Positions 1-58,100 of a DNA stretch of 58,100 bases are shown piece after piece. The stretch comes from Oscillospiraceae bacterium (GTDB taxonomy: Bacteria; Bacillota; Clostridia; Oscillospirales; Oscillospiraceae). Within the stretch, counting starts at the first letter, position 1; each line of letters opens with the position of its first letter. The stretch is from NCBI GenBank assembly GCA_017455685.1, contig JAFSZH010000020.1, forward strand, positions 1 to 58,100, read 5' to 3'. The position numbers were made by a program, and so were the translations under genes. The notes below the pieces were generated by a model. That model was given only the letters and a program-made list of their open reading frames with translations. It searched no databases and was not told the DNA's origin.

Positions 1-2
1 CG

Positions 3-140
3 GCCCGGGTCAGCCAGGACGTGGGCCGGAAGTACAACAAGAACAACTACCTGCTGATGCACGCCATGGGTCCCAACGTGGCCGGCGTCATCGGCTCCGC
101 CATCGCCGCCGGCTTCCTCCTCAGCGTCTTCGGCGGCTGA
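3..140 (+). CDS. Na+-translocating decarboxylase beta subunit, C-terminal end (partial)
   Basis: Only the last 45 codons are inside the window, read in the frame that ends at the TGA at 138-140. The visible tail has [17 protein letters not shown] followed by AAG and a short hydrophobic end. This matches the conserved C-terminus of the OadB/GcdB/MmdB beta subunit, a polytopic membrane protein that couples decarboxylation of a biotin-bound carboxyl group to Na+ export. A perfect terminator hairpin 20 bases after the stop shows that this is the last gene of its operon. Which decarboxylase it belongs to (oxaloacetate, methylmalonyl-CoA or glutaconyl-CoA) cannot be told from this fragment. Confidence 0.85.
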
Positions 141-160
141 GGAAAAACGCGTCGATCATG

Positions 161-197
161 AAAGCCCGTCTTCCCTTTCCGGGAAGACGGGCTTTTT
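161..197 (+). terminator. Intrinsic terminator of the decarboxylase operon
   Basis: Perfect 15-bp stem, 161-175 with 181-195, closed by a 5-nt TTTCC loop. The 3' arm runs into a T-run. It sits just after the beta-subunit stop. Confidence 0.92.
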
Positions 198-205
198 CTC
201 CGGCA

Positions 206-234
206 TTGCCATTTCACGCCGGGCGAGGTATAAT
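206..234 (+). promoter_or_regulatory. Sigma-A type promoter for the SGNH hydrolase gene
   Basis: TTGCCA at 206-211, a 17-nt spacer and TATAAT at 229-234. It lies between the upstream terminator and the gene start at 287, so the hydrolase is its own transcription unit. Confidence 0.75.
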
Positions 235-286
235 GATCTCAGCAGGTCCGATTCGTCCGCCGATGTGGATACGGGAGGTATTCGGT

Positions 287-1039
287 ATGCCGATCATCAT
301 CCTTCTTCTTGCGGCACTCGCCGTGGGGCTGCCCATACTGCAGCACTATTTCGGGCTCTTTGACAGGGGGAATCTCTTTCATTACGGTCTGCGTACCGTC
401 ACGCAGGATCCGGAAAGCCTACTCCGGGGCAAGCGGATCCTGGTGCTGGGCTCCTCGGTGACCATGGGCATGTCCGCCTACGGTCTGTCCTTCGTGGATT
501 ACCTGAACCGGAAAACCGGGTGCAGGATGGTCAAGGACGCCGTCCTCGCCTCCACGCTGGCGGACAGGCCGCCTCTCTCCTACGTAACGCGCATCCGCCG
601 CCACAACAAAACCACCGACGACGTCGACTGTTTCCTCTGCCAGCTCTCCACCAACGACGCCGTGTACCATGCGGACCTTGGCCGGGTGGGCGCCTCCAGA
701 GATCCGGAAAAGTTTGCGTTGGACACCAGCGTGGGCGGCATTGAGTATATCATCGACTACGTCCGGAGGGAATGGAACTGTCCCATCATCTTTTACACCG
801 GCACGAAATTCGACAATCCCCGGTATCAGAAGCTGGTGAATATGCTTCTGACGCTGGCGGACAAGTGGGACGTGCAGGTCATTGACCTGTGGCACGACGA
901 GGAAATGAACGCCGTGACGCCGGAGGAATACAAGCTCTACATGCACGACGGCGTCCACCCCACCCGGGCGGGTTACCGGGACTGGTGGGGACCCAGGATC
1001 GAGCAGGAGCTGATACGCCTCCTGGCGCCGAAAGCCTAA
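287..1039 (+). CDS. SGNH/GDSL-type hydrolase with N-terminal membrane segment
   Basis: A 250-residue protein. I chose ATG 287 because GGGAGGT precedes it by about 7 bases; the longer open frame from 158 begins inside the terminator hairpin. Residues 2-20 form one hydrophobic segment (anchor or signal peptide), so the enzyme probably acts outside the membrane. SGNH blocks are visible: GSSVT with the probable nucleophile Ser57, STND with Asn123, and HDGVHPT with Asp221 and His224. The first block reads GSS rather than the usual GDS. Family members are esterases that remove acetyl or acyl groups from carbohydrates or lipids; the substrate here is unknown. It is monocistronic, with a strong promoter in front and a palindrome behind. 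Confidence 0.75.
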   Translation: MPIIILLLAALAVGLPILQHYFGLFDRGNLFHYGLRTVTQDPESLLRGKRILVLGSSVTMGMSAYGLSFVDYLNRKTGCRMVKDAVLASTLADRPPLSYVTRIRRHNKTTDDVDCFLCQLSTNDAVYHADLGRVGASRDPEKFALDTSVGGIEYIIDYVRREWNCPIIFYTGTKFDNPRYQKLVNMLLTLADKWDVQVIDLWHDEEMNAVTPEEYKLYMHDGVHPTRAGYRDWWGPRIEQELIRLLAPKA

Positions 1040-1055
1040 ACGCAGCAGCATAGAG

Positions 1056-1089
1056 CGAGCGCCCGGACCCCGCGGGGTCCGGGCGCTCG
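1056..1089. terminator. 34-nt perfect palindrome between convergent genes
   Basis: 1056-1089 is its own reverse complement and lies between the convergent stops at 1039 and 1109. It can form a very stable hairpin on either strand. No T-run follows on either side, so a terminator role is inferred from position only. Confidence 0.5.
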
Positions 1090-1108
1090 CCCTGTAAAGC
1101 CGCTGTGG

Positions 1109-1909
1109 TCATGAACAGAAATCCATGACCCGCTGCAGGAAATCCGGGGCTTCCTCGTAGAGCCCGTGGCTCAGCCCCTCGTACATATACAGCCGGCTGC
1201 CGGGGATGCGCTCCGCTATCTCCTCCGAGGCCGCGCCGGTGACGATGGCGTCCTTCGTGCCGCCGATGATCAGCGTGGGACACTGGATGCGGGGCAGCTC
1301 CTCCCAGGCGTTGTGTGCGGCGCAGGCCTCCGCCTGGGTCAGAAAGCGGTCAAAGGATCGGGGCTTGCCCACGCTGCCCAGCAGATCGTAGGCGAGCTTT
1401 TCCTTTCGAAAGCGCTCCGGGGTGTAGGATTTCTCCGCCGTGTCCAGCATGATGCCCTTGTAGTCACCCCGCCGGGCCATGTCCGACCAAAGCTCGATGG
1501 ACTTCAGCATGGTGGGGTTAGGCCGGGCCAGGGTCACGGTCAGGATCAGTCTGGCCACCCGCTCCGGGTGGTCGATGGCCAGCCACTGGGCGATCATGCC
1601 GCCCTGGGATACCCCCAGCACCGAGACGCCCGTGAGCCCCAGCGCCTCCATGGCCAGGTTCAGATCCTCCGCCATCTCCCGGGTGGTCATGTGGGCGGGC
1701 AGCTCCGCCCGGCGGCTGAACATATAGACTGTAAAATCCTTTGCCATGCTCCGGTACAGGATGGCAAAGGGCAGCGCCGTACCCTTCACGGTCTTGAGCC
1801 CGTCCCCCACCCCGGGGATCATGACCAGGACCTTCTCTCCGGCGCCGAAGCGGACGTAATCCATGTTGCCGACAGCGAGATGCAGCCGGCCGTTTTTCGC
1901 GTTCAGCAT
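1109..1909 (-). CDS. Alpha/beta-fold hydrolase
   Basis: A 266-residue protein of ordinary length for the family, with no signal peptide, so cytoplasmic. The catalytic triad can be read: nucleophile elbow GVSQGG with Ser101, Asp220 in GGTKDAIVT, and His248 in LSHGLYEEAP. The oxyanion region is MIPGVGDG near residue 30. The start is fixed by AAGGAG (complement of 1918-1923), 8 bases upstream. Proteins of this type include carboxylesterases, lactonases and MenH-like enzymes; nothing in the neighbourhood selects one. A stem-loop at 1938-1971 lies in the leader. Confidence 0.8.
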   Translation of the reverse strand: MLNAKNGRLHLAVGNMDYVRFGAGEKVLVMIPGVGDGLKTVKGTALPFAILYRSMAKDFTVYMFSRRAELPAHMTTREMAEDLNLAMEALGLTGVSVLGVSQGGMIAQWLAIDHPERVARLILTVTLARPNPTMLKSIELWSDMARRGDYKGIMLDTAEKSYTPERFRKEKLAYDLLGSVGKPRSFDRFLTQAEACAAHNAWEELPRIQCPTLIIGGTKDAIVTGAASEEIAERIPGSRLYMYEGLSHGLYEEAPDFLQRVMDFCS

Positions 1910-1937
1910 CGTATCAGCTCCTTCCGTCCTTTATGCA

Positions 1938-1971
1938 AATTGAGCAGCAGGGCTTTCTCTGCTGCTCAATT
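1938..1971 (-). terminator. Stem-loop between two minus-strand genes
   Basis: 13-bp perfect stem, 1938-1950 with 1959-1971, and an 8-nt loop. It lies between the zinc-ribbon protein stop (1986) and the hydrolase start (1909). There is no good T-run on the minus strand, so it may be a weak terminator, an attenuator or an RNA-stability hairpin. Confidence 0.45.
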
Positions 1972-1985
1972 GACGTGATCCGGTT

Positions 1986-3029
1986 TTATTCCCCGATATA
2001 CCAGAGACTTCCGGCATCGTACTTGGAGGGCAGCTCGATCCAATCGCCGTAGGAGGCCTCGATGTACCAGCCGGTCTCGTCGTGCTCCATCCAGCCGTAA
2101 TCGCCGTAATCGGAGGAGATGCCCTCATACCAGTACTGCCAGACAGGCGGGTCCATGTCCGTGTTGAGCCAGACCCAGCACTCGGTGGAGCTGTCGTAAT
2201 AGCTCTCGCTGTCCCGGTCCCAGACCAGCGTCTTGTCGGCGGCGCCGCCGGAGACGAATCTGTACTCGCCCTCCCCGGTCCGGGTCAGAACGACCCGATC
2301 GCCGAAGGCGGGGGCGACCTCGGTCACCCCGTAGGAAGACGAGCCGCCGGAGGAGGTGTGCTCCGAGCGCATGGAAATCCGGGCGAAAAGATACAGCACG
2401 ATCACCGTGATCAACAGTATGATCCAGAAGGTCTGCCATCCGGAGTGCTTCCGGGCGGCCGGCCGCGCGGTATCGGAAACAGCGGAGGAGGCGCGCAGCT
2501 CCTGGTCCAGCAAAGACTTGATCTCCATGGGCGCGCCGCAGTTGGGGCACTGGAGCGTTTTGGACGCCGCGTCCGCGCTCAGGTCCATGACCGTGTCCAG
2601 ACCGCAGTACTCGCAGTGGCACACCACGTTTTCGTACTTTCCGTCCTTCTCAAAAGCCACGTTGTCGTAGCGCTCGCCGTTTTCGTCGTAATAGCCCTGC
2701 TGATAGCTCTTGCCCGTGGAGCTGTCCACCCAGGCGACGGGATAGTATATGTATTCATGCCGGCGGCCGTAGTAGTAAGAGGGGCGGCGGCCGGTGCTGC
2801 CGGTGGAGAAAAAGCCGGTGGGCTGGTTCACCCGGGGCCTGGTCGGCGTGACCTGGGCCCGGGGCGCGGAGCTGTAGGACGAAGTCTTGGGCTTGCTGCT
2901 CCAGCTGGTGGAGGAATGGGAGCTGGGCCCCCGGGAGGACGAGCTGCTGTACGACCGGGAGCTGCTGAAGGAATGGGAGGAACTGGAATGGGAAGAGTGG
3001 GAGCTGTGGCTGTGTCCGCTGGGCGGCAT
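1986..3029 (-). CDS. Ser/His-rich protein with zinc ribbon and one membrane segment (unknown function)
   Basis: A 347-residue protein I cannot assign. Residues 1-55 are almost only Ser, His and Arg. A Tyr-rich stretch follows (about 80-115), then a zinc ribbon with two Cys pairs (CEYC near 138 and CPNC near 161). One hydrophobic helix (WIILLITVIVLYLF) lies near 205-220. The C-terminal ~120 residues are rich in Trp, Tyr and Asp. The ribbon comes before the helix and there is no signal peptide, so the N-terminal half is probably cytoplasmic and the acidic aromatic tail outside; topology is inferred. AGGAGGTG precedes the ATG and a TTGAAG-N17-TATAAT promoter lies upstream. Confidence 0.7.
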   Translation of the reverse strand: MPPSGHSHSSHSSHSSSSHSFSSSRSYSSSSSRGPSSHSSTSWSSKPKTSSYSSAPRAQVTPTRPRVNQPTGFFSTGSTGRRPSYYYGRRHEYIYYPVAWVDSSTGKSYQQGYYDENGERYDNVAFEKDGKYENVVCHCEYCGLDTVMDLSADAASKTLQCPNCGAPMEIKSLLDQELRASSAVSDTARPAARKHSGWQTFWIILLITVIVLYLFARISMRSEHTSSGGSSSYGVTEVAPAFGDRVVLTRTGEGEYRFVSGGAADKTLVWDRDSESYYDSSTECWVWLNTDMDPPVWQYWYEGISSDYGDYGWMEHDETGWYIEASYGDWIELPSKYDAGSLWYIGE

Positions 3030-3109
3030 ATCGATACACCTCCTGAATAATTGCTATGAATGACGGCCACGCTGTGGGCGCGTCCGGTTGGATCGGTCGA
3101 TCAAAATGG

Positions 3110-3138
3110 ATTATATCACAGTCTTTTGTTTTCTTCAA
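3110..3138 (-). promoter_or_regulatory. Promoter for the zinc-ribbon protein gene
   Basis: On the minus strand TTGAAG (3138-3133), a 17-nt spacer and TATAAT (3115-3110). It lies downstream of the terminator of the giant gene, so the small gene is transcribed separately. Confidence 0.7.
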
Positions 3139-3157
3139 CTCTATCTGCGCCCTGTAC

Positions 3158-3204
3158 AAAAAGAGCACTTCCGGATATCCCGCAGGAACCCTGAAGTGCT
3201 CTTT
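3158..3204 (-). terminator. Terminator of the giant surface-protein gene
   Basis: 12-bp stem, 3160-3171 with 3193-3204. On the minus strand it is followed by a T-run (complement of the A-run 3158-3162). It begins 12 bases after the stop of the 2791-residue gene. Confidence 0.85.
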
Positions 3205-3215
3205 GCCGCAGCCGG

Positions 3216-6200
3216 TCACGGCTCCGCTTTTCTCCTGCGCTTCTTCCAGAGGAAGAGAAGCGCGCCTATGAGCAGTGCAGAGGCCGTAAGAACGGCAAAT
3301 GGCAGATCGTCGATGAAAATACCTGTCTCGACGACGCTGGAAAGGCTGTTGGTGAAGGCCACCGTATGATCTCTGTTCATCGTGATCGGATCCGTGCTGC
3401 TGCCGTCTGCCGCGGCTGCGTCGTCAAGGCAGTAGCTTGCCGTGTAAAGGCCGCTTTCTTCGGAAACCGTCACTTCCGTGCCGGCGGGGAGAACCAGGTC
3501 AATGGCCTCCAGGTGCCGAAGGCTGAACGTGATCTTGCCCTCGGCGTCCGCCGTGCAGGTCCCGGCAGCCGCGTCCGCCACCCCGTCCGCAGGGGCCCAT
3601 GCGGAGCCGTCCGTCATGGTCCTGGTCCATTCGAAGCTGCCGCCCGCCGTGAGACCGGAGACCGTGAATTCGAACGCGTTCGCATAGTTGGCAAATTCTC
3701 CTGTGATCGTCTTGGTGACCGTCAGGGTGGACAGGGTCCTCGTATTGGTGAAAACGACGTCAAGGCTGTTGTCCGCGTCCTCAACATACTCATTCACCTG
3801 ATTGTCGGCATATTGGGGGCCCTGCTGGACGGAAAACGCGAACGAGTAATCATCCGGCGTGTCGTATGCGATGCTGCCTGCCGGGTCCACGTGTTCAACT
3901 GCGACGGTCGTATCAAAACGGTCTTTGGCGTCCTGTGTGATCGTCAGATCATACCGATAGGAAGACGTGAAATACTTATTCTGCAGATCATAATATCGAA
4001 GCAGCGGTTCACTTTTTATCACTCTGCCGTCCTGATCGACCACGTCCATAACCACGCTGTAGTTGACCTGGCTCCCCACCAGGCCGGCCGTGACGGTAAT
4101 ATGCACGATATACTGCTGGCCGTTTTTCAGCGTCACGCTCGCCAAACCCCACGGTTCACTCTCCGGAGGAGCGACCTCCTTCATACTGCCTCTCTTGTCG
4201 ACCCACTCATTCGAGATAGCAACGGTATAGGTGAACTCGTCATCATCGGTGCCGTTCACAACGTGGTTCTCCACCGTAAAGGTGAAGTCCTCGTGATGGA
4301 ATGTGGACCAGGAGGTGTTCAGCGTCACGTCCTCGGTGACCGGCTGGGAAAAGTCGAACGCATTGTTCAGGACGATGGTATGGTACGGATTGATCGTGTT
4401 ATACCGATATCTGTCCGTGGTGTTATTGGCGTTAAGCCACTTGATAAAGGACCACGCGGCAGTGAACTCGGCATTCGGCGCGGGATCGTCGGGTTTGGGG
4501 ACCCTGTCGCCCTTGGCCATGGTAAAGGTGACGTAGCCCGGATTGTTCGAACTGTGGAAAAAGACGTAGGAGCCCGGCTGATCGGTGGTCTCCGGTCCGG
4601 TCCATATATGATATGTATTATACGATTCCCTGTAATACATATTGAAGGACACCGTCACGCTTTCGCTCCACACGGCGTACAGGGTCTGGTCAAAGGGCGG
4701 ATCCTGGCTGAAGTCCCAGAGGTAGTCCGACTTTATCTTTTTCAGCACGTTGGAGCCCTCGTCGGGCGTGATGACGGTATCTCCCCACGTCACCGGGTCG
4801 GTGGAGCTGAAATCCGTATGCGCCGCCACGTCCGGGTTTGTGGTCCAGCCGAGGAACACCATGCCGGTCATGGTCGGGTCCGCGGGACGGTAGGCGTTGT
4901 CTGTGATGTCCGCTTCCCGGATAATGTACTGATCGCCGTCCATGTGGACGAACGCGTCGGAGGTCTCCGTCCAGACGCCGCCGTTCACGTCGTACGTGAC
5001 CATCAGATCCGGCTCTTCCGTATAGGTGACGATGATCCCCTCCGGACCGGCCTGCAGCGTTCCGGTATAGACCGCCGTTTCGCCGCAAAGAACATTCTCG
5101 CTGCCGGTGCCGTAGTCCGTTCCCGCCGGGAACTCGCCGCTGACGCTCATCTTCTTGTGGAAGTGGTCGTTCAAAGCCGCGGCAGTGAAGCTGTCGACCC
5201 CGGGCTCCGCGTCCGGAAGAACGATCTTCACTTCGCCGTTGGTATCTCCGGACTTTGCCGGAATGACGATCTGAAGAGCGGCCTGCTCCCGGTCGAATTC
5301 GCCCGTGACCAGGTTGACGATGCTGACGATGCCCGCATCCGTGTCGGAGAGGTCGACGGTGATATTCTCGTCCGTGGTATTGACGAAGGTGACGTACACC
5401 ATCGGCTCCCACAGAGCATAGAGCGTGACCTGGTCGTTTCTCGTGACTGCCGCCACGGAATCCGGCGCATACATTGGGATATAGGCCATACCGGTGGTCG
5501 GGCTGGCGGGATCCGAATTCTCATCGAAGCCCAGCAGCAGGTAATTGTCGACGTTCGAGAAGAAATTCGTCCCGGTGACACCGTTATAGGTATTCGCCGT
5601 GGCATACCGATACAGGTGCAGCTCCAGGTTGGACTGGAAATCGCCGAACAGGATCTGGGTAGGATTGCTGTTCGTGTCCAGCTCGCTCTCGGTGTTGATG
5701 CAGCTGCTGCCCGGGCCGGACAGCGCCGGAAGGCTCTCGGAGTTTGTCGTGTTCACGAACCCGCCGTACTCGTCGTTGGCATCCAGGATCAGGTTTGTAA
5801 CTTCCGGTCTCCGGTGGGACTGCTCCTCCTGTTCGTAGTACGCCTGCATGTGAATGATGGAGCCTATGCCGCTTTCCGGGTGCTCCGTAACCAGCGCGGA
5901 GTCCACCGTGAAGCTTTCGCCGGGCTGATAGTAGATCGGATCGCCGTTCCCGTCCAGCTGAATGGGGATCCAGTTATAATAGGTCCGCCCATCCACGGTG
6001 ACTGCCGAGGACTCGTCCCTGCGCACTGCCCGCCAGCCGCGGAAGACCCATCCGGGAATGTCGTTCGTCGGAGCCCGCAGGATCTCGGTAGGCGTCTGAT
6101 CGGCATAGAGCAGCGAGGCGTAATCCGCGGGGTCTGTCCACGGTTCCGTTTCGCCCAAGATCAGGGGTGATCCGCCCTGCTCCCCGTCCGCCAGATAATA

Positions 6201-9200
6201 CGGGTTATACTGGATGATGTATCCGTCGTCCAGCCGCCACAGCGCCCGCAGCTTCAGCGTGGCCATCACCGGGTCGTGGAAGTTGTAGGGCATCGATTCG
6301 GTGGAGCCGTTGTCCAGCACCTTATACCAGCCCATGAAGGTATAGTGCTCATCCGAAACGGGACGATAGGCCTGGTCCGGATAGCTCGTGTAGGCCGCGG
6401 CAAACTGCTCGAAAGGCGTCAGCAGCGTGACGCCGGTATAGTATTCGGCGTTGGCTGTGGCTGTGACCGTGGCTACGTAATAATCATAATAATTATGAAG
6501 CTGTGTTTCATCCAGATAAACGGCGTTGCGCAGATCCGGCGGAAGTCCCCAGTCGCCGTCAGTGGCTTCGTTGAACTGGGTATTGACGTAATAGTACTTT
6601 GTCCCCTCGTAATAGGTGGCGCTGCCGGGTTCCAGCTCCTTATCCGAGATCAGCACGTAGTTCCGGTGGATCGTGTATTCGCCCACAGGCGTGCCGTAAT
6701 TCGCCGTGAAGTAGGTCGCCTGGGACACGTTGTGACCGCTGCCGGATACCCCATAACCGTTTGCCTGGCCGTAATCGATATGGTCGATGACGCCGCCGTT
6801 GGGGTCGATCTCCACCCTGTACTGCAGGATCTTCAGGATCGGATAGAGCACCTCGTTGGAGCTGGGCATGGTCGCGCCGGCAAAATCAAAGGGTTCTCCC
6901 ACGCCGGCTTCATTGGTATACCATCCGGCGAAGTAGTGCCCGGTCTTCTCCGGGGGATCGTATTTGCACGCATCCGCCAGGGACTGCCCGTAGTAGTACG
7001 TGTCGGTCTTGACGTCCGCCTCGTCTTCAAACTTGAAGGTCAGGGTATACTGCCTGGGCCGGAAGAAGAAATACACATGGTTGTCGTACTGTGCCGGCAC
7101 ATGATAGCAGCTGTAAACGAGCTCATATCCGTCGATATCCGAGACGAGCTGGAACTGGGGATCCACGTTGGAAATGACCTGTGTCGTCTCTTTTTCATAA
7201 TACGAACGGCCTTCGATCACGCTGGAAGTCACATGCGCGATATCGGAGCTCCAGGTGGTCCTTGTATAGGAAGCAAAATCATCCCCGGAAAGCAGCTCCA
7301 CAGCAGCGGGATCGTAAGTCCCATCCACCGCTTCATACATGATATGATAGTGCTTTACCCGGTTCGCATTATTTGCCGGTCCGAAATACGCTACCAGATG
7401 ATGGACCTGTTCCGCGTTGATCAGGGCGGTCCCGGACCGGTCGCTGCAAAGCTCCGCGGACATATAGTTGTAAATGCCGTTGATGTCCGGGTTATTGCCC
7501 TGCTGACCGCCCCAGGTAGGACGGTTCTGGGCGATCCAGCAGTACCGGCTGCTGTAGAAGCCCGCCCAGATATACATGGTAAGCTTGGCGCCGGGGGGAT
7601 CCGAAAAAGCAAAATTGCTGTTGACCGGCGTTGGCCAGCGGTCGCCGATAAAGGCGCCGTATTTTGCCGTGATCACGTACAGGTTGGCTTCATCCTCCGC
7701 CGGGACATAATTGCCCAGGACGTTGGCCGGCGTGGTGACGTACGTTGAATCGTAGGTCTCCCCTGTCGGAAGATAGGTCATGGTGAAGACCCCGGCATAG
7801 GATATCCCCCCGGGACTCGGGGTATAGCCGAGAACAGTATTGACTATGTAATCCTTGTACATGAACTGGATCCAGTTTCCGTCCCAGTTCGAGTACGCAG
7901 GCATCTCCATGTATTCGGGCCGCTGTGGACCGCCTTCCTTCACGTACCCGTCCCGGCCGATGTGAAAGACCAGCTTGAAGGTCTTTCGTTCGAAATACAC
8001 GTTGTAAGTCGTGCTGCCGTCGCCGTTGATGACCACGGAGGAGTCTGAAAGCGTGTCGTTCCGGTCGTAGAATATCTCTTCACCCGCAGGTACGGCAGAA
8101 ATGTCGTCCAGGTACTCCCTTTCCAGGATGGGACCGGAGGCATCCTGGTACGCTGCCAGATCCTCCAGACAGAGCACAGAACCGGAATAGACCCGCGTGG
8201 GCACGTTCGCGCTTTCATAATAGGCGTTCAGCTCGCCGGTCGTGATGGTCTTGACCGCGCTGGCCGTATAGTCGTCCTTTTCATGGCCCGCAGCCGGGGC
8301 GGTATAGCCCACGTCCTGCACGTTTTCAGTCCAGTAAACGACGGTGACCTTGGAGGCTTCCGGGATCCATTGCGCATACAGAGTCAGCTGGTCAAGGGAG
8401 GAATGGAGCTTCAGCTTGCCGTCAGCGGCGCTGAAAAGCGTTACCGACCCGCTTCCGGTATCCAGGGAATACGTCCCGTCGTAGACAATACTGCCGTCAG
8501 CCCCGGTGATCTGGATCGCCTGGGTGTTGATCGTTACGGTATTCGGGGTGTAGTTATCGTTGCTTCCCTGCACGTAGCTGACCGACACATCTTCCGGGGA
8601 GGACAGGTTCGTGATCTCGCCCGTATCCGGATCCGTCACGGCGAAGGCGTACCATCCGCCGAACTGATAGCCTGCGCGTACAGGCGTTTCCAGGGTCGTG
8701 AAAACGTTTACGTCCGCTGTTTCGACAGTGCCCTCGGGCGTCACGGGACTCCAGGATTCCAGGAAGCGGGATGCAACGTAGGTCGCGCCGCTGCCGGTGA
8801 TCCCGGAGACGAAATTCACCCAGCGAGCCTCCACAAAGATGGGGTACATGTCGATCTCTCTGCTGTCGTCCAGGCTGTCCCACGCGACGGTAACGTACTG
8901 CTCGATCTCCTCTCCGGAATAATCCACCGTGGAGAATTGGACCCAGTTCGGGGCCTGCTCGGTCCCGGCGTTGTACTCCCAGCCGACGAAGATCAGGTGC
9001 TTGGAATCCGTGCTGTTGGAGCGGACATCACTGATTTTGACGTCCACAGAATCGGCGTTGCCCACGGCCACCATTTTCCGGGTCATTTCGTAGCTCGTGG
9101 AGGTGCTTGACGCGGCGTTTCTCGGATAGAGCATGAAATCGACAAAGAAGTATTTTTCATAAAGAGGTGCCAGGAACACGTGGACGTTGCCGTCGCCGTC

Positions 9201-11591
9201 TACCGCGCCGGAGCCGGAAACGCCGTCCAAACTCCAGTTGACGGTGTCGCCAACGGCGATATCGGAACCCTCAATGGAAATGGGGCTCTCAAACGTGATC
9301 AGCTGCGGATCGTCCGTCCAGGAATAATACAGCTTGCCGTCCGCGGTCCCGATGCCGTATTCGTCGGTGGTGCCGTCGATCACCATCGGATCGACCACGT
9401 ACCAGCCGTAGAAGAAGCGGCTGTTCTGGTTCTCCGGGTCCTCGATCAGCTCCAGAGACTCCCCGTCCCGCAGGATCTGGGTCGTCTGGATATAGTTCCC
9501 GGGGGGATCAACACTGTTATCCTCGCCCATGTTCCTGAATTCATAGGGCGCGTCCGCATAGTACGCGGTCGTTCCGCCGCTGCCGTTGTCAACGGTGCCG
9601 GAAACGTCGCCGGTGTGGGGCTCGATAAAGTGGAACTTGACCCGCGGGGTGACGACCGTTCCGTTCTCATGACCGATGACCACGTAGACGCTGAAGCTGT
9701 CCGTGGTAAACTTTACCGCCTCGTCCGTGACGGCGGCCTTTATCTCCACCGGCTCCGGCGACGCCGCGCCGGCGCTCCTGTCGGGGCCGCCGCTCTCCGC
9801 AAAGTGCAGCACGTCCACTTTATCGCACCCGTCCAGGGCCGTGTCCTTCAGCCGGATGGAAACGCTCACGTCCCCGGTGGGCTCGTAAGCGTGTCCGGGG
9901 TCGTCGTCGGCGACGATGGAGATATCGAAAACTCTGGAGAACCTCACGTCCTCCGCCGCCATGCCCAGCTTTTCCGCGGAGGCGGCGATATACTCCTCAT
10001 ACCCGGCGTCCCCGGGGAGGATCTCGGATACGAGCAGCGCTGTTCCCTCCATGGGGATGCCGGAGAGCTCGTCGTAAGTAACCTGAATATCATAGGCCGC
10101 GCCGTCGGACGCGATAAACGTGGTATCCAGCTGCTTTTCCACGATGGCGTAAACGGAGAAGCCGCCGGTTGCAAAGCTGACCGTTCCGGCCTTGCAGTCG
10201 GAAGACAGGATCTCCTCTTCCGCGCCCAGGTGGACCACGGCCATTTTCTTGTCTGCCCAGTCGTCCAGCTCCACGGCCACGCTGACCAGGTCATGAGGCT
10301 GCGCCTCCTGCCCGTCCTTGCGCAGAGAGATATCGAACAGCCGGATCTGACCCGCTTCCTGCTGCCGCGCTTGCAGCGCGGCGGCGGCGCGGGCGGCGTA
10401 CTCCGCGTAATCCTCGCTGTCCGCCGGGATCTCCGTCACGGAGAGCTCGGCGCCCTCGGGGAGCTGGGCGTGGGAATTATATGTCAGGGTGACCTTCCAT
10501 GTGTCGCCCCGGCTGTCCAGCACACGGGTCACCAGCACGGAGGTATAAACATAGGTAGAGAAGCTCTCCGCGGAGAAGCTGACCTCCTCGCCGGCGCGCT
10601 CCACGTCTTCCACGGCGGTGCCCACGCCTTCTTCATCGATGTGGACCACGGCCACGTCGTGGTGCTCCTCCTCCGCTTCCATGGGACGGAGATTCACGGA
10701 GATGGGCAGCAGCGGCTGGATCTCCTGCTGTTCGGCATTATAAAAAGTGATGTCCAGCGCGCGGATCATGACCACCTGGGTCTCCACCACGTCCTCAGCG
10801 CCGTCTCTTACAGACTCCTCCACGGCGGCTTCCACCGCGTCCATGACAGCTTCGGTCTCCACGCTCCGCACCGTGACAGTGGTACCGGCGGGAAATGCCC
10901 CTTCCGGGGCATCGATGTCCACGGCCATGCCGTCCACCACGGTGTGGTATTCCAGCGGAGGATATTCCTCTGTCTGGACGATGGGCTCTCCCTCCACCAC
11001 CCAGAGCAGGGTGCAGAAGGCGTCCGCGCTGAACTGATAATAAACGGGGTTCCCGTCCTCGGGGACGATCTTTTCCGCCGTCACGAAGCGGATATTACCA
11101 TAGGGATCCGCCAGCAGGAAGATCGGCGCATCGCTCTCTGGTAACCACCTGCCGCTGACGGTGAAGGACATGCCGGCCTGCTCCAGGTTATGATCGGCTC
11201 CTTCGGCGTCGACCAGGCGCACGCCGCCGAACGCGGCAAGGTCGTGCTCCAGCGTCTCTTTCAATTTATCCTGCAGGGATCCTTCCTCCCCGGCGTACAG
11301 TCTGCGGAGAGAAAGCTTCGCGTCCTCCGCGGCAAAGGAGCCGCCGAGGATCAAAGAGAAATATTCATCGGAGTCGATGCGAAAGCGCAGGGCGCTGACC
11401 GGATCCGGCTCGGGCGTCGCTGTAGGCTCCGGCTCGGGCGTCGCCGTAGGCTCCGGAGGATCCTCCGTCACCGGCGCTCCGCCGCCCTCTCCCACGTCAT
11501 CGGCGGCCATGGCGGGGGCCGGGAACAGGCTCACCGCCAGGACCACCGCCAGCATCAGCGCGATGATCCGTTTTCCGATTCTTCCTGACAT
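3216..11591 (-). CDS. Giant cell-wall-anchored surface protein with InlB-like repeats
   Basis: A 2791-residue secreted protein. Residues 1-29 are a signal peptide ending in AMA. A short Pro-Thr-Glu linker (PTATPEPEP) follows. Residues about 200-660 hold three copies of a ~150-residue unit, each ending in a phrase like FSVYAIV or FSVYVVI. From about 690 to 2450 there are many InlB/Listeria-Bacteroides-type repeats with the GYxFxGWY signature (near residues 970, 1550, 1755, 1848 and 2245). A Cna-B/DUF7601-like module sits at about 2620-2745. The end is a sorting signal: VETG at 2754-2757, a hydrophobic helix and a KKRRRK tail. This resembles the PTG-type sortase signals of gut Firmicutes with Glu in place of Pro. 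The role is probably adhesion; no ligand can be named. AGGAGG sits 6 bases before ATG. Confidence 0.85.
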   Translation of the reverse strand: MSGRIGKRIIALMLAVVLAVSLFPAPAMAADDVGEGGGAPVTEDPPEPTATPEPEPTATPEPDPVSALRFRIDSDEYFSLILGGSFAAEDAKLSLRRLYAGEEGSLQDKLKETLEHDLAAFGGVRLVDAEGADHNLEQAGMSFTVSGRWLPESDAPIFLLADPYGNIRFVTAEKIVPEDGNPVYYQFSADAFCTLLWVVEGEPIVQTEEYPPLEYHTVVDGMAVDIDAPEGAFPAGTTVTVRSVETEAVMDAVEAAVEESVRDGAEDVVETQVVMIRALDITFYNAEQQEIQPLLPISVNLRPMEAEEEHHDVAVVHIDEEGVGTAVEDVERAGEEVSFSAESFSTYVYTSVLVTRVLDSRGDTWKVTLTYNSHAQLPEGAELSVTEIPADSEDYAEYAARAAAALQARQQEAGQIRLFDISLRKDGQEAQPHDLVSVAVELDDWADKKMAVVHLGAEEEILSSDCKAGTVSFATGGFSVYAIVEKQLDTTFIASDGAAYDIQVTYDELSGIPMEGTALLVSEILPGDAGYEEYIAASAEKLGMAAEDVRFSRVFDISIVADDDPGHAYEPTGDVSVSIRLKDTALDGCDKVDVLHFAESGGPDRSAGAASPEPVEIKAAVTDEAVKFTTDSFSVYVVIGHENGTVVTPRVKFHFIEPHTGDVSGTVDNGSGGTTAYYADAPYEFRNMGEDNSVDPPGNYIQTTQILRDGESLELIEDPENQNSRFFYGWYVVDPMVIDGTTDEYGIGTADGKLYYSWTDDPQLITFESPISIEGSDIAVGDTVNWSLDGVSGSGAVDGDGNVHVFLAPLYEKYFFVDFMLYPRNAASSTSTSYEMTRKMVAVGNADSVDVKISDVRSNSTDSKHLIFVGWEYNAGTEQAPNWVQFSTVDYSGEEIEQYVTVAWDSLDDSREIDMYPIFVEARWVNFVSGITGSGATYVASRFLESWSPVTPEGTVETADVNVFTTLETPVRAGYQFGGWYAFAVTDPDTGEITNLSSPEDVSVSYVQGSNDNYTPNTVTINTQAIQITGADGSIVYDGTYSLDTGSGSVTLFSAADGKLKLHSSLDQLTLYAQWIPEASKVTVVYWTENVQDVGYTAPAAGHEKDDYTASAVKTITTGELNAYYESANVPTRVYSGSVLCLEDLAAYQDASGPILEREYLDDISAVPAGEEIFYDRNDTLSDSSVVINGDGSTTYNVYFERKTFKLVFHIGRDGYVKEGGPQRPEYMEMPAYSNWDGNWIQFMYKDYIVNTVLGYTPSPGGISYAGVFTMTYLPTGETYDSTYVTTPANVLGNYVPAEDEANLYVITAKYGAFIGDRWPTPVNSNFAFSDPPGAKLTMYIWAGFYSSRYCWIAQNRPTWGGQQGNNPDINGIYNYMSAELCSDRSGTALINAEQVHHLVAYFGPANNANRVKHYHIMYEAVDGTYDPAAVELLSGDDFASYTRTTWSSDIAHVTSSVIEGRSYYEKETTQVISNVDPQFQLVSDIDGYELVYSCYHVPAQYDNHVYFFFRPRQYTLTFKFEDEADVKTDTYYYGQSLADACKYDPPEKTGHYFAGWYTNEAGVGEPFDFAGATMPSSNEVLYPILKILQYRVEIDPNGGVIDHIDYGQANGYGVSGSGHNVSQATYFTANYGTPVGEYTIHRNYVLISDKELEPGSATYYEGTKYYYVNTQFNEATDGDWGLPPDLRNAVYLDETQLHNYYDYYVATVTATANAEYYTGVTLLTPFEQFAAAYTSYPDQAYRPVSDEHYTFMGWYKVLDNGSTESMPYNFHDPVMATLKLRALWRLDDGYIIQYNPYYLADGEQGGSPLILGETEPWTDPADYASLLYADQTPTEILRAPTNDIPGWVFRGWRAVRRDESSAVTVDGRTYYNWIPIQLDGNGDPIYYQPGESFTVDSALVTEHPESGIGSIIHMQAYYEQEEQSHRRPEVTNLILDANDEYGGFVNTTNSESLPALSGPGSSCINTESELDTNSNPTQILFGDFQSNLELHLYRYATANTYNGVTGTNFFSNVDNYLLLGFDENSDPASPTTGMAYIPMYAPDSVAAVTRNDQVTLYALWEPMVYVTFVNTTDENITVDLSDTDAGIVSIVNLVTGEFDREQAALQIVIPAKSGDTNGEVKIVLPDAEPGVDSFTAAALNDHFHKKMSVSGEFPAGTDYGTGSENVLCGETAVYTGTLQAGPEGIIVTYTEEPDLMVTYDVNGGVWTETSDAFVHMDGDQYIIREADITDNAYRPADPTMTGMVFLGWTTNPDVAAHTDFSSTDPVTWGDTVITPDEGSNVLKKIKSDYLWDFSQDPPFDQTLYAVWSESVTVSFNMYYRESYNTYHIWTGPETTDQPGSYVFFHSSNNPGYVTFTMAKGDRVPKPDDPAPNAEFTAAWSFIKWLNANNTTDRYRYNTINPYHTIVLNNAFDFSQPVTEDVTLNTSWSTFHHEDFTFTVENHVVNGTDDDEFTYTVAISNEWVDKRGSMKEVAPPESEPWGLASVTLKNGQQYIVHITVTAGLVGSQVNYSVVMDVVDQDGRVIKSEPLLRYYDLQNKYFTSSYRYDLTITQDAKDRFDTTVAVEHVDPAGSIAYDTPDDYSFAFSVQQGPQYADNQVNEYVEDADNSLDVVFTNTRTLSTLTVTKTITGEFANYANAFEFTVSGLTAGGSFEWTRTMTDGSAWAPADGVADAAAGTCTADAEGKITFSLRHLEAIDLVLPAGTEVTVSEESGLYTASYCLDDAAAADGSSTDPITMNRDHTVAFTNSLSSVVETGIFIDDLPFAVLTASALLIGALLFLWKKRRRKAEP

Positions 11592-11909
11592 AATTCCTCC
11601 TGTATGGTTACGGTGTTTTCCCTTCCCTGGGGAAACTTCGACACGCGTGACGTATCATGGTAAAATCATAACTGCGTATAATCCCAGCACTTTACATAAT
11701 CATTCATTGTCACGTTACCACAAAACTCCGCTGAAGTCAATCAAGACTTCGCCTTTCCCCGGTATTTTCCCCGGAAAATCCCCAAAAAATGCCGTGCCCC
11801 GGGTCTGGAAGAACGGAAAGACCGGGACTTCGGCTTCGCCGCCGGTCCCGGTCTTTTCCAGATATAGTTTTTTCCAGCGGATCCCCATCCTCCGGGAAAG
11901 GCCGTTCGT
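11592..11909. other. Intergenic region upstream of the giant gene
   Basis: 318 bases without a convincing gene. It holds the terminator hairpin of the yesL-like gene at 11817-11856 and the ribosome site of the giant gene next to 11591. The AT-richer part at 11650-11730 is the likely promoter zone of the giant gene, but I found no good -35/-10 pair there. Confidence 0.6.
11817..11856 (-). terminator. Terminator of the SGNH-yesL operon
   Basis: 12-bp stem, 11817-11828 with 11845-11856, and a GC-rich 16-nt loop. On the minus strand a pyrimidine-rich tail follows. It is placed about 55 bases after the yesL-like stop. Confidence 0.65.
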
Positions 11910-12548
11910 TTACGGTTTTTCCGCCTCGCGCTCTCCCTCCGGGTGCTCGTACTTTTCGAATACCGGCTCGATCACGTAGCTGGCCAACAGTGCCGCGAGC
12001 GCAGGCGTGACCATCAGCGCGGGGCCGACCGCCAAGGCGAGAAAGAAGTTTGCCTCCGCGATGATCCCCAATACAGCGGAGCGCAGGATGTTCCCGAAAG
12101 CCAGACGTACAGCGGTGACATTGAGCGCCATCGCACGGAAGGTGAAGCGGGACAGGATGGGAAAGACCCAGCCGAGGACGCAGAAGGTGAAAAATGGCAC
12201 CAATACCAGATAGGCGATCAGCACCACGCTGCGGCTGTCCTCCGGCAGAGAGGTCATGAGGAACCTGTAAAGAAGGTACTCCGCCGAGATCACCGCGATC
12301 CACAACACCGTAGACAGGGCGCCGGTTGCCAGCTCCCGCCGCAGCGTGCCGAAAAAGCGGGCGAACAGGACATCGTCCTGCCGGCGCAGCACGTGGACAA
12401 CCGTGTCATAGAGCGCGGTGGTGGCGGCCCCTATGGTCAGCACAGGAAGGCAGCACACCCCCCAGAGCAGACTGAGCATCAGCAGATCCCCCAGCACCCC
12501 CAGGGGCTTCCAAAGCCCGCTCTCGGCGTTGAAGAAGCGGCGCTTCAT
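11910..12548 (-). CDS. YesL family (DUF624) membrane protein
   Basis: A 212-residue protein with the DUF624 pattern: an N-terminal FNAESGLWKPLG, a first helix containing CCLPVLTIGAATTALY, and about five hydrophobic segments. YesL-type proteins are integral membrane proteins of unknown biochemical role, encoded mostly beside CUT1 sugar ABC transporters and polysaccharide-use genes in Firmicutes. The ATG overlaps the stop of the upstream SGNH gene by 4 bases (12545-12548), so the two are translationally coupled. The shared divergent promoter region with the sialic acid locus suggests a part in the same sugar response; this is inference. Confidence 0.85.
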   Translation of the reverse strand: MKRRFFNAESGLWKPLGVLGDLLMLSLLWGVCCLPVLTIGAATTALYDTVVHVLRRQDDVLFARFFGTLRRELATGALSTVLWIAVISAEYLLYRFLMTSLPEDSRSVVLIAYLVLVPFFTFCVLGWVFPILSRFTFRAMALNVTAVRLAFGNILRSAVLGIIAEANFFLALAVGPALMVTPALAALLASYVIEPVFEKYEHPEGEREAEKP

Positions 12549-13195
12549 TCCGCGAGCAGTTCCGGTACCAGCGCCGCGAGCCGTTCCGCCAGCGCGGCGT
12601 GGCTCCGGCAGGTCAGGTGGGTGAAGTCCACGTCGTTGAACTCACAGCCCGCCTCCGCTGCGTTCAGATAGTGAACGCCGTTCCGTTCGGCCACCGCCTT
12701 CAGATACGGCGGGAGGGCGATGGATTTCTCCACACAGCCCTGCCCCATGACCTCGTCATGAAACCCGGCCCCCAAGGGCGGCGGGCAGATGACAAGGATG
12801 TTCACGCCTCCCTTCCCCCAGGCGGGGACGCTCTTGCACTTGAGCAGCAGCCGCTCCATGCCCACGGCAATGGCCGGAGCGTTGGCGGCGAAGCGCTCCT
12901 TGGTGTCGTTGGTGCCCAGCATGATGATCAGCAGGTCCACCGGCTCGTGGCTCATCAGGCAGGAATAGATGGTATCCAGACCGGGCATGCTCTCATGCAG
13001 AGCGTCCGGGAATACCGTGGTCCGGCCGGAAAGGCCCTCCTCCAGCACCAGATAGTCCTCGCCCAGCCGCTTCTGCAGCAGGCAGGTCCAGCGTTCGTTC
13101 TCGTTGAAGCGGTCTCCGCCGTCCGCGCAGTCGGCGGGGTCGGCGCAGTACCCGTGGGTATTGGAATCTCCGAAACAGATTACGTGCTTTTTCAC
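12545..13195 (-). CDS. Cytoplasmic SGNH/GDSL hydrolase, possibly a sugar O-acetylesterase
   Basis: A 216-residue protein without a signal peptide. All SGNH blocks are present: FGDSNT with Ser11, GLSGRTT as the Gly block, GTNDTK with Asn96, and DFTH with Asp190 and His193. The start is GTG at 13195-13193, with AGGAGG 8 bases upstream. It diverges from the epimerase-rpiR genes across a 185-bp region that contains a putative RpiR operator. Sialic acids are often O-acetylated and must be deacetylated before the lyase can act, so sialate O-acetylesterase is an attractive guess. Other carbohydrate esterase roles are equally allowed by the motifs. Confidence 0.75.
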   Translation of the reverse strand: MKKHVICFGDSNTHGYCADPADCADGGDRFNENERWTCLLQKRLGEDYLVLEEGLSGRTTVFPDALHESMPGLDTIYSCLMSHEPVDLLIIMLGTNDTKERFAANAPAIAVGMERLLLKCKSVPAWGKGGVNILVICPPPLGAGFHDEVMGQGCVEKSIALPPYLKAVAERNGVHYLNAAEAGCEFNDVDFTHLTCRSHAALAERLAALVPELLAE

Positions 13196-13225
13196 GGCAG
13201 CATCCTCCTTTTGTTCTCTACGGCG

Positions 13226-13254
13226 ATTATAGCATCGACAAGGCGCTTTGTCAG
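13226..13254 (-). promoter_or_regulatory. Promoter for the SGNH-yesL operon
   Basis: On the minus strand CTGACA (13254-13249), a 17-nt spacer and TATAAT (13231-13226), about 30 bases upstream of the GTG start. Confidence 0.78.
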
Positions 13255-13262
13255 CCCGCTTT

Positions 13263-13277
13263 TGAATATTATTTTCA
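13263..13277. promoter_or_regulatory. Putative RpiR operator 1 (divergent region)
   Basis: TGAATATTATTTTCA, an imperfect palindrome with TGAA/TTCA arms. It differs at only 2 of 15 positions from the site at 15570-15584. It lies between the -35 boxes of the two divergent promoters (13249-13254 and 13291-13296), so it could control both. The regulator is inferred to be the RpiR protein encoded at 14588. Confidence 0.6.
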
Positions 13278-13290
13278 TGTAATATTTCGG

Positions 13291-13319
13291 TTGAAATTTT
13301 CTTTTAGCGCTGTTAGTAT
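13291..13319 (+). promoter_or_regulatory. Promoter for the epimerase-rpiR operon
   Basis: TTGAAA at 13291-13296, a 17-nt spacer and TAGTAT at 13314-13319, about 60 bases before the epimerase ATG. A second operator-like sequence, TGAAATTTTCTTTTA (13292-13306), overlaps the -35 box. Confidence 0.65.
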
Positions 13320-13380
13320 AAAAAGTACGGGAAACATCGTCCCGGTCGAATTGCAACGATATGAACGGAGGGTGTGCTGT

Positions 13381-14583
13381 ATGGATAAAACCAAGCTGGC
13401 GGAAAGCCGCCTGTGGATCCGGGAAGAACTGGACCGCTGCGTGGATTTCTGGCTGAAAAACGGCATGGACGGCGTCAACGGCGGCGTATACACCTGCCTG
13501 GACCGGGAGGGCAAGATCTTCTCCACGGACAAAAGCGTGTGGATGCAGGGACGCTGCGGCTGGATCTTCGCCTGGCTCTGCCATCTCTACGTACCCCGGG
13601 AAGAGTGGCTGGCTGCTTCGAAAAGCTGTCTGGATTTCATGGAGGCCCACTGTCTGAACCATGAGGCCGGGGAACGGATGTATTTCACCGTCACGGCGGA
13701 AGGCAAACCCCTGCGCCAGCGCCGCTACTACTTCTCCGAGGCCTTTTACGCCATGGCCAACGCCGAGTATTACGGCGTGACTGGAGAGCGGGACTGCCTG
13801 CTGCGGGCCCGCCGGGCCTACGATATGTACTGGGACCTGGCCCACGGCATGGCCGACCCCACGGGGCTCGGCCCCAAGACGATCCCCGAGACCCGCACCG
13901 GCCGGGCTTTCGGCATCCCGATGATCTATCTGAACGTGACCAGCGTGATGCTGCGGACCGACCCCGAGCGGAAGGAGCTCTACGAACAGCGGGCCGCCGC
14001 CTGCGTGGACGAGATCTTCCGCTACCACGTGAAGGATGAGCTGGGCTGCGTGCTGGAAAACGTGGGACCCGACGGCGAGGCCCGTCTGGACTTCACCGAA
14101 GGGCGCATCGTCAACCCCGGCCATGACATCGAAGGCGTGTGGTTCCTGCTGGAGCACGCCAAACGCACCGGCGACGAAGCGCTGATCGCCAAAGCGGAGA
14201 CCATCTTCAACCGGGCCATCAACGCCGGCTGGGACAAAGAGTACGGCGGTCTGCTGTACTTCATCGACTGCCTTGGCCGTCCTCCCGAGGCTTATGAGCA
14301 CGATATGAAGCTCTGGTGGCCCCACGACGAGATCCTGATCTCCTCGCTGATGCTTTTCCGGGACACCGGAAAAGAGGAATACCTGGACTGGTTCTACAGG
14401 ACGCTGGACTATTCCAAAGAGCATTTTTCCGATCCCGCCTACGGTGAATGGTACGGCTACCTGCGCCGGGACGGCAAACCCACCGAGCCTCCCTGCAAGG
14501 GTTCCACCTTCAAAGGCCCCTTCCATCTTCCCCGGATGCTGACCATGGTAGACGTGATGCTCGGCGAGATCCTGGGAGAGTAA
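13381..14583 (+). CDS. N-acylglucosamine 2-epimerase (AGE/RnBP family)
   Basis: A 400-residue protein, the usual AGE length, starting at ATG 13381 behind CGGAGGG. It has the (alpha/alpha)6-barrel signatures WMQGRCGW, GHDIEGVWFLLE and KLWWPHDE. AGE enzymes interconvert free ManNAc and GlcNAc, usually with ATP as activator, in the cytoplasm. This replaces the phosphate-level NanE route: lyase product ManNAc becomes GlcNAc, which the kinase encoded downstream could phosphorylate for NagA. The rpiR gene starts 4 bases after this stop. A cellobiose 2-epimerase activity is possible for the fold, but the neighbours argue for ManNAc. Confidence 0.85.
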   Translation: MDKTKLAESRLWIREELDRCVDFWLKNGMDGVNGGVYTCLDREGKIFSTDKSVWMQGRCGWIFAWLCHLYVPREEWLAASKSCLDFMEAHCLNHEAGERMYFTVTAEGKPLRQRRYYFSEAFYAMANAEYYGVTGERDCLLRARRAYDMYWDLAHGMADPTGLGPKTIPETRTGRAFGIPMIYLNVTSVMLRTDPERKELYEQRAAACVDEIFRYHVKDELGCVLENVGPDGEARLDFTEGRIVNPGHDIEGVWFLLEHAKRTGDEALIAKAETIFNRAINAGWDKEYGGLLYFIDCLGRPPEAYEHDMKLWWPHDEILISSLMLFRDTGKEEYLDWFYRTLDYSKEHFSDPAYGEWYGYLRRDGKPTEPPCKGSTFKGPFHLPRMLTMVDVMLGEILGE

Positions 14584-14587
14584 GACG

Positions 14588-15442
14588 ATGAACGAGAGCG
14601 TATTTGACACCATATCCGCCGCTTACTACGAGCTGACCGCTGCGGAAAAGAAGACGGCCGACTTCATTATGGCTAACCGTGGACGCTGTCAGTACCTCTC
14701 CATCGCGGAACTGGCGGAGTACAGCGGCGTGGCGGAGGCTACGGTGTCGCGCTTCTGCCGGCGGCTGGGCTACAAGGGCTTCAACGCCTTCCGGCTGGCC
14801 CTGGCCAACGCCGCCTTCTCCCTGACGCCGGAGACGGGACTGCTCTCCGGCCCGGTGGAGCGCACCGACAGCTTTGAGCAGATGTGCCAGAAGCTCTATA
14901 CCGCCGACCAGGCCGCCATGTACCAGACACTGGAGATGCTGGACTCCGACAGGATCCGGCAGGCCGCGGACATGCTCTTCGCCGCCCGGCGAGTGGTGTG
15001 CATGGGCCAGGGTGGCTCCATGCTGCTGGCTCAGGACGCCGCCCATCTGTTTTCCACAGTCAGCGGCAAGTTCAGCGCCGTGGCCGACTCCCACATCCAG
15101 GTGATGACGGCGGTGAACATGACGAGCGACGACGTGATCCTCTTCTTCTCCTTCTCCGGCGCCACCAAAGATCTGATCGACACCATGCAGACCGCCCGGG
15201 AACGGGGCGTGAGGACGCTGCTGATCACCCGTTTTCTCAAATCCCCCGGGGCGCTGCTGGCGGACCTGGCGCTGCCCTGCGGCGCCAACGAGAGCCCCCT
15301 GCAGCTGGGCTCCGTCCCGGCCAAGATCGCCCAGCTGTTTCTGGTGGACGTGCTGTTTTCGGAGTACTGTCGGCGGGACCCGGACAGTTGTCTGCAGAGC
15401 AGAGAGCGTCTTGCCGGCGCGCTGGAGGCAAAACACCTCTGA
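14588..15442 (+). CDS. RpiR family transcriptional regulator (HTH + SIS)
   Basis: A 284-residue two-domain regulator. The N-terminal ~75 residues are an HTH_6 domain, with the recognition helix around SGVAEATVSRFCRRLGYKGF. Residues about 120-255 form a SIS phosphosugar-binding domain with GQGGSMLLAQDAAH and SFSGATKD. RpiR regulators sense sugar phosphates; in sialic acid loci the effector is often GlcNAc-6-P or ManNAc-6-P. It is transcribed with the epimerase (4-base gap) and followed by a strong terminator. Its likely targets are the two TGAA-N7-TTCA palindromes at 13263 and 15570. Confidence 0.9.
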   Translation: MNESVFDTISAAYYELTAAEKKTADFIMANRGRCQYLSIAELAEYSGVAEATVSRFCRRLGYKGFNAFRLALANAAFSLTPETGLLSGPVERTDSFEQMCQKLYTADQAAMYQTLEMLDSDRIRQAADMLFAARRVVCMGQGGSMLLAQDAAHLFSTVSGKFSAVADSHIQVMTAVNMTSDDVILFFSFSGATKDLIDTMQTARERGVRTLLITRFLKSPGALLADLALPCGANESPLQLGSVPAKIAQLFLVDVLFSEYCRRDPDSCLQSRERLAGALEAKHL

Positions 15443-15472
15443 AACATCGATTATTGGAACTATTCAACAAAT

Positions 15473-15508
15473 AATGACGGATAGCAAATTTTGCTCTCCG
15501 TCATTTTT
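15473..15508 (+). terminator. Terminator of the epimerase-rpiR operon
   Basis: Long hairpin: 9-bp outer stem 15473-15481 with 15497-15505, one mismatch, 5-bp inner stem, then TTTTT. It lies 30 bases after the rpiR stop. Confidence 0.92.
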
Positions 15509-15569
15509 GATGAAAGTCAATGCGCATTTTTGTGCAAACCGTAAAGTTTTTTTCAGAAGACCATAATAA

Positions 15570-15584
15570 TGAAATTTATTTTCA
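15570..15584. promoter_or_regulatory. Putative RpiR operator 2
   Basis: TGAAATTTATTTTCA, a palindrome with TGAAA/TTTCA arms, ending 8 bases upstream of the -35 box of the transporter promoter. It is 13/15 identical to operator 1. Confidence 0.62.
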
Positions 15585-15592
15585 GTTTTTTA

Positions 15593-15621
15593 TTGACTTT
15601 TATAGGTTTCTCCGATAAAAT
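15593..15621 (+). promoter_or_regulatory. Promoter of the sialic acid transport and catabolism operon
   Basis: TTGACT at 15593-15598, 17-nt spacer, TAAAAT at 15616-15621, about 70 bases before the binding-protein ATG. Confidence 0.8.
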
Positions 15622-15693
15622 CTATATTATAAAATACGGCGGCCGATTCCGTCGTATCGTATTATGAGAATTACTTTAACAGGAGGAACCGAA

Positions 15694-17031
15694 ATGAAAA
15701 AAAACCTTGCGCTGATCCTTGCTCTGTGCATGATCTTCACGCTGGTCGCCTGCGGCGGCTCCAAGACTACCGCCCCCGCTGCCACCCAGGCTCCCACTGC
15801 GGCCCCTGCTGAGGCTCCCGCTGCGGCCCCTGCCGAGCCCGCTGCCGAGAAGGTCACCATTTCCCTGTGGACCTACCCCATCGGCAAGTGGACCGATGAG
15901 GCGACTGTGAAGGGCTTTATCGCCGACTTCAACGCCATTTACCCCGACATCATCGTGAACGTGGAGTATCTTGACTACACCAACGGTGACGACAAGGTCA
16001 ACACCGCTATCGAGGGCGGCAACGCTCCCGACGTCGTCATGGAAGGCCCCGAGCGTCTGATCGCCAACTGGGGTGCCAAGGGTCTGATGCTCGATCTGGC
16101 CGATATGGTCCCCGCCGGCACCTACGCCGGTGTCCTCGGCTCCTGCACCAGCGCCAACGGCGCCGTGTATGAGCTGCCCGTCTGCATGACCGCCCACTGC
16201 ATGGCCATCAACAAGGACGTCTTTGAAGAGGCCGGCGCTCTGCAGTACATCGACCTGGAAAACCACACCTGGACCACTGAGGACTTCTTCAAGGCTGTTC
16301 AGGCCGTCTATGACGCCGGCTACCCCTACGTGGGCACCATCTACTGCGGCGGCCAGGGCGGCGACCAGGGCACCCGCGCCCTCGTGACCAATCTGCACGG
16401 CGGCACCTATGCCAACACCGAGCACACCCAGTACACCTATGCCTCTGAAGTGAACGCCAAGGCTCTGTCCGAGCTCTGCGCTCAGGACGGCATCACTTTC
16501 GATCCCTCCATCGTTGCCAGCGACGAAATCCAGAACTTCGTGAACGGCACCTTCCAGATGGCTTTCTGCTGGAACGCCACCCAGGAAGTCAACAATGCCG
16601 ATGCTCTCGGCTTCGATGCGTTCCCCATGGCCTTCCCCGCTGAGGACGGCGTTGCCAGCCTGCAGGGCGGCATTTGGGGCTACGGCATCTTCGACAACAA
16701 GGACGAGGCCCGCGCTGAGGCTGCCAAGACCTTCCTCCGCTACCTGACCGAGGACGACGCGGTGTACGCCAAGGTCGTCGAAGCCACCAACTTCCAGCCC
16801 GTCCGCGAGGTTGCCGGCGTCTACGAGGGCAACGAGCTCATGGCTGAGTACGCTCTGATGAACCCCATGATGGGTGACTACTACCAGATCACCAAGGGCT
16901 GGACCACCGCCCGTACCGAGTGGTGGAACATGCTGCAGCGCGTCGGTGAGTCTGACGGCACTGTGGAGACCATCCTCAACGAGATGCAGGCCGCCCAGGA
17001 CGCTGCCAACGCTGCGGCCGCTGCCGAATAA
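15694..17031 (+). CDS. Sugar ABC transporter substrate-binding lipoprotein (probable sialic acid binding)
   Basis: A 445-residue lipoprotein. The start at 15694 follows AGGAGG by 7 bases and gives a normal signal (MKKNLALILALC) with lipobox LVAC at about residues 17-20. A low-complexity Ala/Pro/Glu linker (about 25-48) leads into a MalE-type (cluster B, CUT1) binding domain starting at VTISLWTYPIGKW. It captures the substrate outside the membrane and hands it to the two permeases that follow. Gene content suggests sialic acid, as in the SAT-type CUT1 systems; the sequence alone does not prove the ligand. A hairpin with T-run after the stop probably trims the permease mRNA relative to this gene. 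Confidence 0.85.
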   Translation: MKKNLALILALCMIFTLVACGGSKTTAPAATQAPTAAPAEAPAAAPAEPAAEKVTISLWTYPIGKWTDEATVKGFIADFNAIYPDIIVNVEYLDYTNGDDKVNTAIEGGNAPDVVMEGPERLIANWGAKGLMLDLADMVPAGTYAGVLGSCTSANGAVYELPVCMTAHCMAINKDVFEEAGALQYIDLENHTWTTEDFFKAVQAVYDAGYPYVGTIYCGGQGGDQGTRALVTNLHGGTYANTEHTQYTYASEVNAKALSELCAQDGITFDPSIVASDEIQNFVNGTFQMAFCWNATQEVNNADALGFDAFPMAFPAEDGVASLQGGIWGYGIFDNKDEARAEAAKTFLRYLTEDDAVYAKVVEATNFQPVREVAGVYEGNELMAEYALMNPMMGDYYQITKGWTTARTEWWNMLQRVGESDGTVETILNEMQAAQDAANAAAAAE

Positions 17032-17063
17032 TCTCTCCGCCTGAGAAACCAAATCCATAAGCA

Positions 17064-17104
17064 CGCCCCTTTCCTCTCCTCCGGGCGAGGAGAGGGGCGG
17101 TTTT
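17064..17104 (+). terminator. Partial terminator/attenuator between binding protein and permeases
   Basis: Interrupted stem of GCCCC and CTCTCCTC with GAGGAGAG and GGGGC (17064-17081 with 17087-17100), followed by TTTT. Such hairpins commonly make the binding protein more abundant than its permeases. Confidence 0.65.
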
Positions 17105-17171
17105 CTTTCACCGGCGAACAGCAGCGTCTTCCATGACGCCGCCGGCATCCTGACATCCGGGAGGACTGGTT

Positions 17172-18080
17172 ATGCCATCCAATACACAAGCAAAGAGACT
17201 CATCTCCCGCCGCCTTGTCATGCAGGAGAACGTGGCGGCCTATCTGTTTCTCCTTCCGTTCCTGCTCTTCTTCGTGGGCTTCGTGCTCTACCCCATGTTC
17301 ATGTGCGTCTATACCAGCTTCTTCGACGCCACCATGGGGCGGGAGGACATCTTCGTCGGCTTCAGAAACTATAAGGAGCTGTTCAGCGATCCCGTGTTCT
17401 GGGTCGCGCTGAAAAACACCGCCATCATCGTGGTGGTCTCCGTGCCCATCACCTGTGCTTTCTCCCTGTGGGTGGCCTCCGCCATCAGCAGGATGCCCGT
17501 GGCGGCTACCTCCGCGTTCCGCTGCATCTTCTACCTGCCTGTGGTCACCGGCTCCGTGGCCGTCACCATGGTCTGGAAGTGGATGTTCAACAATTACTAC
17601 GGCATATTCAATTACCTGGGCCAGAGCGCCGGGCTGATCGACAAGCCCATCAACTGGCTGGGTGATCCCAAATATGCGCTTGGCTGCATCATTCTGATCC
17701 TGCTGACCACTTCCGTAGGACAGCCCATCGTGCTGTACGTCTCCGCCCTGGACAACGTGGACAAGTCCCTGGTGGAAGCGGCCGAGGTGGACGGCGCCAC
17801 GCCTCTCCAGGCTTTCTGGAAGGTCAAGTGGCCTCAGATGATGCCCACGACTCTTTACATTCTGGTCATCACCACCATCAACTCCTTCCAGTGCTTCGCG
17901 CTGATCCAGCTGCTTACCTCGGGCGGCCCGCGGAATTCCACGATGACCATCATGTACTATATTTACTACAATGCCTTCAAGCTGTACCGCTACGGCTACG
18001 GCAACGCCATGGGCGTGATCCTGGCCATCATCATCGCGATCCTTTCGGCCGTGCAGTTCCGCCTCGGACAGGAAAAGTAA
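17172..18080 (+). CDS. Carbohydrate ABC transporter permease (MalF-like)
   Basis: A 302-residue inner-membrane permease with six hydrophobic segments, the first at about 22-45 (AYLFLLPFLLFF). The cytoplasmic EAA loop is clear: EAAEVDGATPLQAFWKVKWP near residue 200, where the ATPase docks. GGGAGG precedes the ATG. With the next permease it forms a CUT1 heterodimer for the binding protein at 15694. No ATP-binding subunit is encoded here; CUT1 systems often share one MsmK-type ATPase encoded elsewhere. Confidence 0.88.
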   Translation: MPSNTQAKRLISRRLVMQENVAAYLFLLPFLLFFVGFVLYPMFMCVYTSFFDATMGREDIFVGFRNYKELFSDPVFWVALKNTAIIVVVSVPITCAFSLWVASAISRMPVAATSAFRCIFYLPVVTGSVAVTMVWKWMFNNYYGIFNYLGQSAGLIDKPINWLGDPKYALGCIILILLTTSVGQPIVLYVSALDNVDKSLVEAAEVDGATPLQAFWKVKWPQMMPTTLYILVITTINSFQCFALIQLLTSGGPRNSTMTIMYYIYYNAFKLYRYGYGNAMGVILAIIIAILSAVQFRLGQEK

Positions 18081-18095
18081 GGGGGAGGAAAAGAC

Positions 18096-18983
18096 ATGAA
18101 TAATCAATACACGAGGAAAAGCCGGATCTATTACGCCTTTACCTTCACGCTGATCTTCCTCATCGCGCTCACGTTCCTGTTCCCCCTCTACTGGATCATC
18201 ACGGGCTCCTTCAAGATCAAGAAGGAGATCCTCTCCGCCACGCCCGTGTGGTTCCCCTCCGAGTGGGTCACCACCAACTACGCCAACCTGCTGGCCAAGC
18301 GCTCCGCGCCGCTCTTTGAGATCGGCAGCTTCGTAGGTCCCACCATCCCCGGCGCCCTCCGCTGGCTGCTCAACACCGTGTTCATGTCCGCCGTGGCCAT
18401 GCTGCTCACCTGCTTCACCGCCTCCATGGCCGGCTACGCCCTGGCGAAAAAGCGGTTTTTCGGGCGCACCATCCTGTTCTCCCTGATCGTGGCCGCCATG
18501 GCCCTGCCCAAGCAGGTCATCCTGATCCCCCTGCTGCGGGAAATGTCTTCCCTGAATCTGTACGACACCATCTGGGCGGCCATCATCCCGGTGGTGGGCT
18601 GGCCATTCGGCGTGTTCCTCATCAAGCAGTTTGCCGAGGGCATACCGACTGAAATGGTGGAGGCATGCCGTATCGACGGCGCCAGCGAGTGGCGGACCTT
18701 CACGGACGTCATGTTCCCCATGATCAAGCCCGGCGTGGGCGCCTGTGCGATCTTCACCTTCATCAACAGCTGGAACGACTACTTCATGCAGTTGATCATG
18801 CTCACCAGCACCAAGAATCTGACGATCTCTCTGGGCATCGCCACCATGCAGGGCGAGAACTCCACTGACTTCGGTCTGATCATGGCCGGTTCCGCCCTGG
18901 CCTCCGTGCCTATCATCATCGTGTTCCTGATCTTCCAGAAGTACTTTACCAAGGGCATCACCATGGGTGCCGTCAAGGGGTAA
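18096..18983 (+). CDS. Carbohydrate ABC transporter permease (MalG-like)
   Basis: A 295-residue permease with about six membrane helices and the EAA loop EACRIDGASEWRTFTDVMFP near residue 187. It starts behind GGGGGAGG, 15 bases after the first permease, and ends just before the YhcH-type gene (4-base gap). It is the second half of the CUT1 transmembrane pair and lacks its own ATPase gene in this operon. Confidence 0.88.
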   Translation: MNNQYTRKSRIYYAFTFTLIFLIALTFLFPLYWIITGSFKIKKEILSATPVWFPSEWVTTNYANLLAKRSAPLFEIGSFVGPTIPGALRWLLNTVFMSAVAMLLTCFTASMAGYALAKKRFFGRTILFSLIVAAMALPKQVILIPLLREMSSLNLYDTIWAAIIPVVGWPFGVFLIKQFAEGIPTEMVEACRIDGASEWRTFTDVMFPMIKPGVGACAIFTFINSWNDYFMQLIMLTSTKNLTISLGIATMQGENSTDFGLIMAGSALASVPIIIVFLIFQKYFTKGITMGAVKG

Positions 18984-18987
18984 GGAT

Positions 18988-19440
18988 ATGATCTTTGCCA
19001 AAATCGAAGATGCCCCGCTCTACCGGGGCATCCATCCCCGGCTGGACCGGGCTCTGGCACTGCTCACGGAGGAAAAGCTTTCCTCTTTCGGCACGGAAAA
19101 GACTGCGATAGAGGGTGAGTCGCTGTTCGTCACCCGCTTCGATCTGGTTTCCTCGGCGGAGGAGGACCGGCCCTTTGAGTCCCACCGGAAGTATCTGGAT
19201 CTGTTCGTGTGCATTGCCGGCCGGGAACGGGTGGATCTGGCCGAGCCGGAGGAGCTGGAGGAATTCACCCACCGGGATGACTACTGGGGCTATCACGGCC
19301 GGGCCGGGCAGAGCGTGGTGCTCACCCCCGGTCACTTTCTTGTGCTCTTCCCTTCTGACGGCCACCGGCCCGGCGGAGCGGTGGAGCAGCCCGAGAACTT
19401 TTCCCGGCTCGTATTCAAAATCCAATTCGAGGAGAACTGA
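18988..19440 (+). CDS. YhcH/YjgK/YiaL family protein (NanQ-like, sialic acid anomerase candidate)
   Basis: A 150-residue DUF386 beta-barrel protein. ATG 18988 gives the family N-terminus MIFAKIED; an upstream ATG at 18967 lies inside the permease gene. The core FESHRKYLDLFVCIAGRE and the late LVFKIQF are typical, with the conserved His, Lys and Glu residues of the metal site present. E. coli NanQ (YhcH), from the nan operon, has been described as speeding anomerisation of N-acetylneuraminate so the lyase gets its preferred form. Its position directly before nanA (adjacent, no gap) fits that role. Confidence 0.82.
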   Translation: MIFAKIEDAPLYRGIHPRLDRALALLTEEKLSSFGTEKTAIEGESLFVTRFDLVSSAEEDRPFESHRKYLDLFVCIAGRERVDLAEPEELEEFTHRDDYWGYHGRAGQSVVLTPGHFLVLFPSDGHRPGGAVEQPENFSRLVFKIQFEEN

Positions 19441-20349
19441 ATGAAAGACTTGAAAAAATATCAGGGGATTTTCCCCGCGTTCTACGCCTGTTATGACGAG
19501 AACGGCGCCGTCTCCCCCGAACGGGTCCGCGCCCTGACCGAGTATCTGATCGGCAAGGGCGTGACGGGACTGTACGTGGGCGGCTCCTCGGGCGAGTGCA
19601 TTTATCAGTCCGTGGCCGAGCGGAAGCTGCTGCTGGAAAACGTGATGGCCGTGGCCAAAGGCCGCATCGTCATCATCGCCCACGTGGCCTGCAACAACAC
19701 CGCCGACAGCCGGGAGCTGGCAGCCCACGCCGAGAGTCTGGGCGTGGACGCCATCGCGGCCATCCCGCCGATTTACTTCCACCTGCCCCCCTACGGCGTC
19801 GCCCAATACTGGAACGACATTTCCGACGCAGCCCCCAACACGGACTTCATTATCTACAACATCCCCCAGCTGGCCGGTGTGGCTCTCAGCAGCGCCCTGC
19901 TGCGGGAGATGCTGAAAAATCCCCGGGTCATCGGCGTGAAGAACTCCTCCATGCCCGTCCAGGACATTGAGATGTGGCGCGACGAGGGCGCGGTGGTCTT
20001 CAACGGGCCGGACGAGCAGTTGCTCTCGGGTCTGGCGGCCGGCGCCATCGGCGGTATCGGCGGCACCTACGGCGTGATGCCGGAGCTGTATCTGAAGATC
20101 TATTCTCTGGTCCAGCAGGGTGAGATCGCCAAAGCCCGGGAGATCCAGGATGAATGCTGCCACGTGATCTACAAGATGTGCTCCGGCAAGGGCAACATGT
20201 ACGCCGTCATCAAGGCGATCCTCCTCCGCCGGGGCGCTCCGGACATCGGCAGCGTCCGCGCGCCGCTGACGCCGATCCAGCCGGAAGACCTGGCCATGGT
20301 GGAAGAAACTGCCCGGTGGATCGATTCCCTCATCGAAAAGTACTGCTGA
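19441..20349 (+). CDS. nanA: N-acetylneuraminate lyase
   Basis: A 302-residue class I aldolase of the DapA/NanA family. Key residues can be read: the carboxylate loop GGSSGE at 47-52, Tyr139 in IIYNIP, and Schiff-base Lys167 in GVKNSS, matching Tyr137/Lys165 of the E. coli enzyme. It cleaves N-acetylneuraminate to ManNAc and pyruvate in the cytosol. A dihydrodipicolinate synthase is possible for the fold, but the SIS-type regulator, YhcH, epimerase and NagA neighbours support the lyase. The start directly follows the stop of the upstream gene, with GGAG inside that gene. Confidence 0.88.
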   Translation: MKDLKKYQGIFPAFYACYDENGAVSPERVRALTEYLIGKGVTGLYVGGSSGECIYQSVAERKLLLENVMAVAKGRIVIIAHVACNNTADSRELAAHAESLGVDAIAAIPPIYFHLPPYGVAQYWNDISDAAPNTDFIIYNIPQLAGVALSSALLREMLKNPRVIGVKNSSMPVQDIEMWRDEGAVVFNGPDEQLLSGLAAGAIGGIGGTYGVMPELYLKIYSLVQQGEIAKAREIQDECCHVIYKMCSGKGNMYAVIKAILLRRGAPDIGSVRAPLTPIQPEDLAMVEETARWIDSLIEKYC

Positions 20350-20378
20350 CAAGGGTCCCGAAGGATCGAGGATGGATT

Positions 20379-21752
20379 ATGAATTATCTTGGTATCTCTT
20401 TTGACTATCAGAACAAGCCCTCGCTGGAGCCGGAGTTCATCCCCTTTGGCGTGTGGGCGGTAGCGTTCTTAAAGGACGCCCGCAGACCGTTCCGCGTGGC
20501 GCTGGAGCGAGAGAAGGGACTGGTGTCCGTTTTCTCCTCCTTCCTGCGCGGCGAGGAGTACGCCGAGGCCAATCTGCGCTTCATGGAGCGGTACGTGAAG
20601 TTCCTGCTCTGGAGCGTAGGCGGCTGGAAGGTGACCATTTGCGGCTGTGAGGAAACGGCGGAAAAACTCCGGGACATCTACCGTCCCGGCGGCAAACGGG
20701 ATTTTGACGTCAACTTTGCCTTTGACATTTTCGAGCGTCCCTTTGAGCTGGTGATCTGCAGGCCGGAGGACTTTCCCCAAGCCAACGAGCAGAGCAAGGC
20801 CATCGGCGGCCATCTGGAAGGCTGCCGTATCGGCTTCGACGCCGGTGGTTCCGACCGGAAGGTCTCCGCGGTCATCGACGGCGTGAGCGTCTATTCCGAG
20901 GAGGTCGTCTGGTTCCCGAAGCAGTCCGCCGACCCCACCTATCAGTACAACGGCATCGTGGAGGCTTTCAAGACCGCCGCGTCCAAAATGCCTCGCGTGG
21001 ACGCCATCGGCGTCTCCTCCGCCGGTACCTTCGTGGGCAACAGCCCCATGGTTTCCTCCCTGTTCATCAAGGTCCCCCGAGAGCGCCGAGAAGAGGTCAA
21101 GACCGTGTATGACCGTGCGGCCAAAGAGATCGGGGACGTGCCCATTGTTGTGGCCAACGACGGGGACGTGACCGCTCTGGCCGGGGCCATGAGCCTGGAA
21201 TCCGGCTCCATCATGGGCATCGCCATGGGCACCAGCGAGGCTGCGGGCTACGTGAACGCCGAGGGCAAGATCCTGGGCTGGTTCAACGAGCTGGCCTTTG
21301 CCCCCGTGGATCTGCAGGACAACGCCACCCGGGACGAGTGGTCCGGGGAACTGGGCGTGGGCTGCAAGTACTTCTCCCAGGACGCGGTGATCCGTCTGGC
21401 TCCCCGGGTGGGCATCGAGCTGAGCGAGGAGCTGAGCCTGGCGGAGAAGCTCAAGGCCGTGCAGCAGCTGGCCGAATCCGGCCACGAGGGCGCCCGGGAG
21501 ATCTTCGTGAACATCGGCACGTATCTTGCCCATACTCTTTCCCTGTATGCCCGGTTTTACGAGCTGCGCTATCTGCTGGTGCTGGGGCGCGTGGCCTCCG
21601 GCGTGGGCGGCGATCTGCTGATCGCCGAGTGCAACCGGGTCCTGCGGGAGGAATACCCGACGCTGGCCGATCAGATCGCCGTCATGCTGCCGGATGAAAA
21701 AGCCCGCCGCGTGGGACAGAGCATCGCCGCGGCCAGTCTGCCCGAGGTGTAA
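20379..21752 (+). CDS. ROK-like (ASKHA) sugar kinase with extra N-terminal domain
   Basis: A 457-residue protein. I start it at ATG 20379 (MNYLGISFDY), 29 bases after nanA; earlier in-frame codons lie inside nanA. Residues 1-145 are an unrecognised domain. From 150 the ASKHA fold begins: phosphate-1 loop GFDAGGSDRK (152-161), catalytic-type Asp261 in ANDGDVTALAG, and adenosine region GIAMGTSEAAG (280-290). The ROK zinc-finger Cys motif is not seen. In context it should phosphorylate GlcNAc (after the AGE epimerase) or ManNAc. Proteins of this shape are usually just called ROK family; the substrate is inferred from the operon only. Confidence 0.72.
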   Translation: MNYLGISFDYQNKPSLEPEFIPFGVWAVAFLKDARRPFRVALEREKGLVSVFSSFLRGEEYAEANLRFMERYVKFLLWSVGGWKVTICGCEETAEKLRDIYRPGGKRDFDVNFAFDIFERPFELVICRPEDFPQANEQSKAIGGHLEGCRIGFDAGGSDRKVSAVIDGVSVYSEEVVWFPKQSADPTYQYNGIVEAFKTAASKMPRVDAIGVSSAGTFVGNSPMVSSLFIKVPRERREEVKTVYDRAAKEIGDVPIVVANDGDVTALAGAMSLESGSIMGIAMGTSEAAGYVNAEGKILGWFNELAFAPVDLQDNATRDEWSGELGVGCKYFSQDAVIRLAPRVGIELSEELSLAEKLKAVQQLAESGHEGAREIFVNIGTYLAHTLSLYARFYELRYLLVLGRVASGVGGDLLIAECNRVLREEYPTLADQIAVMLPDEKARRVGQSIAAASLPEV

Positions 21753-21755
21753 AAA

Positions 21756-22877
21756 ATGCTGTTTACAAACGGACTGATCTTTCTGCCCGACCGAGGCTTC
21801 GTCCGGGGCGGCTTTGCTGTAGAGGGCGGACGCTTCACCGAAGTATTCACCGATGAGCGGATGGGCGGCCGGGATCTGGGCGGCGCGCTGGTACTGCCGG
21901 GTCTGGTGGACGTCCACACCCACGGCGCCATGGGCGCCGACTTCTCCGACGGCGATGCGGACGGGCTCAGGCGTATGGCGGCCTATCTGGCCCAAAATGG
22001 CATCACCAGCTTCGCCCCCGCCTCCATGACCCTGCCCTACGAGACCCTGGCCGCCGCTTTTGAAACGGCGGTGGAGCTCTCGGAAAACCTTCCCCGGGGC
22101 TGCGCCCGGCCCATGGGCATCCACATGGAGGGGCCCTTCTTCTCCGAGAAGAAAAAGGGCGCCCAGAACGGCGCTTACCTTCGGCTGCCGGACTATGAGG
22201 CGTTCCGGGTGCTTTATGAGAAGAGCCGGGGCTTGCTGCGGATCGTGGACGTGGCCCCGGAGCTGGAGGGTGCGGCGGACTTCGCCCGCAGAGCCTCCGA
22301 GCTCTGCACCGTGTCCGTGGCCCACACCGACGCCGATTATGAGCAGACCCGGGCCGTGTACGACGCGGGCGCCGCGCATCTGACCCATCTCTACAATGCC
22401 ATGCCCCCCATCCACCACCGGAAGCCCGGCGTGATCGGGGCGGCCTCTGAGAGAGAAAACGTCATTGCGGAGCTGATCTGTGACGGACTGCACGTCCATC
22501 CCAGCTCCGTACGGATGGCCTTCAAGCTCTTCCCGGGGCGGATCTGCCTGATCTCCGACTCACTGCGCTGCTGCGGCATGCCCGACGGCGAATACGAGCT
22601 GGGCGGGCAGACGGTGTATCTCAGCGGCGGCGTGGCCCGGCTCGCCGACGGCACCATCGCCGGAGCTGCCTCCAACCTATTCCGCGACCTGCACAATGCC
22701 GTCGCTTTCGGCATCCCCGCCGAAACAGCGGTCCTGGCCGCCACGCTGACCCCCGCCCGGGAGATCGGCCGGGCTGACGAGATCGGCTCTCTGGAGACCG
22801 GCAAGCTGGCGGATTTCCTCGTATGCGACGGGGAACTGAACCTGCTGGAGGTATGGCTGGGCGGCGAAAAACTGTAA
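21756..22877 (+). CDS. nagA: N-acetylglucosamine-6-phosphate deacetylase
   Basis: A 373-residue amidohydrolase that turns GlcNAc-6-P into glucosamine-6-P and acetate. Motifs in order: VDVHTHG (His54, His56), the metal Glu125 in HMEGPFF, THLYNAM with His, LICDGLHVHP, and ISDS with the catalytic Asp. The start follows GAGGTG and lies 3 bases after the kinase stop. It closes the operon and is followed by a strong bidirectional terminator. The next enzyme, NagB, is not in the window. Confidence 0.9.
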   Translation: MLFTNGLIFLPDRGFVRGGFAVEGGRFTEVFTDERMGGRDLGGALVLPGLVDVHTHGAMGADFSDGDADGLRRMAAYLAQNGITSFAPASMTLPYETLAAAFETAVELSENLPRGCARPMGIHMEGPFFSEKKKGAQNGAYLRLPDYEAFRVLYEKSRGLLRIVDVAPELEGAADFARRASELCTVSVAHTDADYEQTRAVYDAGAAHLTHLYNAMPPIHHRKPGVIGAASERENVIAELICDGLHVHPSSVRMAFKLFPGRICLISDSLRCCGMPDGEYELGGQTVYLSGGVARLADGTIAGAASNLFRDLHNAVAFGIPAETAVLAATLTPAREIGRADEIGSLETGKLADFLVCDGELNLLEVWLGGEKL

Positions 22878-22900
22878 ATCCCGACGTTCAAAAATATGGA

Positions 22901-22934
22901 AAAGCCGCGGTTCCAATCGGAACCGCGGCTTTTT
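22901..22934. terminator. Terminator after nagA
   Basis: Perfect 14-bp stem, 22901-22914 with 22919-22932, AATC loop, T-run after it on plus and A-rich before it, so it could work on both strands. Confidence 0.93.
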
Positions 22935-23234
22935 ATACTTTGCGGGAAGACCGTGCCTCCCGGTTTCGGACGGCTGCAAAATCGCTGAGAGTACAGATGT
23001 CCATAACAAGATGGTTTTCATACCCATGATCCTGTCCTGTGAGAAGCGGGAAAACCCATGCCCCGGGGGGGAGCGGCAGTCTGCGGCATGGCGGTCCAGT
23101 CTCTTGTTTTTCCTTAAAAATCAGCAGTTTTGCGTTTAAACCATATTTGAATAATGTGTTGATTCGGGAAGACCAACGGGAAAAGACGGCCGCGGATCCC
23201 GCCGGAACCGCAGCAGCCCGGAACGGCAAACAGA

Positions 23235-23263
23235 TTGACATTGATTCATAATAATACTATAAT
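23235..23263 (+). promoter_or_regulatory. Perfect consensus promoter of the polysaccharide operon
   Basis: TTGACA at 23235-23240, exactly 17 bases, TATAAT at 23258-23263. The first gene starts 115 bases after the -10 box. Confidence 0.9.
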
Positions 23264-23377
23264 AGGTCAAATAATGTTTTGTCGGATCAGGCTCCTGCGC
23301 GAGGGTTTTCCTCTCCTTTTCCGCCGAGAATCCTCCCCCGGGGATCATTCTGCATCAGAAGACGAGGTCATCAAAAA

Positions 23378-24256
23378 ATGCTGGATTCAAAAGAATATAG
23401 CCTTATATTGTCTCCCCGGCATCGTCTGTTTGATCTCCATCTTCAGGAGGCGTTCAGACACCGCGATCTTATTTTTCTTTTCGTCAAGCGCGACTTCGTT
23501 GCGGCGTACAAGCAGACCGTTTTCGGCCCGCTCTGGTTCTTCATCAATCCGATCCTGACGACACTGATCTTTACGGTCATATTCGGCGATCTCGCCGGGC
23601 TCCCCACCCTGGACGCCGCCGGCGGCGCCGCGATTCCCGGATTTCTCTTTTACATGGCCGGCAACATCTGCTGGGGGCTGTTTTCCAGTACTCTGACGTC
23701 CTCGTCCAACGCTTTCCGCAGCAACGCTGGGCTGATGAGCAAGGTCTATTACCCTCGGATCATCTCCCCCGTCGCCTCCGCTCTGTCCCATCTCATCACC
23801 TTCGGGCTGCAGCTGGCGATGTTTTTCGTCCTTTACGCCTTCGTTTTCTTCACCGGACGGGGGGAGCTGGTTTTTACCTGGCGGGTCCTTATGATCCCTT
23901 TGATCGCCCTGCAGATCATGTTCCTGTCCGTGGGCTGCGGGATCCTGATCTCCTCCGTCACCACCAAGTACAGAGACCTGAACATGCTGGTGGGGCTCTT
24001 CGTCCGTTTCTGGCAGTACGCCACGCCGATCATGTACGGTCTGTCTCTCGTTTCTGAAAAGAATTCACGGCTTTTGAAAGTCTATATGCTCAATCCCATG
24101 ACGCCGATCGTAACCTTTTTCCGCTATTCCGCTTTCGGCTCCGGGTATTTCAGCCTGGCGTACTACCTGATCAGTTGGGCCATCACCCTGGCGGTGCTGC
24201 TTTTGGGACTGATCATGTTCAGTCGGATCGAAAGATCCTTCGTCGATACGATCTGA
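23378..24256 (+). CDS. ABC-2 type polysaccharide/teichoic acid exporter permease (Wzm/TagG)
   Basis: A 292-residue membrane protein starting at ATG 23378, with GAGGT about 9 bases upstream; the open frame extends further up but without a ribosome site. It opens with the amphipathic FVKRDFVAAYKQTVFGPLWF typical of Wzm/TagG permeases, followed by about six helices. It forms the channel that moves a lipid-linked glycan across the membrane, powered by the ATPase encoded at 25220. An RgpF-family gene sits between the two exporter genes, which is unusual but keeps all three in one operon. Confidence 0.85.
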   Translation: MLDSKEYSLILSPRHRLFDLHLQEAFRHRDLIFLFVKRDFVAAYKQTVFGPLWFFINPILTTLIFTVIFGDLAGLPTLDAAGGAAIPGFLFYMAGNICWGLFSSTLTSSSNAFRSNAGLMSKVYYPRIISPVASALSHLITFGLQLAMFFVLYAFVFFTGRGELVFTWRVLMIPLIALQIMFLSVGCGILISSVTTKYRDLNMLVGLFVRFWQYATPIMYGLSLVSEKNSRLLKVYMLNPMTPIVTFFRYSAFGSGYFSLAYYLISWAITLAVLLLGLIMFSRIERSFVDTI

Positions 24257-24276
24257 TCGGGAAAGGAGGATTTCCC

Positions 24277-25257
24277 ATGCACAGATACACCATCCTGCCA
24301 AAAACGATCCAGGTCGCCGTTTCCGAAAAAACGCTCAAAGACGCCGCCGTGGTTGCCCACCTGTATTACGAAGAGCGCTTTGCCAACAGTTTTTCCTATC
24401 TGAAAAACGTCCCGCCGGAGGTCGACGTTTATATCGTCACGGCCAATCCTGCGCTGGAGGCGGCAGCCAGGGAGGCGATCCGGGAAGCAGGCTGCAAAAA
24501 CATCTCGATCATCACGAAGCCGAATCAGGGCCGTGATTTTGCCGCTCTGCTCATCGCCGCCAGGGAGGTCCTGGACAGCCACAGCTATATCGGTTTCATA
24601 CACGATAAGAGAAACCATCCCGGCGAGCCCAAGACCCTTACGGATATCTGGGAAAAATACCTGTTCGAGTGCGTCATCGGCTCCGGGGAATATATTTCCT
24701 GGATTCTCCATCGGTTCGAGAACGACCCGCGGCTGGGACTGTTTTCCGCGCCGACGCCCCCGATCGTCACGCTGCTGGGGCTGGCCGGCGTGCTCTGGAC
24801 GCACAATTATCTGCCCACGCTTCGCTTCCTCCGCAAGATCGGCGTAACGTACAGGCCGTGCCGACAAGACGATCCGCTCACCATCGGAAGCGCCTTTTGG
24901 TTCCGGACGAAAGCGTTTGAAAAGCTTCTCTCCTACCCCTGGACCTATGAGGACTTTCCTCCGGAGCCGATGCCGAACGATGGGACGATCGCCCATATCC
25001 TGGAACGGGCGATGGAGGCGATCTGCGTTGACGCCGGATATCGGGCGGGCTACGTGCTGAACGACAATTACGCCGAGGCGTTCATCACCCGGCGCAGCGA
25101 ACAGCTTACCACAGCCATGTGCATCATACGGGAAGCGGGACTGATGGTGTTTACCCGGGGCAATCTGGATCTGCCGCTGGCGCTGCAGAGGCTGCGGGAG
25201 AGAAGAATGGTAAAGCATAATGAACAAAAAGCCATTGACGGAACCTCCGATCATTAA
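24277..25257 (+). CDS. RgpF-family (rhamnan synthesis F) protein, short form
   Basis: A 326-residue protein starting behind AAAGGAGGA. It has the RgpF C-terminal domain pattern: VVAHLYYEERF, a VYIVTANPA strand, KPNQGRDFAALL, GFIHDKRN, then GSAFWFRTKAF and YEDFPPEPMPNDGTIAHILER. RgpF proteins are glycosyltransferases that extend rhamnose-glucose type polymers. This member has only one of the two domains of full RgpF and lacks the ~90-residue tail found in its paralogues at 27659 and 29066. Its last 38 bases overlap the wzt gene. Confidence 0.75.
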   Translation: MHRYTILPKTIQVAVSEKTLKDAAVVAHLYYEERFANSFSYLKNVPPEVDVYIVTANPALEAAAREAIREAGCKNISIITKPNQGRDFAALLIAAREVLDSHSYIGFIHDKRNHPGEPKTLTDIWEKYLFECVIGSGEYISWILHRFENDPRLGLFSAPTPPIVTLLGLAGVLWTHNYLPTLRFLRKIGVTYRPCRQDDPLTIGSAFWFRTKAFEKLLSYPWTYEDFPPEPMPNDGTIAHILERAMEAICVDAGYRAGYVLNDNYAEAFITRRSEQLTTAMCIIREAGLMVFTRGNLDLPLALQRLRERRMVKHNEQKAIDGTSDH

Positions 25258-26527
25258 AATCGACCACGTTTCAAAGGAATATCGTCTGGGTGCCATCGGC
25301 GGAACGACGCTGCGTGACGAGATGCGCCGCCGGAAGGCGGAACGCCGCCACGAAGCGGACCCCACGGCGCGCATCGGCTACACTGGCGGGGCCTATGGCG
25401 AGCGTTTTCTCGCCCTGGACGACGTGTCCTTTGAGATCCGCAAGGGCGAGCGCATCGGCATCATCGGCCATAACGGCGCCGGAAAGACGACGCTGCTGAA
25501 GCTGATCTCCCAGATTACCGCCCCCACGAAGGGAGAGATCGGCATCAACGGCCGCGTCGCCTCCATGCTGGAGGTGGGCACGGGGTTTCACGGCGAACTG
25601 ACAGGCCGGGAAAACGTCTATCTTAACGGGTCCATTCTGGGTATGTCCAAAAAGGAGATCGATGATAAGATCGAGCAGATCATTGATTTCTCCGAGATCC
25701 GTGAATTCATCGATACGCCCGTCAAGCGCTATTCCTCCGGCATGTTCGTCAAGCTCGCTTTTTCCGTGGCGGCGCACCTGGACGCCGAGATCCTCATCAT
25801 GGACGAGGTCCTGGCGGTGGGCGACGTGGATTTCCAGAAAAAATGCATCGCCAAGATCAAGGAGATCTCCTATTCCCGGCACCGCACCATCCTGTACGTC
25901 AGCCATAACATTGCCTCCATCCGTTCTCTGTGCAGCCGATGTGTGGTCCTGGAAAAAGGAAAACTGATCTACGACGGCGATGTGGAGCAGGCCATTTCCC
26001 TGTATACCGGGAAGCAAGGTCTTTCCCGGCAGGAGATCTCCTTCGGCTCCACGGACAGATCCTGCTTCGCCACGGACGGGAAAGTGCGGCTGCAGTCCCT
26101 GCGGTTTACGGACGACGTTTCCAGCTGTTTCGCATACGGCCAGACGATCCGGGCGGAACTCAGCTTCCTTGCCGAGGGCACGCTGAAGAACCTGTTTTTC
26201 CGGCTTCCGGTGTTTACGGACAGCGGAACGCGCGTCGGGACGATCCATACGCAGATCCTCCCCTGCGTCGTGCCGGGTTCCCATCGGCTGATGCTCACTT
26301 TCTCTTTCGAGCAGCTCCTCCCCGGAAAGTACTCTTTCTGGATCATCGCCCGGTCCGATTCCCTGGCGGATCCGGCGTACGACCACGACGTCGTTGCCAA
26401 CGCCGTCGTATTCGAGATCACTGCGCCCGACTCGACACCCCTGCTTCCCGGCGGCTACTATGCCGGATGGGGACCGATCCTGTTCCCGGAGGCGGCAGCG
26501 GAGGATTTCGCAGATGAAAAAATATGA
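25220..26527 (+). CDS. Polysaccharide ABC transporter ATP-binding protein with Wzt C-terminal domain
   Basis: A 435-residue protein. Walker A GHNGAGKT is at 83-90, the signature YSSGM at 171-175, and Walker B ILIMDE at 191-196. Residues about 275-425 form an extra beta-rich Wzt_C domain (ISFGSTDRSCF to VFEIT). In Wzt proteins that domain binds the finished chain end, so it sets which glycan is exported and when growth stops. It partners the permease at 23378. It starts inside the end of the RgpF-family gene and overlaps glf by 14 bases. Confidence 0.88.
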   Translation: MNKKPLTEPPIIKIDHVSKEYRLGAIGGTTLRDEMRRRKAERRHEADPTARIGYTGGAYGERFLALDDVSFEIRKGERIGIIGHNGAGKTTLLKLISQITAPTKGEIGINGRVASMLEVGTGFHGELTGRENVYLNGSILGMSKKEIDDKIEQIIDFSEIREFIDTPVKRYSSGMFVKLAFSVAAHLDAEILIMDEVLAVGDVDFQKKCIAKIKEISYSRHRTILYVSHNIASIRSLCSRCVVLEKGKLIYDGDVEQAISLYTGKQGLSRQEISFGSTDRSCFATDGKVRLQSLRFTDDVSSCFAYGQTIRAELSFLAEGTLKNLFFRLPVFTDSGTRVGTIHTQILPCVVPGSHRLMLTFSFEQLLPGKYSFWIIARSDSLADPAYDHDVVANAVVFEITAPDSTPLLPGGYYAGWGPILFPEAAAEDFADEKI

Positions 26528-27638
26528 TTACCTGGTCGTGGGAGCCGGCCTCTTCGGCGCCGTGTTTGCCCATGAAGCGGTGACGCGGGGCAAATCCGTG
26601 CTCGTGCTTGAAAAAAGGGCCAACCCGGGCGGAAACGCGTATACGGAAGAACAGGACGGCATCCGGATCCATGCGTACGGAGCGCATATTTTCCATACGG
26701 ACGACGCCTCCATCTGGGAATACGTCCAGCGCTTCGGCGCCTTTCTCCCATACGTCCACTCCCCCGCGGCCAATTTCCGCGGACGTTTGTACTCGCTGCC
26801 CTTTTCCATGAGGACGTTCCGGCAGGTCTGGGGCGTTTCGGATCCCACCGAGGCCAGACAGATCATAGAACGCCAGCGAAAGGAATGCGGCGTCGAAGTC
26901 CCCCGCAACCTGGAGGAACAGGCGATATGCCTGGTGGGAAAGGATCTGTACGAGACCCTCATCAAGGGATATTCGGAGAAGCAGTGGGGACGGCCGTGCA
27001 GCCAGCTGCCGCCCGAGCTCATAAGACGTATCCCTCTGCGCTTTACGGATGACGCCAATTATTTTGACGATCCCTATCAGGGGATCCCGCAAGACGGCTA
27101 TACCGCCCTGGTTTGGCGCATGCTCTCCGGCGCCGAGGTCCGGCTGGAAACAGACTATCTTGCTCAAAAGGAAGTCTGGGACGAGCTGGCCGACCGGATC
27201 ATCTACACCGGGCCCATCGACGCCTATTACGGTTACGCCCTGGGCGCTCTGGCCTACCGCACCCTTGCCTTTTCCCGGGAAACGATCACCCTGCCCGATT
27301 TTCAGGGTCGCGCCGTGGTCAACTATACCGATACGGAAACGCCCTTTACCCGTATCATCGAGCACAAGTGGTTTACCGGCGGCAAAAGCGTCGACGGCCG
27401 GGATCTGCCGTATACGATCATCACGAAGGAATACAGCCGGGAATGGCGTCCCGGCGACGAGCCATATTATCCGGTCAACGATGCGGAAAACACGGCGCGT
27501 CTGCAGGCTTATCAAAAACTGGCGGGAGCGGAAAGCCGGGTCTTTTTCGGAGGCCGTCTGGGTGAATACCGCTACTACGATATGGACGACACGATCACCT
27601 CGGCGCTCAAGCTCAGCCGAAAACTTCTCGAGCCATAA
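26514..27638 (+). CDS. glf: UDP-galactopyranose mutase
   Basis: A 374-residue flavoenzyme, the standard Glf length. It starts at ATG 26514 behind GGAGGA; the FAD-binding VVGAGLFG begins at residue 8. Typical Glf stretches follow: NPGGNAYTEEQDGIRIHAYG, HIFHT, GYSEKQWG and EYRYYDMDD. It converts UDP-Galp to UDP-Galf, using reduced FAD, so the exported glycan probably contains galactofuranose. The 14-base overlap with wzt ties it to the exporter genes. Confidence 0.92.
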   Translation: MKKYDYLVVGAGLFGAVFAHEAVTRGKSVLVLEKRANPGGNAYTEEQDGIRIHAYGAHIFHTDDASIWEYVQRFGAFLPYVHSPAANFRGRLYSLPFSMRTFRQVWGVSDPTEARQIIERQRKECGVEVPRNLEEQAICLVGKDLYETLIKGYSEKQWGRPCSQLPPELIRRIPLRFTDDANYFDDPYQGIPQDGYTALVWRMLSGAEVRLETDYLAQKEVWDELADRIIYTGPIDAYYGYALGALAYRTLAFSRETITLPDFQGRAVVNYTDTETPFTRIIEHKWFTGGKSVDGRDLPYTIITKEYSREWRPGDEPYYPVNDAENTARLQAYQKLAGAESRVFFGGRLGEYRYYDMDDTITSALKLSRKLLEP

Positions 27639-27658
27639 AAGGAAACAGAGGCCATCCA

Positions 27659-28885
27659 ATGGAAATCGATTACAAGATCCTCCCCCAGGAGCATTTTCTC
27701 GGTACGGACGCCCCGGACGTCCTGCGCCGCACTGCGGTGATTGCCCATTTGTACTACGAAGAACTGTTTGACAACAGCGCGGCGTATCTCCGGAACATCC
27801 CCCGGGAGGTCGACGCCTATATCGTCACCGCCAATCCAGCGCTGGAAGCCCTGGCGCTGCAGACCATAGAACGGGAACACTGGACGAATTTTCAGGTGAT
27901 CTCCAAGCCCAACCGGGGCCGGGATTACGCCGCACTTCTCGTCAGCTGCGGGGAGATCCTGCCCAGGTATTCCTACGTCTGTTTCGTCCACGACAAGAAA
28001 AGCCAGTCGGGCAACGTCCCGGAACTGGGCGAGCTCTGGCAGAAGTGCATTTTCGAATCCATGCTGGCCAGCGAAAACTATATCCGCAACGTGATCAACG
28101 CTTTTGAATCCGATCCTCAGCTCGGCGTCCTGTCCGCTCCGCTGTCGCCGGAGCCGTATCTCCTCAGCGTGGAAGGATACCTGTGGATGGTCAATTATGC
28201 TGCGTGCGCCGCGTTCCTGAAAAAACTCGGCCTGAAGAAGATCCCGCAGGAAAGCGACAATCCTCTCTTCGTCGGGTCCTCCTTCTGGTTCCGCACCGCG
28301 GCGCTCCGAAAGCTGATGGATCTGCCGCTGTCCTACGAGGATTTCCCGGAGGAGCCCATGCCGGTGGACGGAGCGTTCCCTCACGTGCTGGAGCGGTCCT
28401 ATGGCTTCATCGCGGAGGACGCCGGCTATCACTGCGCTTACGTGCTGCCATCCGGCTACGCCCAATACTTCCTGTCCCAGAAAGCGAAAAACCTCTCCAA
28501 CGCCATGCAGGTGCTGCGCCTCGCCCACCTGATCGCCTTTTCCGACAATCAGGTGGATTTCAACCGCATGCTGGCGGTATGCCGGGCCATGCCGAGCTTC
28601 GACGTTTCGTCCCGCTTCGGCCCCCATCGCTATCAGCGGGTGTTCATCTTTACGGAACCCGGTTACGAGGAGGCCGCCGAAGAGTGCCGGAAGCGGCTGG
28701 AGGACGACAAAGTGATGGTCGGCGGCGTGAATCTGTCGCCTGTGATCGATCGGGCGACCCTCCTGAAACCGACCAATGGCTTTCTCCTCTGCACCTCGGA
28801 GCAGGGAGAAGCGCCCTTTATCGAAATGATGCACCGCTACGGCAGAGACGACTATTTCCGTGCGTACGATCTGCTCGGCCGATAA
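27659..28885 (+). CDS. RgpF-family protein, copy A
   Basis: A 408-residue protein with the RgpF C-terminal-type domain (HLYYEELFDN, YIVTANPALE, KPNRGRDYAALL, CFVHDKKS, GSSFWFRTAAL, YEDFPEEPMPVDG). A ~90-residue tail begins at RVFIFTEPGYEE and ends at YGRDDYFRAY. It is a close paralogue of the gene at 29066, including the first ten codons. Probable glycosyltransferase for the surface polymer; donor and linkage are unknown. The space behind it contains a decayed DUF4422 gene end. Confidence 0.75.
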   Translation: MEIDYKILPQEHFLGTDAPDVLRRTAVIAHLYYEELFDNSAAYLRNIPREVDAYIVTANPALEALALQTIEREHWTNFQVISKPNRGRDYAALLVSCGEILPRYSYVCFVHDKKSQSGNVPELGELWQKCIFESMLASENYIRNVINAFESDPQLGVLSAPLSPEPYLLSVEGYLWMVNYAACAAFLKKLGLKKIPQESDNPLFVGSSFWFRTAALRKLMDLPLSYEDFPEEPMPVDGAFPHVLERSYGFIAEDAGYHCAYVLPSGYAQYFLSQKAKNLSNAMQVLRLAHLIAFSDNQVDFNRMLAVCRAMPSFDVSSRFGPHRYQRVFIFTEPGYEEAAEECRKRLEDDKVMVGGVNLSPVIDRATLLKPTNGFLLCTSEQGEAPFIEMMHRYGRDDYFRAYDLLGR

Positions 28886-28929
28886 GACGGCGCCCAGCTG
28901 CACCCGTACGACATAAGGATATGCCGAAA

Positions 28930-28990
28930 GTGGCTCGTTTACGTTCGGGTGCTTTCATAAAGCTCTCCGCCGCAGAACTTCCCGCGTATC
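28930..28990 (+). pseudogene. Relic of a DUF4422 gene end
   Basis: Bases 28948-28983 match the 3' end of the intact DUF4422 gene (30955-30992) almost exactly, with one inserted base, two deleted bases and two substitutions. Read in one frame the relic still gives KLSAAELP, next to GLSVAELP in the intact protein. The reading frame is broken and nothing else of the gene is recognisable. It marks an old RgpF-DUF4422 module duplication. Confidence 0.7.
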
Positions 28991-29065
28991 AAAAACAGGG
29001 TTGTAAGCGCTTCCCCCCAGAGACTTCCGTTCGTTTTTCCAACCGAAGCATAAAAGAGGTTTTTT

Positions 29066-30286
29066 ATGGAAATCGATTACAAGATCCTGCCCCAAGATTA
29101 TACGGTCAACAAGGATATCACGGACGCTCTCGGCAAAACGGCAGTAATCATCCATCTGTACTACGACGATCTGTTTGAGGACAACCTGAAATATCTTCGG
29201 AACATTCCCGGAGAGATCGACGCCTATATCGTCACCGCCAACAGAAAGCTCGCGTCCATGGCCCGGGAAATCATCCGGCAGGAGTGCCGGACAAACTTCC
29301 GGGTGATCTCCAAGCCTAACCGGGGCCGGGATTATGGCGCGCTTCTCGTCACCTGCGCGGAGATCCTGCCCAAGTACTCCTACGTATGCTTCGTCCATGA
29401 CAAGAAGAGCCGCCCGGAAGACGATCCGGTGCTGGGACAGACGTGGCAGACCTGCCTTTTTGAGTGCACTTTGGCCAGCGGCGACTATATCCGCAACGTG
29501 GTCAACGCCTTTGAGGAAGATCCCCGGCTGGGCTTTCTCTCCTCTCCGATGTCGCCGGAGTCCACGCTTCTCAGTGTGGACGGCGCCCTCTGGACAGCCA
29601 ATTATCTTGCCTGTGCTTCGTTCCTCAAAAAGCTGGGAGTGCAAAAAATTCCCCCCGTCAGTGAGGAACCGCTCTACGTGGGATCCGCCTTCTGGCTGCG
29701 TACCGCCGCGATCCAAAAGCTTCTGGCGTTCTCTTTTTCCTATGAGGATTTCCCTGCTGAGCCCATGCCGGAGGATGGGACCATCGCCCATGTGCTGGAG
29801 AGAGCCATCGGATTCGTGGCAGAGGACGCAGGATACAGTACCGCCTTCGTCATGTCGGTGCCATACAGCCGGTATTTCCTGACCCAGAAAACAAAGCACC
29901 TCACCAAAGCCATGCAGGTGCTGCGCGCCGCCAAAATGATCGCCTATACCGACAACCGGGTCGATTTCGACCGAATGCTGGCAATAACCCGTAAGGAAAC
30001 GGGGCTCAGCGATCTGACGCTTTTCGCGGTCCGATACATGCGGGTATTCATTCTCTCGGAGAGCGGCTGTGAGGAAGCCGTCGCAGCGTGCCGGGAGAGG
30101 CTGGAAAAAGACGGGGTGATCCCCGGCGGCGTGTACCTGTCCCCTGCGATCGATCAGGTGACCCTTCTGAACCCGACCAACGGCTTTCTTCTCTGCGCCT
30201 CGGAGCAGGGAGAAGCGTCCTATATCGAACTGCTGAACCGTCACGGAAGAGACGACTATTTCCGTGCGGACATGATAACCGAGTGA
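29066..30286 (+). CDS. RgpF-family protein, copy B
   Basis: A 406-residue paralogue of the 27659 gene, starting behind AGAGG with the same opening codons (MEIDYKILPQ). Domain pattern: IIHLYYDDLFEDN, YIVTANRK, KPNRGRDYGALL, CFVHDKKS, GSAFWLRTAAI, YEDFPAEPMPEDGTIAHVLER, and the tail ending GRDDYFRAD. Probable glycosyltransferase. The two copies differ throughout, so the duplication is not recent and they may use different acceptors. Confidence 0.75.
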   Translation: MEIDYKILPQDYTVNKDITDALGKTAVIIHLYYDDLFEDNLKYLRNIPGEIDAYIVTANRKLASMAREIIRQECRTNFRVISKPNRGRDYGALLVTCAEILPKYSYVCFVHDKKSRPEDDPVLGQTWQTCLFECTLASGDYIRNVVNAFEEDPRLGFLSSPMSPESTLLSVDGALWTANYLACASFLKKLGVQKIPPVSEEPLYVGSAFWLRTAAIQKLLAFSFSYEDFPAEPMPEDGTIAHVLERAIGFVAEDAGYSTAFVMSVPYSRYFLTQKTKHLTKAMQVLRAAKMIAYTDNRVDFDRMLAITRKETGLSDLTLFAVRYMRVFILSESGCEEAVAACRERLEKDGVIPGGVYLSPAIDQVTLLNPTNGFLLCASEQGEASYIELLNRHGRDDYFRADMITE

Positions 30287-30320
30287 TCCGCAGGCGACCG
30301 ACCATTACCGGAGGAAAAGA

Positions 30321-31010
30321 ATGATCTATATCCTTACCCACAGAGGAGTGACCCAATCGATCGCCGAGCTCACACCCCAACGTGTGCTGCACGTGGGGCT
30401 TGGGCCCTCGGATTCTCCCAAATTCCTCTCCGACGCCGTCGGGGATTCCATTGCGGAGAAAAACCCCTATTACTGCGAGCTCACCGGGATCTACTGGCTG
30501 TGGAAAAACGCCTCCGATCAGGCGGATGAGCTGATCGGCATTGACCAGTACCGCCGGTTTTTCCTGCTCCGGCCTTTGACCCATCTAAATGAAAAGCGCG
30601 CCCTGGAAGCCATCGCCGGAAAGGATATCATCCTGCCGGAACGGCTGTATTTCTCTGAAAGAAGCGTCCGGGAGCAGTATGAGATCTGGCACCGGAAAGA
30701 GGATCTCGACAAACTGGAGGCGCTGCTGACGGAGCTCCATCCCGAGGTCATGCCCGCTTTTGCCGAGGTGATGGAGCGCAGCTGGCTGCACCCCTACAAC
30801 ATGATGGTCTGCCGGAAAAAGCTGTTCGACGAATACTGCGCCTGGCTCTTCCCGATCCTGTTCGCGCTGGAGAAGGAGATCGACGCCCCTGCCATAGATG
30901 ACCCCTATCAGAAGCGTGTCTTCGGCTTCCTGGCCGAGCGGCTCCTCAACGTCTGGGTGCTTTATAAAGGGCTCTCCGTCGCGGAACTTCCCATACACCT
31001 GGAGGGATGA
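30321..31010 (+). CDS. DUF4422 capsular-polysaccharide glycosyltransferase-like protein
   Basis: A 229-residue protein with the DUF4422 hallmarks: NPYYCELTGIYWLWKN near 53-68, IGIDQYRRFF near 74-83, then DIILPERLYFSE and LHPYNMMVCRKKLFDEYCAWLF. The family is common in capsule and exopolysaccharide loci and is regarded as glycosyltransferase-like. The usual GxHYRRYF reads GIDQYRRFF here (His replaced by Gln). It starts behind GGAGG. A degenerate copy of its 3' end lies at 28930-28990. Confidence 0.8.
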   Translation: MIYILTHRGVTQSIAELTPQRVLHVGLGPSDSPKFLSDAVGDSIAEKNPYYCELTGIYWLWKNASDQADELIGIDQYRRFFLLRPLTHLNEKRALEAIAGKDIILPERLYFSERSVREQYEIWHRKEDLDKLEALLTELHPEVMPAFAEVMERSWLHPYNMMVCRKKLFDEYCAWLFPILFALEKEIDAPAIDDPYQKRVFGFLAERLLNVWVLYKGLSVAELPIHLEG

Positions 31011-31017
31011 CTGTTTC

Positions 31018-33132
31018 ATGAACACTGTCGAACTGACCGTCCGCGAGCTGCTGCGGCACGCCGACGGCGTCGATGAAAAAAGGATCCTTGTTCTCCGCCC
31101 GGACGAGAGCGTGCCCGGGGACGGCGCGCCGTACAACGCCGTCGTATGTGTCGGCTGTCTGGAGACGCAGGCCGATCCCTCCCGTTATCTGTCGGAGGCC
31201 GGAAAGCTGCTGGTGGAGGGCGGGCAGCTCTTTGTGTTTGCCGACAATCGCCTGGGGCTCAAATACTTTTCCGGGGAACTGGACCCCTTTACCAACGGGT
31301 TCGGCAACGGCCCGGAGGGGTATAACCACGTTTACACGCCGAAGGGCCGCTGCTATGCACTGGAGGAACTGAAGGGCTTTCTCGCGGAGGCGGGATTCCC
31401 CCGGGTGAGGGCCTATTCCCTTCTGCCCGGTGCGGAGGCCCCCCGGTTCGTGATCGCGGAGGATTTCCGGCCGTCAGAACGGATGTCCATTCGCTATACG
31501 CCTGAGTACCGGAGCCCGGATACAGTTTTTCTGGAAGAGGAGTACGTCATCGACTCCCTCCTTGCCAACCGGCTTCTGCCGGGGATGGCCGACGGTCTTC
31601 TGCTGGAGGCGGCCGCGGCGCCCTTTCCCGCCGCCGTGGAGGAGATCGTGTTTTCTTCCGACCGCCGGCGGGAGTACGCCATGCAGACCACGGTCCTGGC
31701 CAACGGCACGGTGGAGAAGCGTCCGCTGTACCCGGAGGGCTTCGGCCGCCCGGAGATGATGGCGGCCCATGAACGGATGCTGCGGGAACGGGGGATCCGG
31801 ACCGTTCGAAGCTCCGTACGATCCGATGGAGATACACCGGTCTACGTCACAGAATATACGGACGCGCCGCTGGCCAACGCTTATCTGCAGGATCTTCTGC
31901 TGCGGGACAAGGACACCTTCGTCCGGGAGATGGATCGGTTTCGCGAACAGATCCTCTCCGCCTCGGAGCTGCTTCCGGGGCCGGGTCATATCCAGAAAAC
32001 GGCTTTCCCCGACATGGTGCCGCTGAACTGCTTTGTGGTCGATGGAGAATACGTGTTCTTCGACCAGGAATTCAGCCGCGCCGATTACCCGGCCGACTCC
32101 ATCGTGGCGCGCTCCCTGCTGATCGTTTACGAGCTGGACTCCCGGAGGGAGCAGACGCTGCCCAGATCCTTCTTTTTCGAGCGTTACGGGCTGACGGAGG
32201 ATCTGGACCGGCTGCTGACGCTGGCCAGGGAATTCACGGACGAGCTCGCCGCTCCCGGCGGCGGGGAGACGGGAAAACCCCGAGATCCGGCCACTACCCA
32301 GTGCAACCGCCATCGGATGAACTACTCCGAGGAGCTGTTTGAAAAACTGACTTATAACCCGGTGGCCGGCCTGGAACACAAGGATCTGTATCTGTTCGGC
32401 ACCGGCCCGGCCGTATCGAAGTTCATCGAGATGTACCAGCGGGATTATGAGATCCGCGCCGTGCTCCTGCCCGTGCTGGAGCCGGACATTTCGGAATACG
32501 ACGGATATCCGGTGCTGTCGGTGACGATCCTGCGGGAGCTGGATCCCGGGGATTACCGCGTGGTCATATGTTCCCCCGATTACGACGCCATCCGGAGCCG
32601 TCTCGCGGAGCTGGGCACTGTGGACTGCGTCGTTTATCACCCGGGAAAAGTCTACCCCGGCCGGCAGGCGACAAAGCTGTACCAGCAGGAACGATCAGAA
32701 AAAAAGCCCTATCATATCGGCTACGTGGCCGGGGTGTTCGACCTGTATCACCTGGGACATCTGAAGCTGTTCCAGCGGGCCAAGGCGATGTGCGATTATC
32801 TGATCGTCGGCGTGGTGACCGACGCGGGCGTGCGGGACTTCAAGAAGACGGAGCCCTTCATCCCCTTTGAAGAACGGATCGAGATGGTGCGGGGCTGCCG
32901 GTACGTGGATGAAGCGGTGGAGATCCCCTATTTCCATCGGGGCACCATCGAAGCCTTTGAAAAGTATCACTTTGACGTGCAGTTTTCGGGCAGCGATTAC
33001 GCTCATGAGCCTCTCTGGCTCTATCACAAGGCCTGGCTGGAGGAGCGGGGCGCCGCTATGGTGTTTTTCCCATACACCGAGGGAACAAGCTCTTCCAAAA
33101 TCAAGGGTCTGATCGAGCGAAATCTCCTGTAA
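31018..33132 (+). CDS. Four-part fusion: methyltransferase-like, kinase-like, Rossmann-like and cytidylyltransferase domains
   Basis: A 704-residue protein. I start it at ATG 31018 behind GGAGGGA. Part 1 (1-150) looks like the second half of a class I methyltransferase (LLVEGGQLFVFADNRLGL, LKGFLAEAGF) but lacks the glycine-rich SAM loop. Part 2 (about 170-400) is aminoglycoside-phosphotransferase-like, with DMVPLNCFV and FFDQEF in place of the HxDxxxxN and DFG-type motifs. Part 3 (about 450-555) starts KDLYLFGTGPAVSKFIEMYQ, like the N-terminal Rossmann unit of PglD-type proteins. Part 4 (560-704) is a TagD-type cytidylyltransferase with HLGH at 578-581 and GTSSSKIKGLI. The last part should make a CDP-activated alcohol such as CDP-glycerol. 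The other functions are inferred from fold-like motifs. Confidence 0.7.
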   Translation: MNTVELTVRELLRHADGVDEKRILVLRPDESVPGDGAPYNAVVCVGCLETQADPSRYLSEAGKLLVEGGQLFVFADNRLGLKYFSGELDPFTNGFGNGPEGYNHVYTPKGRCYALEELKGFLAEAGFPRVRAYSLLPGAEAPRFVIAEDFRPSERMSIRYTPEYRSPDTVFLEEEYVIDSLLANRLLPGMADGLLLEAAAAPFPAAVEEIVFSSDRRREYAMQTTVLANGTVEKRPLYPEGFGRPEMMAAHERMLRERGIRTVRSSVRSDGDTPVYVTEYTDAPLANAYLQDLLLRDKDTFVREMDRFREQILSASELLPGPGHIQKTAFPDMVPLNCFVVDGEYVFFDQEFSRADYPADSIVARSLLIVYELDSRREQTLPRSFFFERYGLTEDLDRLLTLAREFTDELAAPGGGETGKPRDPATTQCNRHRMNYSEELFEKLTYNPVAGLEHKDLYLFGTGPAVSKFIEMYQRDYEIRAVLLPVLEPDISEYDGYPVLSVTILRELDPGDYRVVICSPDYDAIRSRLAELGTVDCVVYHPGKVYPGRQATKLYQQERSEKKPYHIGYVAGVFDLYHLGHLKLFQRAKAMCDYLIVGVVTDAGVRDFKKTEPFIPFEERIEMVRGCRYVDEAVEIPYFHRGTIEAFEKYHFDVQFSGSDYAHEPLWLYHKAWLEERGAAMVFFPYTEGTSSSKIKGLIERNLL

Positions 33133-33156
33133 TCCTGGAAGCCGCGAGGGAAAACC

Positions 33157-34152
33157 ATGAACAAAACTCTCGTCAATCAAAGATTCAGCACGGAGCTGCT
33201 CCGTGTCCTGGGCATGTCTATTGTATTCCTTTCCCACTTTCTGGACACTGTGCGTATGCCCCGGGGGGCTTGGTTCACCATCTTTCACGCCGCAGGTCCC
33301 CAACTGTTCTTTGCTCTGTCCGGGTACTGCCTTTCCCTGCGCTATCGGGAGCTGCCCTCATGGAAGGACTATTATCGAAGCCGTTTTCTGGCGCTGATGC
33401 CGCTGTACTACCTGACCTTTCTCCTGTTTTATCCCATACAGGCTTTCCTCTATGGCAATCCGTTTTACGGCGGCCCTTTCTGGAAGCTGGTTTTCACGTT
33501 GACCGCCAGCGATATGTACGTTACATTCTTTTATATCCCTACATACGCGGTGATCGGAGAATGGTTTTCCTTTATCATCCTGCTGCTGTATGCGGCGTTC
33601 CCGCTGCTTCGGCGGCTGATGCAGCGGCACAGTCTCCTTACGTCCGCCGTCATCCTCGCCGGGTTTCTGGCAAACTGGAAATTCCGCTTCATTCCCATCA
33701 CCCCGGAGGCCTCTCCTTTTACCGGTCTGCTGTCTTTCTGGGGCGGCATGATGGCGCAGAAGTACATGCCGCTGATGGAGAAGCGCCGGGGTGTGAGCGC
33801 GCCGCTGTGCGCCGCGGTCTGCGTGGGAATCTTTCTGGCGCCGTGTCCTAAATTCTTCTGCGCTTTGGCGCTGGCCGTGTTCGGCATGACCTTCCTTCTG
33901 CTGATCCTGCCGAAGGAATCCCCCCTCGGAACGCCCGTTCTCCGGTTCCTGGCAGGGAACAGCTACAGTTTTTACCTTTGTCATCATTTTCTGATCCTGC
34001 GGGCAGCTGCGCTGGGCGGCCCCCTGTGCGCGTCCCGCCCGGGTATGCTGGCGTTGTGCGCGATCACCGCTGCCATTTCGCTGCTCTGCGCCTGGTGCAT
34101 CAATCAGCTATACGCATTTTTAATAAGAAGGGTGAGAAGTAATCATGCTTAA
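33157..34152 (+). CDS. Acyltransferase 3 family membrane protein
   Basis: A 331-residue protein with about ten membrane helices. The family opening is visible (STELLRVLGMSIVFLSHFLD, with His in helix 1), followed by AAGPQLFFALSGYCLSLRYRE and RSRFLALMPLYYLTF. These proteins transfer acetyl or other acyl groups across the membrane to sugars of the surface glycan. It is more distant from the other two acyltransferases of the locus (35824, 36884), which are a pair. Its last 8 bases overlap the next RgpF gene. Confidence 0.8.
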   Translation: MNKTLVNQRFSTELLRVLGMSIVFLSHFLDTVRMPRGAWFTIFHAAGPQLFFALSGYCLSLRYRELPSWKDYYRSRFLALMPLYYLTFLLFYPIQAFLYGNPFYGGPFWKLVFTLTASDMYVTFFYIPTYAVIGEWFSFIILLLYAAFPLLRRLMQRHSLLTSAVILAGFLANWKFRFIPITPEASPFTGLLSFWGGMMAQKYMPLMEKRRGVSAPLCAAVCVGIFLAPCPKFFCALALAVFGMTFLLLILPKESPLGTPVLRFLAGNSYSFYLCHHFLILRAAALGGPLCASRPGMLALCAITAAISLLCAWCINQLYAFLIRRVRSNHA

Positions 34153-35827
34153 GATCCTCCCGAAGGACAGGTTGGCTATTTTCTTTTTCTACGACGCACA
34201 GGGTATCGCGGATCCCTACGTGATCGATTTAATCAAGGGGCTGAACACCATCGCCGGACGGCTGCTGGTGGTAGTCAACGGGGAGCTCACCCCCCAGTCC
34301 GCCGAGGAGATCGCTCCTCTGGCTGACGAGATCTTCTGCCGGCCCAACGTGGGCTTCGACGCCTGGGCCTATAAAGACGCCTTCGAGCACATCGGCTGGG
34401 ATGAGCTGCGGAAATATAAAGAAGTCGTCTATTGCAACGCCACGGTCTACGGCCCCGTTTTCCCCTTTTCGGAAATGTTTGACCGGATGGCGGAGAAAGA
34501 GGATCTGGACTTCTGGGGGATCACCTTCCACCCGGATCTGATGACGAAGGACACCCTCAACCCCCTCGGCTACATACCGGAGCATATTCAGCATTATTTC
34601 GTCGTGTACCGCCAGAAATTTACCGCTGCCCCCGAGCTGAAGGACTACTGGGACCACCTCCCCCCGATCCGGAATTACGCGGAGACGGTCGGTCTCCACG
34701 AGACCGTTTTCACCAAGCATTTCGCAGATATGGGCTTCAAGTGGGACACCTATATCCGCTACGACCAGGCGGTGGAGTCCACCAACTATATCCTGATGTT
34801 CGAGCCGCTCAAGGCCATCACGAAGTACCGCAGCCCGGTCATCAAGCGGAAGATCTTTTTCCTGGATCCCAGGTTCACACTCATCAACTCTATGGGAGAG
34901 AGGATCCCCGCCCTGCTTGATTATCTCCGGGACAACAAGCTGTATGATACGGGTATCATTTACCGGAACATCATCCGGACCAGCAACCAGGCCGATTTCA
35001 TTGACGCCCTGAATTTCCGCTGCATCGTCCCTGAAAACGCGCGGCTGACAAAGAAGCCGGAAGCCGACTACGGCGCCCGCACGGCGCTGATCACCCTGCA
35101 GGACAGCTCGGAGGAGAGTCGGGCACGCGCCGAGGAGGCCGCCGCACACATGCCCCGGGGCGCTGAGATCATCCCTCTGACCAACGTTCCGGATAATACT
35201 GAGGAATTCTTTCAGCAACTGAAAAAAGCCGCCCGGGAGCGTGAGTTCGTCTGCGTGTGCAACTGCGCAGTCGTTGCCGAACGTCGTCACAGCACCTCGG
35301 GAAAGAGCCTGGCGACAAGCCAGATCCGGGCTCTGCTGGCAACGAGAAAAACCGTGTGCAATATTATTGACAGCTTTGACGCCCAGCCGTTCTATGGTCT
35401 GCTGGTTCCCATGTATCCTCTGACGCTGGAATTCGGCGCGCACTGGCACGACCGCTGGCAGGGCACTTACCAGGAGGTCCGCGCTCTGACGGAGGCGCTG
35501 GACATTTCCGTTCCGTTCTGCGAGGAAAAGTATCCCGCTGTCCCCTATTTTTCCTGCTTCTGGATGCGCTCCGCCGCGCTGCTGCCGCTTTTGTCCGACG
35601 AGTCCGCTCTGTCCCGTCTGGTCGGAGAGCCTATCTCCGTATTGCGGCGTATTTATCCGCTGGCAGTCCAGCGCTTCGGTTACTCTCCCGGATACGTCAC
35701 CACAGACCAACTGGCCGGACACCAGTTTTCCGCGCTGTTCTATTACGCGGAAAACCTCTCCCGGATCAACGTGTCGCTGGACTCCCTTGTTAAGAAGATC
35801 GCCGCAGAACAGGGAATAGAAATATGA
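34145..35827 (+). CDS. RgpF-type glycosyltransferase, full length
   Basis: A 560-residue protein, close to the ~580 residues of classical RgpF. The N-terminal half carries the RgpF transferase features (NVGFDAWAYKDAFEHIGWDE, VVYCNATVYGPVFPFSEMFD, DFWGIT). The C-terminal half repeats the domain found alone in the three shorter paralogues (GLLVPMYPLTLEFG, SCFWMRSAALLPLL). RgpF works late in rhamnose-glucose polysaccharide synthesis, probably adding the side-chain or terminal sugar. It overlaps the acyltransferase before it by 8 bases and the one after it by 4. Confidence 0.82.
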   Translation: MLKILPKDRLAIFFFYDAQGIADPYVIDLIKGLNTIAGRLLVVVNGELTPQSAEEIAPLADEIFCRPNVGFDAWAYKDAFEHIGWDELRKYKEVVYCNATVYGPVFPFSEMFDRMAEKEDLDFWGITFHPDLMTKDTLNPLGYIPEHIQHYFVVYRQKFTAAPELKDYWDHLPPIRNYAETVGLHETVFTKHFADMGFKWDTYIRYDQAVESTNYILMFEPLKAITKYRSPVIKRKIFFLDPRFTLINSMGERIPALLDYLRDNKLYDTGIIYRNIIRTSNQADFIDALNFRCIVPENARLTKKPEADYGARTALITLQDSSEESRARAEEAAAHMPRGAEIIPLTNVPDNTEEFFQQLKKAAREREFVCVCNCAVVAERRHSTSGKSLATSQIRALLATRKTVCNIIDSFDAQPFYGLLVPMYPLTLEFGAHWHDRWQGTYQEVRALTEALDISVPFCEEKYPAVPYFSCFWMRSAALLPLLSDESALSRLVGEPISVLRRIYPLAVQRFGYSPGYVTTDQLAGHQFSALFYYAENLSRINVSLDSLVKKIAAEQGIEI

Positions 35828-36894
35828 ACGGAATCTCGTCAAAACACAGGTGTTCGCTGGACTTCCTGCGGTTTTTCGCTGCTCTCGGCATCGCGTTTCT
35901 CCACTACGACGGCTGGTACCCGCTCAATAACCGTATTGTCAGCGAGTTTCTGAGCAGTCACGCCGGTTTGCTGGTGGAAGTGTTCTTTTTCATCTCCGGT
36001 TATCTGATGGCAGTTCAGGAGGAGAGGATCGCGAACACGCCGTTTCTCCGGTTTGTGCTTTCCCGGGCGGCGCGCATCCTTCCAGTCCATTGGATCGCCC
36101 TGCTGATCCACCTGGTGGTCAACAACGCGCTTGGTTTTCCCGTGGGGATCTCCCGCCTGGTCTCCAACGCCCTTTTGATGCCTTACCTTCTGATCGATCA
36201 GCCGAATCTGATCAACCCTCCCAGCTGGTTTCTGTTCGTTCTGCTCCTGTGCTGGTGGATCTTCTGGTTCATTCTTTTCTGCACGAAGCGCCGGGGGCTG
36301 AATCCCGTCCCCCTGTATGCCGTCGTTCTGGTCATCGGGCTGATGGCCCGGCAGAGGACCGATTTCTTCGTTGGACTGGACGACTCTGTTGCCCGCGGGT
36401 TCGTCGGGTTTTTCGGCGGATGTCTCCTGGCGCACCTCAACAGGTTCCTCCGCGGAAGGAAAGCCGTCGTCACCGGTCTGTGCATAATCACCGGCACCAT
36501 AGCTCTTCGGCTCATAACCAGCAGGTTCTGGGAAAACCGATACCTGCTAAGCGTTTTCCTGCTGATCCCGTCGCTCCTCCTGGTCCTGGTCAACTGGGAA
36601 TGGCTGGAAAAGATCCTTCCCCGCCGGTTTTGCATGCTCCTGGGGGCGGTCGCCTTTCCCGTTTATCTGCTGGATTCGCCGTTCCTGACCTATCTGAACG
36701 GGTTTATGGTCAAATACGTCCCGTCGGAGCGGCATGGTTCCATTTTGATGATGCTGCTTACTACGGCGGTCCTCGTGCTGATAGCCATGCTGATCCACCT
36801 CTTTCTGGAAAAGCCGCTCCTGGGACTGTTTTCCAAAGCGGCAAACGCATTAACGGCCGATGAAACGAAGGAGGCGATACCCCATGACAGCTGA
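35824..36894 (+). CDS. Acyltransferase 3 family membrane protein, tandem copy 1
   Basis: A 356-residue polytopic protein opening with CSLDFLRFFAALGIAFLHYD (catalytic-type His in the first helix). FFFISGYLMAVQEER and SRAARILPVHWIAL follow. It probably O-acetylates sugars of the glycan at the membrane. It shares an ATGA overlap with the RgpF gene before it and ends in the 13-base CCATGACAGCTGA that also carries the start of the next gene. It is a clear tandem paralogue of the gene at 36884. Confidence 0.82.
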   Translation: MNGISSKHRCSLDFLRFFAALGIAFLHYDGWYPLNNRIVSEFLSSHAGLLVEVFFFISGYLMAVQEERIANTPFLRFVLSRAARILPVHWIALLIHLVVNNALGFPVGISRLVSNALLMPYLLIDQPNLINPPSWFLFVLLLCWWIFWFILFCTKRRGLNPVPLYAVVLVIGLMARQRTDFFVGLDDSVARGFVGFFGGCLLAHLNRFLRGRKAVVTGLCIITGTIALRLITSRFWENRYLLSVFLLIPSLLLVLVNWEWLEKILPRRFCMLLGAVAFPVYLLDSPFLTYLNGFMVKYVPSERHGSILMMLLTTAVLVLIAMLIHLFLEKPLLGLFSKAANALTADETKEAIPHDS

Positions 36895-37975
36895 GCTTTC
36901 CTCCGGCAGCGTCCGCGCCTCAGAGCATCGCTATTCGCTGGATCTGCTCCGGTTCTTCATGGCCGTCGGCATCGCGATCTACCACTTCAACGGCGCGTTT
37001 CCCTTCCAGGTCCCCGCCCTCAACACCCTGATTTATAGCGGCGGGACCCTTCTGGCGGATCTGTTCTTTTTCCTTTCCGGCTGCGTGATGGCGCTTCGGG
37101 AAGAGCGTACCGCAGAGTCTTCCTTCCCTCGCTTCTTCCTCTCCCGGGCCCTGCGTGTTTTTCCGGTCTACTGGGTGGTGTTGTCGGTCCATGCGGTGAT
37201 CTGCGCACTGGGCGGAGAACCGATCGGCCTGGCGCGGTTCGTCTCCAATATGCTCCTGCTGCCCTATATCCTGGAGGATAAACGCGGCATAATCGACCCT
37301 CCCATGTGGTTTCTGGTCGTGCTGCTTCTGTGCTGGTGGCTCTTTTGGCTCATCCTGTTCTTTACCAGACGCCGGGGAAAAAACCCCGTTCCGGTGTATT
37401 TCCTCCTCCTTGTCGCAGGGCTGACAGCCAGACTGCAGATCGAGCCCTTTTCCGTGATCAGCGAGCCTATGACCCGCGGTATCGTCGGGTTTTTCGGCGG
37501 CTGCCTTCTGGCGCATCTTGACGGGGTTTTTCACGGGAAGAAGGCGGCGGTCACGGGCCTTGCCGTGCTGGTTTTCGTCGGGATCATCGCGCTCCTCTTC
37601 CCGGTCACGGCGGACAGCGGCTATATGATCTGCATTCTCCTTCTGTTCCCCGGTCTTCTGCTGTTCCTGCTCAACGGAAGCTTCCCGGAAAACCTCCTGC
37701 GAAACAGGTTCGTCAGGTTCCTGGGCGGAACGGCTTACGCCATTTTCGTGCTGAACGCGCCGGTTCTTTCATACGAGCATGGTATTATCGACGATGCTCT
37801 GTCGAGCGGAAATGGCAGCGTTTGGACGATGTTGCTGATCGATTTGGCCATCCTGGTGCTGCTGGCCGCGTTGGTCCACCGCTTCCTTGAAAGACCACTG
37901 ACTGTCTTTTTCACCAAAGCGGTCCAGAAGCTGGCAGCTGCCGGGAGAGCCGAAGGGGTGCGCCATGACAGCTGA
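36884..37975 (+). CDS. Acyltransferase 3 family membrane protein, tandem copy 2
   Basis: A 363-residue paralogue of the previous gene (YSLDLLRFFMAVGIAIYHFN, FFFLSGCVMALREER, SRALRVFPVYWVVL). ATG 36884 is preceded by AAGGAGG at the right distance; the upstream ATG at 36860 is not. Its start overlaps the previous stop by 11 bases, and its own end repeats the same 13-base junction with the LicD gene. Likely a second acyltransferase with a different target sugar or position. Confidence 0.82.
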   Translation: MTAELSSGSVRASEHRYSLDLLRFFMAVGIAIYHFNGAFPFQVPALNTLIYSGGTLLADLFFFLSGCVMALREERTAESSFPRFFLSRALRVFPVYWVVLSVHAVICALGGEPIGLARFVSNMLLLPYILEDKRGIIDPPMWFLVVLLLCWWLFWLILFFTRRRGKNPVPVYFLLLVAGLTARLQIEPFSVISEPMTRGIVGFFGGCLLAHLDGVFHGKKAAVTGLAVLVFVGIIALLFPVTADSGYMICILLLFPGLLLFLLNGSFPENLLRNRFVRFLGGTAYAIFVLNAPVLSYEHGIIDDALSSGNGSVWTMLLIDLAILVLLAALVHRFLERPLTVFFTKAVQKLAAAGRAEGVRHDS

Positions 37976-38789
37976 TTTCATCCCCGAGGGCTGCCGTCCT
38001 CTCAGCGAAGGGGAAAACAAACAGGTCCTTCTGGATATGCTGAAGTATATCCACGAGTTCTGCGTCCGGAACGAGATCCGTTACTTTATGTACTTTGGGA
38101 CCCTGCTGGGCGCCGTCCGTCATCACGGCTTCATCCCCTGGGACGATGACATGGACATCTGTATGCCGAGGCGGGATTATGAAAAATTCCTCCGCCTGTT
38201 CCCCCATGATGATTCGGGAAGGTATAAGGCGCTCTCGGGACAGGACCCGGGAAACTATACCACCTTTGCAAAGATCGTGGATACGAACACCGTGCTGATC
38301 GAACCGGGGCGTCCCCCCATCGGGATCAACATCGATCTGTTCCCCATCGATAACGAGGGACAGACCCTGCTGGGGGCAAAACTGTTTCTCCAGTTCGTCA
38401 ACGTTTTCATTTATCTTCGGCGATTCGCCGCCGGCCGCAAGCTCGGCAGGACGCCTTTCCGGCGGGCCGTTCGCGAAGTGCTTCACGTACTGCTGCGGGG
38501 CATCAGCGACCCTGTCTGGATCAAATGGACTGACGCGGTCAGCCGTCTGCGCCGGCGAAAGACTATGATGCGTTACGTTGGGGCCGTCAACGCCAGCGCG
38601 TACAACCCCCGGCAGATCCTGCGGGGGGAATGGTTTCAGGACGCGATCCTGCTGGATTTTGAAGACAGCCGGTTTTTCGCCCCCTGCGGGTACGCGAAGG
38701 TGCTGGAAACGATCTACGTAAACTATATGGATCTGCCCGCGGTGGAAAACCGGAAAGGCCGTCATGGCCTTCGGTGGATCAAAGCCTGA
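37965..38789 (+). CDS. LicD family phosphotransferase
   Basis: A 274-residue protein with the LicD core: RYFMYFGTLLGAVRHHGFIP followed by WDDDMDICMPRRDYEKF (about residues 42-77). The DDDMD cluster is the nucleotidyltransferase-fold metal site. LicD-type enzymes move a phosphoryl-linked group, classically phosphocholine, or a polyol phosphate, from a CDP-activated donor to a sugar. Together with the cytidylyltransferase fusion at 31018, this suggests the glycan carries a phosphodiester-linked substituent. The start overlaps the acyltransferase stop by 11 bases. Confidence 0.85.
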   Translation: MTADFIPEGCRPLSEGENKQVLLDMLKYIHEFCVRNEIRYFMYFGTLLGAVRHHGFIPWDDDMDICMPRRDYEKFLRLFPHDDSGRYKALSGQDPGNYTTFAKIVDTNTVLIEPGRPPIGINIDLFPIDNEGQTLLGAKLFLQFVNVFIYLRRFAAGRKLGRTPFRRAVREVLHVLLRGISDPVWIKWTDAVSRLRRRKTMMRYVGAVNASAYNPRQILRGEWFQDAILLDFEDSRFFAPCGYAKVLETIYVNYMDLPAVENRKGRHGLRWIKA

Positions 38790-38816
38790 ATCATCCGCTG
38801 AAAAGGAAGACTGCCC

Positions 38817-40649
38817 ATGAAAAAAAGAGCGATAATATGGCTCTCCTGCCTCTTGGCGCTCGCTCTTCTGATTTGCGCCGGCATAAGAGCGGTCTTCCGC
38901 GAAAGGGCTGCCGGGACGGCTGTTTCGGGGACGGCGCCCCTCTCCGCGGAATGGGACGCCATGCCGGATACCTGGGCGGTCACAGACGGCCTTGGCCGGA
39001 AAGCGGCGGGGCAGGAGGAGGCCGGAGAACCGCGGGATCGTTTCGTGGGGATCATGTACTGGACGTGGCACACATGGTATTCCTCCAACGAGCCCGTGAA
39101 CCTGACTGCATTGATAGAGGCCAACCCGGGCGCCGCAGACCGTTTTGACGATCCCGTCTGGGCAGATTTTCCCAGCGACCAGGTGTTCCACTGGAACGAA
39201 CCGGTCTACGGTTATTATCAGACCGCCGACCGGTGGGTGCTGCGCCGGCAGGCAGAGCTGCTGGCCGCCGCCGGAGTGGACGTGGTGATCTTTGACAATA
39301 CGAACGGAACTTTCACCTGGCAGGAGGGGTATACTGCCCTTTGCGAGGAGTTTTCCCGGGCCAGGGCTGACGGGGTAGAGACTCCCGGCATCACATTTAT
39401 GCTGCCCTATTTTGAAACGGAAAACAGAGCGGCTCAATTGCGCAGCATCTATCAGGATATTTATCAGCAGGGAAAATACCGGGATTTGTGGTTTTTCTGG
39501 CACGGGAAGCCTCTGATCATCGGCTCCGCCGTCGGGCTGGACAAAAAAGATCCCCTTGACGCGGAGATCCTGGACTTTTTCACTTTTCGTCCTGCTCAAT
39601 GGAGATACGACGCCGGAAGCGAAGTCCGTAAAGGCTCCTGGGGCTGGCTGTCCGTTTTCCCGCCTACCAGGTATTACACAAAAGACCGGCTGGAGGAGAT
39701 CCCCGTGGGAGTGGCCCAGAACTACAACGACGTTTCGGGTCTCACCGCCATGAACATGGACGGCGTGTACGGCCGCAGCTATACCTCCCACGGCTGGGAT
39801 ACGCGCGAGGACGCCATGCTTTACGGGGCGAACTTTGCCGAACAGTTCGAATATGCCATCGAGGCAGACCCGGAGTTTATCTTTATCACCGGATGGAACG
39901 AATGGATATCCTATCATCTGCACGGCTGGCAGGGTCTGGAAAGCGCGTTTGCGGACGAGTTTACCGATGAGTTCAGCCGGGATATCGAGCCGAGCACAGG
40001 CGCTCTGAAAGACCACTACTATTATCAGATGGTGGATCTCATCCGCCGGTATAAGGGCGTCCGCGCTGCCCCGGAGGCGTCCGGGCAGATCACCATGGCG
40101 ATGGACGCCGGCGATGAGCTCTGGCAGGACGTGCTGCCCCGCTATGGGGCCTACCGCGGAGATACTTTCGACCGGGACGCGGACGGTTACGGCAGCATGC
40201 ACTATACCGACCGGAGCGGGCGCAACGATCTGGTGGAGTGCCGCGTGGCACGGGATGAGGATTATATCTGGTTCACCGTTTTGTGTGACGGGGAGATCAC
40301 CCCGCCCGGTGAAAACTGGATGCGGCTGCTCATCGACGCGGAAGACGGCCGCGGGGAAAACTGGGAGGGCTACGAGTTCATCGTGAACCGGGAGGCCCCC
40401 GGTGAGACCGCTCTGCTGGAGCGCAGCACGGGCGGCTGGTCCTGGGAAGCCGTGTGTCCGGTAGAGTACCGTCTCTCGGGCAGCCGGCTCACCCTGCGCA
40501 TCCCCCGTCGGGCGCTGGGCGTCACGGGTGCGTTCTCTATCAGCTTCAAGTGGATGGACAACACGCTCGACGGGGATATCATGTCTGTTTATACTTCCGG
40601 TGACAGCGCACCGATCGGTCGGTTCAAGTACGTTTACAGCGCGGACTGA
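38817..40649 (+). CDS. Membrane-anchored GH99/WbsX-like protein with CBM9-like C-terminal domain
   Basis: A 610-residue protein. Residues 7-25 are a signal anchor. The catalytic-type region (about 75-420) has MYWTWHTWY, GYYQTADRWVLRRQAELLAA, VVIFDNTNG and FITGWNEWISYHL near 355. This pattern is shared by GH99-like and WbsX-like proteins of glycan loci. The C-terminal part (about 430-610) resembles a CBM9-type domain (NWMRLLIDAEDG, YEFIVNREAP). It is probably outside the membrane and may trim, release or modify the finished glycan. The exact reaction is unknown. Confidence 0.65.
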   Translation: MKKRAIIWLSCLLALALLICAGIRAVFRERAAGTAVSGTAPLSAEWDAMPDTWAVTDGLGRKAAGQEEAGEPRDRFVGIMYWTWHTWYSSNEPVNLTALIEANPGAADRFDDPVWADFPSDQVFHWNEPVYGYYQTADRWVLRRQAELLAAAGVDVVIFDNTNGTFTWQEGYTALCEEFSRARADGVETPGITFMLPYFETENRAAQLRSIYQDIYQQGKYRDLWFFWHGKPLIIGSAVGLDKKDPLDAEILDFFTFRPAQWRYDAGSEVRKGSWGWLSVFPPTRYYTKDRLEEIPVGVAQNYNDVSGLTAMNMDGVYGRSYTSHGWDTREDAMLYGANFAEQFEYAIEADPEFIFITGWNEWISYHLHGWQGLESAFADEFTDEFSRDIEPSTGALKDHYYYQMVDLIRRYKGVRAAPEASGQITMAMDAGDELWQDVLPRYGAYRGDTFDRDADGYGSMHYTDRSGRNDLVECRVARDEDYIWFTVLCDGEITPPGENWMRLLIDAEDGRGENWEGYEFIVNREAPGETALLERSTGGWSWEAVCPVEYRLSGSRLTLRIPRRALGVTGAFSISFKWMDNTLDGDIMSVYTSGDSAPIGRFKYVYSAD

Positions 40650-40734
40650 CATAAAAGCCGCTTTCCGGTTCCTCCCACAAGGCGGGCGAAACACGGAATG
40701 CATCGCATCTGGTCATAAGTGAAAGGAACGTCAT

Positions 40735-41748
40735 ATGATCATTATTTTACTGTCGGGAGGGTCCGGCAAACGGCTCTGGCCCCTAAGCAGCGAAACGATG
40801 CCGAAGCAGTTTATTAAATGGTTCACAAACGCGGAAGCTGAAAGAGAATCTCTGCTTCAGCGGATCTATCGACAGATCACCACGGTCTCTCCCGGAGCCG
40901 ACGTCCTGATCGCAGCGTCGAAGCTGCAGATCCCGGAGATCCGGGATCAGTTGGGAGACAAGGTGACCATCTGCGTCGAACCCAGCAGAAAGGATACCTT
41001 CCCGGCCATCGTGCTGGCGGCGTCGTATCTGTTTTACGAACGCCGGATCCCGTCCGATGAAGTAGTGGCGGTCTGTCCCGTCGATCCGTACGTTGAAAAC
41101 ACCTACTATGAATCCGTTTTCAGCATGGAGGCGCTGGTAAAGGCCGACACCGCCGCCCTGACGCTGATGGGCGTCGAGCCTACTGGTCCCAGTGAGAAAT
41201 TCGGTTATATCCTTCCGGCTCAAAAAGAGCCTGTCAGTCCTGTAAGGGCGTTTGTTGAAAAGCCGGATCAGGCGTCGGCGCAGCGGTATATTGCCGAAGG
41301 CGCGCTCTGGAACGCCGGTGTTTTCGCGTTCCGCCTCGGCTACATTCTGGAAAAGGCGCATCGCGTCATCGACTTTACAGATTATTCCGATCTGTACGAT
41401 CGATACGATTCCCTTCCCGGTATCAGTTTTGATTTCGCAGTCGCCGAAAAGGAGACGTCGATCCAGGTCTTGCGTTATTCCGGGGCGTGGAGAGACATCG
41501 GAAGCTGGGAGAGCTTATCCGAAGTCGTGGAGCAAAAGGCCATCGGGAAAGCCGTTCTGGATGAAAACTGCAGGAACGTCAGCATTGTCAACCATCTTGA
41601 AATCCCGATCCTCGTTATGGGCGGCAAGGACCTGCTGGTCGTGGCAAGCCGGGACGGCATACTCATTTCAGATAAACCGCTCTGTGGATCGATCAAGCCA
41701 TACGTCGAAGCGCTCCATCAGGAGGACCCGCCCGCCGAAACGCCATAG
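40735..41748 (+). CDS. manC: Mannose-1-phosphate guanylyltransferase
   Basis: A 337-residue nucleotidyltransferase with LSGGSGKRLWPLSSETMPKQ at residues 6-25, VCPVDPYVEN, FGYILPA, FVEKPD and WNAGVFAFR. The C-terminal isomerase domain of long ManC proteins is absent. It makes GDP-mannose from mannose-1-P and GTP. It directly precedes an AlgD-like dehydrogenase that would oxidise GDP-mannose, so the two form a GDP-mannuronate arm. AAAGGAA precedes the ATG. Phosphomannomutase and mannose-6-P isomerase are not in the window. Confidence 0.85.
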   Translation: MIIILLSGGSGKRLWPLSSETMPKQFIKWFTNAEAERESLLQRIYRQITTVSPGADVLIAASKLQIPEIRDQLGDKVTICVEPSRKDTFPAIVLAASYLFYERRIPSDEVVAVCPVDPYVENTYYESVFSMEALVKADTAALTLMGVEPTGPSEKFGYILPAQKEPVSPVRAFVEKPDQASAQRYIAEGALWNAGVFAFRLGYILEKAHRVIDFTDYSDLYDRYDSLPGISFDFAVAEKETSIQVLRYSGAWRDIGSWESLSEVVEQKAIGKAVLDENCRNVSIVNHLEIPILVMGGKDLLVVASRDGILISDKPLCGSIKPYVEALHQEDPPAETP

Positions 41749-41883
41749 GGAACCCGGCGTGTGATCAACGGGCGGGCCGTTTCATGAAAATACGACAGGA
41801 TCCGTCGAACCCGTAAGCGCCCATGGTGCTGATGAGAACGGATCGCCGTCTCCAACGGCTTCTTTTGCAGATAGGAGGAAACC

Positions 41884-43257
41884 ATGGATATCAGCATTCT
41901 GGGTCTCGGTTACGTGGGCTGTGTAAGCGCGGCGTGCTTTGCAAAGCTGGGGCATCATGTGATCGGCGCCGACGTCTCGGAAAAGAAGATAGCGCTAATC
42001 AACGCGGGCAAGCCCACCATCATTGAAGCAGAGATCGGTGAGCTGGTGAAGGACGCTCACGACAAAGGGCTTCTGGAGGCCACCGGGGACTGCCGCTACG
42101 CTGTGCACCATTCCGACGTCTCGTTCATTGCGGTTGGCACGCCCAGCACCAGGGAAGGCCACCTGAACCTGAAATACGTCTACGACGTGGCGGAACAGAT
42201 CGGCCAGGCGCTGCGCGACAAAGAAGGGTTCCATATCATCGCCATTCGCAGCACCGTGCTGCCCGGTACCAACAGGAAGGTGGGCGAGATCATCCAGGCG
42301 GCCTCCGGCAGGGAGCGGGGCACGGACTTTGCCGTAGTTTCCAATCCGGAGTTTATGCGGGAAGGCACGTCTGTCAGGGACTTCATGAATCCCCCGCTGT
42401 CCCTGATCGGCACGGACAGCGAGCTTGCCGAGGCGACGTTCCGTGAATTGTACGGCGGTCTCCCCGCCGAGTTCATCTCCACCGACATCGAAGTGGCGGA
42501 GATGATCAAGTACGTCAACAACACCTTCCATGCTTTGAAGATCGTGTTCGGCAACGAGATCGGCAACATCTGCAAGGCGCTGAATATCGACAGCCACAAG
42601 GTCATGGATATTTTCTGCAAGGACACGAAACTGAACATCTCCCCGTATTACCTGATGCCGGGATTTGCTTACGGCGGTTCCTGTCTGCCCAAGGACTCCA
42701 GGGCGCTTGTCACCCTGGCCCACGACCTGTACGTAAACACCCCCGTCATCAACTCCATCGAGCCGTCCAACGAGCTGCAGAAAAAGGCCGCCATGGATAT
42801 CATCGAGAGCAAGGGCCGCCGAAAGGTCGGTATCCTGGGCCTGAGCTTCAAGGCCGGGACCGACGATCTGCGCAACAGTCCTATCGTAGACGTGGCGCAG
42901 ACGTTATGCGGAAAGGGCTATGAGATCCAGATCTATGACAAGAACGTGTGCGTGTCTCAGCTGACCGGCACGAACGCCGATTTCATCGCCGCCAAGCTGC
43001 CTCATCTCCACGAGATCATCACCGACGATCTGGACGCGGTGTGCCGCTCCTGCGACGTGCTGGTGATCTCCAACCGGGAAAAGGAGTATTGCGACATCCC
43101 GGAAAGATACCCCGGGAAGTATATCGTCGATCTGGCGCGCCAGTTCAAAGAACTGGACTACGACGGCAGCTATGAAGGCATCAGCTGGGGCAGCATCAAC
43201 GTTAACGCCAATCAGAACATGGCGTTGGAACGGGATATGCCGTCTACGGATTTTTGA
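41884..43257 (+). CDS. GDP-mannose 6-dehydrogenase-like (AlgD family)
   Basis: A 457-residue NAD-dependent sugar-nucleotide dehydrogenase. The NAD loop GLGYVG is at 7-12. The active site reads YYLMPGFAYGGSCLPKD with the nucleophile Cys267, which matches P. aeruginosa AlgD (Cys268, PGFAFGGSCLPKD) better than UDP-glucose dehydrogenases, where the motif is usually GGSCFPKD. It should oxidise GDP-mannose to GDP-mannuronic acid. Adjacent manC supplies the substrate and the following heparinase/alginate-lyase-fold protein would suit the product polymer. AGGAGG starts it; the next gene begins 38 bases after its stop. Confidence 0.82.
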   Translation: MDISILGLGYVGCVSAACFAKLGHHVIGADVSEKKIALINAGKPTIIEAEIGELVKDAHDKGLLEATGDCRYAVHHSDVSFIAVGTPSTREGHLNLKYVYDVAEQIGQALRDKEGFHIIAIRSTVLPGTNRKVGEIIQAASGRERGTDFAVVSNPEFMREGTSVRDFMNPPLSLIGTDSELAEATFRELYGGLPAEFISTDIEVAEMIKYVNNTFHALKIVFGNEIGNICKALNIDSHKVMDIFCKDTKLNISPYYLMPGFAYGGSCLPKDSRALVTLAHDLYVNTPVINSIEPSNELQKKAAMDIIESKGRRKVGILGLSFKAGTDDLRNSPIVDVAQTLCGKGYEIQIYDKNVCVSQLTGTNADFIAAKLPHLHEIITDDLDAVCRSCDVLVISNREKEYCDIPERYPGKYIVDLARQFKELDYDGSYEGISWGSINVNANQNMALERDMPSTDF

Positions 43258-43295
43258 TCAGCAGGAAAAGGACGGAGCAGAGAGGAGTAGACGTC

Positions 43296-45149
43296 ATGAC
43301 CAATGCTTCATGGCTTTTTCATCGGCTGAGATCGATGAGCGTGCCCGAAGTGCTCTGGCGTCTGGCTCAGAGACGGATCGAACACGCTGAAAAAAGACGA
43401 TTCGAACACGATCCCGTACCCGTTACGGCCTTTGTCTTCAACGAAGCGCTGTCCGGTTTGGAGCCTGATCCCGCCCGTCTCCATCTCAACTATGAGAACG
43501 ACGTTTTTTCCACGGACCGGACGATCCGGCTTCTGTCCGGCGCTGAATATGAAGAATACAAAACGCGCTGGAACGCAGGGTTTCAAACGGACAACGTCTG
43601 GCCTGATACGTTTTCTTACCGGCTGAAATACAAACAGCGGGGGGAGATCGGCGACGCCAGAACGAACTGGGAGCTGAACCGCCATTTCCAGTTCGCGCTG
43701 CTGGCAAAAAACTACGCGGCAAGCGGCGATCGTTCTTTTCTGGATGAATTCATACACCTCTTCCACGATTGGAACGGGAAAAACGCCTTCCTCCACGGCA
43801 TCTCCTGGACGAGCGTGATGGAAGCTGCCATCCGGTGCGGGAACTGGTGCCACGCCTATGCTTTTCTGAAGCACGGCGGGGCGCCTGAGGCGCTTCTGGA
43901 GGAACTCAGGATCGGCATCCTCAATATGACCGACTACGTGGCGCAGCATTATTCCCGGTTTTCATCCGCCAACAATCATCTGGTCGTGGAAGCGTACGCC
44001 ATCGGGCAGAGCGGCATCCTGTTCGGGAAACGGGATTGGCTCGATCTGGCGGTCCATCTGCTCACGGAGGAGCTGCCCCGGCAAAACTGGTCCGATGGCG
44101 TGAACAGGGAGCAATCCCTGCACTATCAGGCCTTTTCCATGGAAGCGCTGGGGCTGATGACACGGCTGCTGGAGAAAAACGGTATGGAGGTGCCGCCCGG
44201 CTGGAAGCCCATGCTGACAAAAATGAGCCGGTTTGTCGCCGACTGTATGGGCGAGCACGGAGAAATCATTGCTTTCGGAGACGATGACGAGGGAAAGCTT
44301 CTCGATCTTCAGGGCGGAGAGCTGCCGTATTATCATTACGTTCTCAGCATGATGAGCCTTCTTCTGGCGGAACGGTACGGCGATCCCGACGCACCTCCCT
44401 GCGAGACGCTGCGCTGGCTGTTTGATCGAAACGAGACCGACGCCGTCCGTGAAAAAGAACGGTACGTCTCCCCCCAATACCGCTGTTATCGGGAGGGCGG
44501 CTATACGATTCTACGCAGCGCGGACCGAAAGGTGCTGATCGGGATCGATCACGGAGCGCTCGGCTTCGGCACCATCGCCGCCCACGGGCATGCGGACGCG
44601 CTCAGCATACAGGTCTTCCGCGAGGGGGCCCCCGTACTGCCCGACCCCGGTACCGGCCTGTATCACGGGGATCCGTCCGCCCGCGGCCCGTTCCGGGCAA
44701 CCGCAAATCACAACACCGTCTGTGTGGGCGGGAGGAGCCAGTCCGTTCCGCTTGGCCCCTTTCTCTGGGGATGGAAGGCGGACGCGGTCCTGGAGGAGTA
44801 CCGGGAGGAGAACGGGGGCGTGCGTCTTACGGCGTCCCACAACGGTTACCGGCCCGTCATCCACAGGCGCACTTTTGCCTTTGACGGGGATCGAACGCTG
44901 ACCATTTCCGATGAGCTGTCCTCTGAGGCCAACGGCGAAGCAGCTTTCCTGTTCGTCCCCGGGGAGCACCCCCATCAAAACGGCGATCAGGTGACGCTCG
45001 GAAACGCTGTGCTCCGCTTTTCCGTCCCCGCCGACAGGATTCGCCCCGACCGATTCGTCTATTCCCCCGCCTACGGGCTGACGGAGCAGACGACCGGCGT
45101 CCGTGTTTCGTTTGCGGGACGGCTCACTACGAAGATCCGTTTTTCGTAA
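43296..45149 (+). CDS. Heparinase II/III-like (uronate lyase fold) protein
   Basis: A 617-residue protein started at ATG 43296 behind AGAGGAG; the open frame extends to 43254 without a ribosome site. The N-terminal ~330 residues are an alpha-toroid (NWELNRHFQF, HGISWTSVMEAAIR, SSANNHLVVEAYAI). The C-terminal beta part has the family signature HGHADALSIQVFREG, DPGTGLYHG and ANHNTVCVGG. Related enzymes cleave heparin, alginate or other uronic acid polymers by beta-elimination. No signal peptide is visible, which is also the case for many members in exopolysaccharide loci. Beside manC and algD, a role in trimming or editing a mannuronate glycan is inferred. Confidence 0.8.
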   Translation: MTNASWLFHRLRSMSVPEVLWRLAQRRIEHAEKRRFEHDPVPVTAFVFNEALSGLEPDPARLHLNYENDVFSTDRTIRLLSGAEYEEYKTRWNAGFQTDNVWPDTFSYRLKYKQRGEIGDARTNWELNRHFQFALLAKNYAASGDRSFLDEFIHLFHDWNGKNAFLHGISWTSVMEAAIRCGNWCHAYAFLKHGGAPEALLEELRIGILNMTDYVAQHYSRFSSANNHLVVEAYAIGQSGILFGKRDWLDLAVHLLTEELPRQNWSDGVNREQSLHYQAFSMEALGLMTRLLEKNGMEVPPGWKPMLTKMSRFVADCMGEHGEIIAFGDDDEGKLLDLQGGELPYYHYVLSMMSLLLAERYGDPDAPPCETLRWLFDRNETDAVREKERYVSPQYRCYREGGYTILRSADRKVLIGIDHGALGFGTIAAHGHADALSIQVFREGAPVLPDPGTGLYHGDPSARGPFRATANHNTVCVGGRSQSVPLGPFLWGWKADAVLEEYREENGGVRLTASHNGYRPVIHRRTFAFDGDRTLTISDELSSEANGEAAFLFVPGEHPHQNGDQVTLGNAVLRFSVPADRIRPDRFVYSPAYGLTEQTTGVRVSFAGRLTTKIRFS

Positions 45150-45366
45150 CGCTCCCGAAGAACGGGTGCTGGAATGCCCGGTAGATGCGTACTGTGGTCA
45201 CACGGAACGGGCATGCTTTGCGGAGTTCCGGGAAGACCGGCTGGTTTTTCAGCGAGTATTACGGTCTGACCGAATTGCTGCCGACGGATCGCGGCAAGCT
45301 TCCCTGGGCGATCAGCGAGATCGGTTGAGCTGTTTGTCGGCCGTGCTGTGAGGAGGTGTTGGAGAG
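45150..45366 (+). other. Intergenic gap inside the polysaccharide operon
   Basis: 217 bases between the heparinase-like and first GT4 genes. It holds one small open frame (45185-45328, listed separately) and AGGAGGTG at 45352-45359 for the next gene. No terminator or promoter was seen. Confidence 0.55.
45185..45328 (+). CDS. Small open frame, 47 residues (possible gene remnant)
   Basis: ATG 45185 to TGA 45328. The second half, GWFFSEYYGLTELLPTDRGK followed by LPWAISEIG, has a protein-like composition and GC-rich third codon positions like its neighbours. It looks like the end of a lost gene more than a random frame. There is no good ribosome site before the ATG. I cannot link it to a family. 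It may be a small protein or a decayed C-terminus. Confidence 0.3.
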   Translation: MRTVVTRNGHALRSSGKTGWFFSEYYGLTELLPTDRGKLPWAISEIG

Positions 45367-46572
45367 GTGTCGAGCGAATCCCGAAAAATACTGATCATCG
45401 TGGAAAACCTGCCGGTGCCCTTTGACACCCGTGTATGGCAGGAGGCCACGACTCTTGCAAAAAACGGATACACCGTGTCCGTCATCTGTCCCAAAGGAAA
45501 GTCCTTTACAGCGGCGGAAGAGACCATCGACGACGTGCATATCTTCCGCCACGACATGCCGGCGGAGGGAAACGGGCCCGTCGGGTACCTGCGGGAATAC
45601 GCCTGGGCGCTGCGGGAGGAACTCCGGCTGGCCAGGAAGGTCTACCGGGAGATCGGGTTCGATGTGATCCACGGCTGCAATCCGCCGGACGACATTTTCC
45701 TGGTGGCCGGCCGATTCAGAAAATACGGGGTCAAATATGTGTTCGACCACCACGATATCTGCCCCGAACTGTTCGAGGCCAAGTTTGGCCGCGCCGGGGG
45801 GCCTCTGTATCGGAGCCAGCTTTTTCTGGAACGGCAGACGTATAAGCACTGTGCGTTTGCTTTCGTGACCAACGAGAGCTACCGGAGGATCGCCATCGAG
45901 CGTGATCATATGGACCCCGGCCGTGTGATCGTCCTGCGAAGCGGTCCCGATCCGGCGCGCATGCGCATCATCCCGCCGGTGCCCTCCATCAAGCGCGGAT
46001 ATGAATTTATGGTGGGTTACGTGGGCGTCATCGGACAGCAGGAAGGCGTAGAATACATCCTGGAAGCGGCAAAGATCATAAGGGAGCACGAAAACAACGT
46101 GTTCTGGGGCATCGTGGGCGGCGGCCCCCATCTGGACTCGCTGAAAAAACAGGCCCGCGAGATGGGCCTGGACGATTGCGTTGAGTTCACGGGCCGCGTA
46201 TCGGACCGGCTGCTGCTGGAGTATTTGAACACAGCCGACGTATGCGTGAACAGCGATGAGTACAACGCCATGAACGACAAGAGCACCATGAACAAGATCC
46301 TGGAATACATGGCGCTGGCAAAACCCATCGTGCAGTTTGACCTCACCGAGGGCCGCTACTCTGCGCGGGAGGCGTCTGTCTATGCCAGAAACAACGACGC
46401 GGCCGACCTGGCGGACAAAGTCCGGGAGCTGCTGGCAGACCCCGAAAAGCGCAGACGCATGGGCGAGTTCGGGCGAAATCGGATCCTCAGCGAATTGAGC
46501 TGGGAACACACCGGCAAGGCGCTTCTGGACGGTTACGAAAAGCTGTTCTCTGGCGCTTTCGGAAAGGAGTGA
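45367..46572 (+). CDS. GT4-family glycosyltransferase
   Basis: A 401-residue GT-B enzyme starting at GTG 45367, 7 bases after AGGAGGTG. The N-terminal Rossmann half has VPFDTRVWQEATTLAKNGY and HHDICPEL; the C-terminal half has VGYVGVIGQQEGVEYILEA, the nucleotide-binding GGGP, and NKILEYMALAKPIVQFDL with the conserved Glu. It transfers a sugar from a nucleotide donor, probably to the growing lipid-linked unit in the cytoplasm. Donor unknown; GDP-mannose or GDP-mannuronate is suggested by manC/algD. Confidence 0.87.
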   Translation: MSSESRKILIIVENLPVPFDTRVWQEATTLAKNGYTVSVICPKGKSFTAAEETIDDVHIFRHDMPAEGNGPVGYLREYAWALREELRLARKVYREIGFDVIHGCNPPDDIFLVAGRFRKYGVKYVFDHHDICPELFEAKFGRAGGPLYRSQLFLERQTYKHCAFAFVTNESYRRIAIERDHMDPGRVIVLRSGPDPARMRIIPPVPSIKRGYEFMVGYVGVIGQQEGVEYILEAAKIIREHENNVFWGIVGGGPHLDSLKKQAREMGLDDCVEFTGRVSDRLLLEYLNTADVCVNSDEYNAMNDKSTMNKILEYMALAKPIVQFDLTEGRYSAREASVYARNNDAADLADKVRELLADPEKRRRMGEFGRNRILSELSWEHTGKALLDGYEKLFSGAFGKE

Positions 46573-46579
46573 ATGTAGT

Positions 46580-47629
46580 GTGAAAAAAATCCTGCTGATC
46601 TCCAATTACGTGTTCCATTACCGGCAGAAAAACTACAATTACTTTGCCGAACGCTTTGCCCGCGACGGCTATGAATTCCACGTGCTGGCAAATGAATTCC
46701 AGGACGTGGGTTACCCCTTCCGTTTCCGGGCGTATTCCCTGCCCTTCTCAGTCAAGGGATACACGCAGAAGATCCGGGAGATCGGCCCGGACTTCGTGAT
46801 CCTGTTTCTCCATCTGAAGGACAGGATCGAGATCCCGGTGATGCGCTGGTGCCTGAAAAACAATATCCCGGTCATTTTCTGGAACAAAGGCGTCAGCAGC
46901 ACCGATCCGCACAACCCTTTAAAAAACGCCCTTTACCACTATATCCACAACCGCTGCAGCGCCCTGATAACGTATACCCCGGAGATGATCTCCAATTTCC
47001 GGGGAAAAAACCGGGGAAAGCTGTTCGTGGCGTATAATACAGTGGACTGTCACGACGTTGACAGGTCGAAATATGACCGCACGACGCTGCGGGAAAAATA
47101 CGGTATCCGGGAAAGCAAGGTCGTGCTCTACGTCAGCCGCATGAGAAAGGACAAACGGATCGAAGTGCTGCTGGACGCCATGGCAAATCAGCCGGATGTC
47201 GCCGTGGCGGCCATGGGTGACGGCATGACCCCGGAGCTGCAGGCAAAATTCGACACCGCGCCGAATCTGTATTATCTGGGACAGCGCTACGGAGAAGAAG
47301 GCAGCGAGGTCTGGGCCATGGGCGACGTGTTTTCCGTTCCCGTCAACGTTGGCCTTGGCATCAACGAAGCCCTTTTCTGGGGGATGCCCGTCGTGACCAT
47401 GCGGGGTTTTCAGCCGCCGGAGATCTACTATCTCAAGGAAGGAAAAACCGGCTACGTGGCCTTCGATGAGAGCGATTACAAAGAAAAGCTGCTTGCCCTG
47501 CTGAACGATGAGAAAAAGCTGGCGGAGATGAAAAAAGCCTGCGAAAAGGAATACGAGACAGAAGCCAGCATTGACCGGATGTATCAGGGCTTTATCGACG
47601 CCGTTCGGTATTGTGAAAGACAAATTTGA
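46580..47629 (+). CDS. GT4-family glycosyltransferase
   Basis: A 349-residue GT-B enzyme starting at GTG 46580, with AAGGAG about 10 bases upstream and only 7 bases after the previous stop. It has ISNYVFHYRQKNYNYFAERF at the N-terminus, VVLYVSRMRKDKRIEVLLDA as the start of the second domain, and GINEALFWGMPVVTMRGF with the conserved Glu. It acts in the same glycan pathway as its neighbours; donor and acceptor are unknown. Confidence 0.85.
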   Translation: MKKILLISNYVFHYRQKNYNYFAERFARDGYEFHVLANEFQDVGYPFRFRAYSLPFSVKGYTQKIREIGPDFVILFLHLKDRIEIPVMRWCLKNNIPVIFWNKGVSSTDPHNPLKNALYHYIHNRCSALITYTPEMISNFRGKNRGKLFVAYNTVDCHDVDRSKYDRTTLREKYGIRESKVVLYVSRMRKDKRIEVLLDAMANQPDVAVAAMGDGMTPELQAKFDTAPNLYYLGQRYGEEGSEVWAMGDVFSVPVNVGLGINEALFWGMPVVTMRGFQPPEIYYLKEGKTGYVAFDESDYKEKLLALLNDEKKLAEMKKACEKEYETEASIDRMYQGFIDAVRYCERQI

Positions 47630-47713
47630 AGCAGGTCTATGACGGCGTCCCTGGGGATCGGCCTTCTCCGGGTCCCGCTGTCGTCATGAGGGAAAGCGCT
47701 GGGATGTGAAGTT

Positions 47714-48826
47714 ATGCCGCAGGTTTTAATGATCGAGCATTTCCTGCCCGGAAACACGTATACGTATGAGCTTGTGAAGGAGCTTCAAAAGCTCGTTGAG
47801 GTTGAGCTGCTGTGCAGGCGGGACGCCGGAGAGTGTCCCGAATTGCGGCAGAAAAGCCCCCTCCTCTATCCAAACGGTACCGGGAAGCTCCTGGCGCCGC
47901 TGGTATACGGGTACGGCCTTTCCTGCCTGTCAAAACGGGTCACTTCTTCCCGCTATGACATGATCCACGTTCAGACCTTCAAAAAAGCCGAATACGAGAT
48001 GCCCGTCTATCTGCATCGGAATCCCCGTGCCGCATTGATCCATACGGTCCATAACGTCCTTCCTCACGAGGCCGCGGAAAAAGACGAAGCGCTCTACTCC
48101 CGCTTCTACGGGGCATGCGACGCCCTCATCACCCACAATGAATACAGCAGGCAGCTTTTATCGGATCGTTTTTCTCTTCCGCCTGAAAAGATCCGCGTCA
48201 TACCGCACGGAATATACGGCAGTATCCGGGAATGTCCGATCCGGGCCGACAAAACCAGAACGAATTTTCTTACCTTTGGCATGATCCGCGATTATAAGGG
48301 GATCGACGTTTTGCTCAAAGCGATCGCGCTGCTCCCCCGGGAATTGAGGAACCGGTGTTCCTTCACGATAGCCGGCAGGCAGTATCGGGAACAGCACGAT
48401 ACGGACTATGAGGCCATGACCGCCGAACTCGGTATTTCCGATACGGTCCGATTCCTTCTCAGGCAGATACGCGACGAAGAAATACCCGGTTTGTTCCAGC
48501 AGGCGGATGCGTGCATTTTCCCGTATAAGCAGATCTACGGCAGCGGTGCGCTGATGATGGCGTATACGTACCTTCGTCCCGTGATCGTCAGCAACGTTCC
48601 GGCCTTCTGTGAAGAGACCGGGAACGGGAAAACCGGTCTCTTGTTTGCGTCGGAGGATCCCGCCGCTCTTGCCGGCGCCATCCTGCGTTTTTTGGAAACG
48701 GACGAGGCCGGCAGGCGGTCGTTTTCAGAAAATATAAGGACGCTGGCGGAGACAAAATACAGTTTCTCCCGCTCCGCCGTTTTGACCGCACAGCTCTATG
48801 AGGACGTGCTTCGAGACCGAGGCTGA
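47714..48826 (+). CDS. GT4-family glycosyltransferase (last gene of the plus-strand operon)
   Basis: A 370-residue GT-B enzyme with IEHFLPGNTYTYELVKELQK at the start, IHTVHNVLPHE, GMIRDYKGIDVLLKAI, and YGSGALMMAYTYLRPVIVSN near the donor site. The Glu of the usual E-x7-E motif is less clear than in the other two GT4 genes. It ends the plus-strand run and converges on the DUF4012 gene. The hairpin that follows has its T-run on the other strand. Confidence 0.83.
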   Translation: MPQVLMIEHFLPGNTYTYELVKELQKLVEVELLCRRDAGECPELRQKSPLLYPNGTGKLLAPLVYGYGLSCLSKRVTSSRYDMIHVQTFKKAEYEMPVYLHRNPRAALIHTVHNVLPHEAAEKDEALYSRFYGACDALITHNEYSRQLLSDRFSLPPEKIRVIPHGIYGSIRECPIRADKTRTNFLTFGMIRDYKGIDVLLKAIALLPRELRNRCSFTIAGRQYREQHDTDYEAMTAELGISDTVRFLLRQIRDEEIPGLFQQADACIFPYKQIYGSGALMMAYTYLRPVIVSNVPAFCEETGNGKTGLLFASEDPAALAGAILRFLETDEAGRRSFSENIRTLAETKYSFSRSAVLTAQLYEDVLRDRG

Positions 48827-48846
48827 GCACCCTCTCCGAAACATAT

Positions 48847-48894
48847 GAAAAAACGCCAGACGAGGCTCGCAGATCGCGGGCCTCGTCTGGCGTT
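48847..48894 (-). terminator. Terminator of the minus-strand ligase-transferase-DUF4012 operon
   Basis: 15-bp stem, 48852-48866 with 48880-48894. On the minus strand it is followed by TTTTTT (complement of the A-run at 48848-48853). It lies 26 bases after the DUF4012 stop. Plus-strand transcripts entering from the GT4 gene would form the hairpin without a T-run. Confidence 0.9.
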
Positions 48895-48920
48895 GAAAGA
48901 AAAACAGGATTCCTGAGAAC

Positions 48921-50807
48921 CTATGCTCTGTAATTCTGCGCTGTGGGCGTCTGCATGATGGAAAGAGGCGCGCTGACGCCGGGAGCCGTCGTAACTTCAC
49001 ATTCGATCACCACAGGCGTGTCCCGGGTGATGCTGAGATACTGAAAAACGAGAAACAGTCCCTGATAGGAATAGGGAATGAGCTCGCCGATGCTTGTCCG
49101 GAAATTCGTGATGGAACCGCCCGCCGGCGCGAACAGATACAGACCTCCGTCGATATTGCCCGTCCCGCCCGAGATATATTTCAGCGCGTCATTCAGCTCC
49201 TCTTTCGTCATCCGGTTGGAAAAGGATACGACGACCGGATACGTCACGGAGCCGTCTTCATTCAGGGTCCCTTCTCCGATGGCGGCGTCGATATCCAGAT
49301 ACCAGCCCATCTTGCTGGCGGTGATGCTGTTGAAAAATACGCCCAACTGCGGATTCGTTTTGTCGTGGTTCAGCCCGCCGGAACAACCTAGGCGGCGGAC
49401 GAGCGCCTGTTCCGTTTCGTCCGCCATCCACAGCATCAGGGTCCGGTCGGCAACAGACTGCCGGAAAACGCTGCCATACTGCAGGAGCTGGTCCGCACTC
49501 AGCGACTCTTTCATCTGATGGAGCGTTTTTTTCGCCGTCTCGGCAAACAGGGCGTCCGCCACGCTGTTCCTGTACTGCCCCGTGCCCACCGAATCCCGGG
49601 AAAAATAACGGAAATACAGATCGTGCTCCAATACGCGCATGGCGCTCTCCCCGTTCAGAACGGTCCCGTCTGAGAGCTCAATCTCCCCTGCGATGGAAAG
49701 GATCCTCTGGATAATGACCGGCGTTGCTGAAATGACCCCGTCCACGTGTTCCTGGCTGTTGTCCTGATAAGCGAGCGCCCAGATCCTGGCGACCCGTTCA
49801 AAATCCGGACTGAAATCAGCATCCCAGCTCAGGTTCATACGGTTGAAGAAAAGGACTACCTCTTCATCGGTGATTTCCGCCTCGGGAAGCGTTTTGTCCG
49901 TAAATACGGCATATACCGTCTTAAAATCCTCGATCGTCAAGATCCCGTCCCGTATCCTGACGGCGCCAACCGATCCCGGGAAGCCGCCTGACGCGCGGAT
50001 CTCGGAAGTATTCTGGGCGGCAAAAATATACAGCCGGTCAGCCCCGTTGCCGAGAAATGCACGGAACAGGGGCAGATACGCGGCGATTGGTTCGCACTCG
50101 TCAAGGAGGGCGGTCAGCGATTCGGCATAGGCAAGGAGCTTCTCTCCGCCGTCTATCACCTGAAAAAGCCGTCTGTCAATGGATGAAAAGCTGTCGGCGA
50201 TCACCCTGGCAGCCGGAAAGCTTTTTTCCGCAAACTCCAGATATGCGGACAAAGTCTCGACTCTCAGCCCCTCGTCTGTTTTCAGGGTGGAGAGCGGATA
50301 CGTCTGCATGCACTCGATCAGAGGATCGAGCAGGGCCTGGTTCGTAATTTTCGCCAAGTCAAGGAGTCTTCCTGCCATCGTCAGCTTGCTGCTGAAATCC
50401 AAAATGCCGTCCCCGGAATTTCTGTCGATCTCGGCCATGCAACGATCCATTGTCTGGATATCCGTCTCGATCTTTTCCCGGAGAAGGACGGTCTGCGGAA
50501 GATCCGCCTTTTTCAGCAGGTCCATAAGGAGCAGATAATCCGATTTCAGTTCTCCGGCAAGCTGAAAGGCCCTGCTGGACTCGGCAAGCAGCACCAGGTT
50601 GCTCTTTGGCGCCTCGGGCTGATCCGGGTCCGCAGAAAGATTTGCTGCCCGATCCTGAATATACCAGATACTGCAGACCCCCAGGATGGCAAGCAGCAGC
50701 ACAACGGCCAGGAAAACTTCGAAGACTGTCAGAAGCGTTCTTTTTTTCCTGTGTGTCCGGTGCCGTTTATTTTGCCGCCGGGGCTGTTTTTCCATTTCTT
50801 CCTGCAT
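48921..50807 (-). CDS. DUF4012 domain-containing membrane protein
   Basis: A 628-residue protein with a basic N-terminus (residues 1-22), one helix at about 24-48 and a large outer part. The DUF4012 signature is present: LYIFAAQNTSEIRASGGFPG near residue 260-280, followed by VGAVRIRDGILTIEDF. The family is common beside exopolysaccharide genes in Firmicutes and Actinobacteria and has no defined biochemical role. It is the last gene of an operon with a ligase/polymerase and an initiating sugar transferase, so a part in assembly or attachment of the glycan at the outer membrane face is plausible. Confidence 0.82.
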   Translation of the reverse strand: MQEEMEKQPRRQNKRHRTHRKKRTLLTVFEVFLAVVLLLAILGVCSIWYIQDRAANLSADPDQPEAPKSNLVLLAESSRAFQLAGELKSDYLLLMDLLKKADLPQTVLLREKIETDIQTMDRCMAEIDRNSGDGILDFSSKLTMAGRLLDLAKITNQALLDPLIECMQTYPLSTLKTDEGLRVETLSAYLEFAEKSFPAARVIADSFSSIDRRLFQVIDGGEKLLAYAESLTALLDECEPIAAYLPLFRAFLGNGADRLYIFAAQNTSEIRASGGFPGSVGAVRIRDGILTIEDFKTVYAVFTDKTLPEAEITDEEVVLFFNRMNLSWDADFSPDFERVARIWALAYQDNSQEHVDGVISATPVIIQRILSIAGEIELSDGTVLNGESAMRVLEHDLYFRYFSRDSVGTGQYRNSVADALFAETAKKTLHQMKESLSADQLLQYGSVFRQSVADRTLMLWMADETEQALVRRLGCSGGLNHDKTNPQLGVFFNSITASKMGWYLDIDAAIGEGTLNEDGSVTYPVVVSFSNRMTKEELNDALKYISGGTGNIDGGLYLFAPAGGSITNFRTSIGELIPYSYQGLFLVFQYLSITRDTPVVIECEVTTAPGVSAPLSIMQTPTAQNYRA

Positions 50808-50881
50808 AAATGACCCTCATCAAGATGAAACTGCCGATCCGTCCTGTCAGTAAAATTGTTCCCGGCGCAGTTCGCCGCTTT

Positions 50882-51526
50882 TCACCAACCGCCGGCACGC
50901 AGCACGGTTTTGATCGTACTCAAGAGAATAGTGAGATCCGTCCTGAAACTCTGTTCCCGAACGTATTTCAAATCCAGTTCTACCCATTTATCGAAGGAGA
51001 ATGTGTACCTGTTTTCCGCGATCTGCCAGTAGCAGGTCATTCCCTGCTGCACAGACAGTCTCTGCATCTGGTAGTCGGTATACTGCTCGACTTCTCTTGG
51101 CAGCGGCGGGCGGGGACCTACCAAAGACATATCCCCTTTTACCACGTTCCACAGCTGGGGCAATTCATCGATATAGGTCTTGCGCAGTACTTTCCCGACT
51201 TTTGTAATGCGCGGATCGTTTTTCATCTTAAATGCCGGCCCTTCAGCCTCGTTCAGCTCCCCCAGCTCCGGCAGTCTTTCCTCCGCATTTTTATGCATGG
51301 ATCGCAGCTTATAGATGAAAAAGTGCTTCCCATCCTTCCCGACCCGTTCCTGAATGAAAAACGGACTGGCCGTCGGTTCTTCCGCCATGATCGCCAGGCA
51401 TGCGATCAGAACGATCGGAATACTCAAAATACTCCCTGTGAAAGCCGCGAGCAGGTCAAATGCCCGCTTCACAGCAAGGAAGATCTTTCTCCTGTATCCA
51501 TTTTTAACAGAGTCCGCCGTTTTCAA
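50882..51526 (-). CDS. Undecaprenyl-phosphate sugar transferase (initiating glycosyltransferase)
   Basis: A 214-residue short-form PF02397 protein. One N-terminal helix (about 20-45), then the conserved FFIQERVGKDGKHFFIYKLR, DPRITKVGKVLRKTYIDELP, QLWNVVKGDMSLVGPRPPLP and a GMTCYWQI block. It links the first sugar-1-phosphate to undecaprenyl phosphate at the cytoplasmic face. The start is TTG 51526 with AAAGG upstream; no better codon is nearby. It belongs to an operon with the ligase/polymerase gene upstream and DUF4012 downstream. Confidence 0.9.
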   Translation of the reverse strand: MKTADSVKNGYRRKIFLAVKRAFDLLAAFTGSILSIPIVLIACLAIMAEEPTASPFFIQERVGKDGKHFFIYKLRSMHKNAEERLPELGELNEAEGPAFKMKNDPRITKVGKVLRKTYIDELPQLWNVVKGDMSLVGPRPPLPREVEQYTDYQMQRLSVQQGMTCYWQIAENRYTFSFDKWVELDLKYVREQSFRTDLTILLSTIKTVLRAGGW

Positions 51527-51576
51527 AAGCGTCAGCCTTTCCCGTAATGATCCGAAAGAAAGCAGTCCCGTCCTGA

Positions 51577-52887
51577 TCAGCCGCTGTTTTCAGGGGATTC
51601 TTTTTCCGTCATATCTTCTGTACGCGTTGTCTGCTCCGCCCGGCCCTGGCACGCGTATCCCGCCGCCACGAATAAAAGGATCATATTATATCCGTACGTT
51701 GACCACAGCCGCTCCAGCAGCCCTGAAAACAGGAAGTACGCCATGAAGGAAAGGCAGAAAAAGAATCGAACTTTATCAAGCGAGTGCATGCGGCGGAAGA
51801 CCCAGATCTCCATCGCGATAAAAGAAATTACGCCGATGAGCCCCGTATTGATCCACAGCTCCATGATGCTGTTATGGGCGCCGGACGTCATATGTCCCAG
51901 ATAGGCTTCCGGATGGAAGCCGAAGTGCACAAGAAACAGGGCTTCCTCGTCTCTCCAGAAATGACCGAATCCGAACCCCACCAGAGGATTCTTCATTCGT
52001 ATGATCGCGACCAGCCGCGCCCATAAGGGGACCCTGTTGGAAAGCATCGCGTCTTTTCCGAGAGCGTTCAGGAGCGGTTCAAAATACGGCAGAATGTAAG
52101 AAGCGGAAACAAGAAAGCCTACGCTGATCAGCGCCCATACGAGCCCGAGATTCCATCGGTGCTTTCCCCGATAGAAAATAATGATCAAAACCACGGCAGC
52201 ACACGTCACCCATGCGCCCATGCCGTGAGTGAGGATCAGAAAAATGATCTGTATCTCCAGAAAAACGACCAAAACAAGAAGCTTCAGCGTGATACGGCCG
52301 CTCTCCTCTTTCTTGAGTTTGAAATACATTGCGCCGAGAATGATGCCGAGGCATAACTCTTCCGCCATCATGTTCTTCGTCTCGGACAGGCCAAGATAAT
52401 ATATGGAGTTAAACTTGCCCCAGACATCATATGTGGAGAAAAACAAGGAATAGCAGGTGGTTGCAATGATCATCAGAAGCTGTGCGATACAGAAATGCGC
52501 CAACAGTTCTTTCACATTCAGATGATCTGCAAGGCAAAGGGCGAAAAGGACCGTAACGGAAAATCGCAGGCACGAGATGATCTGTTCTCTGTAATTTGAG
52601 GTCCCTATCATGGAAACCACAAAAACCACGAACAGAAACGAATAGATAACGGCATATTCTTTCTTCAGTTCGATCAGTCTCAGTCTCCGGCTTCCCTTCC
52701 AGGAGAACCAGACGATCAGGATACACTGGATAAAAAAGGAAGAGTAATTCACGATGAGTTCGACTGCATAGCCGAATCTCAGGACGTATTTCCCCGGAAA
52801 GCCAAGACTGTTGAAAAGGACGTATATGATGGTCAGAGAAACCAGGGGATGCATTTTTTTCGGGCTATTTACTTCTAATTGCCGCAT
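51577..52887 (-). CDS. O-antigen ligase/polymerase family membrane protein (Wzy_C)
   Basis: A 436-residue protein with about eleven helices and a large loop. The Wzy_C segment includes NRVPLWARLVAIIRMKNPLV, GFGFGHFWRDEEA and GAHNSIMELWINTGLIGVIS, with the conserved loop Arg and His. Such proteins polymerise repeat units or ligate glycans to a carrier outside the membrane. ATG 52887 fits GGAGG 8 bases upstream; the GTG 15 bases earlier overlaps that ribosome site. A TTGATA-N17-TAAAAT promoter lies 55 bases upstream. It is first in the three-gene minus-strand operon. Confidence 0.87.
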   Translation of the reverse strand: MRQLEVNSPKKMHPLVSLTIIYVLFNSLGFPGKYVLRFGYAVELIVNYSSFFIQCILIVWFSWKGSRRLRLIELKKEYAVIYSFLFVVFVVSMIGTSNYREQIISCLRFSVTVLFALCLADHLNVKELLAHFCIAQLLMIIATTCYSLFFSTYDVWGKFNSIYYLGLSETKNMMAEELCLGIILGAMYFKLKKEESGRITLKLLVLVVFLEIQIIFLILTHGMGAWVTCAAVVLIIIFYRGKHRWNLGLVWALISVGFLVSASYILPYFEPLLNALGKDAMLSNRVPLWARLVAIIRMKNPLVGFGFGHFWRDEEALFLVHFGFHPEAYLGHMTSGAHNSIMELWINTGLIGVISFIAMEIWVFRRMHSLDKVRFFFCLSFMAYFLFSGLLERLWSTYGYNMILLFVAAGYACQGRAEQTTRTEDMTEKESPENSG

Positions 52888-52942
52888 CAGCTCATCCTCC
52901 ACGTATCCAAAAACAGACCCTGCCGCGTATGATTGAATATTT

Positions 52943-52971
52943 ATTTTAGCATTGTTTTATCGTTTTATCAA
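52943..52971 (-). promoter_or_regulatory. Promoter of the minus-strand ligase operon
   Basis: On the minus strand TTGATA (52971-52966), 17-nt spacer, TAAAAT (52948-52943). Confidence 0.82.
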
Positions 52972-52992
52972 GTTTTCCCCACGCCCGATGAT

Positions 52993-53370
52993 CTATCTTC
53001 TGCTCATGCACGATGAATATCTATCGCACAAAAAAGCCGGAGAGTATGGTGATAAGTCAAGCAGAGAAAAATAAGCTAAACAAAAGTGCTTAGAAAACGC
53101 TTTGATGCTGCTTTTCCCCTTCAGGTTCCCCATGAAGCTCGATACCAACATTTTGGGCGGTATCTCCACCAGCATGTGCACATAATCCGGGCATGCTTCT
53201 GCCTCTATGATCTTTACGCCCTTCCATTCACCCAGTTGCCTCAATATCTTTCCTACCGCCAGTCGCTTCTCTTCATAGAATACCTTTCGTCTGTATTTTG
53301 GCGCAAACACAATATGGTATTTGCAATTCCAACTCGTATGCGATAAACTGTTTATGTCATTCAGACTCAC
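52993..53370 (-). mobile_element. IS200/IS605-type TnpA transposase relic (inactivated)
   Basis: A 125-residue frame starting at GTG 53370. Residues 8-95 match IS200-type TnpA (SLSHTSWNCKYHIVFAPKYR, SSFMGNLKGKSSIKAF). Two defects kill it. The HUH metal motif PDHVHM reads PDYVHM (Tyr63, His65). After residue ~95 the sequence is unrelated, so the last ~50 residues with the catalytic Tyr are gone. An 8-bp stem-loop at 53472-53494 may be the left-end hairpin of the element. The region is AT-richer than its surroundings. It sits between two envelope operons. Confidence 0.8.
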
Positions 53371-53471
53371 TTGAATGTCCTTCTTTTGCTATTCCTTGTG
53401 CAGTTGGCCGACCGCACTTCCAGTATAGCAAAAGGAGTTTTTATGTCTTCCTCATCGCTTAAGCTCTTTTG

Positions 53472-53494
53472 AACCACAGGCCTATGCTGTGGTT
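53472..53494. repeat. Stem-loop near the IS200 relic
   Basis: AACCACAG (53472-53479), 7-nt loop, CTGTGGTT (53487-53494). Upstream of the transposase relic, so possibly the subterminal hairpin recognised by TnpA; a leftover terminator is the alternative. Confidence 0.4.
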
Positions 53495-53505
53495 TTCTGC
53501 ATACA

Positions 53506-53541
53506 AAAAAGCCTTGAAACCCATGGGTTTCAAGGCTTTTT
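53506..53541. terminator. Bidirectional terminator after the LtaS-like gene
   Basis: 36-nt perfect palindrome, 53506-53541, with five A at one end and five T at the other. It sits 12 bases after the stop of the minus-strand LtaS-like gene. Confidence 0.92.
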
Positions 53542-53552
53542 CTTTTCGATCC

Positions 53553-55772
53553 TCATCCAGCGGGCAGGAACAACTCTTCCCGATAGTCCTCCCCGGCGCG
53601 CAGGGCATTATACTCCATATAATAATACTCTGTCACGGGCAGGAAAGTCGTGTCGGCGGGGTCATACAGACTCACAGCGCCGTCCTTGCCCAGGCAGATC
53701 CCACCTGCAGAAGTTGCCAGGAAGACTTCCCTCAAAGCAAGGATTTGTTCATAGTAAGCGGTTAGCGGCAGTCCCGCCGAGCGGATGACTTCCGGCATAA
53801 GAGCATATACGCTGGTATAGTCTCCGCACCGGGAGAGATCGGCACCGTAGTTGCTCCAAATCACGTATGGCACTGTCCTTTGGGCCAGCGCGTCCTCCAT
53901 TTCTGTCCGGGTTTGATTCGGCTCCAACTGGGACAAGAAAGTCGGGGCGTGATCGCCTACCATGCAAATGATCACCAGCCGGTCCACCTGAGAAAAATAC
54001 TCCGTCAACTCCTTAAACGCATCACATGACATGGCGATGCTCGTCATATACTCATTAATCTGGCTGGTGAGGTCGCCATAGGCCGCCTGGGTATGAACAG
54101 TGTCAAGAGTATCGTCGTTTACCCCGTAGCCGCCGTGGTTCTGAACTGTTAACATGTACAAAAAACGTGGTTCGTCTCCGGAATAGGATTCGTATCTTTT
54201 CTCGAGAAGACCATAGTACGTGCTGTCAAGATCTCCTCTCTCGCCGTAGCGGATTACGGGAACCTGCGGCCCGCCGCCAAGTTCGACGTCGTTAAAGCCC
54301 ATCGCCGGATATGCTTTATCCCGGGAATAGTTGGACGCGCTGTAATAATGCATGGCGCAGGAAACATATCCCAGGCGCTTGAGATACTGTACCACGTTGC
54401 TGTTCGCCTCGGTAAAGTCGATGAAGTTGAAAGGAGCATAGGATTTGATCAGGTACATGGAATTGGCGGTAAGAAGCTCATATTCGGAATTGTTGGTGCC
54501 CCCGCCCGCCAGCGGGACGATCGCATGACCGTAAGCAGCTCCATCCAGTTGATAGAAAGAACTCATGTAATCCCGATCCGCTTTCACGGAAGAGTAATCG
54601 TCAAGATCACAGAAAGTTTCATTCAGGATGAGGATGATATCCGGCTTTAGTTCCGCCTCTGCCGGGACAGCCTCCGCTTCCGGAAGCCGGTCGGCACTGT
54701 AACCGTCCGGAGGAGAAAAAGGAAAGATCATCTCTATTGTGTCCTGCACCACACAGGCGCCGGCGCCGTAGACATAGAACGCGTAATTCTGCGAGCATCC
54801 CAGCTCCCTTTGGGTAGCCGGCATCCGTACCGCCAAGATGGGCAGCCCCGCGGCAGCGGCAAGCATCGCCAACCGAAATCCTGTCCTGTAAAGCAGTGAT
54901 CCACGCGATCCTTTGTTCAGCACCCAGTACGTTTTGACCAGACGAAAAGCCATGACGGCAAAAGCAAGGATCGTCCAGGGAATGATATCAATGGTAAAGC
55001 TGTAAGCGGAAAGCACGTCCATTGCCGTACCGGCGCTGGCCAAAAGGCCGGGCAGTAGTGGTTCTCCATGAAACAGACAGACGTAATGGTTGGCGATTCC
55101 CCACACGGTAAAGAAGATCGTGCTCAAAAGGACCGCCAGCCTCCAGCGCTGCACGATCAGTACCAGAACAAGATTAACAGCCAGAAAAAACAAAAGGTTG
55201 GTAAAAAAGAACAGGATCTTGATCTTGAACATCTGCTGAGGAAAAACTGCCACGCCGATCTGGAGCATGACGTGCTGTATACACAGGACAGCCAATACCA
55301 GCAGAACGTTCACAACGTCCATGGGAAGCTTCCCGACTTTGTCTTTTCCCGCCGCCGCGTCTGCTTCGATCCGCCGGAGCAGACGCCCCGCCTCATACAG
55401 CAATTTCCATTGAAGAAACATGGATATCAGGCATCCGAAAACGGCAAGGGCATAAACAAGCGGCTCATAGGGGATCCCATAGCGGGAAACGATCGCGTTC
55501 ATGGAGGACGCCCTCAGCCAATTGTTCCGGAAAGTGAAAAACAGTCCCATGGTAAACAGAAACATGATCACCCACGGAAGCGCACCCGGCCGTTGGCGTG
55601 GCAGTTTCATGTATCGACACGGGATCAGCAAAAGGATGGCTCCGCATACAATGATGAGCGGCAGATCCTCCTTCAGGAGATACAGCTTCGTACGCGTCAC
55701 AAGGGCGACAAACGAAAGATAGGAAACAAACAGCAGCAGCTTATGCAACCTTGTTTTTCTCATTTCGCCCAA
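53553..55772 (-). CDS. LtaS-like phosphoglycerol transferase / sulfatase-fold membrane protein
   Basis: A 739-residue protein. About seven hydrophobic segments precede an outer sulfatase-fold domain from residue ~375. Metal and catalytic features: ILILNETFCDLDD (Glu), GGGTNNSEYELLTANSMY (Thr nucleophile), TVQNHGGY and VIICMVGDHAP (Asp-His). LtaS-type enzymes take glycerol phosphate from phosphatidylglycerol to build or decorate lipoteichoic acid or surface glycans. I prefer TTG 55772, 8 bases after AGGAGG; the GTG at 55781 overlaps that site and the ATG at 55763 is too far. It is 61 bases behind the acetate-kinase-like gene, probably one operon. Confidence 0.82.
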   Translation of the reverse strand: MGEMRKTRLHKLLLFVSYLSFVALVTRTKLYLLKEDLPLIIVCGAILLLIPCRYMKLPRQRPGALPWVIMFLFTMGLFFTFRNNWLRASSMNAIVSRYGIPYEPLVYALAVFGCLISMFLQWKLLYEAGRLLRRIEADAAAGKDKVGKLPMDVVNVLLVLAVLCIQHVMLQIGVAVFPQQMFKIKILFFFTNLLFFLAVNLVLVLIVQRWRLAVLLSTIFFTVWGIANHYVCLFHGEPLLPGLLASAGTAMDVLSAYSFTIDIIPWTILAFAVMAFRLVKTYWVLNKGSRGSLLYRTGFRLAMLAAAAGLPILAVRMPATQRELGCSQNYAFYVYGAGACVVQDTIEMIFPFSPPDGYSADRLPEAEAVPAEAELKPDIILILNETFCDLDDYSSVKADRDYMSSFYQLDGAAYGHAIVPLAGGGTNNSEYELLTANSMYLIKSYAPFNFIDFTEANSNVVQYLKRLGYVSCAMHYYSASNYSRDKAYPAMGFNDVELGGGPQVPVIRYGERGDLDSTYYGLLEKRYESYSGDEPRFLYMLTVQNHGGYGVNDDTLDTVHTQAAYGDLTSQINEYMTSIAMSCDAFKELTEYFSQVDRLVIICMVGDHAPTFLSQLEPNQTRTEMEDALAQRTVPYVIWSNYGADLSRCGDYTSVYALMPEVIRSAGLPLTAYYEQILALREVFLATSAGGICLGKDGAVSLYDPADTTFLPVTEYYYMEYNALRAGEDYREELFLPAG

Positions 55773-55833
55773 TTGCGGCACCTCCTTTCATCGTTTGGGG
55801 ACCTCTTTATTTCATTGGTTCCCGATTGTTCTG

Positions 55834-57009
55834 TCATCGATATTCATACGTCCGGCGGGCGATGCCCAGCTCTTCATCGGTGGGGATCACCAGAACCCGA
55901 ACGGCGCTGTCCGACGCGGAGATCTCGGTCTCACCGCGCTCGTTTTTCTCCGCGTCCAGCTTCACGCCCAGCAGCCCCAGCTTATCGCAGACCCGCCGGC
56001 GGATATAGGCGGAGTGCTCGCCGATCCCGGCGGTAAACACCAGACAGTCAAGCCGTCCAAGATCCATGGCAAAAGCGCCGATGTAGTGGACGATGCCGGT
56101 GACGAACACGTCCACGGCCAGCCGCGCCCGCTCGTTTCCTTTTTGGGCCGCCTCGATCACGTAGCGCAGATCGTTGCTGACACCGGAAATGCCCAGCAGG
56201 CCGCCCTTTTTCTGCAGGCCCTGCAGGATCTCTTCATCGCTCATACCCTCGCCGCGCAGGAAATAGCTCATGCTGGTGTCCATGTCGCCCACCCGGTTGG
56301 CGTGGATCAGGCCGGATTCCAAACTCATGCCGAAGCTGACGTCCACGCTCCTGCCGTTTTCGATGGCGCAGACCGAGCAGCTCCCGCCCAGGTGACAGGA
56401 GATGGCCTTGTAGTCTCTGCCTTGCTCATTGAGCACGTCGGCGATATAGCCGTGGGAGGCGCCGTGGTAGCCCAGGCGCTGCACGCCGTACTTTTCGTAC
56501 CACTCATAGGGCACGCCGAAGAGTTTTCTCTCAAGCGGGATGGACCGGTGAAAGGCCGTCTCGAAGCAGCCGATGAACCGGGCCTCGGGCAGAAAACCGC
56601 GCATAACGGCAATAGCGTCCAGATAGGCCCGGTTGTGCAGTGGGGCCAGGCTGATCCATTCCTCCATGCCCCGCAGCACCTCGTCGTCCAGCTCGTGGAT
56701 ACCGAAATGGTCTTTGGAAAGCGTGGCCTTGTAGCCCACGCGCTCGATCTCGGTAACGGATGCAATGACGCCCATGTCCGCCCCGGTCAGATAGTCGAGG
56801 AAGAGCCGGATGCCGCTTTCGTAGTTGGGAATGTCCGCCTTGTCGAAGGCGGTCTTCTGCCCAGTGAGGCAGTTTTCATAGCGAAAGATCGCGTCAAGAT
56901 CCGAACCCACGCGCTCCACGCCGCACTGGGCAAGGACGCGGGCCTCGGGCATATCGTACAGCTTGAATTTCAGGGAAGTGCTCCCCACGTTGCACACAAG
57001 AACTTTCAT
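55834..57009 (-). CDS. Divergent acetate kinase family protein
   Basis: A 391-residue ASKHA phosphotransferase, near the ~400 residues of AckA. The opening VLVCNVGSTSLKFKLYD, the ETAFHRSIP and YHGASHGYIA stretches, HLGGSCSVCAIENGRS and the final PTDEELGIARRT are AckA-like. However, the usual HRVVHGGE reads ERVGYKATL, and the TSMGFTPLEG / GTRSGD blocks read SFGMSLESG / ANRVGD. The Arg of the last block and the C-terminal Glu are kept. It therefore belongs to the acetate/propionate/butyrate kinase superfamily, but acetate as substrate is uncertain. AGAGGAAAG precedes the ATG and TTGTGA-N17-TAGTAT lies upstream. Confidence 0.75.
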   Translation of the reverse strand: MKVLVCNVGSTSLKFKLYDMPEARVLAQCGVERVGSDLDAIFRYENCLTGQKTAFDKADIPNYESGIRLFLDYLTGADMGVIASVTEIERVGYKATLSKDHFGIHELDDEVLRGMEEWISLAPLHNRAYLDAIAVMRGFLPEARFIGCFETAFHRSIPLERKLFGVPYEWYEKYGVQRLGYHGASHGYIADVLNEQGRDYKAISCHLGGSCSVCAIENGRSVDVSFGMSLESGLIHANRVGDMDTSMSYFLRGEGMSDEEILQGLQKKGGLLGISGVSNDLRYVIEAAQKGNERARLAVDVFVTGIVHYIGAFAMDLGRLDCLVFTAGIGEHSAYIRRRVCDKLGLLGVKLDAEKNERGETEISASDSAVRVLVIPTDEELGIARRTYEYR

Positions 57010-57052
57010 CGGTTCTTTCCTCTGCAGTCTGAATATCTCTGATCTTAGTCTG

Positions 57053-57081
57053 ATACTACCATAGTTTAATAATTATCACAA
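57053..57081 (-). promoter_or_regulatory. Possible promoter of the acetate-kinase-like operon
   Basis: On the minus strand TTGTGA (57081-57076), 17-nt spacer, TAGTAT (57058-57053). Confidence 0.5.
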
Positions 57082-57103
57082 CATTTGAAGCGGGGTTATC
57101 CCT

Positions 57104-57553
57104 ATGCACATTTCCTTTTTCCTTGCGCACAATGTGATCGGCTTGCCGAAAGCAAAGAAAACAATCCTGAGGATTTCTATAATCGTTTCGTGCTTGGTTC
57201 TCTATATAGGGGCTATGTGGGTCATGCCGAATGACGGAACAGCTATGACGAAAGAAAACATCTGGCACGGCATAATGAGTTTTGGCGGTATGCTGATGAT
57301 ATTCCTGACATACTGCCTTTATACGGCATTCATCTTCCATAAGGATAAAGAGGGTGCCGGACTCATAATCGGCTTTCTGGTATTTTCACTTATTACCAGT
57401 GCCTTCGCAGTACTGAATGTGTTTGATGATAAATCCTACGTCATTGCTTCAGCCGTATCTGAGCTTTACGTTCTGACTATGATGAGTCTGGTCGGATACT
57501 TGACGCATTATCTCGCTTGGCGGAAGGAAAAAGATCTCGCTGATAGTTATTGA
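57104..57553 (+). CDS. Small membrane protein, four predicted helices (unknown)
   Basis: A 149-residue protein I do not recognise. Hydrophobic stretches lie at about 22-42, 52-80, 86-108 and 112-138. The charged ends (KAKK near 17, RKEKD near the C-terminus) suggest inside-positive N- and C-termini. An in-frame TGA just upstream fixes ATG 57104 as the first possible start, but the ribosome site is weak. Base composition is AT-richer than in the genes to its left. Its stop overlaps the -35 box of the next gene. Confidence 0.6.
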   Translation: MHISFFLAHNVIGLPKAKKTILRISIIVSCLVLYIGAMWVMPNDGTAMTKENIWHGIMSFGGMLMIFLTYCLYTAFIFHKDKEGAGLIIGFLVFSLITSAFAVLNVFDDKSYVIASAVSELYVLTMMSLVGYLTHYLAWRKEKDLADSY

Positions 57554-57578
57554 CTTATGTCATTATCGGGTTTATTAT
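57550..57578 (+). promoter_or_regulatory. Promoter of the DUF134-NifX gene
   Basis: TTGACT at 57550-57555 (overlapping the stop of the membrane protein gene), 17-nt spacer, TATTAT at 57573-57578, 32 bases before the ATG. A TATGTCA direct repeat flanks the -10 region. Confidence 0.7.
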
Positions 57579-57609
57579 AGTTGATGATATATGTCAGAAA
57601 GGAGAGCTT

Positions 57610-58100
57610 ATGCCAAGACCATTCAGATGCCGCAGAATAGAACAGCTTCCGGTCTATCGCAGCTTCTCGCCCGATGACATCACAGCCACCGAAAGCGTCC
57701 AGATGACCGTGGATGAATTTGAGGCATTGAGACTTCTGGATGGCGAAGGTCTTACCCAGGAAGCCTGTGCCTCCCGGATGAACATAGCCAGGACAACCGT
57801 AACGGCCATTTATGACAGTGCGAGAAAAAAAGTCGCTGACGCCCTTGTGAACGGGAAAAGGCTGCTGATCACAGGCGGACACTGTGAATTTGAACCGGTC
57901 AAGATCGATCAGGAAATCATTGAGAAAGGAACAAATACCATGAGAATCGCAGTCACATACGAAAACGGAGAAATCTTCCAGCACTTCGGTCATACCGAGC
58001 AGTTTAAGCTGTATGATGTTGATGAGGGTAAGATCGTGAATGAGCAGATCGTTGATACCAACGGAAGCGGCCATGGCGCCCTTGCAGGCTTCCTGCAGGC
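57610..58100 (+). CDS. DUF134 / NifX-type cofactor-binding fusion protein (partial at window end)
   Basis: ATG 57610 follows AAAGGAGAG; the frame is open to the window edge (163 codons). Residues 1-90 are a DUF134 domain with MPRPFRCRRI and a helix-turn-helix around LTQEACASRMNIARTTVTAI. From about residue 115 a NifX/NifB-type dinitrogenase iron-molybdenum cofactor domain begins (MRIAVTYENGEIFQHFGHTE). Such two-domain proteins are common in Clostridia beside Mrp/ApbC-type Fe-S carriers; they may bind DNA and a metal cluster. The start is AT-richer than the rest of the window. Confidence 0.85.
   Translation, partial: MPRPFRCRRIEQLPVYRSFSPDDITATESVQMTVDEFEALRLLDGEGLTQEACASRMNIARTTVTAIYDSARKKVADALVNGKRLLITGGHCEFEPVKIDQEIIEKGTNTMRIAVTYENGEIFQHFGHTEQFKLYDVDEGKIVNEQIVDTNGSGHGALAGFLQ

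Follow-up and report, generated by a model that had tools for sequence, protein, structure and literature searches.

The window, a 58,100-nucleotide stretch of an Oscillospiraceae contig, encodes a 704-residue protein that, judged by sequence, combines a methyltransferase relative without a SAM loop, a kinase-type domain, a Rossmann-type module and a TagD/ECT-type cytidylyltransferase. The same order recurs in 20 further distinct proteins, which form a single clade with the window protein. We consider it moderately likely that these are two-step enzymes, which would phosphorylate a small alcohol or sugar and then activate it with CMP for a phosphotransferase. This reading draws on the domain architecture and its homologies, on the conserved residues and the missing SAM motif, and on the single fused clade and the gene neighbourhoods; both activities, their order, the substrate and the hand-over to LicD are predictions.

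Domain order and conserved residues

The fusion lies in a polysaccharide locus with the following features:

23279..24256, + strand: ABC-2 exporter permease (PF01061, 2.1e-15)
24175-25257 and 34145-35827: further RgpF genes (PF05045)
25220..26527, + strand: exporter ATPase with Wzt C-terminal domain (PF00005, and PF14524 at 33.5 bits with a cut-off of 30.4)
26394..27638, + strand: UDP-galactopyranose mutase (PF03275, 2.4e-73)
27659-28885 and 29066-30286, + strand: two RgpF-type genes (PF05045)
30321..31010, + strand: DUF4422 gene, its end 8 bases upstream of the fusion (Pfam)
31018..33132, + strand: whole fusion protein, 704 aa plus stop (20 further fused proteins in the alignment)
31018..31512, + strand: methyltransferase-like piece, residues about 1-165 (sub-threshold Methyltransf_23/11/12; HMM; motif comparison)
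31513..32352, + strand: kinase-type piece, residues about 166-445 (invariant residues; HMM of the 21 fused kinase parts)
32353..32697, + strand: Rossmann-type module, residues about 446-560 (PglD_N in 2 of 6 members of alignment A1)
32698..33129, + strand: TagD/ECT-type cytidylyltransferase, residues about 561-704 (PF01467; H578, H581, K609, R620, D660, T687)
37965..38789, + strand: LicD phosphotransferase gene (PF04991, 2.2e-35)

The fusion frame is uninterrupted from 31018 to 33132, where 704 residues are followed by a stop. It is already open from 30898 (744 aa); the ATG at 31018 is preferred as the start because a GGAGG lies 12 nt upstream of it and the DUF4422 gene ends at 31010. An earlier note on this DNA had proposed the four-part order, which proved common to all 21 fused proteins including the window's, and its landmarks are in place: DMVPLNCFV at residues 332-340, FFDQEF at 347-352, LYLFGTGPAVSKF from residue 457 and HLGH as H578-L-G-H581. 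A Pfam scan placed CTP_transf_like (PF01467) at residues 570-696 above its cut-off (61.7 vs 21 bits, 1.1e-16), and three models (Methyltransf_23/11/12) matched the N-terminal part, each under its cut-off. The scan of the window protein returned no kinase model, PF01636 (APH) giving no match at E up to 10. Among the NCBIfam models listed for the fusion, a generic adenylyl/cytidylyltransferase domain alone exceeded its cut-off.

An HMM of the 21 fused N-terminal, methyltransferase-like parts matched unfused proteins (best 5e-43) and had no match at E up to 0.1 among 488 reversed frames. Relative to the other fused proteins, the window protein lacks SAM motif I and roughly 35 following residues, reading RILVLRPDESV at the motif site, which bears out the earlier description of a piece without a SAM loop. 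The strict motif ExGxGxG occurs in 0/21 fused but 8/17 unfused rows, and at least two of its three glycines in 1/21 and 13/17 rows, respectively. As the strict motif is missing from 9/17 unfused rows too, its loss is not exclusive to the fusion.

PglD_N matches to the Rossmann-type module reached 3.8e-6 at best and did not include the window protein. The module follows the kinase part closely in the window and is also attached to other enzymes in related islands. The cytidylyltransferase retains its conserved residues; loss of the active ones was among the observations that the earlier note had named as refuting its inference. Within A1, a set of rows selected on more than the HxGH motif, H578, G580, H581, K609, R620, G658, D660, T687 and S692 are invariant. 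Across 63 cytidylyltransferase domains harvested with a pattern containing HxGH, so that HxGH invariance there proves nothing, K609 is kept in 62, R620 in 63, D660 in 62 and T687 in 63. Among solved structures the nearest chains belong to cytidylyltransferases for ethanolamine-phosphate, glycerol-3-phosphate and choline-phosphate, and by analogy with these relatives the domain would use CTP. The shared traits with TagD and the ethanolamine-/choline-phosphate enzymes comprise the family (PF01467), HxGH, the lysine, the arginine and a T-x-x-x-S-S signature; unlike them, the window domain is fused to a kinase-type domain. Two positions also set it apart from TagD or from most stand-alone domains. 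The arginine of TagD RTEGISTT is replaced by Y686; since Tyr or His occupies this site in 63/63 domains, stand-alone ones included, the absence of Arg is a subfamily trait. Residue 661 is Tyr in 20/20 distinct fused domains (L006 and L114 counted as fused), compared with 38 Trp, 3 Tyr and 2 His among 43 stand-alone domains, a sequence difference that hints at a different substrate.

The kinase-type domain and its relatives

Five residues of the kinase-type part (K234, D332, N337, D349 and E351) are invariant across the six rows of A1, and the motif D/E-x4-N...D-x-E is present in 21/21 fused and 14/17 unfused rows. An HMM of the 21 fused kinase parts matched unfused proteins from 9e-69, the stand-alone kinase-type gene of L075 (3e-16) and, more weakly, L082 and L086 (2-4e-6), with no match at E up to 0.1 among 488 reversed frames; it contains a little of the Rossmann start, which accounts for some of its weakest matches. 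The kinase parts of L084 and L080 were absent from its match list. The L075 gene reads DIDLHPNNILI...IIDYEW, by sequence a plain kinase catalytic loop, and the motif series continues with IDCTPFN in L082, FDVVPWN in L084 and IDLLFGN in L061. Pfam gave only TCAD9 at 0.0028, under its cut-off, for the L075 gene and nothing above cut-off for the kinase part of the unfused relatives scanned, and no kinase was among the matches listed in solved-structure searches (in one search, the best 60 of 88). Comparisons by hhalign with WbdD and small APH sets were not significant: only the catalytic loop aligned, and control domains scored alike. The same held (0.2%) when the APH comparison was repeated with 9 of 14 rows, picked by an H-x-D-x4-N loop and frame length; some frames of the 14-row set, L149 among them, disagreed with the reported APH frames.

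A characterized relative is reached through intermediates. PMC11231755 describes K. pneumoniae O7 ORF6 as an N-terminal methyltransferase followed by a 223-residue domain that carries no annotation but is similar to the aminoglycoside kinase AmiN, and then by a coiled coil. Its target is the terminal rhamnose, which is phosphorylated first and methylated afterwards; the D441A variant no longer phosphorylates, and Y28, Y66, G91, G93, E112 and Y158 are given as SAM-site residues (PMC11231755). A 1457-aa Pseudomonas asturiensis plasmid protein (WP_024686765.1), which adjoins an ABC transporter and contains two glycosyltransferase-2 stretches, carries these six residues at exactly the published numbers and the aspartate of IDAVPQN at 443. 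L084 fits the O7 ORF6 residues with offsets of 0, 0, 1, 1, 1, 1 and 9. A 38-row kinase HMM picked up two plasmid proteins of Gammaproteobacteria at low scores (19 and 22 bits; the E-values of 7e-8 and 1e-8 refer to a two-sequence search) and aligned the D332 column with D443 of the Pseudomonas protein. The fused-only HMM did not reach the Pseudomonas and Citrobacter plasmid proteins, and the second aspartate is missing from the Citrobacter one, which reads FEREW. Because the fused-only HMM reaches neither these two nor, in its match list, the kinase parts of L084 and L080, the link to a proven kinase is transitive: it ties the window's kinase part and D332 to an O7-like Pseudomonas protein.

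With O7 ORF6 the window protein shares a methyltransferase module ahead of a kinase module, the relationship running through intermediates, as well as a matching catalytic Asp and, in the window, an ABC-exporter polysaccharide context. It differs in lacking a SAM loop, glycosyltransferase modules and, as judged by eye, a coiled coil, and in having a Rossmann-type module and a cytidylyltransferase in their place. From the homology chain and the conserved residues, this part is probably a kinase. The kinase side of the earlier note's APH-kinase-like piece is supported by the catalytic-type residues and the chain of homology to a proven kinase, with no significant profile match to APH. These findings suggest that distant relatives of the O7-type kinase, whose activity was proven in Klebsiella in 2024, are numerous in the window's phylum.

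WbdD of E. coli O9/O9a, which likewise has a methyltransferase followed by a kinase and adjoins Wzm/Wzt (PMC3482155), was considered as a direct parent and rejected. Its kinase homology to the window protein is undetectable (hhalign probability under 1%, for one WbdD sequence, E. coli HS, L105), and its methyltransferase matches the unfused relatives weakly (17%). The O7 ORF6 and WbdD kinases are themselves called distinct in PMC11231755.

Recurrence, loci and unfused relatives

The alignment comprised 38 proteins that covered the two modules (profile match beginning before 120 and extending past 450), with identical frames merged beforehand and the L003 gene represented as L106. Methyltransferase-only and kinase-only frames were left out, as were the cut-off frame of L102, L082 and L086 (which end at 440-441) and L007 (the same gene as L101). 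Rows were assigned as fused by a pattern containing HxGH, which occurs in none of the 17 unfused rows. The 21 distinct fused proteins, window included, form 18 clusters at 90% identity, and in a tree of 40 rows (midpoint-rooted for drawing) they make up one side of a branch with support 100/100.

A pattern search across one genome per species (84,980 species) yielded five relatives among 26 candidate stretches, a lower bound. These derive from one Treponema MAG and four Lachnospiraceae, are 36-47% identical to the window protein, and include two without a MAG label (Parablautia intestinalis D8-82 and Lachnospiraceae XBB2008). Whole-genome searches found full-length fusions in 1/99 relatives (the window itself), at least 4/391 genomes of the class and 4/398 genomes of the phylum sample (the window genome counted in both), and 14/295 genomes of the Parablautia order. 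Some genomes turned up in more than one search, G337/G964, G124/G876 and G275/G933 having identical coordinates. The window genome belongs to the same class as Parablautia, since G337, marked as a class-level relative of the window, reappears at identical coordinates in the Parablautia-order search. An assembly artefact or read-through was rejected, because the frame is open and the order recurs in five loci of named genomes and in further genomes.

DUF4422-type genes lie directly upstream of the fusion also in L003, L004, L005, L094 and L095 (by Pfam for L094 and L003, by phmmer for the others). Downstream, the LicD gene that the earlier note had placed 5 kb away begins 4833 bases past the fusion stop; it is the sole LicD match in this 72%-complete genome and the likely user of the CDP product. 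Six fused loci adjoin or lie within 5 kb of an ABC exporter (the window, L003-L006 and L140), and LicD is found within 6.7 kb in 6/6 of them (the window by Pfam, the others by phmmer). Overall, 9/18 fused clusters have LicD (the window, L003, L004, L005, L006, L140 and L143) or Glyphos_transf (L097 by Pfam, L141 by phmmer) in the examined stretch. Neither was found in the examined stretches of the remaining nine clusters, two of them on contigs under 7 kb; the nine take in the loci with Pfam-confirmed flagellar genes, and neither gene was found in L096 or L136-L138. The L096 genome has a LicD with a cytidylyltransferase about 23 kb off on the same contig. By Pfam, flagellin genes lie near the fusion in L096, and FliD and FliS in L136. 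Flagellar look-alikes, called by appearance, are present in L137 and L138.

One or two xylose-isomerase-like TIM-barrel genes occur in the examined stretch of 10/18 clusters, in seven of those ten as a pair directly after the fusion; they were called by homology to Pfam-confirmed members, one of the L094 pair by eye. Their presence hints that the substrate there derives from a sugar, perhaps one other than the window's. At least two kinds of glycan seem to be served by the fused gene, more in keeping with an enzyme that makes donors than with one that terminates chains. A neighbour family of roughly 720-850 aa (A3) was also considered as a TagF-like transferase and rejected, as Pfam, the solved-structure search and hhalign lent it no support. 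A plasmid relative of this family in Paenibacillus carries no annotation.

Methyltransferase and kinase parts without a cytidylyltransferase exist in other proteins, four of which (L099, L100, L102 and L104) adjoin genes matching the window's exporter. The six unfused rows closest to the fused clade are L040, L068, L101, L127, L129 and L134, and 4/6 lie near LicD or cytidylyltransferase genes. LicD adjoins the L040 gene, and the contig also carries a cytidylyltransferase at a distance of about 10 kb; L068 has neither neighbour in the examined stretch. The methyltransferase-kinase gene of L101 overlaps a Rossmann-cytidylyltransferase gene, a split form seen in G010. At the L127 and L129 loci (L146 and L147), the kinase gene sits beside LicD and near a separate cytidylyltransferase; of the two rows, L127 has an altered SAM motif and L129 has lost it. 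L146 also has a GDPD gene by Pfam, and L147 a similar-looking one; the former hints at an alcohol freed from a glycerophosphodiester, perhaps other than the window's substrate.

At the level of sequence, this series reads as a path from terminator to partner of LicD and a cytidylyltransferase in one cluster, and then to the fusion. The ancestor would have been a chain-terminator methyltransferase-kinase that phosphorylated a sugar and then methylated the phosphate; upon re-use, phosphate methylation would have been lost and phosphate nucleotidylation gained. The absence of the strict SAM motif from 9/17 unfused rows speaks against a simple path, as does L104, which has lost the motif and has no cytidylyltransferase match in its stretch. 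The series suggests that a chain terminator adding methyl to a sugar phosphate can become a CMP-adding donor maker.

Predicted function and its alternatives

In the two-step reading, the middle domain would use ATP to phosphorylate a small alcohol or sugar at a hydroxyl, and the C-terminal domain would then link the new phosphate with the CMP part of CTP, so that a CDP-linked compound results. Transfer of the phospho-compound to a glycan may then fall to a LicD-type enzyme in the window and other exporter-type loci, and to a LicD- or TagF-type enzyme in some TIM-barrel-type loci. The earlier note's inference of this kind is partly supported, the polyol or sugar alcohol that it named being a candidate substrate and the two reactions only putatively consecutive. 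The N-terminal domain would be a dead methyltransferase retained as structure, and the Rossmann module probably an accessory or docking part. One possible substrate would count against this reading: glycerol-3-phosphate, as used by TagD, would need no kinase. If the two-step reading is true, a CDP-linked metabolite is predicted in Clostridia and some other bacteria, capsules and perhaps flagellins may bear unrecognised phosphate decorations, and a family named by Pfam and NCBIfam after its last domain alone would gain a function.

The main alternative, action on a glycan end instead of a small molecule, would suit the ancestry of the kinase. The kinase would phosphorylate the non-reducing end of a polysaccharide and the cytidylyltransferase would add CMP, leaving a CMP-phospho cap or a CDP-glycan moved as a block by LicD. 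The window's exporter ATPase bears a Wzt_C domain, and domains of this type read the terminal cap in O9a-like systems. Both the O7 relative (PMC11231755) and the analogous WbdD (PMC3482155) phosphorylate a glycan end. We nonetheless consider this unlikely: the exporter ATPases in the other five exporter-type fused loci are just 242-243 aa, the one scanned lacking Wzt_C; TIM-barrel and flagellar loci gave no match to the window's exporter proteins; and some stand-alone cytidylyltransferase relatives lie beside LicD- or TagF-like genes, as judged by eye. A broader idea of nucleotide-capped glycans, in which a terminal-sugar phosphate becomes a CDP that serves as a new export cap or as CDP-oligosaccharide donors for LicD/TagF-like block transfer to polysaccharide or flagellin, seems to us quite improbable.

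The kinase part might instead be a binding or structural relic, the protein being a glycerol-3-phosphate (or similar) cytidylyltransferase for LicD. This would agree with the cytidylyltransferase being the best-preserved part, with the substrates of its closest solved relatives and with the decay already seen in the methyltransferase part. Yet the kinase motif was kept in every fused protein while the neighbouring methyltransferase decayed, and the Tyr661 of all fused domains hints at another substrate; we regard the relic reading as rather unlikely. The slimmest chance goes to unrelated jobs in one complex, with a kinase acting on the glycan end, a cytidylyltransferase making a CDP-alcohol and the fusion merely co-locating them. 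Related clusters (G010, G254, G1004 and G1112) do encode the two halves separately, but the loss of the cap-finishing methyltransferase coincides with the gain of the cytidylyltransferase.

The two-step reading has precedents in logic if not in parts. In the Lic1 pathway, as described in PMC10434233 and PMC7368946, an alcohol is phosphorylated by the LicA kinase, CTP-activated by the LicC cytidylyltransferase and transferred by LicD. LicC, however, belongs to the MobA-like NTP transferases (PMC6697681) and LicA is a choline kinase, and the window fusion uses neither type. The C. difficile Type A flagellin glycan pathway (CD0241-CD0244) is proposed to involve a CDP-activated small molecule and TagF-like transfer to a flagellin glycan, but its genes are separate, CD0242 looks like a nucleotidyl transferase of a different type, and a phosphatase-like enzyme rather than a window-type kinase supplies the phosphate (PMC10714395).

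The earlier note knew of no described enzyme with the four-part order; none was among the literature matches listed either, though the methyltransferase-kinase half does have a characterised relative. Kinase-nucleotidyltransferase fusions of other build are already known. Treponema denticola has a LicC-LicA fusion, LicCA, a word found in none of the 10 papers listed out of 162 literature matches. HldE joins a heptose kinase of PfkB type to an HxGH adenylyltransferase and so resembles the window protein in coupling a sugar kinase to an HxGH nucleotidyltransferase, but the NCBIfam HldE model matches the window's C-terminal domain alone, at 41.6 bits against a cut-off of 521.

Distribution of the Rossmann-type module

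The Rossmann-type module of the 704-residue fusion was also found as an extra domain on other enzymes, in many ORFs from the genome stretches that hold fused or unfused relatives (L003-L006, L093-L098, L101, and L136-L147). It was present in 80 of the 345 ORFs searched; 19 of these 80 were the fusions themselves, and a cytidylyltransferase, LicD, GT2, RgpF, Glyphos_transf, DUF4422 proteins, and TIM-barrel isomerase-like proteins were among the other carriers. The same search covered 13 further proteins of the window, and all 13 lacked the module. The module may represent a common docking or ligand-binding part.

Alternative arrangements of the same modules

The same type of cytidylyltransferase was fused C-terminally to an apparent short-chain dehydrogenase (identified by eye) at two loci, where Tyr replaced Trp as in the kinase fusions. 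At a third locus, L075, the methyltransferase and kinase modules were encoded by two separate, overlapping genes.

L010:763-1920, dehydrogenase-like and cytidylyltransferase fusion
L060:775-1926, dehydrogenase-like and cytidylyltransferase fusion
L075:1279-2235 and 2223-3029, overlapping gene pair, methyltransferase and kinase modules

Genes neighbouring the fusion

The window exporter ATPase (25220-26527) harbored a Wzt_C domain; exporter ATPases at the other five fused loci of the exporter type comprised only 242-243 residues, and the one of the five that was scanned lacked Wzt_C. The 610-residue protein encoded after LicD in the window (38817-40649) had no Pfam match at 0.001. A family of ~720-850-residue proteins, with no Pfam match above the cut-off, adjoined or neighboured the fusion or, in L146, the unfused kinase.

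L093:11870-14416, family member
L136:7216-9735, family member
L138:11041-13563, family member
L143:11254-13794, family member
L146:10738-12909, family member adjoining or neighbouring the unfused kinase

Two xylose-isomerase-like TIM-barrel genes followed the fusion or its split form, directly or at a short distance, at eight loci (L093, L094, L096, L097, L101, L139, L141, and L142), and this pair may produce the substrate.
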